DNA of 53,170 bases from assembly GCA_003209795.1 (NCBI GenBank), contig QCPB01000004.1:1-53170 (forward strand), in the 5' to 3' direction. Origin of the DNA: Prochlorococcus sp. AG-436-C05. Lineage in GTDB: Bacteria; Cyanobacteriota; Cyanobacteriia; PCC-6307; Cyanobiaceae. The notes beneath the pieces are model-generated. The model saw nothing but the letters and a program-made list of their open reading frames with translations. It made no database searches and was not told where the DNA came from. Positions within the stretch are counted from its first letter, which is position 1. Each line of letters starts with the position of its first letter. The translations under genes and the position numbers were made by a program. Below, piece after piece: positions 1-53,170 of this stretch.

Positions 1-2
1 AT

Positions 3-1829
3 AATCAGGAAGCAATTAAAGATAAATCTCAATGCGAGGCATTAAAACGCGGTATTGCATCTCATCATGCTGGATTATTGCCTGCATGGAAAGAATTGGT
101 TGAGGAATTATTTCAGCAAGGTTTAATAAAAGTTGTTTTTGCAACTGAAACTCTTGCTGCAGGAATAAATATGCCCGCAAGAACAACTGTTATTTCTTCT
201 TTATCAAAAAGGACAGAAGATGGGCATAGATTATTATTTAGCAGTGAATTTTTGCAAATGTCAGGAAGAGCTGGAAGAAGAGGAAAAGATACCCAGGGAT
301 ATGTTCTTACATTACAAACAAGATTCGAAGGTGCTAAAGAAGCAAGTGCACTGGCCATTAGCAAACCAAATTCTTTAGAGAGTCAATTCACTCCTAGCTA
401 TGGAATGGTACTTAATCTTTTACAAAGTTATACTTTAGAGAAGTCTAAAGAATTAATTAAAAGAAGTTTTGGTAGTTTTTTATATTTAGGTGAATCCTCA
501 GGTGAGAATATAATTATTGAAAATTTAGATAAGGATTTAATTGAATTAAAAAAAATTACATCTAACGTTTCATGGAAAGATTTTGATGCCTACGAAAAGT
601 TAAAAAATCGTCTTAAAGAAGAGAGAAGACTCTTGAAAATTTTAGAAAAACAAGCAGCAGAAAAATTATCAGAAGAGATAACTAATGCGCTCCCATATAT
701 TAAAGATGGAAGCTTAATTTCAATCAAAGCTCCTCAAATTAAAAGAAAAATTGTTCCAGGATTAATTTGTAAGAAAATATATGAATCCCAAAAAATTAAG
801 AGTTTATTGTGTTTGACAATTGATAATTTATTTATTCTTATAAAACCCTCATACATAGTAAGTATTTTTAATGATTTGGATGAAATTGATCTCTTAGGAC
901 TTGAAGTACCAAAGATGTATTTTTCTGGAGAGGTATTTAGAGGAGATGATATATCGCAGTGTTATGCGGATCGAATTTTAGAGTTTTCTAAAAAAAATGA
1001 TTTACAAACTCCACAATATGATTTGACAACCGAAGTTTTTGCACAACAGCAACAAATTCATAATTTAGAAGAAACAGTTACTGATCATCCCGTACATAGA
1101 TTTGGAGACTCCAAGAAATTAAAGAAATATAGAAAAAGAATTATTGATGTTGAACAAGAAATATATATGAGAAAAAAACTTCTTGAGGATAAAGAAAATC
1201 ATAACTGGAGAACTTTTAGCGATTTGATTAAAATTTTGCATCATTTTGGTTGTTTAAATGATTTGGAATTGACAGAAGTTGGACTAACAGTTGGTGCAAT
1301 AAGAAGTGAAAATGAATTATGGATTGGTCTTGTTTTAGTTAGTGGTTATTTAGACGATTTAGATCCTCCTGAGTTAGCTGCAATTATTCAAGCTATATGT
1401 GTTGATGTAAGGAGGCCTAATCTTTGGTGTAATTTCAAGCCTTCTTTAAAGGTAATAGATGTTTTTAATGAATTAGATGGTTTAAGAAAATTAGTCTCTT
1501 TTCAACAAAATAAGTTTCATATTGAAATTCCTATCTATTTAGAAACAGAGTTGACTGGAATTATTTCTGAATGGGCAAGAGGAAAAAAATGGAAAGATTT
1601 GGTTTTTAATACTTCATTAGACGAAGGTGATATAGTGAGGATTATTAGAAGAACAATTGATGTCCTTTCTCAAGTGCAATACTGTATTGGTGTTAGTAAT
1701 AAATTAAAAAGCAAAGCAAAGCTAGCATTAAAAGCTATTAATCGTTTTCCTGTTTCTGAATCTAATGATCTTATAAAAGTCTCTGAAGATATTAATCCTG
1801 CAACAAAAAGAATTGACAATAATTCTTAA
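3..1829 (+). CDS. Ski2/Mtr4-type DEAD/DEAH-box helicase, 5' end outside the window
   Basis: This is the C-terminal part of a superfamily-2 RNA helicase. The reading frame is open from base 3, so the TTG at 78 is internal and not a start. Visible are helicase motif V (VVFATETLAAGINMPART) and motif VI (QMSGRAGRRG), followed by a long helical region. The last roughly 170 residues resemble the DSHCT domain of Ski2/Mtr4/Dob1 proteins, which act on structured RNA. Motifs I-III must lie upstream. It converges on fumC with a 9-bp gap. The family call is secure; the RNA substrate is unknown. Confidence 0.9.
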   Translation, partial: NQEAIKDKSQCEALKRGIASHHAGLLPAWKELVEELFQQGLIKVVFATETLAAGINMPARTTVISSLSKRTEDGHRLLFSSEFLQMSGRAGRRGKDTQGYVLTLQTRFEGAKEASALAISKPNSLESQFTPSYGMVLNLLQSYTLEKSKELIKRSFGSFLYLGESSGENIIIENLDKDLIELKKITSNVSWKDFDAYEKLKNRLKEERRLLKILEKQAAEKLSEEITNALPYIKDGSLISIKAPQIKRKIVPGLICKKIYESQKIKSLLCLTIDNLFILIKPSYIVSIFNDLDEIDLLGLEVPKMYFSGEVFRGDDISQCYADRILEFSKKNDLQTPQYDLTTEVFAQQQQIHNLEETVTDHPVHRFGDSKKLKKYRKRIIDVEQEIYMRKKLLEDKENHNWRTFSDLIKILHHFGCLNDLELTEVGLTVGAIRSENELWIGLVLVSGYLDDLDPPELAAIIQAICVDVRRPNLWCNFKPSLKVIDVFNELDGLRKLVSFQQNKFHIEIPIYLETELTGIISEWARGKKWKDLVFNTSLDEGDIVRIIRRTIDVLSQVQYCIGVSNKLKSKAKLALKAINRFPVSESNDLIKVSEDINPATKRIDNNS

Positions 1830-1838
1830 ATTTTTTAA

Positions 1839-3224
1839 TCAAATCATTGAATTGATATTCATTGCTTCATCAAATTCATCTTCGTTTAAATAACCTAATT
1901 TAAGTGTTGCCTCTTTTAAATTTAATGATTCTTTGAAGGCAAGGTTTGCAATTTCAGCTGCTTTTTCATAACCAACTTTTGGCACTATGGCTGTAACCAA
2001 CATTAGTGAATTTTCTAAATTTAACTTCATTTTCTTTTGATTAGGTTCCATCCCATCAACTAATTTTATTCTGAAGTTTTCTATTGCATTTTTAAGTAAT
2101 TTTAAACTTGTAAGAATATTAAATCCAATCAGAGGCTTATATTCATTCATCTGTAAAGTGCCGCTAGAATTTGCCATTGAAACTGCATATTCAAGACCCA
2201 TTATCTGAGTGCAAACCATTGATAAGGCTTCGCATTGAGTCGGATTCACTTTGCCCGGCATGATAGAACTTCCGGGTTCATTTTGAGGGATAATTAATTC
2301 ATATATTCCTGACCTTGGTCCTGAAGATAGAATTTTTATATCATTTGAAATTTTAAATAATGAACCTGCTAATATTTTAATCTGACTCATTACTTGAGCT
2401 AGACGATCATGCGAGGCCATGATAGAGAAATTATTTTTTGATTTATAGAACATTAGATTAGTATCATCGGAAATTGATTTTATAGACTCTTCACAAAATC
2501 CTTTTGGACAATTAATCCCTGTTCCAACTGCCGTTCCTCCCAGAGGTAAGAAATACAATTCATTCAGACTTATAATAATTGCATTCTCAGCATCTTTAAG
2601 TTGCTCTGACCATCCGGATATTTCTTGCCCAAAAGTAAGGGGCACTGCATCTTGAAAATGGGTTCTTCCTATCTTTATAAGGTCTTTCCATTCTTCACTT
2701 TTTTTATCAAGGATCTTCGTAAGTTCTCTTATTGTTGGAACTAAATTTTTGATTATTTCACTAACAACAGATATTTGAATAGCAGCAGGAAAAGTATCAT
2801 TAGTTGACTGAGATTTATTTACATCATCATTCGGATGAATTGGTTGATGACTACCAAGCTCTGAATTTGTTTTTAATGCTGCAATATTTGAAATTACCTC
2901 ATTAACATTCATATTAGTTTGCGTGCCACTACCTGTTTGCCAAACCTTTAGGGGAAACTGTGAATCATGAAGCCCATCAAGTATTTCTTTACAAGCTTCT
3001 ACAATCAAATCTTTTTTTCTTTTATCTATTAACCCTAAATTGAAATTCGCAATTGAAGCAGCTTTTTTTATGAGGGTGAGTGAATAAATTAACTCAATTG
3101 GAATTAATTCTTCTCCAATAGAAAAATTTATTATCGATCTTTGTGTTTGAGCACCCCACAAAGCTTTGATGGGAACCTCTATTGTTCCCATACTATCTTT
3201 TTCAATCCTAAAGTTTTTTGTCAT
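1839..3224 (-). CDS. fumC: Class II fumarate hydratase
   Basis: This 461-residue protein interconverts fumarate and malate in the cytosol. It has the superfamily signature GSSIMPGKVNP at residues 318-328, the catalytic histidine in GRTHFQDA (H189) and the TGSGTQTNMN substrate loop near residue 97. The length is normal for FumC. It lies 48 bp downstream of purB on the same strand, so the two related lyases are probably co-transcribed. Both produce or consume fumarate (PurB releases it), which makes the pairing sensible. Confidence 0.95.
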   Translation of the reverse strand: MTKNFRIEKDSMGTIEVPIKALWGAQTQRSIINFSIGEELIPIELIYSLTLIKKAASIANFNLGLIDKRKKDLIVEACKEILDGLHDSQFPLKVWQTGSGTQTNMNVNEVISNIAALKTNSELGSHQPIHPNDDVNKSQSTNDTFPAAIQISVVSEIIKNLVPTIRELTKILDKKSEEWKDLIKIGRTHFQDAVPLTFGQEISGWSEQLKDAENAIIISLNELYFLPLGGTAVGTGINCPKGFCEESIKSISDDTNLMFYKSKNNFSIMASHDRLAQVMSQIKILAGSLFKISNDIKILSSGPRSGIYELIIPQNEPGSSIMPGKVNPTQCEALSMVCTQIMGLEYAVSMANSSGTLQMNEYKPLIGFNILTSLKLLKNAIENFRIKLVDGMEPNQKKMKLNLENSLMLVTAIVPKVGYEKAAEIANLAFKESLNLKEATLKLGYLNEDEFDEAMNINSMI

Positions 3225-3272
3225 TATTCCTCTGAAAACACTGGTTTAACTTAGATAAGGTTTTCAGTAATC

Positions 3273-4568
3273 CTAGATACCTAACTTCTCCCATATTACA
3301 CTTAAATTATTGAGATGAATTGAAGGATTAAAACATTCTTCTAAGTCACTTTGATCAATAAAATCCATTATTTCATTATCTCTCTCTATATTTTGTTTGA
3401 AATTCCCATTTTCAGTATTCCACGCCTGATGAGCATTTTTTTGTACTAAGCTATAAGCTTTTTCTCTAGACAACCCTTTCTCTACAAGCAAAAGTAAAAC
3501 TTTCTGACTAAAGATTACACCACCATATATATTTAAATTTTTGAGCATATTTTTTGGATAAACTTCCAAATTGCTTACTATATCTTTCATTTCCCTGAGC
3601 ATAAAATGCAAACAGATTGATACGTCAGGTAACATGATACGTTCATTTGAACTATGGCTTATATCTCTTTCGTGCCAAAGTGGAACATTTTCCAGTGCTG
3701 TTAAGACGTAACTCCTCAAAATTCTTGCTAAACCGCTTACTCTTTCACTTCGAATAGGATTTCTTTTATGAGGCATGGCAGAACTTCCTTTTTGCCCTTT
3801 TGTAAAGCCCTCCTCAACTTCTAAAACATCAGTTCTTTGTAAATTTCTTATTTCAGTTGCGAATCTATCTAGAGAAGCGCCAACTAGTGCAATAGTTTGG
3901 ACATATTCTGCATGCCTGTCTCTCGATATGACCTGCGTACTTGCTGTATCTGGTTTTAAGCCGAGTAAATCACAAGTTATTTGTTCTACTTTGGGATTCG
4001 TATTAGCGTATGTTCCCATTGCACCACTTATTTGTCCAATAGCTACAGATTCTTTCAGTGTTAACAATCTTTTTTTGTTCCTTATAATTTCTGCTAACCA
4101 TCCAGCAAGTTTAAAACCGAAGGAAATTGGCTCCCCATGAATTGCATGAGATCTGCCAATCATTAATGTATTTTTGTGTTGACTAGCTAATAATCTGACT
4201 TCATTTTCTAGATTCTCAATTTCTTCTAATAACAATTCGCAAGAATCTTTTAACTGAAGAGATAAGCCAGTATCAAGTACATCACTACTGGTCATACCAA
4301 CATGTATATATCTTCCAGAATCTCCTACAAATTCATTAACGCTTGTAAGAAATGCTATTACATCATGTTTAACTTCTTTCTCAATTTCTGTAATTCTAGA
4401 TTCATTAAACTTTGCATTTGAACGTATCTCTTTCATGGCATTCTCAGGAATGTTTCCCAGGGAAAAATTTGCTTCACATGCAGCAATCTCAACTTTAAGC
4501 CAACTCTGGAATTTTGCATTTTCAGTCCAGATTTTACCCATTTCGGGTAATGTGTAACGTTCAATCAC
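3273..4568 (-). CDS. purB: Adenylosuccinate lyase
   Basis: This 431-residue enzyme of purine synthesis cleaves SAICAR and adenylosuccinate, releasing fumarate. Visible are the signature GSSAMPHKRNP (261-271), the catalytic-histidine region GRSHAIHGEP (H141) and the TSSDVLDT motif near residue 93. The length fits the shorter bacterial PurB group. It is the first gene of a probable purB-fumC unit; a 284-bp gap upstream, shared with the divergent tlyA gene, must hold its promoter. Confidence 0.95.
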   Translation of the reverse strand: MIERYTLPEMGKIWTENAKFQSWLKVEIAACEANFSLGNIPENAMKEIRSNAKFNESRITEIEKEVKHDVIAFLTSVNEFVGDSGRYIHVGMTSSDVLDTGLSLQLKDSCELLLEEIENLENEVRLLASQHKNTLMIGRSHAIHGEPISFGFKLAGWLAEIIRNKKRLLTLKESVAIGQISGAMGTYANTNPKVEQITCDLLGLKPDTASTQVISRDRHAEYVQTIALVGASLDRFATEIRNLQRTDVLEVEEGFTKGQKGSSAMPHKRNPIRSERVSGLARILRSYVLTALENVPLWHERDISHSSNERIMLPDVSICLHFMLREMKDIVSNLEVYPKNMLKNLNIYGGVIFSQKVLLLLVEKGLSREKAYSLVQKNAHQAWNTENGNFKQNIERDNEIMDFIDQSDLEECFNPSIHLNNLSVIWEKLGI

Positions 4569-4852
4569 AATTTTTATATATCTTCAATTTAAACTTTATA
4601 ACTAAAATCCTATAATTGCTTTATGCTTTTACGATCTAATTGCCATTGAACATATTTGACTCAGATTATTGTTTTATGTAACAACTTTTCTGCATATAAA
4701 AACTCTTACAACTAACCAAATATGGCATTGAGTTATCTTTTTGAATGATGTTTCTCTTCTCTGTAGTTAAAATATAAAATTAGAATATGTTTATAAGTGG
4801 CGATCTAAATTAATTACTAGCTTTTTTATTAAACAATTTATTTGATGTATAG

Positions 4853-5665
4853 ATGATTAACAAAAGTAGATTAGATCTTTATCTTCTGAGCAAAGGTTTA
4901 TGTGAAACTCGTCAGAAGGCTCAAGGGATTATTCTCGCAGGGAAAGTGAAAGATATAAATGGCAAGATTTTCGATAAGCCTGGACAGCAAGTGCTAATTG
5001 GATCTGAATTTTTTGTTGAGTCTGAACCTCAATTTGTATCAAGGGGAGGAGAAAAATTATTAGAGGCCTTTAATAAGCTGGAAATTAATGTAAAAGAAAA
5101 AGTTTGTATAGATGCTGGTATCTCAACGGGTGGTTTTACGGATTGCTTATTACAACAAGGGGCAAAGTTGGTTTATGGGATAGATGTGGGTTATGGACAA
5201 ACGGCATGGAAGATTAGAAATGATCCAAAAGTAATACTTCTGGAAAGAACAAATATTCGTAATTTGAAGCCTGATGATTTTTTGTCTAAAGATAATTTAT
5301 TACCCAATTTCGTTGTAGCTGATTTGTCTTTTATTTCATTAAAGTTAATTTTTCAATCAATTAATAATTTATTATCTGGAGATTCTATAGAGGGAATATT
5401 TCTTATCAAGCCGCAATTTGAGATAGGAAAAGGTCGAGTAAGCAAAGGCGGCGTTGTTAGAAAACCTGCTTATCACATAGAGGCAATTCATTCAGTTATT
5501 AATGCTGCTAAAGAATTTAAATGGAATATAAAGGGTTTGATAGCTTCTCCATTAGTAGGCCCTGCAGGAAATCATGAATATCTAGCTTGGATGTGCAAAA
5601 GAGAAATCTCAAATTCAATTATAAATAAAAAATTTATTGAAAATTTAGTAAAAGATACTATTTAG
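4853..5665 (+). CDS. tlyA: TlyA family S4-domain rRNA 2'-O-methyltransferase (hemolysin A family)
   Basis: This 270-residue protein has an N-terminal S4 RNA-binding domain (about 1-62) and a FtsJ/RrmJ-like SAM methyltransferase domain. The SAM motif is DAGISTGGFTDC (87-98), with VVADLSF near residue 154 and LIKPQFE near residue 184, which match the catalytic K-D-K pattern. TlyA homologues methylate ribosomal RNA; the hemolysin name is historical. Its stop codon directly abuts the stop of the convergent glnB gene with no gap. Confidence 0.9.
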   Translation: MINKSRLDLYLLSKGLCETRQKAQGIILAGKVKDINGKIFDKPGQQVLIGSEFFVESEPQFVSRGGEKLLEAFNKLEINVKEKVCIDAGISTGGFTDCLLQQGAKLVYGIDVGYGQTAWKIRNDPKVILLERTNIRNLKPDDFLSKDNLLPNFVVADLSFISLKLIFQSINNLLSGDSIEGIFLIKPQFEIGKGRVSKGGVVRKPAYHIEAIHSVINAAKEFKWNIKGLIASPLVGPAGNHEYLAWMCKREISNSIINKKFIENLVKDTI

Positions 5666-6028
<363 letters not shown>

Positions 6029-6298
6029 TTAATTGTTTTTTTGAAAAACATCCACCATTGAAATCCCTGCAAATGATTTAATATTTAGCCCAGCATTAGT
6101 TGCATCCTCAATTAATAATTTAGAGTTTTCGTCAGAAATTACTACTGAATTGTTTGATAATGCTTCCCACTTATCACTTTCAAAGTGTGTTTGAAGCCAT
6201 AACATCCCAATTAAACTTGTAGGTTGAATAGATTTATTTGAGTTGTTATCGATATTTATCAAACAAATGTCCATTAATTTTGTTTTAACTAAATACAT
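6029..6298 (-). CDS. Conserved hypothetical protein, 89 aa
   Basis: I do not recognise a family. The protein is soluble, with no signal or membrane segment; its middle reads like a compact alpha/beta domain (SLIGMLWLQTHFESDKW, then VVISDENSKLLIEDA). A start nine codons further in (MDICLINID) is also possible. It lies directly upstream of glnB on the same strand with a 24-bp gap and could be co-transcribed with it. The regular gap and codon use like the neighbours argue that it is a real gene. Confidence 0.7.
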   Translation of the reverse strand: MYLVKTKLMDICLINIDNNSNKSIQPTSLIGMLWLQTHFESDKWEALSNNSVVISDENSKLLIEDATNAGLNIKSFAGISMVDVFQKNN

Positions 6299-6450
6299 AT
6301 AAACCTTTTAAATCACACTATTAATGTTACTAATGATACAGAATTAAAAAATTCTTTCCTTTATTTGGTTATTTGTAATAACTATTAACGGTTTAATTTT
6401 TGCGGATTATTATCTTTTTATATAGGTTTAGTAAATATGTTTTTGCACAA

Positions 6451-6861
6451 ATGAGTTCAACTAATTTAAAGGTTTCAACTGAAAGACCTTTGTATGGAGA
6501 AAGATTAATTGAGGAATCAAAAATAATTTGTTTTGAGAATCCCAATAAGAAAAGAATTTATGAAGTTTCTATTGAGTTACCTGAATTTACATGTAAATGC
6601 CCATTTTCTGGTTATCCAGATTTTGCAAAACTAAATATTTGTTATCAACCTAAGATGAAAGTTTATGAGTTGAAATCCTTAAAACTTTATATTAATAATT
6701 TTAGAGATATGAAAATATCACATGAAGAAGTTGTAAATATAATCATGGACGACCTAGTGAATGCCGGTTCACCTCACTGGATACATTTAAATGCAAAATT
6801 TAATCCTAGAGGGAATGTTTCTATGAATTTAGATCTTGTTAGTGGACAGAAAAAAAACTAA
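6451..6861 (+). CDS. queF: NADPH-dependent 7-cyano-7-deazaguanine reductase
   Basis: QueF reduces preQ0 to preQ1 in queuosine tRNA synthesis. I chose ATG 6451, giving 136 residues, the size of the short YkvM-type enzymes. An upstream TTG at 6400 would add 17 residues with no family match. The motif [13 protein letters not shown] carries the catalytic cysteine (C53 or its neighbour C55) and the conserved Asp; [12 protein letters not shown] is the QueF motif. The 3' end overlaps the convergent ccs1 stop by 4 bp. Confidence 0.92.
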
Positions 6862-8144
6862 AATTTCTGAATTTCCTCTGATAATTTAAAAAATTCTTTT
6901 TTAAAACCAAGTAGATTTCTATTGCTCAGTCCACCGATTAATAAATTTTTAGATTCTTTATTAAATAAAATCCATAATTGATTAGTTGGTATAAGACTTA
7001 ATATCGTTCCAAAGATTATTAAAACAAAAGAAAAGTAAATAAATGGAATTGAAGGATCATTTTTAATTATCAAACCACTGCTCGAGACTATCTTCTTTAA
7101 AGATAATAAAGAAGAATTAATTTCTAGGGAATCACCATTTAGGTAGATTTTTTTTTCAGCAAAATCTTCAAGATTAGAGATTTTTATAGGACCATTTTCA
7201 TTATCTATTGTTAAGAGATAATTTTTTTTTGTTTCTTCGCCTAATTCAAGCAATATGCCCCAAATTTGATTACCTATCTCAGGTATTGGTTTGAGTTGGA
7301 GCTGGTAAAGAATATTATCTATTTCAATAACTACATTTGAAACGGCCCAATCAGCTTGATAAATAGTTAATCCTTTAAATCTGATTGGGTGATTAACTTT
7401 GGTTGTTTTGATTTCATTTAATTTGGGATCTTCGGAAAAAAAATCTAGCCTTGAAATAAATTGCTTTGGTATGCCATCACTTTCGCGTTCTATTACGAAA
7501 TTGTCTAGTTTTATTGTTGCTTTGGAATTTGTACTTTCATTTATCAAGTCTAAGCTTTCTCCGGGAATTAAATATTGTTCTTTTGATTGGCTAGTGAAAC
7601 TTCCGTAAGCTGAACCTATCAGTAAAACTATTAGTCCTATATGTACAATAATAGGCCCTAGTTTTCCAATTAACCCTTTTCTAGCAGAAAGGCGATTCTC
7701 AAATTTGGATGTGCTCCAACCATTTTTTTTAAGAAATAAATTAGCCTTTGATATATAGTCTCCATCATAATGTATTTGGTGATTTGATATTAATTGTAAT
7801 CTTTCAAATCTTTTTTCATTTTTGTAGTCAGTCCATTGTAAAGAAGCTTTTAACGAAGGAATTTGCCTTCTAAAACTACAAGCTGCGAGAGAAATGCAAA
7901 GAAGTATTAAAGCTAATAAAAACCAAAAACTTGTATATACATGATCCAACTGAAGTTTTAGAACTTTTTCACCATTTATAAATCCAAAAATTGGAGATTC
8001 ATTAAATAAATCAATATAATCTTGTTTATTATTTCCTTGAGGAATAAAAGTGCCAATACTACTTGAAATGGCAATAAAAATTATTAATGAAATTGCGAAT
8101 CTTAAACTTGATATCTTTAAAATAAAATTCTGGAAAATAATCAT
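6858..8144 (-). CDS. ccs1: Cytochrome c biogenesis protein Ccs1/ResB
   Basis: This 428-residue ResB-type membrane protein carries haem to the lumen side for attachment to apocytochromes c in the System II pathway. There are three hydrophobic segments near the N-terminus (about 15-35, 68-90 and 163-185), a large soluble lumenal domain and a final membrane segment near residue 370. The start abuts the ccdA stop (TAAATG). Transcription order ftsW-ccdA-ccs1 suggests one operon, and CcdA with Ccs1 form a functional pair. Confidence 0.92.
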
Positions 8145-8867
8145 TTAAATCCAATTTGCAAGTAAATTTAAACCTCCTAGGGAAACTAAAAATATTCCAC
8201 TTAATTTAGGAATAATTTGACTATATTTTCTAAGTTCTAGAAATTGTTTTAAATTTTCTGTTGTAGCCCCTGCAATTATTATTGGTATCACTTGTCCTAG
8301 ACCAAAGAAAAATAAAAAGATAATTGAGATAGTGGGGTTTTTAGCTTGTGATACCCAAGCTAACAGACTAGCTAATACTGGTGTAATACAAGGTGAGGAG
8401 GCAAGTCCAAAAGTAGTTCCGATTGCAAAAGGTTTTAGTAAGGAAGGTATTTTATCTTCAACAAATTTCAAATCAGGTCCATTTGGTAACTGGAATTTTA
8501 AGAATCCTAATAAATTAAAACCCATGATTATTGCTATTACGGCAACAATAGAGGTGTAATAGGGAGGAATTTGTCCGTATATTTTTCCTAAAAATCCACT
8601 TAAGGCTCCCAATATAACAAGAGCAAAAACAACTCCTCCTGAAAAACCAAGAAGTTTAAATTGATTTTTCTCTGTGCCTCCTATATAAGCAATAGTTACT
8701 GGTAGTAAGGATAATGAACATGGACCTAGGCTTGTTAAAAGGCCTGCACTGAAAACTAAAAATACTGTAAAAGGCCCAGGATGATTAAGTCCTTGCTGCA
8801 TAAGTAAGTTGCCCTTTTGAGCTAATTCAGAAATAACTAAATTAATTGATACGATAACAAGACTCAA
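8145..8867 (-). CDS. ccdA: Cytochrome c biogenesis / thiol-disulfide transport protein CcdA
   Basis: This 240-residue DsbD-type membrane protein passes electrons across the membrane to keep apocytochrome thiols reduced. The paired redox cysteines are seen in LGPCSLSLLP and ASSPCITPVLASLL, in two pseudo-repeated halves of three membrane helices each. The first roughly 20 residues may be an over-extension; ATG at residue 23 (MQQGLNHPGP) is an alternative start. It lies 16 bp after ftsW and abuts ccs1. Confidence 0.92.
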   Translation of the reverse strand: MSLVIVSINLVISELAQKGNLLMQQGLNHPGPFTVFLVFSAGLLTSLGPCSLSLLPVTIAYIGGTEKNQFKLLGFSGGVVFALVILGALSGFLGKIYGQIPPYYTSIVAVIAIIMGFNLLGFLKFQLPNGPDLKFVEDKIPSLLKPFAIGTTFGLASSPCITPVLASLLAWVSQAKNPTISIIFLFFFGLGQVIPIIIAGATTENLKQFLELRKYSQIIPKLSGIFLVSLGGLNLLANWI

Positions 8868-8883
8868 ATCTCTTTAATTCTAA

Positions 8884-10119
8884 CTAATTAAGAGTCTTTC
8901 TTGCACTAATAATTCCAATAAAGCCTGTTGATTCTAATGAACATCTTAATAACATTCCAGCTATAAAAAATGATGCAATTAATGAATTCCCTCCATAACT
9001 TATAAAGGGTAATGGTAAGCCTGTAGTAGGCATTGTCCCAGTAGCTACTGCTATATGCATTATTGATTGACATATTAATAAAGTTCCAGATCCTATAGCA
9101 ACTAATTTTGTGTAGTTATTCCTGCATTTTAAGGCAATTCGTAAACTGATATAGGAGAATACCACCAAAAATGCTAAGAATAAAGTAGATCCCAATAAGC
9201 CAAATTCTTCTGCAAAGATTGCAAAAATAAAATCCGTGTACATAAAAGGTAAATATTGTAACTTCTGCATAGAGAGACCAAATCCCTGTCCCAAAAGACC
9301 ACCTGAACCTATTGCTAATAAACTCTGAACTAATTGAAAGCCTGTATCTTGTTGATCTTTCCAAGGATCAAGAAATGATATAACTCTTAGCTTTTGATAT
9401 TCATTTTTAAGGATACTTATGTATCCGGTAAAGAATCCTAATGAGGCAAAATATCCAAGAGAACTAAGTTTTACTCCTCCGCATAAACCCATAATCCAAA
9501 AAAGAATTCCGGTTAATCCTGCAGTACTTAAATTGGGTTGTTTAAGTATTAAAAAAATTAATAAGCCAAAGGTGATTATTGCAATTAATTTTTTATCATT
9601 TTTTACTAAATTCCAATGAGCAAAGAGGTTAGATGCTTCTAAAATTAAGAAAGGTTTAATTAATTCAGAAGGTTGAAGACGTAAATTTCCAAGTACTAAC
9701 CATCTTGAAGATCCATTAACTGCAATTCCATTAATATTTGTGAGGAATATTAAAAATAATAAGAAATAGAAAATAAGTTTTGAGAATTTTAAAAGACTTC
9801 TGATATTTGTATTAAGGACCAAATAAAACACACACCAACCTGGGATAGACCAAATAATTTGTTTTTTTAAATAGTACGCCCAATACCCCATTTCCTTACT
9901 AGCTACCCACCAACTTGATGATCCGAGTATAAACAAACCTAAGATTGACCAAATTGAAATAAATATTATGAGGATTTTTGCTTCATAAGGCCAAATTTTC
10001 CAAGGCAAAGGGAATATATATTCACTTAAATCGTTGGAATTATTTTTAGTACTAGAATTTACAGATTTTGTTCTTTTGAAAATTCTTCTATATTTTATTT
10101 TTTCTGGACTTATCTCCAA
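8884..10119 (-). CDS. ftsW: Peptidoglycan polymerase FtsW (FtsW/RodA/SpoVE family)
   Basis: This 411-residue polytopic membrane protein of the SEDS family polymerises septal peptidoglycan with its partner penicillin-binding protein. About ten hydrophobic segments follow a basic 50-residue cytoplasmic tail. The family signature lies in GLLGQGFGLSMQKLQYLP and YTDFIFAIFAEEFGLLG, with a later GLPLPFISYGGNS block. It heads the ftsW-ccdA-ccs1 unit; its promoter shares the 269-bp gap with the divergent ATP synthase operon. Distinguishing it from RodA needs comparison, but gene context favours FtsW. Confidence 0.88.
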   Translation of the reverse strand: MEISPEKIKYRRIFKRTKSVNSSTKNNSNDLSEYIFPLPWKIWPYEAKILIIFISIWSILGLFILGSSSWWVASKEMGYWAYYLKKQIIWSIPGWCVFYLVLNTNIRSLLKFSKLIFYFLLFLIFLTNINGIAVNGSSRWLVLGNLRLQPSELIKPFLILEASNLFAHWNLVKNDKKLIAIITFGLLIFLILKQPNLSTAGLTGILFWIMGLCGGVKLSSLGYFASLGFFTGYISILKNEYQKLRVISFLDPWKDQQDTGFQLVQSLLAIGSGGLLGQGFGLSMQKLQYLPFMYTDFIFAIFAEEFGLLGSTLFLAFLVVFSYISLRIALKCRNNYTKLVAIGSGTLLICQSIMHIAVATGTMPTTGLPLPFISYGGNSLIASFFIAGMLLRCSLESTGFIGIISARKTLN

Positions 10120-10388
10120 TTTTCGAGTTGTAGATATACTATTGAGACGTTAAATTAATCATTTGCCAAGTCTTTAAGCAATGTTTTTAAGTGTTTTTAT
10201 ATCAAATAAATAAACATTTATGAAATTTAATTCGTTTGATATAAACCAAAAAGTGGGTAATACAATCATCACAAATCTTAAGAATTCGCCATTTATAAAA
10301 AAAAACCTAGCTAAAAGGTACCTCTCCATGATAGATTCCGTGGGTTTATATACTTACTTAAAATCATCTTAAGGGGGCTTTCTAAGTT

Positions 10389-10865
10389 ATGTTCACATCA
10401 GTGGACTCAAATAGAAGAACAGGTGAACGTCTTTCTAACGAGAATGTTCCAAACCCTCAATTACTCGATAATTCATTCATCAATGAAAGTAAATCAAGTT
10501 TTGCAAGTCAATTCGATAAATTACTTTCTAAAAATGATGAGTATACAAAATTGCAATTAACAATTTTTGGTATAACTTTTATCGTTTCTATACTCATAGC
10601 AACTTTAACAGGAATTATTCTTGGATTTACTTTTGGATTAAGTGTTTTTATAGGCTCCCTTGCTGGTATTTTTTACTTACGTTTGCTCGCTAAAAGTGTA
10701 GGAAAGATAGGTAGAGAATCTATGGGTTTATCAAAATTGCAACTTTTGATTCCAGTTTGTCTCTTTATTTTTGCAAGCAAGCTAGGATCTATTGAAATTT
10801 TCCCAGCAATGATTGGCTTTTTCCTCTATAAGCCTTCTCTCATATTTTATTTTTCACGTTCCTAA
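10389..10865 (+). CDS. atpI: ATP synthase-associated protein AtpI (Atp1)
   Basis: This 158-residue membrane protein opens the ATP synthase operon. After a polar, probably cytoplasmic stretch of about 60 residues there are four hydrophobic segments. AtpI family members help to assemble the c-ring. Position before the a subunit and the size fit the cyanobacterial gene usually called atp1. A purine-rich AAGGGGG precedes the start by about 11 bases. Confidence 0.85.
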   Translation: MFTSVDSNRRTGERLSNENVPNPQLLDNSFINESKSSFASQFDKLLSKNDEYTKLQLTIFGITFIVSILIATLTGIILGFTFGLSVFIGSLAGIFYLRLLAKSVGKIGRESMGLSKLQLLIPVCLFIFASKLGSIEIFPAMIGFFLYKPSLIFYFSRS

Positions 10866-10910
10866 GTAAATTTTGTTTAATCAAAATTTAATAATCTTTT
10901 TTTAAAATCA

Positions 10911-11636
10911 ATGTTCTTTAATTCCTTGCTAACAAATTTTGCAGCATTAGAAGTTGGTCAACATCTTTATTGGCAAATTGGAAATATAAGAATTCATGGA
11001 CAAGTCTTTTTAACATCTTGGATTCTATTGGGCGCATTATTAGTTTTTATTTCCTTGGGAACTAAAAAAATGGAAAATGATCCGAAAGGATTACAAAACT
11101 TACTTGAGTTTCTATGGGATTACATAAGAGATCTTGCTAGGACACAAATCGGAGAGAAAGTTTATAGAGATTGGATGCCTTTTATAGGGACTTTATTCTT
11201 ATTTGTATTCGTAAGTAATTGGGGAGGTGCTTTAATTCCTTGGAGATTGATAAAGTTGCCAAGTGGAGAATTAGGTGCCCCAACAGCAGATATTAATACA
11301 ACTATTGCACTAGCACTTTTGGTCTCATTATCTTATTTTTATGCTGGTTTAAGTAACAAGGGTTGGAGATATTTTGAATATTATGTGCATCCAACACCCA
11401 TTATGCTTCCATTTAAAATTCTAGAAGATTTTACTAAACCCTTATCACTATCTTTCAGGTTATTTGGAAATATTTTGGCTGATGAACTTGTTGTAGGTGT
11501 TTTAGTGTTTCTAGTCCCTCTAATTTTACCAATACCTGTGATGTTCCTCGGTTTGTTTACAAGTGCAATTCAGGCGTTGATTTTTGCTACTCTCGCTGCC
11601 TATTACATTGGAGAAGCTGTTGAGGAACATCATTAG
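10911..11636 (+). CDS. atpB: ATP synthase F0 subunit a
   Basis: This 241-residue thylakoid membrane subunit forms the proton half-channels against the c-ring. The essential arginine is in [17 protein letters not shown], and the C-terminal helix [17 protein letters not shown] is typical. It is the second gene of the operon. A 164-bp gap to the c subunit follows, the longest inside the operon, which could hold a processing or promoter site. Confidence 0.96.
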
Positions 11637-11782
11637 CTTTCTCTAATCGATTCAGCTCCTTTTACAAAGGGTCTGTAATCTGGCAAAATATCTAATCGCG
11701 TAGGTCTGACAATATCAGGCCCGTTCTTAAATCAAAGAATGTCCAAGCGTGTATGACAAAAAAGATTTATTACAAGTATTAA

Positions 11783-12046
<264 letters not shown>

Positions 12047-12115
12047 AAGTTAATATTGCTTCTATTTCTTATTAGCAATATATAAATTTAAATTTTTTAA
12101 TTTTAACTGAATCAT

Positions 12116-12577
12116 ATGTTGGCCTTTGATTTTTTTGGTGCTACTGAAGGTGGATTATTTGATATAAATGCCACTTTGCCATTAATGGCAATACAAGTAG
12201 TTGCCCTTACTTACATTTTAAATACTCTCTTTTTTAAGCCAGTAGGCAATGTCGTGGAAAAAAGGGAAAAATTTGTAAGTAATAATATTATTGAGGCCAA
12301 AAATAAACTTTCAGAAGTTGAAAAGTTGGAGGCTGATCTACTAAGTCAGCTTCAAAGTGCTCGTTCTGAAGCTCAACGAATTGTGAGTGAAGCTGAGAAT
12401 GAATCTGACAAGCTTTTTAAAGAAGCACTAGAACTTGCAAATAATGAAGCAAATGCTTCAAAAGAAAAAGCAAGGCTAGAAATTGAAAGTCAGACATCCG
12501 CGGCTCGTGAACAACTTTCTAAGCAAGCTGGAGATTTGAGCGAACTTATTGTTAATAGATTGATTCTAGAAAAATGA
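12116..12577 (+). CDS. atpG: ATP synthase F0 subunit b' (AtpG/AtpF2)
   Basis: This 153-residue stator subunit has one membrane segment near residues 22-42, then a charged coiled coil. Photosynthetic bacteria and chloroplasts carry two different b-type subunits; this is the shorter first one, b'. It overlaps the next gene, subunit b, by four bases (ATGA), which implies translational coupling and equal dosage. The symbol atpG is used in cyanobacteria for b'; elsewhere it means gamma. Confidence 0.93.
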
Positions 12578-13086
12578 ATTTACCTCTTTTAGCTACAGAA
12601 GGTTTTGGATTAAATCTGAATTTATTCGAAACTAATATTCTTAATTGGGCTGTAGTGATTTTTGGCCTTTATAAGTTTTTGCCTGGTTTCCTAGGTAAAA
12701 TGCTTCAAAAAAGAAGAGAGGGAATCCTTCTTGAATTAAAAGATGCAGAAGATCGACTGCTTAAGGCTACAAAAGCTTTGGACAAAGCAAAGACTGACTT
12801 ATCTCTGGCAGAAGAGAAGGCTAGTCAAATAAAGTCAGATTCTCTTAAAAGATCTGAATCAATCAGGATGGAAAGCGAGAAAAAAGCTATTGAAGAGATG
12901 GCACGAATTAAACAAAGTGCAATTTCTGATGAAAGCTCAGAAGCTTCTAGGGCAATATCTCAACTTCGAAAAGAAGCTGTGGAACTTGCAATTAAAAAAG
13001 CTTTAGATTCTCTGCCAAATAGACTTGATCAAAAAACTCAGGAAAATTTGGTTACTCAATCCATTAATAATATTGAGGTTAACTAA
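12574..13086 (+). CDS. atpF: ATP synthase F0 subunit b
   Basis: This 170-residue second stator b subunit has a hydrophobic segment at about 20-40 ([15 protein letters not shown]) and then a long charged coiled coil ([17 protein letters not shown]). It pairs with b' as a heterodimer that holds the alpha3beta3 head. It overlaps b' by 4 bases and touches atpH by one base (TAATG). Confidence 0.95.
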
Positions 13087-13628
13087 TGCCACTTTTGAAT
13101 TCAGTTACCACGCCATATGCAGAAGCATTACTTCAGGTTGTAAATGAGAATGACCAAACTGAAGAGATGGTCTCAGAAGTTAAAGAACTTTTGGCATTAA
13201 TAAACGATGCACCTGAATTGGGAAAGGCATTCTCCTCCCCAGTTTTAGAGACAGAGGCTAAGAAAAAAATCATTATTGAACTTTTTTCAGATAAGATTAA
13301 CCCCTCCTTATTTAATTTCTTGAAATTATTGGCCGATAGGCAAAGAATTGGAATTCTTACTTCGATTCTCAATAGATTTTTAGAGATTTACAGAGAAAAT
13401 AGTAATATTGCTTTGGCAACTGTTACATCTGCTGTCAAGCTTACTGCTAAACAGAAAGGTTTAATTACCAAAAAGATCATCAATCTTGCTGGAACCGAAA
13501 AATTAGAACTTGTAACTAAAACCGATCCATCTCTTATTGGTGGTTTCGTCGCGAGTGTAGGATCTAAAGTAATTGATGCTAGTCTTGCTTCACAAATCAG
13601 AAAACTTGGTTTATCACTTTCCAAGTAA
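13086..13628 (+). CDS. atpH: ATP synthase F1 subunit delta
   Basis: This 180-residue OSCP-type subunit links the peripheral stalk to the top of the F1 head. The N-terminal helical domain (about 1-105) and the C-terminal motif DPSLIGGFVASVGSKVIDAS are diagnostic. It sits between b and alpha in the standard cyanobacterial order. Confidence 0.95.
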   Translation: MPLLNSVTTPYAEALLQVVNENDQTEEMVSEVKELLALINDAPELGKAFSSPVLETEAKKKIIIELFSDKINPSLFNFLKLLADRQRIGILTSILNRFLEIYRENSNIALATVTSAVKLTAKQKGLITKKIINLAGTEKLELVTKTDPSLIGGFVASVGSKVIDASLASQIRKLGLSLSK

Positions 13629-13658
13629 ATTTTAAATCAACCTTAAATTCTTAAATCC

Positions 13659-15176
13659 ATGGTATCTATACGCCCTGATGAAATCAGTTCAATCTTAAAA
13701 AAACAAATAACTGATTATGACCAATCCGTAAGTGTTAGCAATGTAGGAACTGTTCTGCAAATAGGTGATGGCATTGCAAGAATATATGGCTTAGATCAGG
13801 TCATGGCTGGTGAATTATTAGAATTTGAGGATGGTACCGAAGGTATAGCTCTAAATCTTGAAGATGATAATGTTGGAGCCGTTCTAATGGGCGAAGCTCT
13901 AGGAGTTCAAGAAGGAAGTAACGTAAAATCTACAGGCAAAATCGCTTCTGTTCCTGTTGGTGAGGCAATGCAGGGAAGAGTTGTTAATCCTTTAGGTCAA
14001 CCAATAGATGGGAAAGGAGAAATCGCAACAAGTGATACTAGACTGATCGAAGAAATGGCGCCTGGAATAATCAAGAGAAGATCAGTACATGAACCAATGC
14101 AAACAGGTATTACATCTATAGATGCAATGATTCCTGTAGGAAGAGGTCAAAGAGAATTGATTATTGGTGATAGACAAACTGGAAAAACTGCTATTGCAAT
14201 AGACACGATTATCAATCAAAAAGGCCAAGACGTAGTTTGTGTTTATGTCGCAGTTGGTCAAAAATCAGCATCTGTAGCAAATGTGGTTGAGGTTTTAAGA
14301 GAAAAAGGAGCTCTGGATTATACTATTGTTGTTAGTGCAGGAGCATCTGAAGCTGCAGCTTTACAATACTTGGCTCCATATACGGGCGCAGCGATAGCTG
14401 AGCATTTTATGTACCAAGGAAAAGCAACACTAGTTATTTATGATGATTTAACTAAACAAGCACAAGCTTATAGGCAAATGTCTCTTCTTTTGAGAAGACC
14501 ACCAGGAAGAGAAGCTTATCCTGGGGATGTTTTTTATTGTCATAGCAGATTACTTGAAAGGGCAGCAAAATTATCTGATGATATGGGCGGTGGTTCAATG
14601 ACAGCATTACCAATTATTGAAACTCAGGCTGGTGATGTTTCTGCGTATATTCCAACAAATGTTATTTCAATTACTGATGGACAGATTTTCTTAAGTGCAG
14701 ATTTGTTTAATTCAGGTTTACGTCCTGCGATCAATGTAGGTATTTCAGTTAGTAGAGTTGGAGGAGCTGCTCAAACAAAGGCAATTAAGAAAATTGCTGG
14801 AACACTTAAATTAGAATTAGCTCAATTTGATGAATTAGCAGCATTTTCTCAATTTGCTTCTGATCTCGATGAGGCTACACAACAACAACTTGAAAGAGGA
14901 AAAAGATTAAGAGAGTTGTTAAAACAAGCACAATTCTCACCATTAAATCTTGCTGAACAAGTTGCAGTTGTATATGCAGGTGTTAAGGGTCTTATTGATG
15001 AAGTTCCAGTCGAAGATGTAACCAAATTTGCTGCTGAACTTAGAGAATATCTTAAGTTAAATAAAGCAGAATTTATTAAGGAAATTCTTAAAGAGAAGAA
15101 ATTAAATGATGGCTTAGAAGAAACACTCAAAGAGGTTATAAAAGAAGTTAAATCTTCAATGCTTGCCACAGTTTAA
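13659..15176 (+). CDS. atpA: ATP synthase F1 subunit alpha
   Basis: This 505-residue non-catalytic nucleotide-binding subunit of F1 has its Walker A at GDRQTGKT (170-177), Walker B in ATLVIYDDL, and the ATPase alpha/beta signature [14 protein letters not shown]. Length and N-terminal beta-barrel region are normal. It is followed 19 bp later by the gamma gene. Confidence 0.97.
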
Positions 15177-15195
15177 ATTTATTTAAGGAAATATC

Positions 15196-16146
15196 ATGGC
15201 AAATCTTAAAGAAATTAGGGATCGTATTGTTTCTGTTAAAAATACTCGAAAAATAACAGAAGCTATGAGATTAGTGGCAGCTGCAAAAGTTAGGAGGGCA
15301 CAAGATCAAGTTCTAAAAAGTAGACCTTTTGCTGATAAACTTGCTCGTGTTTTGGAGAATATTCAATCGAGAGTTCAGTTTGAAGCTGTAGATTCTCCTC
15401 TTTTGTCCAAAAGAGATGTAAAAACAATTTCTTTGGTATGTATAACTGCTGATAGAGGATTATGTGGAGGATACAATACCAACATAATTAAGAAGGTAGA
15501 AATTAGGTATGCAGAGTTGATTAAACAAGGTTATGAGCCAAATTTGATTTTAGTTGGTAAAAAAGCTATAGGTTACTTCCAAAATAGGAAAGATAGATAC
15601 ACAATAAAAAGTACATTCAAAGAGCTAGAGCAAGTTCCAACAGCAAAAGATTCTGAAGGTATAACAAGTGAAGTCTTAGCTGAATTCTTATCAGAAAGTG
15701 CTGATAGGGTAGAGATTATTTATACTAAATTCATCACCCTTGTAAGCTGTGCTCCAGTAGTTCAAACATTGTTGCCACTAGATCCTCAAGGTATTGCAGA
15801 TGAAAATGATGAGATTTTTAGGTTAACAACTAAAGATAGTAAGTTACTTGTTGAAAAATCAAATATTGAAAAAAGTGATTCAGAGAAGTTACCATCTGAT
15901 ATTGTTTTTGAGCAAAGTCCAGATCAATTGTTAGATTCTTTATTGCCATTGTATTTACAAAATCAAGTCCTCAGAGCTCTTCAAGAGTCAGCAGCCTCAG
16001 AACTTGCTTGTAGGATGACTGCTATGAATAATGCAAGTGATAATGCTAAAGAATTGGCCAGTACTTTAAATCTTACTTATAACAAAGCTAGACAGGCTGC
16101 AATCACTCAGGAGATATTAGAAGTTGTTGGAGGTTCAGCAGTTTAG
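15196..16146 (+). CDS. atpC: ATP synthase F1 subunit gamma
   Basis: This 316-residue rotor shaft has the N-terminal coiled coil [20 protein letters not shown] and the C-terminal coiled coil [19 protein letters not shown] that together form the shaft. At 316 residues it is longer than the about 286 of E. coli, consistent with the extra regulatory segment seen in cyanobacteria. The redox cysteine pair of chloroplast gamma is not present as a close pair. The cyanobacterial symbol is atpC; in E. coli this is atpG. Confidence 0.95.
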
Positions 16147-16159
16147 TTAAATTTTAAAA

Positions 16160-16486
16160 ATGTCTGAATTTAATATCAAAGTTCAATTTGGTGAGAAAAC
16201 ATACAATTTCTCATGTCCAGAAGATCAAGATATTATTTCAGCTGCTAAAGCTAATGGAATTGAGTTGCCAAGTAGTTGTTGTTCAGGCGTTTGTACAAGT
16301 TGTGCCTCAATGGTGGTTGATGGATCCATTGATCAGGAAGATGCTATGGGATTAAACGAAGACTTAAGGGAAAAAGGTTTCGCCCTTTTATGTGTGGCTT
16401 ATCCAAAGTCAGATTTACATATTCTTATCGGTGATGAAGTTGAAGATAATCTATATAATGATCAGTTTGGTAAGTATCAAAAATGA
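16160..16486 (+). CDS. 2Fe-2S plant-type ferredoxin
   Basis: This 108-residue soluble electron carrier has the cluster ligands of the plant type, Cys-x4-Cys-x2-Cys in SSCCSGVCTSC plus a distal Cys in FALLCVAYPKSD. It is more divergent than photosynthetic PetF, with a long acidic C-terminal tail, so it may serve a special partner. It follows gamma by 13 bp and its stop overlaps the next start (ATGA), so it probably belongs to the ATP synthase transcript or its tail. Confidence 0.9.
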   Translation: MSEFNIKVQFGEKTYNFSCPEDQDIISAAKANGIELPSSCCSGVCTSCASMVVDGSIDQEDAMGLNEDLREKGFALLCVAYPKSDLHILIGDEVEDNLYNDQFGKYQK

Positions 16487-16674
16487 AATTAATTAGGGTT
16501 GATTTTTATTTAGATTGGCCAGTTTCAATAGACGTTATAAATTTAAGGAAGTATGTTATGAAAAATTTGATTATAAGAGGCGAAGTAATTAGATGGTCAA
16601 TTATCGATATTCAACATTCAAAGGATTCTTACGATACAAAAAAACTAAGGATTCATGCTGTTTTAGCCAATTAA
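16483..16674 (+). CDS. Conserved small protein of unknown function, 63 aa
   Basis: I recognise no domain. The protein is basic and hydrophilic (RVDFYLDWPVSIDVINLRKYV), with no signal or membrane segment. Its start overlaps the ferredoxin stop by 4 bases (ATGA), which suggests coupled translation and a role linked to that ferredoxin. This tight overlap is the main reason to accept such a short frame. Confidence 0.7.
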   Translation: MKLIRVDFYLDWPVSIDVINLRKYVMKNLIIRGEVIRWSIIDIQHSKDSYDTKKLRIHAVLAN

Positions 16675-16705
16675 AAATCTATATAAAGATGAAATAGTTT
16701 TATTA

Positions 16706-17764
16706 ATGAAAAAATCGCCCACAATTTTCATTGTTCCAACTGGGATTGGCTGCGATATAGGAGGATTCGCAGGCGATGCGCTCCCAACTGCCAAATTATT
16801 AGCATCTGCAAGTGGATGTTTAATTACGCATCCAAATGTGATGAATGGTGCTGCTCTCTCTGAAAAAGATAGCAATATATTTTATGTAGAGGGTTACAGT
16901 TTAGATCGATTTGCTCGAGGAGAGATTGGCCTTAAAAGAGTAAAACAACAGAAAATTGGAATAATTTTTGATTCAAGTATTGAACATGAAATATTAATAA
17001 GACATCTACAAGTTGCTGATGCTTGTGTTGCTACTTTAGGTATTAATGTTCATTCCTATGTACTTACTAAAAAACCTTTAAGTATAGTTATTGATTCTGA
17101 TACTTCAAAAATAAGTGGAGGTTTAATTGAGAATCCTGATGCTTTAATTGAAGCTGGCGAAACTTTAATAGAAAATGGTGTCACGGCAATAGCCATAGTG
17201 GCTAAATTTCCCGATGATTCAGGTTCGGAAGACACAAATTCCTACAGAGAGGGAAAAGGCGTTGACCCTATTTCTGGAGTTGAGGCTGTAATTAGTCACT
17301 TGATCAGCAAATCTCTAAAAGTTCCCTGTGCGCATGCACCAGCCTTGACTCCACTTGAGTTGAATGAAAAATTAGATCCTCGCGCTGCTTCAGAAGAGAT
17401 AGGATATACATTTCTGCCATCAGTATTGATTGGCTTAAGCAATTCCCCAGATCTTATTGAATTACCAAATAAAAATGAATTGATTACTATACACCCTAAT
17501 CAACTTGAATCAATAGTTGTTCCAAATGGGGCGCTTGGTGGTGAATCAGTACTAGCGTGTGTTGAAAGAGGATTGAATATTATTTCTGTAAAAAATCAAA
17601 ATACACTAAAAGTTACTAATCAATTTTTAAATTTTCCTAATTTTATTGAAGTAAATAATTATCTAGAAGCTGCTGGTATAATTCTCTCCATAAAGCAAGG
17701 TATTAATCTCAACTCCATTCAAAGGCCTTTAAAAAAAATACAAGAAATATCCTTCACTGATTAA
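16706..17764 (+). CDS. DUF3326 family protein
   Basis: This 352-residue cytosolic protein resembles the DUF3326 family of cyanobacteria and related organisms. Glycine-rich blocks IVPTGIGCDIGGFAGDALP at the N-terminus and VVPNGALGGESVLACVERG near residue 270 suggest nucleotide or substrate loops. No catalytic function is known to me. It converges on nadE, overlapping its end by 4 bp. The start at 16706 is the first ATG before the conserved block. Confidence 0.8.
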   Translation: MKKSPTIFIVPTGIGCDIGGFAGDALPTAKLLASASGCLITHPNVMNGAALSEKDSNIFYVEGYSLDRFARGEIGLKRVKQQKIGIIFDSSIEHEILIRHLQVADACVATLGINVHSYVLTKKPLSIVIDSDTSKISGGLIENPDALIEAGETLIENGVTAIAIVAKFPDDSGSEDTNSYREGKGVDPISGVEAVISHLISKSLKVPCAHAPALTPLELNEKLDPRAASEEIGYTFLPSVLIGLSNSPDLIELPNKNELITIHPNQLESIVVPNGALGGESVLACVERGLNIISVKNQNTLKVTNQFLNFPNFIEVNNYLEAAGIILSIKQGINLNSIQRPLKKIQEISFTD

Positions 17765-19458
17765 TATGATATTGCAATTGGTACTCTCCAATCACTACCT
17801 AATGATTGACTGCTTAATTTGAGAATAGGAGGAGCTTGCTTTCTTTTGAATTCAGCTTTTTTAATAAGTGAGATTATTTGCAAAATCAGTTCTTTTTTAT
17901 GACCATCTTCTAGAAGTAGCTTTAAATCTTTTTTCTCTTCAATAATGCTTTTTAGTATATTGTCCAATATAGAATAAGGAGGAAGGGAATCAGTATCTAA
18001 TTGATTAGGACCTAATTCGGCGCTTGGAGGCTTTAAACGAATATTATCACCAATTATCTTAACATTTGTATTTAACTTATGCAGTTTTCTATGATTTTTA
18101 GATTCATCACTATCAAGCCAATTACATAATTTAAAAACATTAGTTTTATATAAATCCCCAATTACTGATAAGCCTCCGTTCATATCGCCATATAGTGTGC
18201 AATATCCAACTGCTAGTTCTGATTTATTACCAGTGGAGAGTAATAAATGCTTTTCTTGATTCGCTAAAGCCATCAGAAGCGTCCCTCTGATCCTTGATTG
18301 AACATTTTGATTCGTTATCCCTTCTGCCTTGAAATTTAAGCTTTTTATAAAAGATTCTTCAAAAGAGGTCATAATATTCTCAATTGAGATGGTATTAAAA
18401 TTGATCTTTAGTCTTCTTGCTAGATCTTTTGCATCACTTTTGGAATGTTCTGAATTCCATTTTGATGGCATTGAGACGCAATATATATTTTTACTTCCAA
18501 GAGCAGCTGTTGCGATTACTGAGACAAGCGCCGAATCAATTCCACCACTTAATCCAATTAAAGCTGTTTTAAATCCACATTTTTTAGCATAATCCCTTAC
18601 TCCCAGAACTAACGCATCAAAAATAGATGATATTTCATCGTATTTAACTTTATTTATTTTGTTCTTTGGTTGGCCAATTTCCCAACTAGAAACATCTTCT
18701 GAAAAAGATTTTAATTGTTTTATTTTCGATCCATTCTTATCAAGAATAAAACTATTACCATCAAAGATTAAATTATCATTTGCACCAACTTGGTTAATAT
18801 AAATTAAAGGAACTTTAAGGTATTTAGCAGCAAAACTTGAAACTTTAGATCTAAGCTCTAACTTTTTGAATGTATATGGTGAAGCAGATAAATTCAATAA
18901 AATATTAATATTTTTGCTCTTTAACTCAGAAATAGGATTTTTTTTGTGAATTCCTCTCCCTTCTATATCGTTATTAACCCACAAATCTTCGCATATTGTA
19001 ATCCCAAGTCTCCACGTTTTATTTCTAATTTTTTTTGTTAATACAGATACTTGCTGCTCTGATCTAAAATATCTCTTCTCATCAAATACTTCATAAGTGG
19101 GGAGAATAATTTTACGTGCAATTACTTTCCATTTCCCACCCTCAATTAAAGCAATAGAATTATAAAGATTTGGAAAAAAAGAATCTTTTATAATTTCTGC
19201 TATCCCAATTACGATACTCAAGTCGTCATATTTTTTCTTAATATCAAAGGCCAATTGGTTAAGTATTTCATATTGATTTTCAATTAAGTTTCTTTTGAGG
19301 AGTAAATCTTTAGGTGGATATCCCCATAACGATAATTCTGGTGTAAGAATTAAATCAGCAGAATTTGAGTAAGCCCGAGCTGCAACAGTAAGTATTGTTT
19401 TTGCATTGCCCTCTAAATCTCCAACAATTGGATTGATTTGAGCAAGAAAAAATTTCAT
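17761..19458 (-). CDS. nadE: Glutamine-dependent NAD+ synthetase
   Basis: This 565-residue two-domain enzyme makes the last step of NAD synthesis. The N-terminal nitrilase-type glutaminase domain (1 to about 270) has the catalytic triad Glu41, Lys116 and Cys156 (LGITICEDLW). The C-terminal synthetase domain has the P-loop LIGLSGGIDSALV near residue 296. It overlaps the nadD stop by 4 bases, so two consecutive NAD steps are translationally coupled. Confidence 0.95.
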   Translation of the reverse strand: MKFFLAQINPIVGDLEGNAKTILTVAARAYSNSADLILTPELSLWGYPPKDLLLKRNLIENQYEILNQLAFDIKKKYDDLSIVIGIAEIIKDSFFPNLYNSIALIEGGKWKVIARKIILPTYEVFDEKRYFRSEQQVSVLTKKIRNKTWRLGITICEDLWVNNDIEGRGIHKKNPISELKSKNINILLNLSASPYTFKKLELRSKVSSFAAKYLKVPLIYINQVGANDNLIFDGNSFILDKNGSKIKQLKSFSEDVSSWEIGQPKNKINKVKYDEISSIFDALVLGVRDYAKKCGFKTALIGLSGGIDSALVSVIATAALGSKNIYCVSMPSKWNSEHSKSDAKDLARRLKINFNTISIENIMTSFEESFIKSLNFKAEGITNQNVQSRIRGTLLMALANQEKHLLLSTGNKSELAVGYCTLYGDMNGGLSVIGDLYKTNVFKLCNWLDSDESKNHRKLHKLNTNVKIIGDNIRLKPPSAELGPNQLDTDSLPPYSILDNILKSIIEEKKDLKLLLEDGHKKELILQIISLIKKAEFKRKQAPPILKLSSQSLGSDWRVPIAISY

Positions 19459-20045
19459 TCAACTAGTTTTGTGGATACATATAAATTATTCGTCTTAATA
19501 ATATCTATTAAAGATTTTGGTAAATTAGAATAATTGGTATTTAATCTAACCATAGAACTTGAAATATTTGGAATATTTAATGAAGAAATTTCAAAGTTAA
19601 CTTTATAATTTTCCAACATTTTCAGAGTATTTGATTCAATAGGATATCCTTCTCTTTTAATTATAAAAAAAGTTACTTCCCTAATAATTTTATCAAAGTT
19701 TTTCCAAGAGAAAATTTCTCCAATTAAATCACTTCCTATTACAAAATCTAAGTTATTTGATTCATAAATATTTTTACATTTCTTGATGGATTGGATTGCC
19801 CATTGACTACTAATTTTTTGATTAAATATAATTTTTGGATTATTTAAATCTTCAATTAAAGTTTTTAATAAAAGACTTCGCATTGAAATATCTTCTTCAT
19901 GTTTTTTTTGTGGATTGTTACTTGCATAAGTAATGGTAAAAGAATAAATTTTGGATAATTCTATGAGAATTTTTTTATGGCCAATAGTTGGTGGATCTGC
20001 ACTAGTGCCAAAAATGGCAATGCGTTGCTTTTTATTAAATTTCAA
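19455..20045 (-). CDS. nadD: Nicotinate-nucleotide adenylyltransferase
   Basis: This 196-residue nucleotidyltransferase turns nicotinate mononucleotide into deamido-NAD, the substrate of the next gene, nadE. The HxGH-type motif reads GTSADPPTIGHKK (13-25), and the C-terminal ISSSMVRLN is the ISSTxIR-type motif. It overlaps genes on both sides by 4 bases (nadE downstream, the GTPase upstream). Confidence 0.9.
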   Translation of the reverse strand: MKFNKKQRIAIFGTSADPPTIGHKKILIELSKIYSFTITYASNNPQKKHEEDISMRSLLLKTLIEDLNNPKIIFNQKISSQWAIQSIKKCKNIYESNNLDFVIGSDLIGEIFSWKNFDKIIREVTFFIIKREGYPIESNTLKMLENYKVNFEISSLNIPNISSSMVRLNTNYSNLPKSLIDIIKTNNLYVSTKLVE

Positions 20046-21283
20046 GGTAGAAAAAGGGCAAAATTATTATTTAAATTCCTATTAGATAAATAGATTTTTA
20101 TGTGATTAAAAATCTCTGGTTCTTTAAGAATTATCTTTTGGATTATAGAAGAAGGATCTAAACTAGATACTTTGCTTCTTATGAATATTTCTTTAGCTGC
20201 TAACTTGCCAACAATTTTTGTTGATTGCACTGCTATTACTGCTTGAATAATAGAAATTGGTCCGTATGGTAATAATGAAAACCCGTTTGTGAAAGGAGCT
20301 GTTAATAATATTATTTTACGAATTAGATTAAAAGATGTATTGATACCAATTTGAGTAGCTCCTAAACAGAAATTATTAATAGAAATATTTTTGATTATTT
20401 TTCTTGCTGATTCACCCTTTAGACTTAATCCATAAACCTTACTTAGCTCGCTAATTAATGCAGTATCTAATGCAAAACTGCCTGCTATGTCAAATAAAAT
20501 CAAAGGATTAAGTGCAACGGTGGATGCCTTTAATGTTGCGAATTTACCAATAATTGATTGAGCTTCCTTTTGTCTTTTTTTTAATCTTTGCTCTTTTATT
20601 TTTAGAAATAATTTATCAGCTAATTGAAAAGAATTTAATGTTAATAAAATTTCTCCATATCGATTTATAGCTTCTTTTATATAGTTTTTAATATTATTTC
20701 CTGAATTTATTATCACGGGAATCTTTAAATCTTTGGGAAGCTTTGACTTTATATTTTTTAAAATTTCTGTTAATTCATTTTTGTTCCAATTATCAATTTT
20801 GTTTAAAACAATTATAATTTTTTTTCCATCCTTTATAAAGGAATTAATTTTGATTACTTCATTTCTATTCAGATCTCCCGTAACTGCAAATAAAACAAGT
20901 TCTGCATTATTTATTTCTGAGTAAATATTATCTGGAAAATTAATATTGCACAAATCAAATCCTGGCGAATCTAGTAATTCAATACTTTTCAGTGTTTGGT
21001 GTTTTAAGTTCCATTCTTTCTTCTCAATTTCTTTGGTAGATCCGTTAATAATATCTGTCTTGAATATTTTTTTGTTTAACAAGAAATTTAGAATATGAGA
21101 TTTACCTACACCTGATTTTCCATATATGCCTATTCTTAGGTTCTTCTCTTTAAGCCTAAAAAGTTGCTGGTTAAAAGATATAATTTGTTTATTAAAAAGA
21201 TTTTTTTCATAGTTTGTAAGATCTATAGTTTCCCACCAATTTTTTAAAAGTAAATAATTTTTATTGATTTGCATCTCTTCCAT
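20042..21283 (-). CDS. Era-like GTPase with DUF697-type C-terminal domain
   Basis: This 413-residue protein has a TRAFAC GTPase domain: G1 GKSGVGKSHILN near residue 54, G3 DSPGFD, G4 NKIDNW. The C-terminal half carries hydrophobic helices typical of the DUF697/YcjF group, which associates with membranes (for example ILFDIAGSFALDTALI and ILLTAPFTNGFSLLPYGP). Function is unknown. ATG three codons later (MQINKNY) is an alternative start. It sits 3 bp after the CNNM gene and overlaps nadD. Confidence 0.85.
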   Translation of the reverse strand: MEEMQINKNYLLLKNWWETIDLTNYEKNLFNKQIISFNQQLFRLKEKNLRIGIYGKSGVGKSHILNFLLNKKIFKTDIINGSTKEIEKKEWNLKHQTLKSIELLDSPGFDLCNINFPDNIYSEINNAELVLFAVTGDLNRNEVIKINSFIKDGKKIIIVLNKIDNWNKNELTEILKNIKSKLPKDLKIPVIINSGNNIKNYIKEAINRYGEILLTLNSFQLADKLFLKIKEQRLKKRQKEAQSIIGKFATLKASTVALNPLILFDIAGSFALDTALISELSKVYGLSLKGESARKIIKNISINNFCLGATQIGINTSFNLIRKIILLTAPFTNGFSLLPYGPISIIQAVIAVQSTKIVGKLAAKEIFIRSKVSSLDPSSIIQKIILKEPEIFNHIKIYLSNRNLNNNFALFLP

Positions 21284-21286
21284 AAC

Positions 21287-22264
21287 TTATTTTTTACACC
21301 AACCAGCTAATACAGATAACACAGCTTCTGCTCCAATAATTCCCACGAATCCTCCAAACTCATCTACTACTACTTTTACTCCTTTATGGTCTTTGTCAAA
21401 TCTTGTTAATAATTGATCAGCTCTTATCATTTCTGGGATGTATTCCACAGGATCGCATAACTCTGACAATAATTTTTTCTTTTTACCATTAATAATCTCT
21501 GTTAGCAACTCTTCACGTTTTGCTACTCCTTGAATTTTGTCTACTTTGTCTCCTAAAACAACCCACCAAGGGGAATTGTCTGAAATTATAAGTTTTGAAA
21601 TTTGCTCAAGATTCGAAGATCCGTCAAGACAAGGCGCCGACACCCTTGGAATCATTAAATCTTTAGCTTTTAAATCATTTAATTGAAAAACTTTAAATAT
21701 CATTGCTGCCTCATCGGCTTCTATAAAACCTTTCTGACTTCCTATTTTTGCCATTTGTCTAATTTCTTCTTCATCAGTTGAGATTTCATTTTCTGCAGTA
21801 ATAACTGGAAATATTTGTTCTATTAAAATTAAAAATGGTCGCATTAAAGTATTTAATATTCTCAAAATAGGAACCGATAATAATGCTATTTGTAATGAAA
21901 ATCGTGTGCCAAGAGCTTTAGGGAGCACTTCTCCAAATAAAAGAACTAAAATATAGAAAGAAATTGAAAATAGCGTTAAACCAAAATTAGTATTGATTAC
22001 CAATGTTCCATATACCCCCAAAATAAGACTTCCAATTATATTGAATCCATTATTAGTTATAGTAATTACAGTTAATGTTCTGCCAAGATGTTTTCTCAGT
22101 TTAAGTAATTGATTCGCAGAACTTTTAGGCTTCTGTTTTGATGCTAATTCTAAAATCCTTATCGAATTTACAGCTAAGAAAGATGCCTCTACTCCTGAAC
22201 AACATGCTGAACCAGCTAAAATAATTATTATCAGTAAAATTAATACGTAGACATTTGGTTCCAT
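21287..22264 (-). CDS. CNNM/CorC-type transporter (DUF21 plus CBS domains, hemolysin-like)
   Basis: This 325-residue membrane protein has three or four hydrophobic segments in a DUF21 domain (1 to about 175, with SACCSGVEASFLAVN at the start), then a CBS pair (DLMIPRVSAPCLDGSS onward, ending VVVDEFGGFVGIIG). CNNM proteins move or sense divalent cations such as Mg2+. The extra C-terminal CorC_HlyC domain is absent. It heads a four-gene unit with the GTPase, nadD and nadE. Confidence 0.87.
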   Translation of the reverse strand: MEPNVYVLILLIIIILAGSACCSGVEASFLAVNSIRILELASKQKPKSSANQLLKLRKHLGRTLTVITITNNGFNIIGSLILGVYGTLVINTNFGLTLFSISFYILVLLFGEVLPKALGTRFSLQIALLSVPILRILNTLMRPFLILIEQIFPVITAENEISTDEEEIRQMAKIGSQKGFIEADEAAMIFKVFQLNDLKAKDLMIPRVSAPCLDGSSNLEQISKLIISDNSPWWVVLGDKVDKIQGVAKREELLTEIINGKKKKLLSELCDPVEYIPEMIRADQLLTRFDKDHKGVKVVVDEFGGFVGIIGAEAVLSVLAGWCKK

Positions 22265-22337
22265 TAAAATCGATTAGTTTAAAAACCTGTTGTAATTCAT
22301 TCTTCCATTTTTTATAAAAAACGCCAACAAGAAATTT

Positions 22338-23663
22338 ATGTTTAAGCTTAATAATGAAATTTTTGAGAAAAGAAGAGAAATTTTCTTAAATAAATTAGAT
22401 GGGAAAGCGGCTATTATTCCTGCTGCTAGCCTTGTAAAACATCATGCAGATTGCGAATATCCTTTTAGGCAAGATAGTAATTTTTGGTATCTTACTGGTT
22501 TTGATGAGCCGGATGCAATCGCTCTTTTCTTATCGCATAAGCCAAAGGGAGAGAGATTTATTTTGTTTGTTTCTCCTAAAGATGTTATTAGTGAAGTTTG
22601 GCATGGCTTCAGATGGGGTATAGAAGGAGCTGAAAAAGAGTTCAAAGCTGATAAGGCTCATTCAATTAATGATATAAAAGATTTATTGCCAGTTTATATT
22701 GAGGGGTCTGACGAAATTGTTTTTTCAATTGGTAAATATCCAAGAATTGAGAAAGCAGTCTTGGAGATATTTACTCAACAACTTGAAAATCGCTCAAGAT
22801 TAGGGATTGGTGCAAATTCTATACAATCTCCTGAAATTTATTTAAATCACATGAGATTAATTAAAAGTGAATTTGAAATTAATAGAATGAGAGAAGCTAT
22901 TCAAATTTCAGCAGAAGCCCATGAATTGGTTAGAAAATCTATTTCAGTTAAGAACAATGAGAGACAGATTCAAGGACTAATAGAAGGATTCTTTTTGGAA
23001 AAAGGTGCAAGAGGACCTGCATATAATTCTATTATTGCTTCAGGAGATAATGCATGTATTTTGCATTACACATCAAACAACTCACCCTTATCTAAAAAAG
23101 ATTTATTGTTAGTTGATGCAGGTTGCTCATTAACTGATTATTACAATGGAGACATAACAAGAACTATTCCTATTGGAGGAAAATTTTCTAAAGAGCAAAA
23201 AATAATTTATGAAATTGTTTTAGATGCTCAGAAAAATGCCATTAACAGTGCTGTTACAGGCTCTAATTCTACTACGGTACACAATGTCGCGTTGAAAATT
23301 CTTGTAGAGGGGTTAAAAGAAATTGGCTTACTAAGGGGGAGTACTGATGAGATTATTGACAATGGATTATATAAACATCTCTATATGCATAGAACTGGAC
23401 ATTGGCTTGGATTAGATGTTCATGATGTTGGAGCCTACAGAATGGGTGACTATGAAGTGCAATTGCAGAATGGCATGATTCTTACTGTTGAACCAGGAAT
23501 TTATATCAGTGATAGGATCCCTGTCCCAGATGGCCAACCTAGTATTGATGAAAAATGGAAAGGTATTGGAATAAGAATTGAAGACGATATTTTGGTAAAA
23601 GATAAAGAACCTGAAAATTTAAGTATTGCAGCACTTAAAGAAATTGCTGATTTAGAATTTTAA
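22338..23663 (+). CDS. pepP: Xaa-Pro aminopeptidase
   Basis: This 441-residue M24 metallopeptidase removes N-terminal residues before proline. The N-terminal AMP_N domain (ADCEYPFRQDSNFWYLTGF) is followed by the pita-bread catalytic domain with metal ligands in LLVDAGCSLTDYYNGDITRT, HRTGHWLGLDVHDVG, TVEPGIY and GIRIEDD. All five ligands appear intact. It runs divergently from the CNNM-nadE operon. Confidence 0.95.
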   Translation: MFKLNNEIFEKRREIFLNKLDGKAAIIPAASLVKHHADCEYPFRQDSNFWYLTGFDEPDAIALFLSHKPKGERFILFVSPKDVISEVWHGFRWGIEGAEKEFKADKAHSINDIKDLLPVYIEGSDEIVFSIGKYPRIEKAVLEIFTQQLENRSRLGIGANSIQSPEIYLNHMRLIKSEFEINRMREAIQISAEAHELVRKSISVKNNERQIQGLIEGFFLEKGARGPAYNSIIASGDNACILHYTSNNSPLSKKDLLLVDAGCSLTDYYNGDITRTIPIGGKFSKEQKIIYEIVLDAQKNAINSAVTGSNSTTVHNVALKILVEGLKEIGLLRGSTDEIIDNGLYKHLYMHRTGHWLGLDVHDVGAYRMGDYEVQLQNGMILTVEPGIYISDRIPVPDGQPSIDEKWKGIGIRIEDDILVKDKEPENLSIAALKEIADLEF

Positions 23664-23720
23664 ATGATTGACTTATTAAGTTAATCGATTTATTTTTTCA
23701 ATATCACTAAAAATCTCACA

Positions 23721-23879
23721 ATGGAAAAAAAAGATTCATATGATTCAAACCTCTCTAAAGCAAGAGGTTTGGCTAGCCAACTTGGTATGTTTGCGGAAGA
23801 AAATGATATCCCTAAAGATCTTTGGGATAAATTAGAAGCAACAATTTATGATTTTTATCAAATAACTAATGATAGATAA
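23721..23879 (+). CDS. Small conserved acidic protein, 52 aa
   Basis: Translation of 23721-23879 gives 52 residues beginning MEKKDSYDSNLSKARGL and ending YDFYQITNDR. There is no membrane segment; the sequence is helical, amphipathic and acidic. I know of no function. It is in the same direction as pepP (57 bp downstream) and PSRP-3. An intact frame with typical codon use in a tight region supports it. Confidence 0.6.
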   Translation: MEKKDSYDSNLSKARGLASQLGMFAEENDIPKDLWDKLEATIYDFYQITNDR

Positions 23880-23967
23880 AATCCTTAACTTAATTGATAT
23901 CCATAAACAAAATCAAGAATTTTTGAATAAATTGATCAAAAGTGACCATAAACTGATAAATTGTTAA
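23869..23967 (+). CDS. Possible 32-aa frame overlapping the preceding small gene
   Basis: ATG 23869 overlaps the stop region of the 52-residue gene and opens a 32-residue frame (MIDKILNLIDIHKQNQEF...). It is basic and helical. The overlap is suggestive of coupling, but the frame is so short that chance is a serious alternative. Confidence 0.25.
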   Translation: MIDKILNLIDIHKQNQEFLNKLIKSDHKLINC

Positions 23968-23985
23968 CTAAATATAAAAAAGTGA

Positions 23986-24462
23986 ATGACTTCATCAGAT
24001 AAGGAAAATCAGAATTCAACTAAACAGCAGGAACAAAAAAGTGATCTTCAAAAATCAAAAACTTCATCCCCAAATTCAGGTATGATGGGTGCAACAGCAG
24101 TACTAGCTTCTGCGACTATAGATGAAGATGGAGTACCCTCTGGATATACACCTAAGCCTGATGAAGGAAGGTTCATTATTAAAGTATTGTGGTTGCCTGA
24201 TAACGTTGCATTAGCTGTAGACCAAATTGTGGGTGGAGGTGCTAGTCCTCTCACTGCTTATTATTTTTGGCCAAGGGATGATGCCTGGGAAAAATTAAAA
24301 AGCGAACTTGAAAATAAAAGTTGGATTACAGATAATGAGAGGGTTGAAATATTAAATAAGGCTACGGAAGTAATAAATTATTGGCAAGAAGAAGGTAAAA
24401 CGAAAAATTTAGAAGAGGCAAAGTTGAAATTTCCTGAGGTTACTTTTTGTGGAACTGCCTAA
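23986..24462 (+). CDS. 30S ribosomal protein PSRP-3 / Ycf65
   Basis: This 158-residue protein has a low-complexity polar N-terminus (about 1-45) and a conserved C-terminal domain with [35 protein letters not shown] and the ending [10 protein letters not shown]. This is the plastid-specific ribosomal protein 3 (Ycf65) family, found in cyanobacterial and plastid small subunits. The N-terminal extension is longer than in many homologues. Its stop is 3 bp from the convergent atpC (epsilon) stop. Confidence 0.88.
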
Positions 24463-24465
24463 AAT

Positions 24466-24870
24466 TTAATTTTTTGCAGCTTGAATCCTTGCCTCGGCCT
24501 TTGAAACTTCGTTAAGAGCTTTAATTTTTTCTGGACTTTTTTCAGTTTCAGAAAATTTACTAATTGCTAGTTTTGCCTCTGTAAGATCTTTCTCAGCATC
24601 TTGAACATTAATTTCAGAACCGATTTCAGCATTATTTACCAAAACAATGACTTCATCTGATTCAATTTCGGCGAAGCCGCCCATTAACGCTATAGACTTC
24701 CATTGAGAATTCATTCTGAGCCTTAGAACACCAATATCAATAGCCGTAACTAATGAAATATGCCCTGGAAGTACACCAATTTGACCTGTTGTACTTGGAA
24801 GAATTACCTCTTCAGCTTCTCCTTCGTAAACATTTTGATTAGGAGCTAAAACCTTAAGTGAAATTGCCAT
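24466..24870 (-). CDS. atpC: ATP synthase F1 subunit epsilon
   Basis: This 134-residue subunit has the N-terminal beta sandwich ([33 protein letters not shown], split here as one continuous domain) and the C-terminal helical hairpin that regulates ATP hydrolysis. It lies 40 bp after the beta gene on the minus strand, apart from the main operon, as in other cyanobacteria. In cyanobacterial usage it is often called atpE. Confidence 0.95.
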
Positions 24871-24910
24871 TAATTTGAGTGTTTGAGATTTAAAATTATA
24901 TATTAATAAT

Positions 24911-26392
<1,482 letters not shown>

Positions 26393-26554
26393 TTAGCTGA
26401 TTTGAGAACAGCTCATAATGCGAAATACTACCACCTCATGGGTATATTTGTTAAATGTGTTCGGCCAACCGCACAGTTCGAATGTTTTTAATTGCTGCTC
26501 CGCCGATTATCTTGTTGAAGATAAGGTCTGAGTAATTCTCTTTCCAAAATTTAT

Positions 26555-26567
26555 GACGCGAAGCGTC
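26555..26567. promoter_or_regulatory. Perfect inverted repeat before groS
   Basis: GACGC-GAA-GCGTC is a perfect 5-bp stem with a 3-base loop, GC-rich against a very AT-rich background, ending 24 bases before the groS start. The classic CIRCE operator (TTAGCACTC-N9-GAGTGCTAA) is not present. It could be a small RNA hairpin in the leader or an operator; function is inferred from position only. Confidence 0.4.
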
Positions 26568-26591
26568 TCTATTATGACCCTCCATTAATCT

Positions 26592-26903
26592 ATGGCAGCT
26601 GTTTCACTTACAGTCTCTACAGTTAAACCACTGGGAGATAGAATATTTATCAAAGTTTCCGCATCTGAGGAAAAAACTGCTGGAGGCATTCTTTTGCCTG
26701 ATACAGCCAAGGAAAAACCACAGGTAGGAGAAGTTGCTCAGGTAGGACCTGGGAAACTTAATGACGATGGTTCTCGACAAACTCCTGAAGTGAGTATTGG
26801 CGATAAAGTCTTATACAGCAAATATGCTGGAACAGACATTAAATTGGGAGGAGATGAGTACGTCTTGCTTTCAGAAAAGGATATTTTAGCTGTCGTAGGC
26901 TAA
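26592..26903 (+). CDS. groS: Co-chaperonin GroES
   Basis: This 103-residue GroES carries the mobile loop [20 protein letters not shown] and the signature [11 protein letters not shown]. Its heptamer caps the GroEL cage. It is the first gene of groS-groL, with 52 bp between them. An inverted repeat lies just upstream. Confidence 0.97.
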
Positions 26904-26940
26904 ATTATTTGTTTCAAAAATTATTAAAACTTATTATTAA

Positions 26941-28593
<1,653 letters not shown>

Positions 28594-28620
28594 AAAATTA
28601 TTTACTTTTTAATCAAATTT

Positions 28621-28656
28621 AAAAAAGGGGTTATTTACAATAATCCCTTTTTTTTA
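28621..28656. terminator. Bidirectional hairpin terminator between groL and secG
   Basis: A stem of about nine pairs (GGGGTTATT against AATAATCCC, one G-T pair) with a loop of TAC or so is flanked by an A run on the left and a T run of about eight on the right. It therefore can end groL on the plus strand and secG on the minus strand. Confidence 0.8.
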
Positions 28657-28666
28657 TAATTAGATT

Positions 28667-28894
28667 CTAGGCAATCCAACCAGCACTTAGAATAATTGCA
28701 AGAGATAAAAATATGATCAATATAGTCCAAGTTATTTTATTTAGTGATGCTTCGGCACTACTGGCGCTAGTAAACATTGAACTTCCACTAGCTGCTATTC
28801 CTCCCATCCCGTCACCTTTCGGACTATGAAGTAAAACTAAAAGTATTAGGAGAATTCCAGAAAATACCCATATCCAACTTAAAATTTGACTCAT
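28667..28894 (-). CDS. secG: Preprotein translocase subunit SecG
   Basis: This 75-residue protein has two membrane helices (about 5-25 and 52-72) around the conserved loop VLLHSPKGDGMGG. SecG aids SecYEG in protein export. It lies 23 bp downstream of gpmI on the same strand. Confidence 0.92.
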   Translation of the reverse strand: MSQILSWIWVFSGILLILLVLLHSPKGDGMGGIAASGSSMFTSASSAEASLNKITWTILIIFLSLAIILSAGWIA

Positions 28895-28917
28895 TTTTGC
28901 TATTGTATTTATTGAGT

Positions 28918-30540
28918 TTAAACATGTTGTACAACTTTATTATAACCTTTAAATTCGATTTCTTTAATAAGAGATTTTCCTGTCATCTCTTTTGGGATGG
29001 GGAGATTTAATAATTGTAATAATGTAGGGGCAATATCTGCCAAGCCAGCATTATCTCTTAAAAGGATCTCATTTCCCATGTTCGGGATTTTTCTTTTTTC
29101 CCCTTCTACAAAGATTAATGGAACTTTATTTATAGTGTGGGCAGTCCAAGCTTCTCCTGAAGGACCTTTCATAACTTCTGCGTTTCCATGGTCAGCTGTT
29201 ATAAGAATACTACCTCCCATTTCTCCAGTAGCATTTACTATCTTACCTATACATCTATCAACAGTTTCAATCGCTTTGATTGTCGCATTCATATTACCTG
29301 TATGACCAACCATATCGGGGTTAGCAAAATTGATTACAACAAAAGCATAGTCTCCACTTTTAATTGCTTGAGCGCAACTCATAGTTAATTCTTCAGCAGA
29401 CATTTCTGGCTCTATATCATAAGTTGCGACTCTTGGAGATGGGACTAAGTTTCTATCTTCTCCTGGTAAGGGGATTTCTACTCCACCGTTAAAAAAATAA
29501 GTAACGTGAGGATATTTTTCTGTTTCTGCAGTTCTATACTGTTTGAGTCCATTATCTGAAACTATTTGACCAATAAAATTATTTAGAGATTCAGGAGGAA
29601 ATGCTACTTTAACCGGTAAATTCGCCTCATATTGAGTAAAGGTAACTATATCTAAATTAGGAACACTTTTTCTTTCAAACTCTGAGAATTGTTTTTCTGA
29701 AAGAGATTTAATGATTTGTCTGGCTCTATCTGGACGGAAATTAAAGCAAATTAAACTATCTCCATCCTTTAAAAAATTATTAGATATTCGTATGGGTTCT
29801 AAAAATTCATCAGTGATTTTATTGTTATAACTTTTATTTAAGTAATCTTGTGGAGAAATATTGCTTACTTTGACGTTGGGATCAGTTAGATTTGTAAATG
29901 CTCTTTCTGTTCTCTCCCATAAAAGATTTCTATCCATTATCCAATACCTGCCGCATATAGATACTATTTCACCTGTTTTATATTTTTTTATACATTCTTC
30001 TATTTGATTTAAATATTTTGAGGCACTTTTTGCTGGTGTATCTCTACCATCAGTAATAATATGAATAGCAACTTTTTTTATGCCAATCTCAGATGCCCAT
30101 TTTATTAATCCTAATAAATGATCAATATGACTATGAACCCCACCATCTGAACACAATCCAGTAATATGTAAAGTTGAATTATTTTTCTTTAATGAATTAG
30201 CTATTTTTATTAACTCATTAACTTGATTTAATTGATTATTTTTTACAATATTTGTAATTCTTACCAATTCTTGTTGAATGATTCTTCCAGATCCAATAGT
30301 AAGGTGCCCCACTTCTGAATTACCCATTTGTCCATTTGGAAGCCCTACATCAGCTCCACTAGCACTTATTAGCGTGTGAGGATAAGCATGCCATAATGAA
30401 TCCATAATAGGCGTATTGGCAGTTTTGATCGCATTATCTGATATTTCTTCTCTATATCCCCAGCCATCTAGTATCGCAAGTACTACTGGGCTTACAGGGG
30501 CGCTTAATCTATTTATATTTTTGCTGCTAATCTTTGACAT
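28918..30540 (-). CDS. gpmI: Phosphoglycerate mutase, 2,3-bisphosphoglycerate-independent
   Basis: This 540-residue alkaline-phosphatase-superfamily enzyme interconverts 3- and 2-phosphoglycerate with two Mn2+ ions. Visible are the metal site [11 protein letters not shown], the phosphoserine in [15 protein letters not shown] (Ser75) and late ligands in [13 protein letters not shown] and [12 protein letters not shown]. Length is slightly above the usual 510-515. It probably heads a gpmI-secG transcript. Confidence 0.95.
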
Positions 30541-30678
30541 ATTTATATCAAAATCCCCTTTCTAAATGATCCAATATTAAATTTAGCTTTAAAAGCTACT
30601 CTTTAACAATTTATATTTACTATAGTTAGCTTTTGCTAATTTATAAAGATATTGAACAAATTTTATTTTAAATAAATC

Positions 30679-31216
30679 ATGTCCAATACAGACAAAAGAA
30701 TTGTAATACTTAATGAAGCTGAGCTTGGTAAAACACTCTCACGCTTAACTTCTGAAATTATCGAAAAAGTAACAAACTTAAATGATATTCTTTTGGTTGG
30801 TATTCCCACCAGAGGGGTTTATCTTGCGGAAGTTTTAGAAAAAGAAATTCATTCTACAATAGGTATAAAAGTCAGCAAAGGAACAATAGATCCAACTTTT
30901 TATAGAGATGATCAAAATAGGGTCGCGACTCGTTTAATAAAAGCAACTGATATCCCAACTCCTATTGAGAAAAAAGAAATTATTTTAATAGATGATGTTA
31001 TTTATACTGGGAGAACAATTAGAGCAGCAATGGATTCGCTTTATTCATGGGGTAGACCTAAAAGAGTGATGTTATTAGTAATGGTAGATAGAGGTCATAG
31101 GGAGTTGCCAATACAGCCAGATTTTTTGTGGAAGAAAAGTTCCAACAAGTATAAATGAGAGTATAAATTTGCGTCTTAAAAATGTTGATGGTGAAGAGGG
31201 TGTTTTCCTTGAGTAG
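30679..31216 (+). CDS. pyrR: PyrR bifunctional regulator / uracil phosphoribosyltransferase, interrupted by a frameshift
   Basis: The PRPP loop LIDDVIYTGRTIRAA and the ending RGHRELPIQPDF mark PyrR. The frame stops at 31158 after 159 residues with a tail (LWKKSSNKYK) unlike the family. A T6 run at 31122-31127 lies exactly there; removing one T restores DFVGRKVPTSINESINLRL and onward to a TAG at 31214-31216, giving a normal PyrR of 178 residues. So this is either a real single-base frameshift, a slippage site or a sequence error. PyrR regulates pyrimidine genes by RNA binding in Bacillus. It converges on the Hsp70-like gene. Confidence 0.88.
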
Positions 31217-31223
31217 TCTAATT

Positions 31224-32789
31224 TTAAAAAATATTTCCTAATTTAAATTCTCCTAAAAACTTTTCCTCAACATCAAAACATTTGATATAAAAATCACCTT
31301 TTTCAGTGATTCTGAAAAAGATTTCTAAACAGTCCTCACCAAGTTGGCATTTATTTTGTAGGGTTATTTTTAGTGGTTTTTTATTCCATGTAATAATTTC
31401 TTCTTCACTTTGAACTTTTGCTAATTTGGGTAAACCATTTTCAAAGATCACATCAAACTCTTTTTCCAGTTTGGTTTCACCTATTATTATCTCAAATGTG
31501 TTTTGACCATTTTTACTGGCTTGAAGTATTAATTTAAATGGCTTCTCTGTTGGCCAGGTTTGCCCTCTGCAGAAAATAGGATGCCAGAAATGTTTTTTTT
31601 CTCTTTTATTAAATAACCTTATAGATATTCCCTTATTTAATATATCTTTAATCTTAACTCCGGGAGTCATAGCCAAAGCACCTAATGCTATTGATTCAAT
31701 GGGTGGAGGGGACTTTATTTGGATTTCAGCCATTGTTTTGGCTAGCCATTCTTTAATTAATGGAATCTGTGTTCCACCCCCAACCAAAACAATGGAGTTT
31801 AAATCATCTACATTACAAAACTTTCCTCTTGCTTCATTTAATAGATCTTTAAGCAAGGAGTTTAAATGATTAAGTAGATTATTTTCTATTAGTATTCTTT
31901 CAAATATTTCTTTACTTAGAAGAAATTCTTTTTTTTTATATTCTTCAATATAAAAATTTACGCGGTGTTTTTTTTCATATTTGATTGCAGGAGAACTGAG
32001 TTTACATTTTATTTCTTCTGCTATTAACAAATTTCTTGTATCTTGGTTAGCAGGGAGAAAATAATTGACAATCCATTGATCTAAATCTTTGCCACCAATT
32101 TTTGAGCCTGTTTTGCTTATTATTTCAGCACATCTTAATTTTTGTTTTGAAATTGAGCTAACATCATTTCCTCTAAACTTTAGAAGTTCTGCTATTGGTC
32201 CAGACTTCCCCTCTCCACCCTCTATTTGGATTATGTTCATATCTATTGTGCTCCCTCCAATATCGATAGTCATAAGTTTGGATCCAAAAGGAACATTAAT
32301 TCCTAAACTTGCTGCAGTTGGTTCATCTACTAGCGCTATTTCATCTACGGTTAATTCTTCACAAAGACTTAGTAACCATTCCCGGTAACCTTTGTATGTA
32401 TCTATTGGAGCTGTTAAAACAAGCCTTTTGATTTCATACTCTTCAGGAATGTTTTTCCATAAAACCTCAAAAAATTTTGCACCAGATTCAGTAGGACTTA
32501 AAATTTTATGGTTATTCTTTTCAAAAGGATTCCCAATTAATCGCTTGAAATTTGAATGAAAGAATAAATCTGAATTAACTTCGTTTTTCATCTTTAAGGC
32601 ACTTTCGCCGATTTTTGTTATTTCTGATCCTTCTTCGAACCACACTAATGTAGGTATAACACCTGGTTTAGAAGTGATATGGGGTATTTCTATTAGAATT
32701 GAATTTATTTTTTTTTCCTCTTGGAAAGCAATAACAGTATTCGTATTTCCTAAATCAACAGCAAGTGTTCCTGATAAAATATTCTTCAT
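31224..32789 (-). CDS. Hsp70/DnaK-like chaperone, divergent
   Basis: This protein of about 521 residues has an Hsp70 actin-like ATPase domain: LAVDLGNTNTVIAF (phosphate 1), LMTIDIGGSTIDMNII (phosphate 2) and SIVLVGGGTQIPLIKEWL (adenosine). The C-terminal substrate domain is short and lacks the DnaK lid and the EEVD-like tail, so it is not the housekeeping DnaK. ATG 32789 is preferred; a TTG seven codons upstream is possible. It is divergent from rpoZ. Confidence 0.85.
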   Translation of the reverse strand: MKNILSGTLAVDLGNTNTVIAFQEEKKINSILIEIPHITSKPGVIPTLVWFEEGSEITKIGESALKMKNEVNSDLFFHSNFKRLIGNPFEKNNHKILSPTESGAKFFEVLWKNIPEEYEIKRLVLTAPIDTYKGYREWLLSLCEELTVDEIALVDEPTAASLGINVPFGSKLMTIDIGGSTIDMNIIQIEGGEGKSGPIAELLKFRGNDVSSISKQKLRCAEIISKTGSKIGGKDLDQWIVNYFLPANQDTRNLLIAEEIKCKLSSPAIKYEKKHRVNFYIEEYKKKEFLLSKEIFERILIENNLLNHLNSLLKDLLNEARGKFCNVDDLNSIVLVGGGTQIPLIKEWLAKTMAEIQIKSPPPIESIALGALAMTPGVKIKDILNKGISIRLFNKREKKHFWHPIFCRGQTWPTEKPFKLILQASKNGQNTFEIIIGETKLEKEFDVIFENGLPKLAKVQSEEEIITWNKKPLKITLQNKCQLGEDCLEIFFRITEKGDFYIKCFDVEEKFLGEFKLGNIF

Positions 32790-32891
32790 ATTTACTTTGT
32801 TATTAAACAATTAAGTTAGTTTTGTGATTTTATGGTTTGAAAGGATCAAATAACTTGTAAACTTTATTGTATAATTAAAAAAAAAGTTTTT

Positions 32892-33128
32892 ATGAACATA
32901 TCAAATAATTCTGTTATTGATGCTAATGATCTTGCTAAGAGAGGTGAAAGTTTAATAAGAAAATCAACTAATAGATATTTAACTACGGTAAGAATTGCTT
33001 TCAGAGCCAAACAAAGACGCTTTGATGATTTTGATGGTTTATTGGAGGAATCTGCTATTAAACCAGTTCAAAGATCCATTATTGAATTGAGTGATGAACA
33101 AGATCAGCCAGATTTACTCCCTGGATAA
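32892..33128 (+). CDS. rpoZ: DNA-directed RNA polymerase omega subunit
   Basis: This 78-residue protein carries the cyanobacterial omega motifs [23 protein letters not shown] split by helices, then [11 protein letters not shown]. Omega assists assembly of beta'. The ending with acidic [10 protein letters not shown] is typical of the cyanobacterial form. It is 2 bp upstream of the next gene. Confidence 0.9.
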
Positions 33129-33130
33129 TT

Positions 33131-33502
33131 TTGTTAAGAGAGGAAAAGAATTGGAGATTAAGTAAAGATTTTAAAAAAGGGAAATATTGTTTTTTGATTG
33201 GTGCAAATAATTGGGCTATCGAGTTACAAAAAAGTGAATTTTATTTACTATACCTTTTACTTATAAGACTGAATCAACAACTATTGGAGCTTACAAATCA
33301 ATTGATGGATGAGGAGTTGATTTCTTTAGAGATAGAACAATTACCTTGGTATATTGAATTGGAAGGGAAAAAGAATGAATGGGATTTAAGGTTAATTTTT
33401 GAAAGTCAAGAACATACGCGATCTTTTGAAATGTATTGGCCTATACCAATAGCGCAAAATTTATTTTATGAAATAAAAAAAATGTGGGAATCAATGGATT
33501 GA
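33131..33502 (+). CDS. DUF1818 family protein
   Basis: This 123-residue soluble protein resembles the cyanobacterial DUF1818 family by the core NWAIELQKSEFYLLYLLLIRL and the ending FEMYWPIP. The only usable start is TTG at 33131, two bases after the rpoZ stop, so translation is probably coupled to rpoZ. Function is unknown. Confidence 0.8.
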   Translation: MLREEKNWRLSKDFKKGKYCFLIGANNWAIELQKSEFYLLYLLLIRLNQQLLELTNQLMDEELISLEIEQLPWYIELEGKKNEWDLRLIFESQEHTRSFEMYWPIPIAQNLFYEIKKMWESMD

Positions 33503-33814
33503 AAAATTAATAAAATTGGAAATTTCTTAAAAACAATCCCCGCTTAAAAATTTGTTTTTAACATCTTTTCCACAGCAAATTTTTGATAATGATCTAAAGA
33601 ACTATAAGATGTGGAAAACTTTTTTTTATATACAATTTTTAATATTTATCTAAGATTTATTAATCTAAAATTAAGTTCTCTAAGAAACCTTTTCCTTACT
33701 TGTTTCTCATCATTCTAATACCTGAGACTATTTTGTAATAGTTATTGTTGAAGATTTCGCGCTTTTAAAGAAAACTGGATATTGTTTGTATAAATTTCGC
33801 TTACTTTTTTTAAG
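33503..33814. other. 312-bp gap with no gene seen
   Basis: This AT-rich stretch separates the DUF1818 and DUF2811 genes. I see no intact frame of convincing length, no tRNA and no copy of the island repeats. It probably holds the promoter of the DUF2811 gene. Confidence 0.5.
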
Positions 33815-34066
33815 ATGCAAAAGTTAAATTGTGATTTAAATCCTAGGTCTGCAAGTAAGAAAGATGAAATAATTAGTTTCAAATGCGAACTACACGAGCA
33901 TCTTCAACAGGCCATGAATGAATTCGTTGAGGAACATCCTAATTGGGATCAATATAGAATATTACAAGCGGCTATTGCAGGATTTCTTATGCAGAAAGGT
34001 TTTCAAAATAGGGATCTTACAAGGCTTTATATTGGGAATATGTTCTCAATAAATTTTGAGAATTAA
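33815..34066 (+). CDS. DUF2811 family protein, 83 aa
   Basis: This small soluble protein fits the DUF2811 family of picocyanobacteria: FKCELHEHLQQAMNEFVEEHPNWDQ and IAGFLMQKGFQNRDLTRLY. It is helical, acidic and with no signal peptide. Function is unknown. It converges on the EVE gene with a 6-bp gap and is the last gene before the island boundary. Confidence 0.75.
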   Translation: MQKLNCDLNPRSASKKDEIISFKCELHEHLQQAMNEFVEEHPNWDQYRILQAAIAGFLMQKGFQNRDLTRLYIGNMFSINFEN

Positions 34067-34072
34067 AGAAAT

Positions 34073-34534
34073 TCATTTGATCTTTTCTAATAGGATTTTA
34101 GCTATATCATTTTTTATAGGTAAAATAGATAGGCGATTACCTTTCTTCACAACCAATAACTCATCCTCATTAAATAAAATTTTTAATTCAGGTAAACTTA
34201 AAAAATTATGTGATTTGAAAAGATATTTTACTTTCACGCAATCCCATCTTGGATTATCAGCTTTTGATTTAGGGTCAAAATACTTTGATTCTTTGTCAAA
34301 TTGTGTCGGATCAACAATATTTAAATCAATTACTTCCATTAGGCCTACTATCCCAGGTGGTTTGCAGTTTGAATGATAGAAAAATACTTTATCTCCTTTA
34401 TTCATCTTTCTCATGAAATTACGAGCTTGATAGTTTCTAATCCCATCCCATAATGTAACCCCATCATTCTTTAAAGTATCTATACTGTACGCTTCAGGCT
34501 CGCTTTTCATTAGCCAGAAATTTTCTTCAGTCAT
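34073..34534 (-). CDS. EVE-domain protein at the island boundary
   Basis: This 153-residue PUA-like EVE-domain protein shows the family start FWLMKSEPEAYSIDTL, then LWDGIRNYQARNFMRKM, KVFFYHSNCKPPGIVG and FKSHNFLSLPELK. EVE domains bind modified bases in DNA or RNA in characterised members; the ligand here is unknown. The gene is intact, but its first 12-15 codons and upstream flank recur seven times, truncated, through the next 18 kb. Its 5' end is therefore both the left edge of the island and the likely target of repeated insertion. Confidence 0.9.
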   Translation of the reverse strand: MTEENFWLMKSEPEAYSIDTLKNDGVTLWDGIRNYQARNFMRKMNKGDKVFFYHSNCKPPGIVGLMEVIDLNIVDPTQFDKESKYFDPKSKADNPRWDCVKVKYLFKSHNFLSLPELKILFNEDELLVVKKGNRLSILPIKNDIAKILLEKIK

Positions 34535-34561
34535 ATCAAGGGATTAGCAGAATATTGCAAA

Positions 34562-34583
34562 GTGTGGATAGGGTGTGGATGGA
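34562..34583. repeat. Tandem 11-bp direct repeat, GTGTGGAT type
   Basis: GTGTGGATAGG is followed immediately by GTGTGGATGGA in the leader of the intact EVE gene. The same pair returns at 45600-45621. The 11-bp period is about one helical turn. Confidence 0.75.
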
Positions 34584-34610
34584 ATAGTTTCGACACCCGC
34601 TTCTTAAGTT

Positions 34611-34658
34611 ATTATCCATCAAATTATCTATTTAGGAAAGTGATGGGTGGTATGGGGT
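34611..34658. repeat. 48-bp island repeat (PRE1-like), copy 1
   Basis: It starts ATTATCCATC, contains a dyad around CTATTTAGG and ends GATGGGTGGTATGGGGT. Length and occurrence in islands match what I recall of the published Prochlorococcus element PRE1. This copy lies 77 bp upstream of the intact EVE start. Confidence 0.85.
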
Positions 34659-34775
34659 TAGCTTAGTGGCTTTTCGCTTAATATAAATAGGTAGAGTTTG
34701 TTGCTATCGTTGTTGTTAGATGGCTATTAAGTATTAAATATGAAACTAATACTAGAATTTAATAAAAAAGCATAG

Positions 34776-35063
34776 ATGAACAAATTCTTATTCCTTTTAT
34801 CATCATTTAGTCTTGCAACTATTGCATTAACAATTCAAAGTGTTGCTGCTTTAACACAAGCTGAAAAGGAAATGGTTGTATTTGGAATGATTACTGCAGT
34901 TTGTGAGATGCATCACGAAAATAATTTATCTTATTCGATAGCTAAAAAGTATACAAACCAATACTTCTACAATGCAAATGAAAAATACTTAGCTAAAAGT
35001 GAATTGGAGTTTATCAAAAGTACCGTACTGGACATTTACCCAAGTTGCCCATTTCCTAAATAA
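34776..35063 (+). CDS. Small exported protein, 95 aa
   Basis: The first 25 residues form a clear signal peptide (KFLFLLSSFSLATIALT, cleavage near SVA-A). The mature part of about 70 residues is helical with two cysteines (AVCEMHH and PSCPF) that could pair. I do not recognise a family. It is the first cargo gene of the island and lies on the plus strand, unlike most cargo. Confidence 0.65.
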   Translation: MNKFLFLLSSFSLATIALTIQSVAALTQAEKEMVVFGMITAVCEMHHENNLSYSIAKKYTNQYFYNANEKYLAKSELEFIKSTVLDIYPSCPFPK

Positions 35064-35175
35064 AAAAACTCATATTTCACTCAAACAGGTTTCCAATAAA
35101 AACCAAATTTTATTTTCTAGTTAAAGTCTTATAAAATAAAAATATATATATGCTTTTAGACATCGAGTAGGAATT

Positions 35176-35397
35176 ATGAAAACAGAGTGGGATGATAGTA
35201 ATTGGAGGGAGGAATACAAATTATACGCTTCTGATAAGAAGAACTTGGAACTATTAGAAAATGGTCCTAAAAGTTTATCTCAATCATGGATATTGCAAGC
35301 ATTACATCAAAGGTGGATGAAGATAAAGGGATATTCATATCCAGAACCCCCAGATTGTCAATCGTCATTTAGGGAATTTAACGAGAAGATTAAATGA
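35176..35397 (+). CDS. Hypothetical protein, 73 aa
   Basis: This is a soluble, Trp-rich, charged protein (KTEWDDSNWREEYKLY, then SWILQALHQRWMKIKGY) with no signal peptide. GTAGGAATT ahead of ATG 35176 gives a plausible ribosome site. It ends about 50 bp before the next module junction. No family recognised. Confidence 0.6.
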   Translation: MKTEWDDSNWREEYKLYASDKKNLELLENGPKSLSQSWILQALHQRWMKIKGYSYPEPPDCQSSFREFNEKIK

Positions 35398-35448
35398 AAG
35401 TATTCAAAGATATTTAAGTTAAAAATTAAGAGAAATAAGTGAAAGAAA

Positions 35449-35470
35449 GTTTGGATAAAGTTTGGATAAA
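35449..35470. repeat. Tandem 11-bp direct repeat, GTTTGGATAAA type
   Basis: There are two exact copies of GTTTGGATAAA in tandem, then AAATTACGATTCC, 32 bp from the EVE fragment. The same arrangement recurs at 37932-37953 and, with GGG for GGA, at 43730 and 46040. Confidence 0.8.
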
Positions 35471-35501
35471 AAATTACGATTCCTTGAGATCCCAGTAATA
35501 G

Positions 35502-35546
35502 CTAGTCGCGCTCGCTTTTCATTAGCCAGTAGTTAATGTCAGTCAT
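35502..35546 (-). pseudogene. EVE-gene 5' fragment, copy 1
   Basis: The minus strand reads MTDINYWLMKSERD and then TAG. Residues 6-12 match the intact EVE start. The allele (DINY instead of EENF) differs from the boundary gene, so it is not a simple recent duplicate. Confidence 0.85.
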
Positions 35547-35614
35547 ATCAAGGGATTTCAGCGAATTTTAAAGCTTGAAACAAGGTTTATTCAAACTTTT
35601 TTGGGTATAAATTC

Positions 35615-35662
35615 ATTATCCATCAAACTACCTATTTAGGAAAGTGATGGGTGGTATGGGTT
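35615..35662. repeat. 48-bp island repeat (PRE1-like), copy 2
   Basis: It has the ATTATCCATC start, ACCTATTTAGGA dyad and GATGGGTGGTATGGG end, and lies 68 bp beyond the EVE fragment. Confidence 0.85.
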
Positions 35663-35722
35663 TAGCTTATTGGCTGTGTGTATATGTAAAACTCAATAAG
35701 AATTTATAATATTTTTTTTAAT

Positions 35723-35752
35723 TTATAGCGGTGCAAGTAGTAAGCGTTTCAT
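35723..35752 (-). pseudogene. Orphan signal-peptide start, nine codons
   Basis: The minus strand reads MKRLLLAPL and then stops. Its ATG overlaps the stop of the 146-aa gene (ATGA), exactly as a fifth gene of that operon would. It looks like the stub of a lost exported protein. Confidence 0.6.
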
Positions 35753-36189
35753 TTTTTACACAAGCTATTATATGCACCCTCTGCAGTTTCCTGAAAGATT
35801 AAAAAGCCACCTGCATTAAACTGTTTTGGTTCTTTAGGAGGAACCAGAACCCGCATAAAACCATGTCGAGCATATTTCTTCCATGTTTCCTCCCAAAATC
35901 CATTTTCCTTACGCCTAAGAGTTAGTGCACCCCAATTAATTTCTAAAATACGTCTCTTGCAATTAATTTGCATTCTGTCACTTCTATAAGTCGTTCTTTT
36001 ACCTTTCTTGTCATAAATAGAGGTAGAAATATCTGCATTAATCCAATCACCTTTTCGCAAGCCGATAGGTATGACATATGTATTTAAATATTGTTTATAT
36101 TTACCATCATTTACTAATTCAACTACCTCAGCATTAACAGCAGTAGGTAAAGCGAGTGCTGCTAGTAGTGGGAGTAGTAAGCGTTTCAT
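35749..36189 (-). CDS. Exported protein, 146 aa, possible adhesin-E-like fold
   Basis: The signal peptide MKRLLLPLLAALALPTAVNA is followed by a mature domain with two cysteines, in MQINCKRRILEINW and the ending YNSLCKK. That pattern of a central INCK and a terminal CK recurs in the 126-aa protein two genes upstream and resembles surface-adhesin-E-like proteins; the link is tentative. Its ATG abuts the previous stop (TAAATG). The DNA of its first about 58 bases nearly equals that of the 126-aa gene. Confidence 0.7.
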   Translation of the reverse strand: MKRLLLPLLAALALPTAVNAEVVELVNDGKYKQYLNTYVIPIGLRKGDWINADISTSIYDKKGKRTTYRSDRMQINCKRRILEINWGALTLRRKENGFWEETWKKYARHGFMRVLVPPKEPKQFNAGGFLIFQETAEGAYNSLCKK

Positions 36190-36474
36190 TTAATCATTCG
36201 ATCTTGTAATTCTTTCTTTTTTAGGTTTTCTTGTCCACAAGTAAATGGAACCTCCTATGAAACCTACCCATTTAACCCAAAACGCTAGTATAAGAAAGCC
36301 TATTTTATGAAAGACATTATTAAAGTAATCTAGATCCAAGAACCCCCAGATGATGTAACCGACAGTTCCCCAAGGAGCTATTAGAAAAGTTAATAATTCT
36401 GCCCATAAAATAAAAAATATAATATTTATAAAAATACGAGCATATTTATTTTTTGGTAGTTGTAAGCGTTTCAT
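36190..36474 (-). CDS. Small membrane protein, 94 aa
   Basis: Two hydrophobic segments (about 13-45 and 55-80) suggest two or three membrane passes, with a basic tail (RKPKKERITRSND). The first codons (MKRLQLP) copy the signal-peptide starts of its neighbours, but the sequence soon departs, so this looks like a swapped or re-used gene start. It is joined by TAAATG on both sides. Confidence 0.65.
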   Translation of the reverse strand: MKRLQLPKNKYARIFINIIFFILWAELLTFLIAPWGTVGYIIWGFLDLDYFNNVFHKIGFLILAFWVKWVGFIGGSIYLWTRKPKKERITRSND

Positions 36475-36855
36475 TTATTTACATAGAAACTTATATGTCC
36501 CTTCCAATTGTGGATTTTTAGATTCATCAAACCCAAACCCAAAAAAAGTCAATTTCCAATTACCATTTCTCTGACGCACAAATCGTACATAAGAATTATC
36601 AAAATCATGGACATAAATGCCTTTCTTACAGTTAATCTTTAACTCCTTTGTTCTTTTACCTGAACTCCATTCAGTCTTTATCCTATATTTTGCATATAAC
36701 CAATCACCTCTTCCTAATATTGAATCTGCATCTATCCACCTAATAAAATTTTGTCCGTCTTTATCAGAATAATTTGCCACCTCAATCCACGTTTCAGCAT
36801 TAACAGCAGTGGGTAAAGCGAGTGCAGCTAGTAGTGGGAGTAGTAAGCGTTTCAT
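36475..36855 (-). CDS. Exported protein, 126 aa, paralogue of the 146-aa gene
   Basis: I chose ATG 36855, where the MKRLLLPLLAALALP signal peptide begins; an ATG-like extension to 36888 runs into the preceding gene. The mature part has KINCKKGIYVHDFD and ends TYKFLCK, the same two-cysteine pattern as the 146-aa protein. The start overlaps the pentapeptide gene stop (ATGA), so translation is likely coupled. Confidence 0.7.
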   Translation of the reverse strand: MKRLLLPLLAALALPTAVNAETWIEVANYSDKDGQNFIRWIDADSILGRGDWLYAKYRIKTEWSSGKRTKELKINCKKGIYVHDFDNSYVRFVRQRNGNWKLTFFGFGFDESKNPQLEGTYKFLCK

Positions 36856-37250
36856 TTTTGTATTAGTGATTTGTTTTTGCAGACCCATCCGCTTGGTAAG
36901 AAACTAGGACAACCTCTGAGATTGGTTGCACTAATACCACTCAGGTTGGCACCCCTCAGGTCGGCAAGACTCAGGTCGGCAACAACCAGGTTGGCACCAC
37001 TCAGGTCGGCACGTCTCAGGTCGGCACGTCTCAGGTCGGCACGTCTCAGGTTGGCACCCCTCAGGTCGGCAAGTCTCAGGTTGGCACGAAATAGGTCGGC
37101 ATTAGTCAGTTTCCGCCCTCTCAGGTTTGTATGAAATAAGTTGCCACGTGCTCTTATCTCACTTTCTTTAGGTTCTAAATGATCAGCAAAAGATGCTGTT
37201 GGTGTAATAGATAAAGCAAGTATTCCTGCAATCGCTAATGCTTTTTTCAT
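36852..37250 (-). CDS. Exported pentapeptide-repeat protein, 132 aa
   Basis: After a signal peptide (KKALAIAGILALSITPTASFA) comes a run of about 12 A(D/N)Lxx repeats from residue 50 to 110, predicted to form a right-handed quadrilateral helix, then a conserved end ATNLRGCPSFLPSGWVC with two cysteines. At the DNA level the repeats are a 15-bp tandem array. A paralogue lies at 39442-40023. It is the first gene of a four-gene operon below a 16-bp box and hairpin. Confidence 0.85.
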   Translation of the reverse strand: MKKALAIAGILALSITPTASFADHLEPKESEIRARGNLFHTNLRGRKLTNADLFRANLRLADLRGANLRRADLRRADLRRADLSGANLVVADLSLADLRGANLSGISATNLRGCPSFLPSGWVCKNKSLIQK

Positions 37251-37285
37251 TAATATGAATATTACTTATACATTTATAGCAACTT

Positions 37286-37307
37286 AAAAAAAGGAGCTAA
37301 TTGCCCC
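37286..37307 (-). terminator. Terminator-like hairpin upstream of the pentapeptide operon
   Basis: On the minus strand GGGGC-AATTA-GCTCC is followed by seven T. It lies about 36 bases before the ATG of the pentapeptide gene and 7 bases below the 16-bp box. The loop and stem differ from the usual GAGGG hairpin, but place and polarity are the same. Confidence 0.7.
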
Positions 37308-37314
37308 TTATTTT

Positions 37315-37330
37315 AGATCGACTGTCAATC
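37315..37330 (-). promoter_or_regulatory. 16-bp island box GATTGACAGTCGATCT, copy 1
   Basis: This exact copy sits 64 bp upstream of the pentapeptide operon. The TTGACA inside it equals a sigma-70 -35 consensus, so a promoter role is plausible. A degenerate orphan signal-peptide start adjoins it at 37345-37370, as at 49911-49963. Confidence 0.65.
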
Positions 37331-37408
37331 GTAATTAATATATCGGTGCAAGGAGTAATAAACGTTTAATTATTGCCATTATTCTCAAATCTTTTCATTC
37401 ATTTCAAG

Positions 37409-37696
37409 TTAACAAATACTTTCTTCCGTACCTCCTTCTTCCAAATAATATTCAATTATTTCTTCTATTTCTTCTAATGAAGAACCAGACTCGGAAATTT
37501 CCTCACATTCTTCGTCAAAGTTTCCATCTTCATCTTCAATTTCTATTTGTTTTTCAAGACTTACACGATAATCGTCTTTATCTATTCCTGTTCTACAAAT
37601 TAATAAGCGACCTTCTTCAATATCAGTTTCGAAAATTGCATCAGGATCATTATCAAGAAGATTTTTTGCTTTGATACCAAGTTTTGCTAAATCCAT
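37409..37696 (-). CDS. Acidic hypothetical protein, 95 aa
   Basis: This highly acidic soluble protein (more than 25 Asp and Glu, for example IEDEDGNFDEECEEISESGSS) has no signal peptide; the first half (LAKLGIKAKNLLDNDPDAIF) looks like a small folded domain. No family recognised. It lies apart from the operon below, in a 440-bp interval, on the same strand. Confidence 0.6.
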   Translation of the reverse strand: MDLAKLGIKAKNLLDNDPDAIFETDIEEGRLLICRTGIDKDDYRVSLEKQIEIEDEDGNFDEECEEISESGSSLEEIEEIIEYYLEEGGTEESIC

Positions 37697-37880
37697 AAAA
37701 TTTGAAAAAATCTTTATAAATATAATCTAACTTTTTATTTTTTTAAAGACTAATAATTAACAAATAAAGGCACTCGAAAAATTCGCCAACAAATACATAT
37801 CAGATTGGCATGTGAAATTAAGCAATACCCCGCAAATATTTAGTCATGGCTTGTAGACATAGTGCCCTACTTGGGTTGTT

Positions 37881-37928
37881 AAGTATTTTGGGAGCACTAG
37901 GTCGCAGGTTCGAATCCTGTCGCCTTGA
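37881..37928 (+). pseudogene. tRNA-Pro(UGG) 3' fragment, copy 1
   Basis: The fragment starts in the anticodon arm (AGTAT-TTTGGGA-GCACT, anticodon TGG, one stem mismatch) and contains the variable loop, T arm GCAGG-TTCGAAT-CCTGT and acceptor strand CGCCTTG plus A. The 5' half is missing. A tandem GTTTGGATAAA pair follows at once. Confidence 0.8.
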
Positions 37929-37931
37929 AAA

Positions 37932-37953
37932 GTTTGGATAAAGTTTGGATAAA
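37932..37953. repeat. Tandem 11-bp direct repeat next to the tRNA-Pro fragment
   Basis: Two exact copies of GTTTGGATAAA begin three bases after the tRNA 3' end, the position expected for arm-type sites beside an attachment core. Confidence 0.8.
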
Positions 37954-37984
37954 AAATTACGATTCCTCGAGATATCAGGTATAG

Positions 37985-38029
37985 CTAGTCGGGGGTACTG
38001 TTCATTAGCCAATAGTTAAAGTCAGTCAT
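37985..38029 (-). pseudogene. EVE-gene 5' fragment, copy 2
   Basis: It reads MTDFNYWLMNSTPD and then TAG. It shares the TD-NY allele with copy 1 but has changed K-S-E to N-S-T, so it is decaying or from another donor. Confidence 0.8.
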
Positions 38030-38097
38030 ATCAAGAGATCTCAGCGAATTTTAAAGCTTGAAACAAGGTTTACTCAAACTTTTTTGGGTATAAATTC

Positions 38098-38145
38098 ATT
38101 ATCCATCAAAGTTTCTAATTAGGAAAGTGATGGGTGGTATGGGGT
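38098..38145. repeat. 48-bp island repeat (PRE1-like), copy 3
   Basis: The dyad reads TTCTAATTAGGAA here. It is followed by a 110-bp right flank that recurs after copy 7. Confidence 0.85.
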
Positions 38146-38279
38146 CAGCTTAGTGGCTGTGTTTCTATGTAAACCCCGAGAGAGATTTATAATTTTTTTT
38201 TCGGAATTATTTAGAGTTCTTTAATATCTAATTCAGAAATAAAGAATTCTATGACAAGTGCTTTGGGAGTACTAGGTCG
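38146..38279. repeat. Right flank of the 48-bp repeat plus tRNA-Pro anticodon-arm stub
   Basis: The stretch matches 46274-46410: GGCTGTGTTTCTATGTAAA, GAGAGATTTATAAT, GGAATTATTTAG, then AATAAAGAATTCTAT and a tRNA-Pro stub AGTGC-TTTGGGA-GTACT (38255-38279). In this copy homology to the tRNA stops after GGTCG; the T arm is lost. Confidence 0.7.
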
Positions 38280-38343
38280 AAGAAATGTTCTTGAAATAAA
38301 TTTAGTATTAAATAAACTATTTAAGTAGGTTTTTTCTTTTTAC

Positions 38344-39294
38344 ATGTCAAAATTTTTGCGTTTATTATATCCAATTTTTTTCGCCTACTTTTCTTCCTTC
38401 ATTATCTCTAATCCAATAAGAGCAAATGAAGTTACTTACAAATTAACTAATGGAAACATAGTAAGCGGAATTCTTATAGAAGAAAAAAGTAATGAAGAAA
38501 CTATAGTTATAAATAATCCAATTTTTGGAATTATTAGGATCGACAAAAGCAATATTTTATTTGATGATTCAGATTTTAACCATATTGAATACGCAGATGA
38601 ATCTTTACAGCTTGAAGATCAATCAAATAAACGTTGGAGTTCAAATATTAGTATTAATTCAGATTCAATAATGAATGATGGAGATATCTATAAACTTGTA
38701 CTTGAACATTCTTCAAATTATCAAGGAGATCTAAATGAGCTTGAAATCAGAAGCCGCTACGAAAAAAACTCTTGGAATGAAGCAGAATACTCAGATTCAA
38801 CTGAAACAGCCGCTTTAGAAATTTATAATAATTATTCACTTAATAAATTAACAAATTTATTTTTAGGTTTTCAATATGAGTATGATTCTAGACATAATGT
38901 TGGACAGGATGAATACTTATTTTCCTTTGGATTAGGATATAAACTTTTAAACAATCCTGATTTTAAATTAACAATTACGCCAGCCATTTCTTCTCATGTT
39001 TATGATGATGGATCAGAATGCATAATTCATAGTTGCGGAGACTTAAAGTATGCTTCCACAATTTTTTCTAATTTGGAATGGGATATAAATAATAATTTTA
39101 TCTTAGAAGCATTTAATACATATGCATTTGGCAATGGTATAACTATCAATAATTTAAGGGCTGAATTAAAATATTACCCGCTATCAATTAATAGTGATTT
39201 TTATACAAATATAAATTATTCAATTAATTACCATGAACTAACAGACCCAACACCTGATAAAGAACTTGGCCTTGGTATAGGCTTCTCTTTTTAG
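38344..39294 (+). CDS. Outer-membrane beta-barrel protein, DUF481-like
   Basis: This 316-residue protein has a signal peptide (1-27, ending IRA-NEV), a small beta domain of about 35 residues (TYKLTNGNIVSGILIEE), a linker, then alternating amphipathic strands from about residue 95 ending in GLGIGFSF with a terminal Phe, typical of outer-membrane barrels. It resembles DUF481/YdiY proteins. Role is unknown, perhaps a porin or anchor. It is the plus-strand cargo of its module. Confidence 0.75.
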   Translation: MSKFLRLLYPIFFAYFSSFIISNPIRANEVTYKLTNGNIVSGILIEEKSNEETIVINNPIFGIIRIDKSNILFDDSDFNHIEYADESLQLEDQSNKRWSSNISINSDSIMNDGDIYKLVLEHSSNYQGDLNELEIRSRYEKNSWNEAEYSDSTETAALEIYNNYSLNKLTNLFLGFQYEYDSRHNVGQDEYLFSFGLGYKLLNNPDFKLTITPAISSHVYDDGSECIIHSCGDLKYASTIFSNLEWDINNNFILEAFNTYAFGNGITINNLRAELKYYPLSINSDFYTNINYSINYHELTDPTPDKELGLGIGFSF

Positions 39295-39441
39295 ATAAAG
39301 GTTTTAATAAGTTAATTACTTAGAAAGATTATATTTTAAACTCAATTAGCAAAATAATTTGAGAGTTCTTTTAGTTGATCTAAATTTTAAAAAGAAAGTT
39401 CTAAATATCAGTAATCAGAAGCAAGGGTTTAGATGTATAAA

Positions 39442-40023
39442 TCAACGTTTTATTAGTGAGTCTTTTTCGCAGACCCATCCTATTGGTAAACGTTTAGGAC
39501 AACCTCTGAGATTGGTTGCAAAAACTCCACTCAGACTGGCATTAGTCAAGTCGGCACCAGTCAGGTTGGCACCACTCAGGTCGGCACCAGTCAGGTCGGC
39601 ACGATTCAGGTAGGCACGACTCAGGTTGGCACGATGCAGGTTGGCACGATTCAGGTCGGCACGATTCAGGTCGGCACCAGTCAGGTTGGCACTATTCAGT
39701 TTGGCACGATTCAGGTTGGCACGATTCAGGTCGGCACCATTCAGATTTGCACTAGTTAGGTTGGCACTAGTCAGGTTGGCACGATTCAGGTTGGCACTAG
39801 TCAGGATGACACGATCCAGGTTGGCTTTACTCAGGTCGGCACGACTCAGGTTGGCACGACTAAGGTCGCGTTTATTCAAAGTTTTATTTCTCAAGTTTGT
39901 ATGACTTAAGTTGCCACCTGGTTTCATATCATGATTTCTTGGTTCTAAATGATCAGCAAAAGATGCTGTTGGAGTAATTGATAGAGCCATTAATCCTGCA
40001 AGTGCTAATACTTCTTTCATTTT
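39442..40023 (-). CDS. Exported pentapeptide-repeat protein, 193 aa
   Basis: ATG 40023 (MKEVLALAGLMALSITPTASFA) is preferred: it begins the signal peptide and has AAAGGA seven bases ahead; the frame extends to 40053 but into the 16-bp box. About 24 pentapeptides (N-R-A-N-L type) precede the ending ATNLRGCPKRLPIGWVC, nearly as in the 132-aa paralogue at 36852. The longer repeat run suggests expansion of the 15-bp DNA unit by slippage. Confidence 0.87.
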   Translation of the reverse strand, partial: KMKEVLALAGLMALSITPTASFADHLEPRNHDMKPGGNLSHTNLRNKTLNKRDLSRANLSRADLSKANLDRVILTSANLNRANLTSANLTSANLNGADLNRANLNRAKLNSANLTGADLNRADLNRANLHRANLSRAYLNRADLTGADLSGANLTGADLTNASLSGVFATNLRGCPKRLPIGWVCEKDSLIKR

Positions 40024-40046
40024 GAAATCCTTTACTAATTTATTGT

Positions 40047-40062
40047 AGATCAACTGTCAATC
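40047..40062 (-). promoter_or_regulatory. 16-bp island box, copy 2 (one change)
   Basis: It reads GATTGACAGTTGATCT, 24 bp upstream of the chosen pentapeptide start. No hairpin follows; this leader instead has a good ribosome site. Nine bases to its right begins the GTGTGGACGG tandem repeat. Confidence 0.65.
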
Positions 40063-40070
40063 AAAAAAAA

Positions 40071-40092
40071 GTGTGGACGGGGTGTGGACGGA
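40071..40092. repeat. Tandem 11-bp direct repeat, GTGTGGACGG type
   Basis: GTGTGGACGGG is followed by GTGTGGACGGA. Two positions differ from the GTGTGGATAGG family at 34562 and 45600. Confidence 0.75.
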
Positions 40093-40125
40093 ATTTATAT
40101 GATTTTTAAGAACCCTTGCAATAAC

Positions 40126-40167
40126 TCAAGGCTCGCTTTTCATTAGCCAAAAATTTTCTTCATTCAT
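40126..40167 (-). pseudogene. EVE-gene 5' fragment, copy 3
   Basis: It reads MNEENFWLMKSEP and then TGA. It is closest to the intact gene (MTEENFWLMKSEP) over all 13 codons, after which homology ends. Confidence 0.87.
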
Positions 40168-40235
40168 ATCAAGGGATCTCAGCGAATTTTAAAGCTTGAA
40201 ACAAGGTTTACTCAAACTTTTTTGGGTATAAATTT

Positions 40236-40282
40236 ATTATCCATCAAAGTACCTATTTAGGAAAGTGATGGGTGTATGGGGT
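40236..40282. repeat. 48-bp island repeat (PRE1-like), copy 4
   Basis: This copy lacks one G near the end (GGGTGTATGGGGT) and is 47 bp. Its right flank is of the ATTCGACCTAGCGA type shared with copy 9. Confidence 0.85.
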
Positions 40283-40460
40283 ACATTCGACCTAGCGATT
40301 AAATATCAATTATTTGTATAGCTTTGATATACCTAGTGGTTTAATCTCTAAGTAATAGTTAATTTTTATTTTTTAAATTTATAGTCCTTGTTAATTTGTT
40401 TCTTTATTGCCTTTAAGATAGGTGTGATCATTGGTAGGCAATTACTTTTTTAAAATTGCT
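40283..40460. repeat. About 180-bp duplicated flank, left copy
   Basis: It matches 52815-52990 over almost all its length, for example TATCAATTATTTGTATAG, AGTCCTTGTTAA and TTCTTTATTGCCTTTAAGATAG. Both copies follow a 48-bp repeat and lead into a gene. Confidence 0.8.
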
Positions 40461-40475
40461 CAATTCTTCTGAAGG

Positions 40476-41312
40476 ATGACTTTTTTATCTTCAAATTGGT
40501 GGTTAACACCATCCTTAATAATGATTCTTTTAGGAATAATTTGTCCTGCAATTGGTACTGCTTTAATTTATAAAAAAAAATTATTGAATGCAAATTTAAT
40601 TGCATTTACGATTTTACCTGGAATAGTTATTTCTAAGGCACTTGGTCTACACACTTTGATTGGAGGTTTTATTGGTGGGGTGATTGGTGCTCTTCTTTCA
40701 GAATTACCTTCAATTAACAAAAATAAAAACCCTGCATCTGTAATCAATATATTTACATGCGGAATGATTGGATTTGGAGTATTAATCATTCCTTTACTTG
40801 GAATAAAAATTGATTTAGAGGCTGTTTTATTTGGCGATCTTCTAACGACAAGTTTAAGAGATCTTAAGATAATGTTGGCTCCTTCTTTTTTCCTTTTTAT
40901 ATTTTTTCTACTAACATTTTTCATTGGCAAATCAACTTATTCTGAATTTAATCAGAAATCTACTCCTGCTAATCTCATTAAGATATTTTTTTATACCCTG
41001 TTTTTAAATTTCATGACTATCATAGTCATAGCAAGCTCAGTCAGTGCTTTAGGAGTGGTTTGCGTTATCCCACTCTTGTCTGTTCCAAGCCTACTAGGTA
41101 TAGAAAAACGATCACCAAACTTACCAATTGCAATGGTTGTATCTTCAATATTTGGCCTTGCAATATCAACCACGGTTTTCCTTCTTTCCATTATTTTTAA
41201 TTTATCACCAGGTCCGCTAATAGGTGCTTTTTGCCTTCTTTTATTGGTTGCAAAGTTTTTTGTTAAAGATTTAATAAACTTTTTAAAATATATATATCGT
41301 TTATTTTCATAA
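40476..41312 (+). CDS. ABC-3 family metal transporter permease (ZnuB/MntB-like)
   Basis: This 278-residue polytopic protein has about eight membrane helices, with the family features LLGIICPAIGTALIYKKKLL, ADLLGDLLTT-like FGDLLTTS and ASSVSALGVVCVIPLLSVP. ABC-3 permeases import Zn2+, Mn2+ or Fe2+. No ATPase or binding protein is next to it, so partners must be elsewhere or it is a stray component. It is divergent in direction from most island cargo. Confidence 0.85.
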   Translation: MTFLSSNWWLTPSLIMILLGIICPAIGTALIYKKKLLNANLIAFTILPGIVISKALGLHTLIGGFIGGVIGALLSELPSINKNKNPASVINIFTCGMIGFGVLIIPLLGIKIDLEAVLFGDLLTTSLRDLKIMLAPSFFLFIFFLLTFFIGKSTYSEFNQKSTPANLIKIFFYTLFLNFMTIIVIASSVSALGVVCVIPLLSVPSLLGIEKRSPNLPIAMVVSSIFGLAISTTVFLLSIIFNLSPGPLIGAFCLLLLVAKFFVKDLINFLKYIYRLFS

Positions 41313-41350
41313 ACTTATTTGAATTAGTCTACTTTTGAGCAAGCTTTAAT

Positions 41351-41372
41351 TTAATTATTTTTAAATAATTAA
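41351..41372. terminator. AT-only inverted repeat between convergent genes
   Basis: TTAATTATTT-TT-AAATAATTAA is a perfect 10-bp dyad at the 3' end of the 105-aa gene, facing the permease gene. It may act as a weak bidirectional terminator. Confidence 0.4.
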
Positions 41373-41678
41373 TGCTATCCATTTAACTATATAAAAACAA
41401 AGAAGGGAGACTGAAAAAGTAGTCCCAATAAACGCATATTTTCGAACTCTAGTCTTTTGAAAAATCCCAGCTAAACCTAAAACTAAGGAACAAAAGCTTA
41501 AGCCTCCACAAAACACAATTAACACTCCGACAAAAAATGCAGCTATAAATGCCCCAGAGCTGTAATCATCCCCAAAAAAACCATAAATTAAAGCTAACTC
41601 TAAAAAAAAACCTACTGATGCAAGTATAGAAAGACCTAATGATAAGATTCCTAATTCTGATTCACCTTTTCGCTCCAT
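41361..41678 (-). CDS. Small membrane protein, 105 aa
   Basis: There are three membrane segments (about 9-30, 42-70 and 80-102) with an acidic short loop (GFFGDDYSSG). The pattern resembles DUF4190-like four-helix small membrane proteins, but I do not assign a family. Its ATG directly follows the T run of a GAGGG hairpin (see next entry), leaving no room for a normal leader with a ribosome site. Confidence 0.65.
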   Translation of the reverse strand: MERKGESELGILSLGLSILASVGFFLELALIYGFFGDDYSSGAFIAAFFVGVLIVFCGGLSFCSLVLGLAGIFQKTRVRKYAFIGTTFSVSLLCFYIVKWIALII

Positions 41679-41701
41679 AAAAAAAGAGGGTTTTATCCCT
41701 C
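41679..41701 (-). terminator. Hairpin abutting the ATG of the 105-aa gene
   Basis: The minus strand reads GAGGG-ATAAAA-CCCTC and T7, then ATGGAG. It has the form of an intrinsic terminator on the coding strand, yet ends at the start codon. It could insulate the gene from the cassette upstream or act as an attenuator. Confidence 0.75.
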
Positions 41702-41707
41702 CATGTT

Positions 41708-41723
41708 AGATCGACTGTCAATA
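41708..41723 (-). promoter_or_regulatory. 16-bp island box, copy 3
   Basis: It reads TATTGACAGTCGATCT (first base changed), six bases above the hairpin. If TTGACA is a -35 site, the -10 would fall in the hairpin (GGATAAAA), giving an almost leaderless transcript. Confidence 0.65.
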
Positions 41724-41751
41724 ATTATTAGAGGTGTAAATTGCCAAAAGT

Positions 41752-42294
41752 TCATTCAATAATATCCTCTAATTTGTATAGAGAAATAAATTCTATCTTG
41801 TTATTTTTCCATACAATTTGATCCTCTATTCTATCAACGATTGCAACAACACGATTCACAATGTAACCTGCATCACGCAAAACATTTACGGCTTTGATGG
41901 CACTACTACCTGTTGTAGTTACATCTTCTAATACTGTAACGATAGATCCTTTAGGTGGCTTATTACCTTCAATAATTTCTTTTGTTCCATATCCTTTCGG
42001 ATTCTTTCTTATGATCAAAGCATCAATATGTTTATTTGAGTAGTATGCTTTCTGTGCGATACCACAAACTAAAGGATCAGCACCTAGTGTAAGTCCACCA
42101 ACTGCTGCAGATTTATCTTCTATATGTTCAAACATCAAATGGGATATAAGTGCATTTCCCTCACAGGATAAACTAACAGGTTTACAGTTAATGTAATGCT
42201 CTGATTCTTTACCAGAAGATAAGGTAAATTTACCTTTCTTGTATGCTCTTTCTTTTATAAGATTTAGTAATGTCTTTCTATGAATTTCAGTCAA
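41752..42294 (-). CDS. pyrE: Orotate phosphoribosyltransferase
   Basis: This 180-residue enzyme of UMP synthesis transfers PRPP ribose phosphate to orotate. Signature stretches are FTLSSGKESEHYINCKPVSL and the PRPP loop IVTVLEDVTTTGSSAI. The start is TTG at 42294, forced by a stop just upstream; ATG starts inside would cut conserved sequence. Finding a pyrimidine synthesis gene inside a repeat-rich island is unusual; whether it is the only pyrE of the genome cannot be seen here. Confidence 0.88.
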   Translation of the reverse strand: MTEIHRKTLLNLIKERAYKKGKFTLSSGKESEHYINCKPVSLSCEGNALISHLMFEHIEDKSAAVGGLTLGADPLVCGIAQKAYYSNKHIDALIIRKNPKGYGTKEIIEGNKPPKGSIVTVLEDVTTTGSSAIKAVNVLRDAGYIVNRVVAIVDRIEDQIVWKNNKIEFISLYKLEDIIE

Positions 42295-42405
42295 AGAATT
42301 AATTGTTAAGTTGCTTTTGATAATTTACCAGTAATCTCAAAATAAATTTTCCTTCAGAGTCGACTTCTTAAAGTTTGTATTTCTTTTTTTCTCAATATAA
42401 ATAAT

Positions 42406-42450
42406 ATATAAAGAGGGTTTTATCCCTCTATGTTAGATCGACTGTCAATC
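42406..42450 (-). promoter_or_regulatory. 16-bp island box (copy 4) with GAGGG hairpin, upstream of pyrE
   Basis: The exact box is at 42435-42450 and the hairpin GAGGG-ATAAAA-CCCTC at 42413-42428, followed by only three T. It lies about 120 bases before the pyrE start, so unlike copies 3, 6 and 8 there is a leader of normal size with GAAGGA in it. Confidence 0.65.
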
Positions 42451-42462
42451 AAATTTTGATTA

Positions 42463-43650
42463 CTAATCCCAACGATTGTAATTACTGATCAACTTCAAAC
42501 TGTCAGTGATAAATGAATATTCAGGTATTTCAGTTGTTGTGAAAGGATTTGGACCTTTGTTGATCAAAATTACAGCACCCTTCTTACCGTCTTTGCTGAT
42601 GATAGAAAGTGAGAGATAACCAATATTCGATCCACTGTGAAAAATGTAGTCACCCTTTGACTCTTCTTGAGCATTTTTATTACCAATAAAAAATCCTAGG
42701 CTACGTGTCGGCGTTGAACTCGGAATGATTAAAGATTCAGCTAGTTTTTGATTAATCAGATTATCCTCTCCCCTTAATGCACTGGTGAAGGCTAAATTGA
42801 AGAGGGCGAGATCGGTAGCTGTTGTCCAGAGCAGACCTGTGGAGAAGATAGGATTGCGCATTGGGGCTTCTTTATGCACATTGCCATTACTATCGTAAGG
42901 AATCGCTATTGTTGTGGAGTCTTCCAGGAAGAATGTGTCGTCAAAAGTACTATTCACCATTTTTGCTGGTTGTATCACTAACTCGTTCATCAAATTTTTG
43001 AAAGGTTTGTCTCCGACATATTCAATGGCAGGCTGAAGCACCGAGTAACAGCCATTGCAGTAGGCATACTTTTCTCCTGGTACGTTATTTACAGTTACTG
43101 GGGGATTCGTTGCTGGCGGTTTACCATTTAAAAACTGTTTTACTGTAGGCAAAATTTCTTTGGGACCACAGCAACCATCTGGATAAGGTGAGGTAAGTGC
43201 TGCAGTATGATTCAGTAGCATTCTAAAAGTAACTGGCACTTTTGCTGTGAATTGATTCTTTGGGATTTTCCAGCTTGTAAGATAACGGTTCACTGGTTCA
43301 TCCAACGCGATTTCTTTATCTGCTAGTAGTTTTACTACGGCTAAAGATGTTAATGTTTTGGTGATTGAATTAGCAGTAAATAAAGTAGACGTTGTCACCT
43401 CGCGTTCAGTAATTGTATCGGCTATCCCGAAACCCTTTGCCCAGGAGATCTCCCCGTTATCAATTACTGCGATTGAGGCTCCTGGGATATTCATCTCTCG
43501 TCGTAGTGATTCGATTGAATTTTGAAGTCTGCGAGTTGAAAGGTTTTTTTGAAAGCTTGGCTTGCCAGTAATTGATTTAGCAATAATCAGTAAGAAAACC
43601 CCTGAGCTGATAACGGTTAATACTTTTACTACCAATTTATTAATGGTCAT
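42463..43650 (-). CDS. Serine hydrolase of the beta-lactamase class C / CubicO family
   Basis: This protein of about 395 residues is anchored or exported (hydrophobic segment at 6-25). The active-site triad of family S12 is present: SxxK in FTANSITKTLTSL, Tyr-x-Asn in YAYCNGCYSVL and HSG in IFHSGSNIGYL. Such proteins are esterases, D-aminopeptidases or penicillin-binding enzymes; true lactamase activity is not implied. ATG 43650 with AAAGGA six bases ahead is preferred to 43719, which lies inside the 16-bp box. Confidence 0.88.
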   Translation of the reverse strand: MTINKLVVKVLTVISSGVFLLIIAKSITGKPSFQKNLSTRRLQNSIESLRREMNIPGASIAVIDNGEISWAKGFGIADTITEREVTTSTLFTANSITKTLTSLAVVKLLADKEIALDEPVNRYLTSWKIPKNQFTAKVPVTFRMLLNHTAALTSPYPDGCCGPKEILPTVKQFLNGKPPATNPPVTVNNVPGEKYAYCNGCYSVLQPAIEYVGDKPFKNLMNELVIQPAKMVNSTFDDTFFLEDSTTIAIPYDSNGNVHKEAPMRNPIFSTGLLWTTATDLALFNLAFTSALRGEDNLINQKLAESLIIPSSTPTRSLGFFIGNKNAQEESKGDYIFHSGSNIGYLSLSIISKDGKKGAVILINKGPNPFTTTEIPEYSFITDSLKLISNYNRWD

Positions 43651-43705
43651 TTTGTCCTTTGTTATCTTTTTCAGTATATAATATTTGAATAGATTATCCT
43701 TTTTC

Positions 43706-43721
43706 AGATCGACTGCCAATC
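43706..43721 (-). promoter_or_regulatory. 16-bp island box, copy 5 (one change)
   Basis: It reads GATTGGCAGTCGATCT, 55 bp upstream of the hydrolase start. GATAAT lies 15 bases after TTGGCA and could be a -10 site. No hairpin follows. Confidence 0.65.
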
Positions 43722-43729
43722 AATAAAAA

Positions 43730-43751
43730 GTTTGGGTAAAGTTTGGGTAAA
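43730..43751. repeat. Tandem 11-bp direct repeat, GTTTGGGTAAA type
   Basis: Two exact tandem copies begin 8 bases after the box, followed by AAATTATGATTCCTTGAGATC as in other modules. Confidence 0.8.
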
Positions 43752-43782
43752 AAATTATGATTCCTTGAGATCGCAGTGATAG

Positions 43783-43833
43783 CTAGTCCGGCTCGCTTTT
43801 CATTAGCCAGTAGCTAGGTTCCTGTTGTACCAT
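43783..43833 (-). pseudogene. EVE-gene 5' fragment, copy 4
   Basis: It reads MVQQEPSYWLMKSEPD and then TAG. The EPSY allele is shared only with copy 7 at 52657. KSEPD matches the usual EVE-family sequence better than the boundary gene does, so it looks like a genuine foreign allele. Confidence 0.85.
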
Positions 43834-43895
43834 GGGATCTCGGCGAAAGTTTCAAGTTCGAATTAAGTTAGAATAACTCGTTCAGATGTAAATTC

Positions 43896-43943
43896 ATTAT
43901 CCATCAAAGTTTCTATTTAGGAAAGTAAAGGGTGGTATGGGGT
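43896..43943. repeat. 48-bp island repeat (PRE1-like), copy 5
   Basis: It carries TTCTATTTAGGAA and a variant AAAGTAAAGGGTGG. Its left flank (TCAGATGTAAATTC) pairs with that of copy 9, matching the shared EPSY allele. Confidence 0.85.
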
Positions 43944-43983
43944 CATCTACGTTGCAAGTACGTATATATTTGACCGCACGAAT

Positions 43984-44142
43984 TTATTTAGAAAAAGAAC
44001 AAAAATGATGAGCACTCTGATCGTCTACATCTGCAATTAAATCATCTGCTTTTAATTTTTCTGTAATCCGTTTATATTCAAAATGATTTACTAAATCAGC
44101 TAAATATTTTTCTAAAGAATTAATATTAATTTTTAGCTTCAT
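43984..44142 (-). CDS. Small hypothetical protein, 52 aa
   Basis: The frame from ATG 44142 reads MKLKININSLEKYLADLVNHFEY (first part) and ends HHFCSFSK. It is soluble, helical and with a His-His-Phe-Cys end. AAAGGA precedes the ATG by about five bases (AAAGGATATTAATG). No family recognised. The good ribosome site and clean codon use support it. Confidence 0.5.
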   Translation of the reverse strand: MKLKININSLEKYLADLVNHFEYKRITEKLKADDLIADVDDQSAHHFCSFSK

Positions 44143-44216
44143 TAATATCCTTTAGTTTATTTATAGCTATTAATTATTGTTTTAACTTTATCGGATTCCT
44201 AAATAAGCTTCGGATT

Positions 44217-45272
44217 CTAATATGGCAATGTAATTTGATTAATCGCTTGATTTTTATTTTTAAAAACTTTAAGTGGAACTAGATAGTTTTTATCTTTTTC
44301 CTCAAATATTCCATAGATATTATAAGAACCCAACCAACCTATTGTTCCGCCTGACTGATAACCAATTCTAACTAAATAAGCTTCCTTACATTTCGATAGT
44401 TGCTTAGCAAATCTATTGCATTGTGATAAAGCTATTTTTGTAAGTACTTCATAATGCGATTTATAGCGATTATGATTTTCAATTGCTTTTCTATTATTTT
44501 TTTGATAAACAATATTATCAACCACAACTAAATCGTGCATTCTCTCTTTTTTTTTTACAAACCCATTTTCTGAATCGGATTTAAAACATTCATCTAGATT
44601 ATTAGCTACCGAATAAACATTATTTTTAGATAATTTTGAGTTTATTGCGTAACCCAAAGGAATTGTCTTTCCGATATATTCCCCAGGACTATCTTGAAAT
44701 CCTCTCTTATTTTTAATATCAAATTTTTCTGTAAATAAGTCAACTTTTGGTGTTTTAAAATATCCAAATGTTGGAAAACAATTTGGTGGGATTATGCCTT
44801 TATCTGTTTTCCACCCAATAAGATTTTTATTATTAAATTGTTCTTGATTAACTCCATTGATTGATTTAATAGTCCATTTGCCATTCTCCATTCTGTCAAA
44901 CCAGATTAGACCATGAGAGATCATGAATCCTCTCCATCCCATAGAATCACAATCTATTTCAGTATTAATAACGTTATTAATCCATTCTTTCGGGAAGATT
45001 TCATCAAAACTTTTATTCTTTATGAATGCTCTTCTTGGACCATTAATAAGTTCATCAATTAGAACATGCTTATAAAGTCCTCGAATATTTTTTTTTGCTA
45101 TGAGATATTGAATTTTTCGTCCAAAATCATGAGCTTCCTGTCTGTCGTAATAATCATAATGTTGTTTCTTTTTTATTAAAGAACAGTCCTTTCTATTAGG
45201 TATTTGAATTCCTGATCTCGCAGGAAAAGGTACAGTAAAAATTATCAATAAAGCAAGTAGTAAGAGTTTCAT
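44217..45272 (-). CDS. Exported protein of unknown function, 351 aa
   Basis: The signal peptide MKLLLLALLIIFTVPFPARS is followed by a soluble mature part with several cysteines and no repeats (DCSLIKKKQHYDYYD; MGWRGFMISHGLIWFDR; LIGWKTDKGIIPPNCFPTF). The block around GWRGFMISHGLIWF is like enzyme-inhibitor or DUF-type periplasmic domains, but I cannot name one. Its ATG overlaps the stop of the 50-aa gene (ATGA). Confidence 0.7.
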   Translation of the reverse strand: MKLLLLALLIIFTVPFPARSGIQIPNRKDCSLIKKKQHYDYYDRQEAHDFGRKIQYLIAKKNIRGLYKHVLIDELINGPRRAFIKNKSFDEIFPKEWINNVINTEIDCDSMGWRGFMISHGLIWFDRMENGKWTIKSINGVNQEQFNNKNLIGWKTDKGIIPPNCFPTFGYFKTPKVDLFTEKFDIKNKRGFQDSPGEYIGKTIPLGYAINSKLSKNNVYSVANNLDECFKSDSENGFVKKKERMHDLVVVDNIVYQKNNRKAIENHNRYKSHYEVLTKIALSQCNRFAKQLSKCKEAYLVRIGYQSGGTIGWLGSYNIYGIFEEKDKNYLVPLKVFKNKNQAINQITLPY

Positions 45273-45421
45273 TTATTTACTACTTTCCCTCCATACTGTC
45301 TGACTATTTTATCTAACAAAATACGCATATCTTTATTTTTAAGTTTCTCTATTTGTTGCAAATTCTCTAGAAGATCACATATTTGATCTTGTGTATCTTC
45401 ATTTAATTCTGAAATTGCCAT
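45269..45421 (-). CDS. Small acidic helical protein, 50 aa
   Basis: The frame reads MAISELNEDTQDQICDLLEN (first 20) and ends RQYGGKVVNK. It is soluble, with a single long helix likely. It overlaps the exported 351-aa gene by ATGA, so the two are probably translated together. Its ATG directly follows a GAGG hairpin and the 16-bp box. Confidence 0.6.
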   Translation of the reverse strand: MAISELNEDTQDQICDLLENLQQIEKLKNKDMRILLDKIVRQYGGKVVNK

Positions 45422-45423
45422 TA

Positions 45424-45467
45424 AGAAAAGAGGTTTTTATCCCTCCATATTAGATCGACTGTCAATC
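45424..45467 (-). promoter_or_regulatory. 16-bp island box (copy 6) with hairpin abutting an ATG
   Basis: The exact box is at 45452-45467. The hairpin GAGGG-ATAAAAA-CCTC with TTTTCTT (45424-45445) is slightly decayed and ends two bases before the ATG of the 50-aa gene. Confidence 0.68.
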
Positions 45468-45474
45468 GCTAAAA

Positions 45475-45496
45475 GTGTGAATAAAGTGTGAATAGA
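45475..45496. repeat. Tandem 11-bp direct repeat, GTGTGAATAAA type
   Basis: GTGTGAATAAA then GTGTGAATAGA, seven bases from the box, followed by AAATTGCGAATCC, the same connecting sequence as the GTTTGG family. Confidence 0.75.
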
Positions 45497-45527
45497 AAAT
45501 TGCGAATCCTTGAAATCCAAGTAATAG

Positions 45528-45572
45528 CTAGACGGGTGTACTTTTCATTAGCCAAAAATTTTCTTCAGTCAT
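45528..45572 (-). pseudogene. EVE-gene 5' fragment, copy 5
   Basis: It reads MTEENFWLMKSTPV and then TAG. Both this allele and the upstream GTGTGGATAGG flank match the intact boundary gene. Confidence 0.85.
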
Positions 45573-45599
45573 ATCAAGGGATTAGGAGAATATTTCAAA

Positions 45600-45621
45600 G
45601 TGTGGATAGGGTGTGGATGGA
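45600..45621. repeat. Tandem 11-bp direct repeat, GTGTGGAT type, second copy
   Basis: It is identical to the pair at 34562-34583, including its neighbourhood up to CGACACCCGCTTCTTAAG. Confidence 0.75.
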
Positions 45622-45648
45622 ATAATTTCGACACCCGCTTCTTAAGTT

Positions 45649-45696
45649 ATTATCCATTAAAGTTCCTATTTAGGAAAGTGATGGGTGGTGTGGGGT
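45649..45696. repeat. 48-bp island repeat (PRE1-like), copy 6
   Basis: It has the perfect dyad TTCCTA-TT-TAGGAA and ends GGGTGGTGTGGGGT. Confidence 0.85.
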
Positions 45697-45829
45697 AATT
45701 AATTCTCTAAATAATATTGTTTTTATCACTAAAACACAAAATAAATAAATAAAGAAAAAAACCAAAAAAAATAAAGCCAAACTTTAAAACCTTTTTTATT
45801 TTGTATTTTTTTAAACAACTTACCTAAAG

Positions 45830-45988
45830 TTATTTATTAACTTTAAATAGATCTTGTATTACATAAATATCTATTGCATCTGGATACTTCTTCTGAAATA
45901 CTTTTATTGCATGATTCGGAGAAATAGCCAGAATATTTATCTTTATTCTGTAGTCATCAACTAAACCTGATATAAGATATTTTTTCAC
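45830..45988 (-). CDS. Small hypothetical protein, 52 aa, GTG start
   Basis: From GTG 45988 the frame reads MKKYLISGLVDDYRIKINIL (first 20) and ends DLFKVNK. The alternating pattern resembles a small beta-alpha-beta fold. No ATG is available. It is the only gene of a module of about 0.4 kb. I do not recognise it; the clean coding pattern is the support. Confidence 0.5.
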   Translation of the reverse strand: MKKYLISGLVDDYRIKINILAISPNHAIKVFQKKYPDAIDIYVIQDLFKVNK

Positions 45989-46039
45989 AATCAATTAAGA
46001 CATTTAGTCAATTTTATATCCGATTTCAATTAATAAAAA

Positions 46040-46072
46040 GTTTGGGTAAAGTTTGGGTAAAGTTTGGGTAAA
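46040..46072. repeat. Triple tandem 11-bp direct repeat, GTTTGGGTAAA
   Basis: Three exact copies occur in a row, the largest array of this family, 32 bp from an EVE fragment. Confidence 0.85.
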
Positions 46073-46103
46073 AAATTACGATTCCTCGAGAACCTAGTAA
46101 TAG

Positions 46104-46148
46104 CTAGTCGGAGGTGCTTTTCATTAGTCAGAAATTTTCTTCAGTCAT
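46104..46148 (-). pseudogene. EVE-gene 5' fragment, copy 6, with internal stop
   Basis: It reads MTEENF and then TGA in place of TGG, then LMKSTSD and TAG. The early nonsense change shows these short frames are not all kept for translation. Confidence 0.82.
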
Positions 46149-46225
46149 ATCAAGGGATTTGGGAGAAATTGCAAATCGTTAACGAATCGTGAATGTAATA
46201 TCATACTATTTGCTTTTATATATTT

Positions 46226-46273
46226 ATTATCCTGCAAAGTTCCTAATTAGGAAAGTGATGGGTGGTATGGGGT
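46226..46273. repeat. 48-bp island repeat (PRE1-like), copy 7
   Basis: This copy has the perfect palindrome TTCCTAATTAGGAA at 46240-46253. The neighbouring CCATC is replaced by CCTGC. Confidence 0.85.
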
Positions 46274-46384
46274 CATCTACGTTGCTGTGTTTCTATGTAA
46301 AACCCGAGAGAGATTTATAATATTTTTTCGGAATTATTTAGGTTCTTTAATATCGAATTCCCTAATAAATAAAGAATTCTATCT

Positions 46385-46433
46385 CAAGTATTTTGGGAAC
46401 ACTAGGTCGCAGGTTTGAATCCTGTCGCCCTGA
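46385..46433 (+). pseudogene. tRNA-Pro(UGG) 3' fragment, copy 3
   Basis: It comprises anticodon arm AGTAT-TTTGGGA-ACACT, T arm GCAGG-TTTGAAT-CCTGT, acceptor strand CGCCCTG and A. The 5' half is missing. The flank before it (46274-46384) matches 38146-38254, so the two junctions are related. Confidence 0.8.
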
Positions 46434-46457
46434 CTCTAAAAAACCAATTCACACTAT

Positions 46458-46480
46458 AGAGTTTCCCAACTCTCTTTTTT
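46458..46480 (+). terminator. Hairpin terminator after the tRNA-Pro fragment
   Basis: AGAGTT-TCCC-AACTCT is followed by CTTTTTT. It is probably the original terminator of the tRNA-Pro gene carried along with the fragment. Confidence 0.75.
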
Positions 46481-46507
46481 ATTTCTTTTACTTGTTGGCT
46501 CATAGCG

Positions 46508-46541
46508 GCCAACAAATCAGCCAACAAATAGCCAACAAATT
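46508..46541. repeat. Triple tandem direct repeat, GCCAACAAAT type
   Basis: Units start at 46508, 46520 and 46531 (12 then 11 bp). A second array of the same family lies at 46996, on the other side of the Ycf66-like gene. Confidence 0.8.
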
Positions 46542-46599
46542 TGATTAATTGTGAAAATATATGTAAATCTCTATGATTTAATCATGTTTCTAAAAACGA

Positions 46600-46965
46600 A
46601 TGGTAAACGCATCAATTAATTTGGCTTCAATATGTGGGATTCTTCTTTTCCTTTGGGGTTTACTTGCTACACCTGCTGGAATTTCTCAAGTGATATTTTA
46701 TTTAATATCTATTAATAGAAAAGAAGGCAGGTCAATAGTTTTTGTTTTCAAAATAGCTTATAGAGTTTTTCTAACTCTTGGGAGATTCTTGGGCTCACTT
46801 TTTGTTGGAAATCTTCTTTTTGCTCAGGGTTGGAGATTGGATCCAATTCTCCAAGCTGTTATGGTCGTTTTGATATTAATGAATTTTATGGAGTCTGCTA
46901 ATAGTGTTATAAATGACTTCCTTAAATGGTACAGGTGGCAGAGGAACAGAAAAACAATACATTAA
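46600..46965 (+). CDS. Ycf66-like membrane protein, 121 aa
   Basis: Three membrane segments are seen. The block LLFAQGWRLDPILQAVMVVLI with MESAN is characteristic of the Ycf66 family of cyanobacteria and plastids, whose function is unknown. It is the sole gene between two arrays of GCCAAC repeats, a unit of about 0.5 kb. The N-terminal half is less conserved, so a divergent paralogue is likely. Confidence 0.75.
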   Translation: MVNASINLASICGILLFLWGLLATPAGISQVIFYLISINRKEGRSIVFVFKIAYRVFLTLGRFLGSLFVGNLLFAQGWRLDPILQAVMVVLILMNFMESANSVINDFLKWYRWQRNRKTIH

Positions 46966-46995
46966 ATGAAGTTTAAAATAATCATTTAATTATTA

Positions 46996-47028
46996 GCCAA
47001 CCAATCGCCAACCAATCGCCAACAAATA
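46996..47028. repeat. Triple tandem 11-bp direct repeat, GCCAACCAATC type
   Basis: GCCAACCAATC occurs twice and GCCAACAAATA once, in exact 11-bp register. Orientation is the same as at 46508. Confidence 0.8.
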
Positions 47029-47070
47029 GACTTTTAATGTTTACTAAATCATTTTCAAACTAAATTTAAA

Positions 47071-47109
47071 TAAAGTTCCTATTTAGGAAAGTGATGGGTG
47101 GTATGGGGT
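47071..47109. repeat. Truncated 48-bp island repeat (PRE1-like), copy 8
   Basis: It begins at AAAGTTCCTATTTAGG; the ATTATCCATC end is replaced by AAATTTAAAT. No EVE fragment lies to its left; the GCCAAC array takes that place. The right flank CATCTACGTTGCTGTG equals that of copy 7. Confidence 0.82.
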
Positions 47110-47352
47110 CATCTACGTTGCTGTGTTTCTATGTAAACCCCTAGAGAGATTTTTTTTTGGAATTTATAGCGTTGCAAGTAGTAAGTTCTCTTTTCTAAGG
47201 TCTTTTGATTACCCACATTGAATTGTCTAGAAAGAACCTCAACTAACAAGCAAGGTAAGTAATAGCAGGGATTTATGCATCCTGTATATTCGGGTATTGA
47301 CAACAAGAATAAGACTTCGCTATAAATATAGTACAAGTGTATTACTCATCAA

Positions 47353-47652
47353 ATGACTCTAGGAGGAGCCAATGTTTGGTCTAATTTTTCTTATGGCAGT
47401 CGTGTTGACACCCCAAATGGCTGGTTACTTAACCCGCAAAGCAGCTTTTTAATCTTGTTTGAAAAGTGCAAGAAATCTGCACGGAACAGCATCAAAGTGT
47501 ATACCCATCTCTTCTATGCAAATCATCTAGGAGAACCCGCAGGACTTAAAAACACAAGACTTCACGATCTCGACTCTGCATTTGAAACATGGAACGAATT
47601 AATTGATGGAGGTTGGACTGAAGTAACAAATCAATTTCAAGAATCAGCATGA
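47353..47652 (+). CDS. DUF1651 family protein, 99 aa
   Basis: The core NGWLLNPQSSFLILFEKCKK, LKNTRLHDLDSAFETWNELI and DGGWTEVT follows the DUF1651 pattern of picocyanobacteria, whose role is unknown. ATG 47353 is the only start in frame; the first about 20 residues are outside the domain. A strong AGGAGGAG at 47361 serves another frame: ATG 47372 opens a hydrophobic 26-residue frame ending at 47452 inside this gene. The stop overlaps the next ATG. Confidence 0.7.
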   Translation: MTLGGANVWSNFSYGSRVDTPNGWLLNPQSSFLILFEKCKKSARNSIKVYTHLFYANHLGEPAGLKNTRLHDLDSAFETWNELIDGGWTEVTNQFQESA

Positions 47653-47789
47653 CCAACTTAAATCCAATCAAAAAGAAACTTGCAAAAGAGTATAGAAAAG
47701 TTTCGGTTCAAGACCCGTCAAAACTATTAGCAGAATTTTTTAATGGTGTAGTAATTAAGCTTGATGAAGAATATGCATATGACGCATAA
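47649..47789 (+). CDS. Small basic protein, 46 aa
   Basis: The frame reads MTNLNPIKKKLAKEYRKVSV (first 20) and ends DEEYAYDA. ATG overlaps the DUF1651 stop (ATGA), which suggests coupling. It is soluble and helical; no family recognised. Confidence 0.5.
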   Translation: MTNLNPIKKKLAKEYRKVSVQDPSKLLAEFFNGVVIKLDEEYAYDA

Positions 47790-47916
47790 AGAATTAGTAG
47801 ATCAAGTTTCCGAAAATTTATTTATGCAAAGTGGAAAGATAAAAGCAAAGCAAGTGCAGCTATTAGTGCACGTAGTAAGCGTTTCATTATTTCTTGGGAG
47901 TCTGTCATTAGACTGA
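47779..47916 (+). CDS. Possible small chimeric frame, about 45 aa
   Basis: ATG 47779 overlaps the end of the 46-aa gene and reads MTHKELVDQVSENLFMQSGK (first 20). Its second half runs antisense through an orphan signal-peptide start (47822-47887), so the 3' part is probably not original. It is perhaps the 5' remnant of a third gene of this unit. Confidence 0.3.
   Translation: MTHKELVDQVSENLFMQSGKIKAKQVQLLVHVVSVSLFLGSLSLD
47822..47887 (-). pseudogene. Orphan signal-peptide start, 21 codons
   Basis: The minus strand reads MKRLLRALIAALALLLSFHF, one more residue, then stop. It is a near-complete signal peptide with no mature protein, related to the MKRLLLPLLAALALP starts at 36189 and 36855. Confidence 0.55.
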
Positions 47917-48051
47917 ACCAAACTGAAAATTAGAAATAAGGCAACGTCAAGTAATGGAATATAATTAAGTTCACCTTTAACTTCACTATTTAAAAAATTA
48001 TAATATTGAAATCGATGGATATTGATTTACTTATAAATTAAAAGATTTCGA

Positions 48052-49869
48052 ATGAAATTTATTGTTTTTTTGTTAGCTGTATTTGTTTCCCCTGGCTTTG
48101 CATCAGAAGCATTAAATTCTTCAAATAAATTTTTAGATAAAGATAAAACTCATATAACTAATAAAATAGATAACCATAGCGAAGAGATTATAAAAACTGT
48201 TATATCGAAAGGTTATGGAACCTCCATTGATGATGCATCCCTAAATGCTGCTGAGGATGCATTAAGTCAGATCGTTGGATCTTTCATAGATTCTGAAACG
48301 ATAATTAAGAGGAAAAAAGAAATAAAAGAAGGAATTATTAATAGGTCAAAAATAATTAATAAAGATGTAAGGAATTATTCGCAAGGTTCAATTAAATACT
48401 TTGAAATCCTTGATATAAAGAATAATGGACCTATTTTCATCGTCGAAGCCAAAGTTGGAGTAAGGGTTGATGATTTTAAGGCTTATATAAAAGAATTAGC
48501 ATTTGAGCAGAAAAATATAGAAACTATAAATTTATTTGCTGAAATGCAGAGTAAAGAAAATAATCTTAAAAATAAGTATAATTTTTTAAAAAAGATAATT
48601 AATCCAATAGAAAGAGGAGAAGTTACAGAAATTACTATTGGAGAACTGATATCCTTCAATGATTTTATTGAATCAGGTAAATGCGAAGAGGCATTTTCTA
48701 ATAGTTATCAGGTGCAACTAAATCTTTATCATAATGCTGATTTTTGCAGCAAAAGTAGCTGGAGATGGAACAGATATAAAAATATTAACCCAGAGAAAAT
48801 GGTTATATTCAATTTTTCCCTAAAGATAAAAGATGATTATTTCGATAATATTTACAATACTCTTGATAACATAAGCGATCATAAGGGAGTTATTCCACAT
48901 AATAGAAAATATTTCTGGCAAAACTTCATTTCCCAAATTAAATTCAAGTCAAATAGACAGTCCAAGTTCGATGTCGCAGTAATAGTAAGAGACTATAGAT
49001 CTAAAGAACCATTAAGTTCATTTAGTTCTTACAGTAGCGATGACGAGTTGATCAAAACAGTCATTGCAACTGGCTATGGTAGTAATCTAAACGAAGCAGT
49101 TCTAAATGGAGCTCAGGATGCTCTAAAACAAGTAGTGGGTTCTTTTATAGATTCAGAGACATTAATTAAGAAAGAGACTGTAATTGATAAGAGCGTTATT
49201 AATAGAACAAAAAACATTAAGAAGGATATTACTAATTACTCGCAAGGGTCAATTAAACATTTTAAATTACTCGATACAAAGAAAAATGAGTCTATTTTCG
49301 TAGTCAAAGCTAGAGCAGATGTCAGAGTAGAGGATTTTAAAGAATATATAAAAAATTCAACTTCTTCAAGAAAACAATATGGAGCGAATAATATTTTTTA
49401 TGTGCTTAAAGGTATTAAATCAAATCTTGCTCAAGAAAATCCTGCCTCCTATAGATATAGCTCTCGTTATGAACCTACCAGTATCTTTGATTTTAGATGT
49501 TTTACTAAAACAGACTTACAAATAACATTTTTAAATAATAAAGATGAACCTATCAAATCATTTACCGAGAATTGTAGTAATAAAACTTCTGGAGGATATG
49601 GTGCTTACAAAGAACCGGCAATTAATAAAATGATAGGTCCATATAGAAATATAATTTTTGAGGAATTCTTTCCTAATTACATAACTTCAGGTAATATTTC
49701 TGACGAAATGCATTTTAAAGAGCATAAGTTGTCTCAATTTAGAGCACATAATACTTCAATTGACCATTTTCACATAATCAGTGAAAGAAGGTTTTGGTTT
49801 GCATTTCAAGTAGATGATCTATCCGAACTAACTGATTTTAAAGAGATCCAAATTAAATTTGTTAAGTAA
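48052..49869 (+). CDS. Exported protein with a duplicated domain, 605 aa
   Basis: After a signal peptide (1-18, ending GFAS) one domain of about 105 residues occurs twice, near 45-152 and 328-432: TVISKGYGTSIDDASLNAAEDAL and TVIATGYGSNLNEAVLNGAQDAL style starts, both with VGSFIDSET, NYSQGSIK and a VRVxDFKxYIK end. The pattern (alpha-beta repeat with GSxSxG-like turn) recalls the N-terminal domain of FlgT or LPP20-type lipoproteins, but I cannot confirm this. The intervening and C-terminal parts are unique. It is the longest island gene. Confidence 0.75.
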   Translation: MKFIVFLLAVFVSPGFASEALNSSNKFLDKDKTHITNKIDNHSEEIIKTVISKGYGTSIDDASLNAAEDALSQIVGSFIDSETIIKRKKEIKEGIINRSKIINKDVRNYSQGSIKYFEILDIKNNGPIFIVEAKVGVRVDDFKAYIKELAFEQKNIETINLFAEMQSKENNLKNKYNFLKKIINPIERGEVTEITIGELISFNDFIESGKCEEAFSNSYQVQLNLYHNADFCSKSSWRWNRYKNINPEKMVIFNFSLKIKDDYFDNIYNTLDNISDHKGVIPHNRKYFWQNFISQIKFKSNRQSKFDVAVIVRDYRSKEPLSSFSSYSSDDELIKTVIATGYGSNLNEAVLNGAQDALKQVVGSFIDSETLIKKETVIDKSVINRTKNIKKDITNYSQGSIKHFKLLDTKKNESIFVVKARADVRVEDFKEYIKNSTSSRKQYGANNIFYVLKGIKSNLAQENPASYRYSSRYEPTSIFDFRCFTKTDLQITFLNNKDEPIKSFTENCSNKTSGGYGAYKEPAINKMIGPYRNIIFEEFFPNYITSGNISDEMHFKEHKLSQFRAHNTSIDHFHIISERRFWFAFQVDDLSELTDFKEIQIKFVK

Positions 49870-49882
49870 CTATATTGCAATA

Positions 49883-49926
49883 AAAAAAGAGGGTTTTATC
49901 TCTCAAGTTTAGATCGACTGTCAATC
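49883..49926 (-). promoter_or_regulatory. 16-bp island box (copy 7) with hairpin
   Basis: The exact box is at 49911-49926 and a weakened hairpin GAGAG-ATAAAA-CCCTC with T7 at 49883-49904. On the minus strand it leads into the 3' end of the 605-aa gene, with TATTGC where other copies have ATG. It may only serve as a terminator here. Confidence 0.6.
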
Positions 49927-49930
49927 GTAA

Positions 49931-49963
49931 TTAATATATCGGTGCAAGTAGTAAGCATTTCAT
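49931..49963 (-). pseudogene. Orphan signal-peptide start, ten codons
   Basis: It reads MKCLLLAPIY and then stop, and overlaps the stop of the 33-aa membrane gene by ATGA. Together with the box it repeats 37315-37370. Confidence 0.55.
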
Positions 49964-50061
49964 TTTTTAAAGGTCATCTTGAATGTTATATATGCAAAGC
50001 CACCAAGTAATAACAAACTAGCGACTGCATAAGTAATTGCTATTCCATACATATGAGTCAT
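49960..50061 (-). CDS. Mini membrane protein, 33 aa
   Basis: The frame reads MTHMYGIAITYAVASLLLLG (first 20) and ends YITFKMTFKK. One membrane helix with a basic tail. ATG abuts the previous stop (TAAATG) and the stop overlaps the next ATG. The chain of exact junctions is the reason to believe it. Confidence 0.5.
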   Translation of the reverse strand: MTHMYGIAITYAVASLLLLGGFAYITFKMTFKK

Positions 50062-50163
50062 TTAATCATTCTTTTTTTTTTTCTTTTTTATATTAGTTCC
50101 TTCTATATATGGAACAAGTAAGTCTAGTAACCACCTTTTAAATATGTCTATTGGGTTCTTCAT
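50062..50163 (-). CDS. Mini protein with lysine tail, 33 aa
   Basis: It reads MKNPIDIFKRWLLDLLVPYI (first 20), then a run of six lysines and KND-type end. An amphipathic helix plus a basic tail suggests membrane-surface binding. It is the third frame of the small-protein operon. Confidence 0.45.
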   Translation of the reverse strand: MKNPIDIFKRWLLDLLVPYIEGTNIKKKKKKND

Positions 50164-50167
50164 TGTT

Positions 50168-50260
50168 TTATCTAATAAAATAAATAATCCCACCAACAAA
50201 TGTGCTTCCTACAAGTAGCAAGACCATAGCAAGTGCAATTAATTTTGGTAAGCTTCCCAT
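50168..50260 (-). CDS. Mini membrane protein, 30 aa
   Basis: It reads MGSLPKLIALAMVLLLVGST (first 20) and ends GGIIYFIR. One membrane helix, size like small photosystem or toxin peptides, but without a recognised motif. It lies 4 bp before the next frame; AAAAG precedes the ATG. Confidence 0.5.
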   Translation of the reverse strand: MGSLPKLIALAMVLLLVGSTFVGGIIYFIR

Positions 50261-50281
50261 CTTTTAATACTTAATAGCCAT

Positions 50282-50431
50282 CTACCAGTCAGGATAACGA
50301 AAATCTTCACCTATAGGCTCTTCGTAAAAGTCCCCAGCTTTTATTCCACGCTTATAATTATTAATTGCTTGATTGTAAGTAGCAATGGAAGGGATTAGGT
50401 CACCCACATAAGAAGGAATATCTTTATCCAT
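50282..50431 (-). CDS. Small acidic protein, 49 aa
   Basis: It reads MDKDIPSYVGDLIPSIATYN (first 20) and ends GEDFRYPDW. It is soluble, with aromatic and acidic residues at the end. First gene of a four-gene micro-operon; its ATG is preceded at once by the hairpin T run. Unknown family. Confidence 0.55.
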   Translation of the reverse strand: MDKDIPSYVGDLIPSIATYNQAINNYKRGIKAGDFYEEPIGEDFRYPDW

Positions 50432-50476
50432 TAAAAAAGAGGGTTTTATCCCTCTATGTTAGATCGACTGTCAATC
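50432..50476 (-). promoter_or_regulatory. 16-bp island box (copy 8) with hairpin abutting an ATG
   Basis: The exact box is at 50461-50476 and the hairpin GAGGG-ATAAAA-CCCTC with T6 ends two bases before the ATG of the 49-aa gene. This is the cleanest copy of the box-hairpin-ATG layout. Confidence 0.7.
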
Positions 50477-50484
50477 AGATTGAT

Positions 50485-50688
50485 TTATTCTTCAGGATTA
50501 AAAGTAGGTAACCCTTCGGCTGAACCCACAGCAACCCTCATAAATGCTGAAGAATCACCACTATTAAGTATTGTATAGAGCAGGAGTATTTGCCGGGAGA
50601 ACGGATGAATCGCCTTCCTTATCCTGGTCTGTCTTAATGTTAATAATTCAAATAATTCATCTAAAGTGCCAAATCCTCCTGTGCTGCC
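50485..50688 (-). pseudogene. Fragment with a LOG/TIGR00730-type motif
   Basis: In the minus frame ending at the TAA 50485-50487 the peptide GGFGTLDELFELLTLRQT appears, which fits the PGGxGTxxE motif of LOG-type nucleotide-phosphoribohydrolases. There is no start or upstream Rossmann part, and sequence after the motif is unlike the family. It overlaps the 3' end of the 98-aa gene in another frame. A remnant is likelier than a gene. Confidence 0.45.
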
Positions 50689-50957
50689 TCAGATACAACC
50701 TTCTTAACATCCTTAGCAAACTTAACAGCAGTCTTCACACCAGACTGAACACCTGATGCAAATTCCTTAGCATGTTTCTCAGTTACCTTACCCTTAGCAA
50801 GTTTTACTTCAACTTTAGGTTCAATGCTAACCTCTTTTTTAACCTTCCCACTTTCCTTACTTATTAATTTATTTTCTCTTCTTCCAAAATCATCTTTACC
50901 TGCAATAAAGAATATGAGTGCGCTAATAAAAAAAAGTGAAAAAAGCAAAAACTCCAT
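50661..50957 (-). CDS. Single-pass membrane protein with a charged tail, 98 aa
   Basis: One N-terminal membrane helix (EFLLFSLFFISALIFFIAG) is followed by a Lys/Glu-rich tail with helical AKEFASGVQSGVKTAVKFAK. The last few codons (AAQEDLAL) lie in DNA that in another frame encodes the LOG-type motif, so the C-terminus may be a fusion product. No family recognised. Confidence 0.6.
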   Translation of the reverse strand: MEFLLFSLFFISALIFFIAGKDDFGRRENKLISKESGKVKKEVSIEPKVEVKLAKGKVTEKHAKEFASGVQSGVKTAVKFAKDVKKVVSEAAQEDLAL

Positions 50958-51042
50958 TTGCTAAGACCATTGAATTAAATATAAATTAGTTAGAAATCTA
51001 ATTTTAATCAACATCAAATAATACAAATCATATTAACTTTAG

Positions 51043-51240
51043 TTCAATCAAAATCAAATTGAACTTTTATGTGCGGTAGTTAATTCTATAGATAAAATAT
51101 CACCGAATGAAAAATATCCAAATACTGCCAATTCCAGAAGATTAAAAGTCTTTGACAAAATTGAGCGACTAGTAGGCTATAACTTTGACGCAGATGGGGC
51201 AGATGCAGGGACTGTTTGTTTAAGATTGAGACAGCATTGA
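51043..51240 (+). pseudogene. Open frame without a start, gene remnant
   Basis: The frame is open from a TAG at 51040 to TGA 51240 and reads SPNEKYPNTANSRRLKVFDK, IERLVGYNFDADGADAGTVC and onwards to RLRQH, which looks like real protein. No ATG, GTG or TTG start is available, so it is probably a 5'-truncated gene. Confidence 0.35.
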
Positions 51241-51324
51241 AGGCACACGTTAAATTCCATTTCTGATTAAAACCCTATTGCTTGTTGGCATAGATTCGTT
51301 TCTATATATAGAAGAATTTATTAA

Positions 51325-51447
51325 ATGCTTAAGTTAATTGTTTATCTGGTACTTGGCTTCTACTCAACTTATATGGAAGCAGTCCAATTAGTATCAAAAA
51401 TTAGAAGATTTAAAATTATCCCAGTATCAAATCAACTACCTGCTTAA
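51325..51447 (+). CDS. Small hydrophobic protein, 40 aa
   Basis: It reads MLKLIVYLVLGFYSTYMEAV (first 20) and ends PVSNQLPA. One membrane helix or uncleaved signal with a short basic tail. No family; support is only the clean frame. Confidence 0.4.
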   Translation: MLKLIVYLVLGFYSTYMEAVQLVSKIRRFKIIPVSNQLPA

Positions 51448-51492
51448 AACAAGAAACCCCTCCAGAAATTCCAACTACCAGAGAGGTTATTA

Positions 51493-51569
51493 AATTGACT
51501 CGTACTATATAAAGTCAATCTATGTCTTGGAGTAAACGAAGAGTGTACTCATTGAGGTTTGGCCTCAAT
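51493..51569. repeat. Two inverted repeats
   Basis: ATTGACT and AGTCAAT form a 7-bp stem around 12 bases (51493-51518). ATTGAGG-TTTGG-CCTCAAT is a perfect stem-loop (51551-51569). The stretch 51448-51770 has no convincing gene otherwise. Confidence 0.45.
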
Positions 51570-51628
51570 TAATTTATAGCAAAGAACTTAAAAAATAACG
51601 AAATCAGTGCAAGTAGTAAGCGTTTCAT
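51569..51628 (-). pseudogene. Orphan signal-peptide start, 19 codons
   Basis: It reads MKRLLLALISLFFKFFAIN and then stop. The first seven codons equal the island signal-peptide starts; the remainder is unrelated. Confidence 0.5.
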
Positions 51629-51770
51629 TAATTACATCTAGGCACAATATTGATTGCAGAAAAAATCTTTTAAGTATTTATTACTATTAAATTATTTATG
51701 TAATATTTATAACTTCACTACCAATTGGAAATTTTGCAAAATTTGAGTGTAAAAGCAATTAGTTAATCAA

Positions 51771-51941
51771 ATGAACTATTCAACAGAAAAAGATGATTAT
51801 TTGATGACAACTCCATATACAAAAAAAATCCAGAAAAAATTTGAAAAGGTTAAGTCTTTTTTAGAGCAAAATGGATTTAATCATTCATCAGAGAGCTTAA
51901 TGCAAGATATTGTTAGTTCAGAAAATATTCAGAGTCCTTAA
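51771..51941 (+). CDS. Small soluble protein, 56 aa
   Basis: It reads MNYSTEKDDYLMTTPYTKKI (first 20), then a basic helical part (QKKFEKVKSFLEQNGF) and ends SENIQSP. No signal or membrane segment. Unknown family; composition and length are like regulatory mini-proteins of picocyanobacteria, without proof. Confidence 0.55.
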   Translation: MNYSTEKDDYLMTTPYTKKIQKKFEKVKSFLEQNGFNHSSESLMQDIVSSENIQSP

Positions 51942-51997
51942 ATAATAAAAACCATTATCTTTCTAAAGGGGTTTTGTCGGGAAACAGTAATTATTTA

Positions 51998-52069
51998 TTA
52001 ACGGGTTTTGTAGCCTATCAAAGAAATAACAAGGGTCATTATCTTTTCAGTTATAAATTTTCTATCCAT
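51998..52069 (-). CDS. Possible mini protein, 23 aa, below a box-hairpin leader
   Basis: The frame reads MDRKFITEKIMTLVISLIGY plus three residues. Its ATG directly follows the T7 run of the hairpin, as in the 105-aa and 49-aa genes. It is too short to accept on its own; the leader is the argument for it. Confidence 0.35.
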   Translation of the reverse strand: MDRKFITEKIMTLVISLIGYKTR

Positions 52070-52114
52070 AAAAAAAGAGGGTTTTATCCCTCAAGTTTAG
52101 ATCGACTGTCAATC
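52070..52114 (-). promoter_or_regulatory. 16-bp island box (copy 9) with hairpin abutting an ATG
   Basis: The exact box is at 52099-52114 and the perfect hairpin GAGGG-ATAAAA-CCCTC with T7 at 52070-52092, then ATG at 52069. The next gene on this strand beyond the box is the 51-aa protein. Confidence 0.68.
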
Positions 52115-52159
52115 ATTCTCTATTTTAGAACTTTGCTTTGCCTAAAATGCGAATTTATT

Positions 52160-52315
52160 TTAGCCAGAACAAGAGAAAGCACCTGCAAGAATATTTTTAA
52201 AAATTGGTGCTTGACCTAATGCGAATAAGAAGAAAGTTGATGATGCGAGAGTAATGGCTATTTTAGAAACCCTGTTAACTTTCAAATTTGAGACTTTTGA
52301 AAATGAGGAATTCAT
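52160..52315 (-). CDS. Small exported or membrane protein, 51 aa
   Basis: It reads MNSSFSKVSNLKVNRVSKIA (first 20), then a hydrophobic segment ITLASSTFFLFALG and ends AGAFSCSG. It could be an exported peptide with a basic N-region. No family recognised. Confidence 0.5.
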   Translation of the reverse strand: MNSSFSKVSNLKVNRVSKIAITLASSTFFLFALGQAPIFKNILAGAFSCSG

Positions 52316-52406
52316 TTATTTATTATTGTACTGAAATTATATTAGCTGCATAAATAAAATATTCAGCATCAAAATTTACCAAAGATTAATTTTCTTGCTG
52401 CTTTTG

Positions 52407-52595
52407 CTACTCTTGCATTTTTACTTGTTCAAATTCTTTTTTAGAAACCACTCGCATTTTGTATTCTGGATATCTTGTCTTCCACCATTTATTAATTGAA
52501 ATAGCTACTCCTGTTAAATCTTGGGCACAAATATGGACCCATAAAATCTTTGTTTGATCTTCTTTATAGAATTCCCAACTCGAAGGTGAAGCCAT
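52407..52595 (-). CDS. Hypothetical protein, 62 aa
   Basis: A soluble protein with several Trp residues (SSWEFYKEDQTKILWVHIC, INKWWKTRYPEYKMRVV). No signal. The ATG at 52595 lies just below a tandem TCGTGAACATT repeat. Unknown family. Confidence 0.6.
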   Translation of the reverse strand: MASPSSWEFYKEDQTKILWVHICAQDLTGVAISINKWWKTRYPEYKMRVVSKKEFEQVKMQE

Positions 52596-52602
52596 TAAAA
52601 AA

Positions 52603-52624
52603 TCGTGAACATTTCGTGAACATT
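52603..52624. repeat. Tandem 11-bp direct repeat, TCGTGAACATT type
   Basis: Two exact tandem copies, a further family of the same 11-bp period, lie 33 bp from the EVE fragment, the usual distance. Confidence 0.78.
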
Positions 52625-52656
52625 TTTTACAGGTTTTTTAGATCCATTGCTATGAC

Positions 52657-52704
52657 TCAATGCTCATGGTTCATTAGCCAGTAGCTAGGTTCCTTTTCTT
52701 CCAT
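52657..52704 (-). pseudogene. EVE-gene 5' fragment, copy 7
   Basis: It reads MEEKEPSYWLMNHEH and then TGA. It shares the EPSY allele and the CTCGGCGAA flank with copy 4. Confidence 0.82.
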
Positions 52705-52726
52705 GGTATCTCGGCGAATATATAGG

Positions 52727-52748
52727 GTTTGAATAAAGTTTGGATAAC
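52727..52748. repeat. Decayed tandem 11-bp repeat, GTTTGAATAAA / GTTTGGATAAC
   Basis: It lies between the EVE fragment and the 48-bp repeat, where copies 1 and 6 carry the GTGTGGAT pair. Confidence 0.6.
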
Positions 52749-52766
52749 TTCTTCAGATATAAATTC

Positions 52767-52814
52767 ATTATCCATCAAAGTTCTTATTTAGGAAAGTTAT
52801 GGGTGGTATGGGGT
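52767..52814. repeat. 48-bp island repeat (PRE1-like), copy 9
   Basis: It carries TTCTTATTTAGGAA and GTTATGGGTGGTATGGGGT, so the dyad is imperfect here. Confidence 0.85.
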
Positions 52815-52990
52815 ATATTCGACTTAGCGAATAAATATCAATTATTTGTATAGCCTTGATATACCTTGTGGCTTTAATCTCTAACTTAATGGTTAATTTT
52901 TATTTTTTAAATCTATAGTCCTTGTTAAGTTGTTTCTTTATTGCCTTTAAGATAGTTGTGATAATTGGTATGCAATTACTTTTTAAAATT
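52815..52990. repeat. About 180-bp duplicated flank, right copy
   Basis: It is the counterpart of 40283-40460 with scattered base changes and a few indels. Here it leads to the 3' end of a MORN-repeat gene instead of the permease gene. Confidence 0.8.
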
Positions 52991-53011
52991 ATTAAAAGAT
53001 TTGTTTAGGAG

Positions 53012-53170
53012 CTAATTAGCTTTGATAAAAGTTCCTAAGCCAGATCGTTTATCATTTAGCCATTCTCCCACATAATAATCCCCATTTGACCAAGTAAAAG
53101 TTCCTAAGCCAGATCGTTTATCATTTAGCCATTCTCCCACATAATAATCCCCATTTGACCAAGTCAAAGT
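53012..53170 (-). CDS. MORN-repeat protein, C-terminal end only
   Basis: The frame enters from the right window edge and ends with TAG at 53012-53014. It holds more than two copies of a 23-residue MORN unit (WSNGDYYVGEWLNDKRSGLG, then TFT). At the DNA level the unit is a perfect 69-bp tandem repeat (53027-53095 and 53096-53164). MORN repeats mediate membrane-lipid or protein contacts in eukaryotes and occur in bacterial surface and effector proteins; the role here is unknown. The start lies outside. Confidence 0.85.
   Translation of the reverse strand, partial: TLTWSNGDYYVGEWLNDKRSGLGTFTWSNGDYYVGEWLNDKRSGLGTFIKAN

What the first reader, a model, noticed from the sequence alone, without database searches (positions are those of the whole stretch)
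46496..47109. Minimal cassette: one Ycf66-like gene between two GCCAAC arrays
The Ycf66-like gene (46600-46965) is bounded by triplet arrays of the same repeat family in the same orientation (46508-46541 and 46996-47028), with a tRNA-Pro stub and terminator on the left and a truncated 48-bp repeat on the right. At about 0.5 kb this may be the smallest complete module and a model for how cargo is carried.
Basis: partly seen in the sequence, partly recalled or inferred. Interest (0 to 1): 0.62.

Follow-up and report, generated by a model that had tools for sequence, protein, structure and literature searches.

The report
Address-tagged gene cassettes behind tRNA-Pro
In ocean Prochlorococcus, small gene cassettes lined up behind a proline tRNA gene carry matching short repeat tags at both ends, and the same tags sit at the start of the integrase genes that probably move them, as if each enzyme had its own address label.

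Summary
The two GCCAAC arrays around the small gene are real and far beyond chance. They are the inner edges of the attachment arms of an integrase-less cassette inserted at a tRNA-Pro 3' end. In relatives the order is: tRNA-Pro (or stub), 72-76 nt, array, cargo, array, 101-105 nt, tRNA-Pro stub. The window copy has lost its right arm and stub; a relative (AG-422-M23) keeps them. Larger relatives carry a divergent tyrosine recombinase whose start lies at the right array.

GCCAAC is one of roughly 20 iteron types at such positions. Left and right arrays of a cassette match (24 of 28; shuffles: mean 4.2, maximum 10). Integrases 95-97% identical over residue 61 to the end but 28-51% over residues 7-45 carry different iterons. 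Best reading: iterons are arm-type sites read by the integrase N-terminus, and cassettes are moved in trans by a code-matched integrase. Binding and movement were not tested, and among integrase-bearing elements the match has exceptions. Closest known kinds: tycheposons, CIMEs, phage attP arm sites. Matching arm codes on tiny passengers look new, but the primary tycheposon paper could not be read.

The parts
46386..46433 (+). tRNA-Pro 3' copy (48 nt), left attachment core; 46387-46403 AGTAT-TTTGGGA-ACACT is the inferred crossover core (anticodon-arm inverted repeat, slightly decayed here)
   Evidence: core inferred from where identity begins in relatives
46434..46507 (+). left arm, 74 nt: terminator-like hairpin (46458-46473 + T-run) and an inverted iteron copy TTGTTGGC (46492-46499)
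   Evidence: length 72-76 nt in 21 of 21 arrays with a tRNA-Pro copy in reach
46508..46540 (+). left array, 3 copies of GCCAACAAAT (11-12 bp spacing): inferred arm-type integrase sites
46600..46965 (+). cargo gene, 121 aa, weakly Ycf66-like
46996..47027 (+). right array, GCCAACCAATC x2 + GCCAACAAAT: inferred arm-type sites
47028..47071 (+). remnant after the right array; the usual right arm and tRNA-Pro stub are absent
   Evidence: 'Rarm' and 'tPro3' not found here; 'neither'
47072..47164 (+). piece of the second attachment-repeat family (EVE-gene type) that stands in place of the right end
37390..37928 (+). second GCCAAC-type cassette: 95-aa gene (37409-37696, -), one remaining iteron 37785-37794, right arm (37834-37864), tRNA-Pro stub 37881-37928; left end lost; 91% nt identity to a single-gene cassette of G041
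46037..46072 (+). AAAGTTTGGGT x3 array 44 nt before an EVE-gene 5' fragment: arm-like array of the second (EVE-site) element type

Best explanation
The feature is one end-truncated copy of a non-autonomous, single-gene integrative cassette of Prochlorococcus that targets the 3' part of tRNA-Pro. The GCCAAC arrays are arm-type binding sites for the N-terminal part of a tyrosine recombinase; the tRNA-Pro anticodon arm (AGTGC-TTTGGGA-GCACT) is the crossover core. The integrase is encoded by larger sister elements and starts at the right array. It would bind matching arrays at both ends of a cassette, excise it as a circle and insert it at a tRNA-Pro copy, leaving tandem stubs. Different element families use different iteron sequences at a few fixed distances, so the array acts as an address that decides which integrase can move which cassette and which two ends belong together. 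SHOWN by sequence: arrays, fixed spacing, left/right match in most small cassettes with two detectable arrays, position at integrase starts, N-terminus/iteron co-variation among close relatives, empty and integrase-less cassettes, same cargo with unrelated neighbours. INFERRED: protein binding, excision/integration, mobilisation in trans, exact crossover point.
For: (a) Exact-doublet scan of GTDB genomes: 30 of 34 stretches are Prochlorococcus/Synechococcaceae by record title; in the genus sample 15 of 151 genomes, with 0 for the reversed-pattern control. (b) Left gap 72-76 nt in 21 of 21 and right gap 101-105 nt in 20 of 20 arrays that have a tRNA-Pro copy in reach; 6 further arrays have neither, of which 2 lie at contig ends and one is the window's right array. 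The right arms differ in sequence but keep the distance. (c) Across 220 tRNA-Pro copies (array-selected loci included), 60 arrays start 70-79 nt downstream (control 0.6 per 220); arrays end 100-109 nt (53) or 140-149 nt (27) upstream of 194 stubs. (d) Left and right arrays match at >=9/11 in 24 of 28 intervals in loci not chosen for arrays (shuffle mean 4.2, max 10 of 1000); 34 of 41 over all (mean 6.4, max 17). (e) An inverted copy of the element's own iteron lies just before the left array in 32 of 115 (shuffle mean 6.7, max 13); family-array positions in 30 loci: 152 near same-strand copies, 17 elsewhere. (f) Integrase profile in 65 of 266 genomes at E<=1e-30; 40 of 71 integrase sequences (39 by the filter, one by hand) have an array at -60..+75 nt of the start codon and 60-150 nt from a stub where a stub is present. 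(g) L062/L242 are 97% identical over residue 61 to the end but 28% over 7-45, with GCCAAC versus GCCGAC; L242/L243 85% over 7-45, both GCCGAC, but 69% over 61 to the end; L135/L241 97% versus 35%, different iterons. Among pairs >=65% identical over 61 to the end: same iteron (11/11), 22 pairs, N-terminal median 0.92; otherwise 30 pairs, median 0.38. (h) Integrase and matching arrays in one element: five cases, 7.2-18.7 kb. (i) The same array lies 58-70 nt after tRNA-Pro in HTCC2143 and tRNA-Thr in an Eremiobacterium, and in a viral contig next to a tRNA-like 3' fragment (read by eye), inside the 3' end of an integrase gene whose protein has the Pfam domains Phage_integrase and Arm-DNA-bind_4.
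Against: Nothing biochemical was tested. The window copy is truncated, and its genome (72% complete) shows one integrase of the profile at E<=1e-30, with a different iteron, so its helper was not found. Of 13 integrase-bearing intervals inside single loci, 5 have both arrays detected: 3 match at >=10/11, L225 only 8/11, L083 7/11 (left ATGTCATATTT, right TTGCCGTCAAA); 8 lack one or both detectable arrays. For the swapped integrases, the left end is confirmed only for the L062 element; L135 has no detectable left array, L083 mismatches, and L241's upstream stub has a different array. 31 of 71 integrases did not pass the array-at-start filter, including the 462-470 aa group, where no array was detected. 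In 34 loci mostly not chosen for arrays (L135-L137 were), 59 of 130 copies had a detectable left array and 53 of 113 stubs a right one. 4 of 28 intervals do not match. Over all 465 integrase pairs iteron similarity correlates as well with the C-terminal part (rho 0.44) as with the N-terminus (0.45), and pairs are not independent. GCCAAC and GCCGAC differ by one base, a small change beside a 28%-identical N-terminus. The N-terminal model is low confidence (pLDDT 63) and its fold search inconclusive.
Confidence: 0.77

Rival explanations
1. The small cassettes are dead remnants of larger elements (decayed tycheposons / CIMEs) whose arrays persist only by recent descent.
For: The window copy lost its right end; the second window cassette lost its left end; many tRNA-Pro copies have no detectable array on one or both sides.
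Against: 34 array-matched intervals (198-4343 nt, median 1943) keep both arrays, and neither these nor 15 GCCAAC cassettes contain an integrase remnant detectable by tblastn at E<=1e-3; the same cargo occurs with unrelated neighbours; the G116 copy of the gene is an intact 116-aa ORF.
Confidence: 0.3
2. The arrays are sites of homologous (or site-specific) cargo exchange: direct 21-bp repeats let cargo be deleted or swapped between arms.
For: Left arm + one array + right arm without cargo in L213, L065, L061; one cargo family appears behind different array types (c371 twice in L066).
Against: Does not explain fixed distances to the tRNA core, position at the integrase start, or the inverted third copy. 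It can be true in addition.
Confidence: 0.3
3. The arrays are operators or promoters for the cargo or for the integrase, not recombination sites.
For: The right array overlaps or abuts the integrase start codon.
Against: Arrays are present at both ends with cargo on either strand, at fixed distance from the tRNA core, and match across kilobases. Autoregulation by arm binding would fit both.
Confidence: 0.1
4. The arrays are replication iterons of plasmid-like forms.
For: 11-bp tandem repeats resemble iterons in spacing (recalled).
Against: The single-gene cassettes have room for one ORF, none recognised as a replication initiator, though few were put to family searches; iteron sequence tracks the integrase N-terminus among close relatives.
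Confidence: 0.03

Closest known systems
Tycheposons (Hackl et al. 2023, Cell; paper not held, recalled; described in PMC10872708 passages)
   Same: Prochlorococcus, tRNA target, tyrosine recombinase in the larger sister elements, cargo islands.
   Different: PMC10872708 gives tycheposons as 4-200 kb with recombinase. The matched cassettes here are 0.2-4.3 kb without integrase and carry matched iteron pairs. Whether Hackl et al. describe the arrays could not be checked.
PRE1, the 48-bp repeat with tRNA-Pro 3' end in Prochlorococcus MED4 islands (Coleman et al. 2006, recalled, not read)
   Same: The 48-nt tRNA-Pro 3' copy is probably this repeat (from recall; sequences not compared).
   Different: PRE1 as recalled is a repeat only; here it is the core of an attachment site with arms and arrays on both sides.
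CIMEs / accretion islands (PMC5704250, PMC3146451 passages; additive islands in PMC10872708 passages)
   Same: attL/attR kept without integrase, tandem arrangement at one tRNA or tmRNA site; 15 ssrA islands without integration module in Dehalococcoides.
   Different: Here single-gene units retain matching arm arrays specific to one integrase type among many sharing the same core; the Dehalococcoides system uses a serine recombinase.
attP arm-type sites of phage tyrosine integrases (mycobacteriophage CrimD, Pixie versus Tweety; PMC3203893 passages)
   Same: Pairs of 11-bp arm-type sites on both sides of a core in a tRNA/tmRNA 3' end, a terminator in between, N-terminal domain as reader; related integrases at the same core with different arm sites noted there as ill-defined.
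   Different: Here dozens of integrated elements in one genus show the pattern, including integrases nearly identical except at the N-terminus, and passengers without integrase.
Novel picocyanobacterial integrase at tRNA-Phe/Cys (PMC10187409, section 7 read)
   Same: Marine picocyanobacterial tyrosine integrase at tRNA genes.
   Different: Different tRNA targets; sequence comparison with that family was not made.

Membership tests
Tycheposon (as summarised in PMC10872708) | tRNA gene at border | tested here: met
   tRNA-Pro 3' copy at the left border of the window cassette; full tRNA-Pro genes in L057, L067, L077, L086, L087
Tycheposon (as summarised in PMC10872708) | tyrosine recombinase inside | tested here: not met
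   Window cassette has one ORF of 70 aa or more, the 121-aa gene; no integrase match in it, in 14 other GCCAAC cassettes or in 34 matched intervals (tblastn); larger sister elements have it
Tycheposon (as summarised in PMC10872708) | length 4-200 kb | tested here: not met
   Inner length 455 bp
Tycheposon (as summarised in PMC10872708) | the integrases found here belong to the published tycheposon recombinase clade | not testable with these tools
   Reference sequences and paper not held
CIME (attL and attR kept, integration genes lost) | both attachment ends retained | tested here: not met
   In the window only the left end is intact; met for relatives such as L079, L135, L137, L056
CIME (attL and attR kept, integration genes lost) | mobilised by an integrase supplied by another element | not testable with these tools
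   Only inferred from matching arrays
Arm-type site attP system of tyrosine integrases | paired ~11-bp sites on both sides of a core | tested here: met
   (for relatives; the window has both arrays but only one core)
Arm-type site attP system of tyrosine integrases | associated integrase is a tyrosine recombinase | tested here: met
   PF00589 E=5.6e-5 for L127 (below cut-off) and 4.7e-7, above cut-off, for the L122 fragment; PHROG integrase 3.3e-8 for L127; RPIE, FRHYYALR, GHS and RNYPY motifs in the alignment (motif reading recalled)
Arm-type site attP system of tyrosine integrases | N-terminal domain binds the arm sites | tested here: inconclusive
   Co-variation among close relatives; model helix-3 strands-helix, pLDDT 63; an arm-binding domain (3jtz) at Z 2.0, rank 48, in the noise
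Ycf66 family | Pfam Ycf66_N above cut-off | tested here: not met
   15.4 bits versus 22.3

The most novel reading that the evidence does not exclude
Prochlorococcus tRNA-Pro islands run on a swappable addressing code: some 20 iteron sequences, each read by a matching integrase N-terminus, distinguish tandem elements that share one crossover core. Tiny cargo cassettes (down to one gene, or empty) ride in trans by wearing the tag of a given integrase, and elements change address by exchanging N-terminus and iterons together.
Probability: 0.55. Interest if true: 0.86.

Novelty: new variant of a known kind. Interest (0 to 1): 0.74.

Why it matters
It would explain how many mobile cassettes can sit head to tail behind one tRNA with near-identical core sites and still be excised individually, and how single genes could move in an abundant marine phototroph without carrying an integrase. 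It also gives a natural set of near-identical integrases with different N-termini and different DNA sites, which makes arm-site recognition (called ill-defined in PMC3203893) directly testable, and gives a sequence rule for finding cassette ends in islands.

Tried and rejected
Ycf66 function as the key to the locus: weak family match, sporadic gene (13 of 266), no relative found in IMG/VR by one scan; set aside. Restricting the story to GCCAAC arrays: given up once other iterons were seen at the same positions. Pfam alone for the integrase: 0 families for three of the 415-aa proteins, so PHROGs and alignment were used; no solved relative at E<=10. Fold search of the N-terminal model: no convincing match. 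The full-length model was poor (pLDDT 54). The L137 412-aa ORF first put in alignment A1 is GDSL-like (below cut-off) and was dropped for A2. The viral hit L090 lies inside a 1684-aa ORF. Literature: the listings of searches and the passages read showed no description of these arrays; the primary tycheposon paper is not held, so 'not in print' is not claimed. Counting limits: the 25 iteron patterns were chosen by hand and let one array count under several similar families, hence 'roughly 20'; the control covers the downstream scan only; the pairing test drops intervals without two detectable arrays (107 of 148); the integrase count used ORFs of at least 250 aa, so remnants were looked for again by tblastn; some of the 71 integrases are cut copies of others; one integrase (L083, 594-1895) had its iteron assigned by hand; cassette borders for one search were set by hand. 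Rfam gave nothing at the locus. On re-checking I lowered two odds: the mismatching integrase-bearing intervals L083 and L225 took the best explanation from 0.80 to 0.77 and the novel case from 0.60 to 0.55; and I withdrew a remark that the G116 gene is broken (its stop is at the end of an open 116-aa frame).

Full report
WHAT WAS CLAIMED AND WHETHER IT IS THERE. GCCAACNAAT doublets occur only at 46508-46540 and 46996-47027, both on +, expected 0.00. Between them lies a 121-aa ORF (46600-46965). Left of the first array are a 48-nt tRNA-Pro 3' copy (46386-46433), a weak hairpin with T-run (not called by the terminator scan) and an inverted TTGTTGGC (46492). The ORF matches Ycf66_N only below cut-off.

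THE SAME END STRUCTURE IN RELATIVES. The doublet was found in 15 of 151 genus genomes, reversed pattern 0, and in 34 stretches of GTDB genomes, 30 of them titled Prochlorococcus or Synechococcaceae. Read in tRNA sense, the order is constant: tRNA-Pro gene or stub, 72-76 nt (21 of 21), array, cargo, array, 101-105 nt (20 of 20), tRNA-Pro stub; 6 arrays had no copy in reach. Identity to tRNA-Pro on the right begins at AGTGC-TTTGGGA-GCACT, the anticodon arm, which has the shape of a tyrosine-recombinase core (inference). The window's right array is one of the 6: its right arm and stub are missing and another repeat (47072-47164) follows. In AG-422-M23 (G116) the gene, 78% identical in DNA over the array-to-array stretch and open for 116 aa, has both arrays, the right arm and a perfect stub; its left end is at a contig edge. 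So the window and G116 together show a whole cassette, but the window copy alone is not complete.

EMPTY AND SINGLE-GENE CASSETTES. L065 and L061 (GCCAAC) and L213 (GCCGAC) show left arm, one array and right arm with no cargo; in L213 stub to stub is 198 nt, and in L061 the right stub is cut short. Single-gene GCCAAC cassettes include a 95-aa gene (G041), a 132-aa gene (L079, L137), a 446-aa gene (L056, L082, L064) and a trypsin-like protease (L063, L075/L139). The 95-aa cassette is also in this window at 37390-37928, 91% identical to G041, with its left end lost. For five cargo groups, 10 flank comparisons were possible (4 too short): 8 show no similarity, 2 only short pieces (72 nt; 110 and 49 nt). 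The gene named in the finding occurs in 13 of 266 genus genomes; of the 12 other loci, 7 have a tRNA-Pro copy within 1.5 kb and one (G116) has GCCAAC arrays.

MANY ARRAY TYPES, A FEW FIXED POSITIONS. To avoid selecting on GCCAAC, tRNA-Pro 3' copies were located in 21 near-complete genomes and regions fetched (nine of these 40 regions were chosen for Ycf66-like genes). Over 220 distinct copies (26 full genes; the set also includes the array-selected loci), 60 arrays of period 10-13 start 70-79 nt downstream against 0.6 per 220 at random places; upstream, 53 end 100-109 nt and 27 end 140-149 nt before 194 stubs. Arrays were not found everywhere: in 34 loci mostly not chosen for arrays, 59 of 130 copies had a left and 53 of 113 stubs a right array. 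A table of 25 hand-chosen iteron patterns over 275 copies gives tight position clusters (left near 26, 45, 51, 71-76; right near 74, 102-106, 116, 140-145) and assigns at least one side to 218 copies (similar patterns overlap). In 30 loci, 152 such array positions lie near same-strand copies and 17 elsewhere. Left and right arrays of one interval match: 24 of 28 in loci not chosen for arrays (shuffle mean 4.2, max 10 of 1000), 34 of 41 over all (mean 6.4, max 17). An inverted copy of the element's own iteron precedes the left array in 32 of 115 (shuffle mean 6.7, max 13).

THE INTEGRASE LINK. In larger elements the ORF beginning at the right array and reading inward is a divergent tyrosine recombinase (Pfam PF00589 5.6e-5 for L127, below cut-off; PHROG integrase 3.3e-8). 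A profile of it hits 65 of 266 genomes at E<=1e-30. Of 71 integrase sequences, 40 (one by hand) have an array within -60..+75 nt of the start codon and 60-150 nt from a tRNA-Pro stub where one was present, 31 after removing near-duplicates. Integrase together with matching left and right arrays: two elements in L127 (7.8 and 9.1 kb stub to stub) and one in L309 (7.2 kb), plus L123/L124 (12.8 kb) and L130/L131 (18.7 kb), which span two loci. Not matching: L083 (7/11) and L225 (8/11); in 8 further integrase-bearing intervals one or both arrays were not detected. None of 34 matched small intervals (198-4343 nt, median 1943) holds an integrase ORF of 250 aa or more, and tblastn with 40 integrases finds no remnant in them or in 15 GCCAAC cassettes at E<=1e-3.

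N-TERMINUS AND ITERON CHANGE TOGETHER AMONG CLOSE RELATIVES. L062 and L242 are 97% identical over residue 61 to the end but 28% over 7-45, with GCCAAC versus GCCGAC (one base apart); L242 and L243 share GCCGAC (differing in one spacer base) and are 85% identical over 7-45 but 69% over 61 to the end. L135/L241 (97% versus 35%) and L135/L083 (95% versus 51%) repeat the pattern, with the break near residue 50-60. Among pairs at least 65% identical over 61 to the end, same-iteron pairs (22) have N-terminal identity 0.54-1.0, median 0.92; the other pairs (30) 0.26-0.85, median 0.38, the 0.85 being L242/L243. Against this, over all 465 pairs the correlation is equal for both parts (0.45 and 0.44), and pairs are not independent. 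N-terminus and right array are physically adjacent, so a single crossover would move both; the left array lies kilobases away, and its match in cassettes is the independent point. For the swapped integrases themselves the left array is confirmed only for the L062 element (L127); L135 shows none, L083 a mismatch, and the stub upstream of L241 a different array.

INDEPENDENT CASES. Of the four non-cyanobacterial hits, two lie 58-70 nt downstream of a tRNA gene (HTCC2143 tRNA-Pro; Eremiobacteria tRNA-Thr); the other two do not lie by a tRNA found by ARAGORN. Of two viral-contig hits, one (L091) has the array beside a tRNA-like 3' fragment (by eye; ARAGORN finds no whole tRNA), inside the 3' end of an integrase gene with Pfam Phage_integrase (2.6e-28) and Arm-DNA-bind_4 (5.9e-12); the other (L090) lies inside a long ORF.

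KNOWN KINDS. Paired 11-bp arm-type sites on both sides of a tRNA/tmRNA core, read by the integrase N-terminus, are described for mycobacteriophages, with related integrases at the same core having different arm sites noted as ill-defined (PMC3203893, passages). Integrase-less elements with att ends are CIMEs (PMC5704250, passages; PMC3146451, passages). Tycheposons are given as 4-200 kb, at one of seven tRNAs, with recombinase (PMC10872708, passages); the original paper is recalled only. A different picocyanobacterial integrase family sits at tRNA-Phe/Cys (PMC10187409, section 7). The window cassette fails the recombinase and size features of tycheposons and, being truncated, one feature of CIMEs; it works like a CIME of a tycheposon-like element.

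VERDICT. The best reading is a code-tagged passenger cassette. Movement and binding are inferred, and the code has exceptions that still need explaining.

Noticed in passing
window 34073-34534 and 35446-47164: A second attachment family: fragments of the 5' start of an EVE-domain gene (Pfam PF01878) recur through the right third of the window, with AAAGTTTGGRT-type 11-bp arrays 43-45 nt before them (10 cases: 4 in the window, L122, L299, L301, three in L302). Looks like serial insertions at a protein-gene start with the same arm design.
   Followed up: partly
window 37929-38282 and 46037-46433: Hybrid units that begin as EVE-type arrays and end in a tRNA-Pro stub; origin unexplained.
   Followed up: no
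window 45411-45470 and six other copies (D7): Hairpin-like stretch plus TTAGATCGACTGTCAATC, 7 copies; the 45411 copy, and two related ones at 40043 and 43702 (D10), stand directly before 11-bp arrays: perhaps a right border of EVE-type elements.
   Followed up: no
window 36936-37101 and 39553-39859: 15-bp arrays are coding: pentapeptide-like repeats (by eye) in ORFs 36852-37250 and 39442-40053 on the minus strand.
   Followed up: no
window 51469-51566 (-) and 11661-11751 (+): Rfam matches Yfr13 and ATPC RNA.
   Followed up: no
L066 537-1649 and 4382-5461; L197, L296, L303 and others: One cargo family (371 aa) occurs behind several array types, twice in one contig: cargo may move between address codes.
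   Followed up: partly
L250-L264 group: 462-470 aa integrases at tRNA-Pro without a detectable array near the start (start to stub 206 nt): exceptions to the rule or degenerate arrays.
   Followed up: no
L083 1969-7693 and L225 2922-14537: Integrase-bearing intervals whose left and right arrays do not match (7/11 and 8/11): fused neighbours, a lost stub, or counter-examples.
   Followed up: no
window 53026-53163: Exact 69-bp tandem duplication at the contig end, possibly an assembly effect.
   Followed up: no
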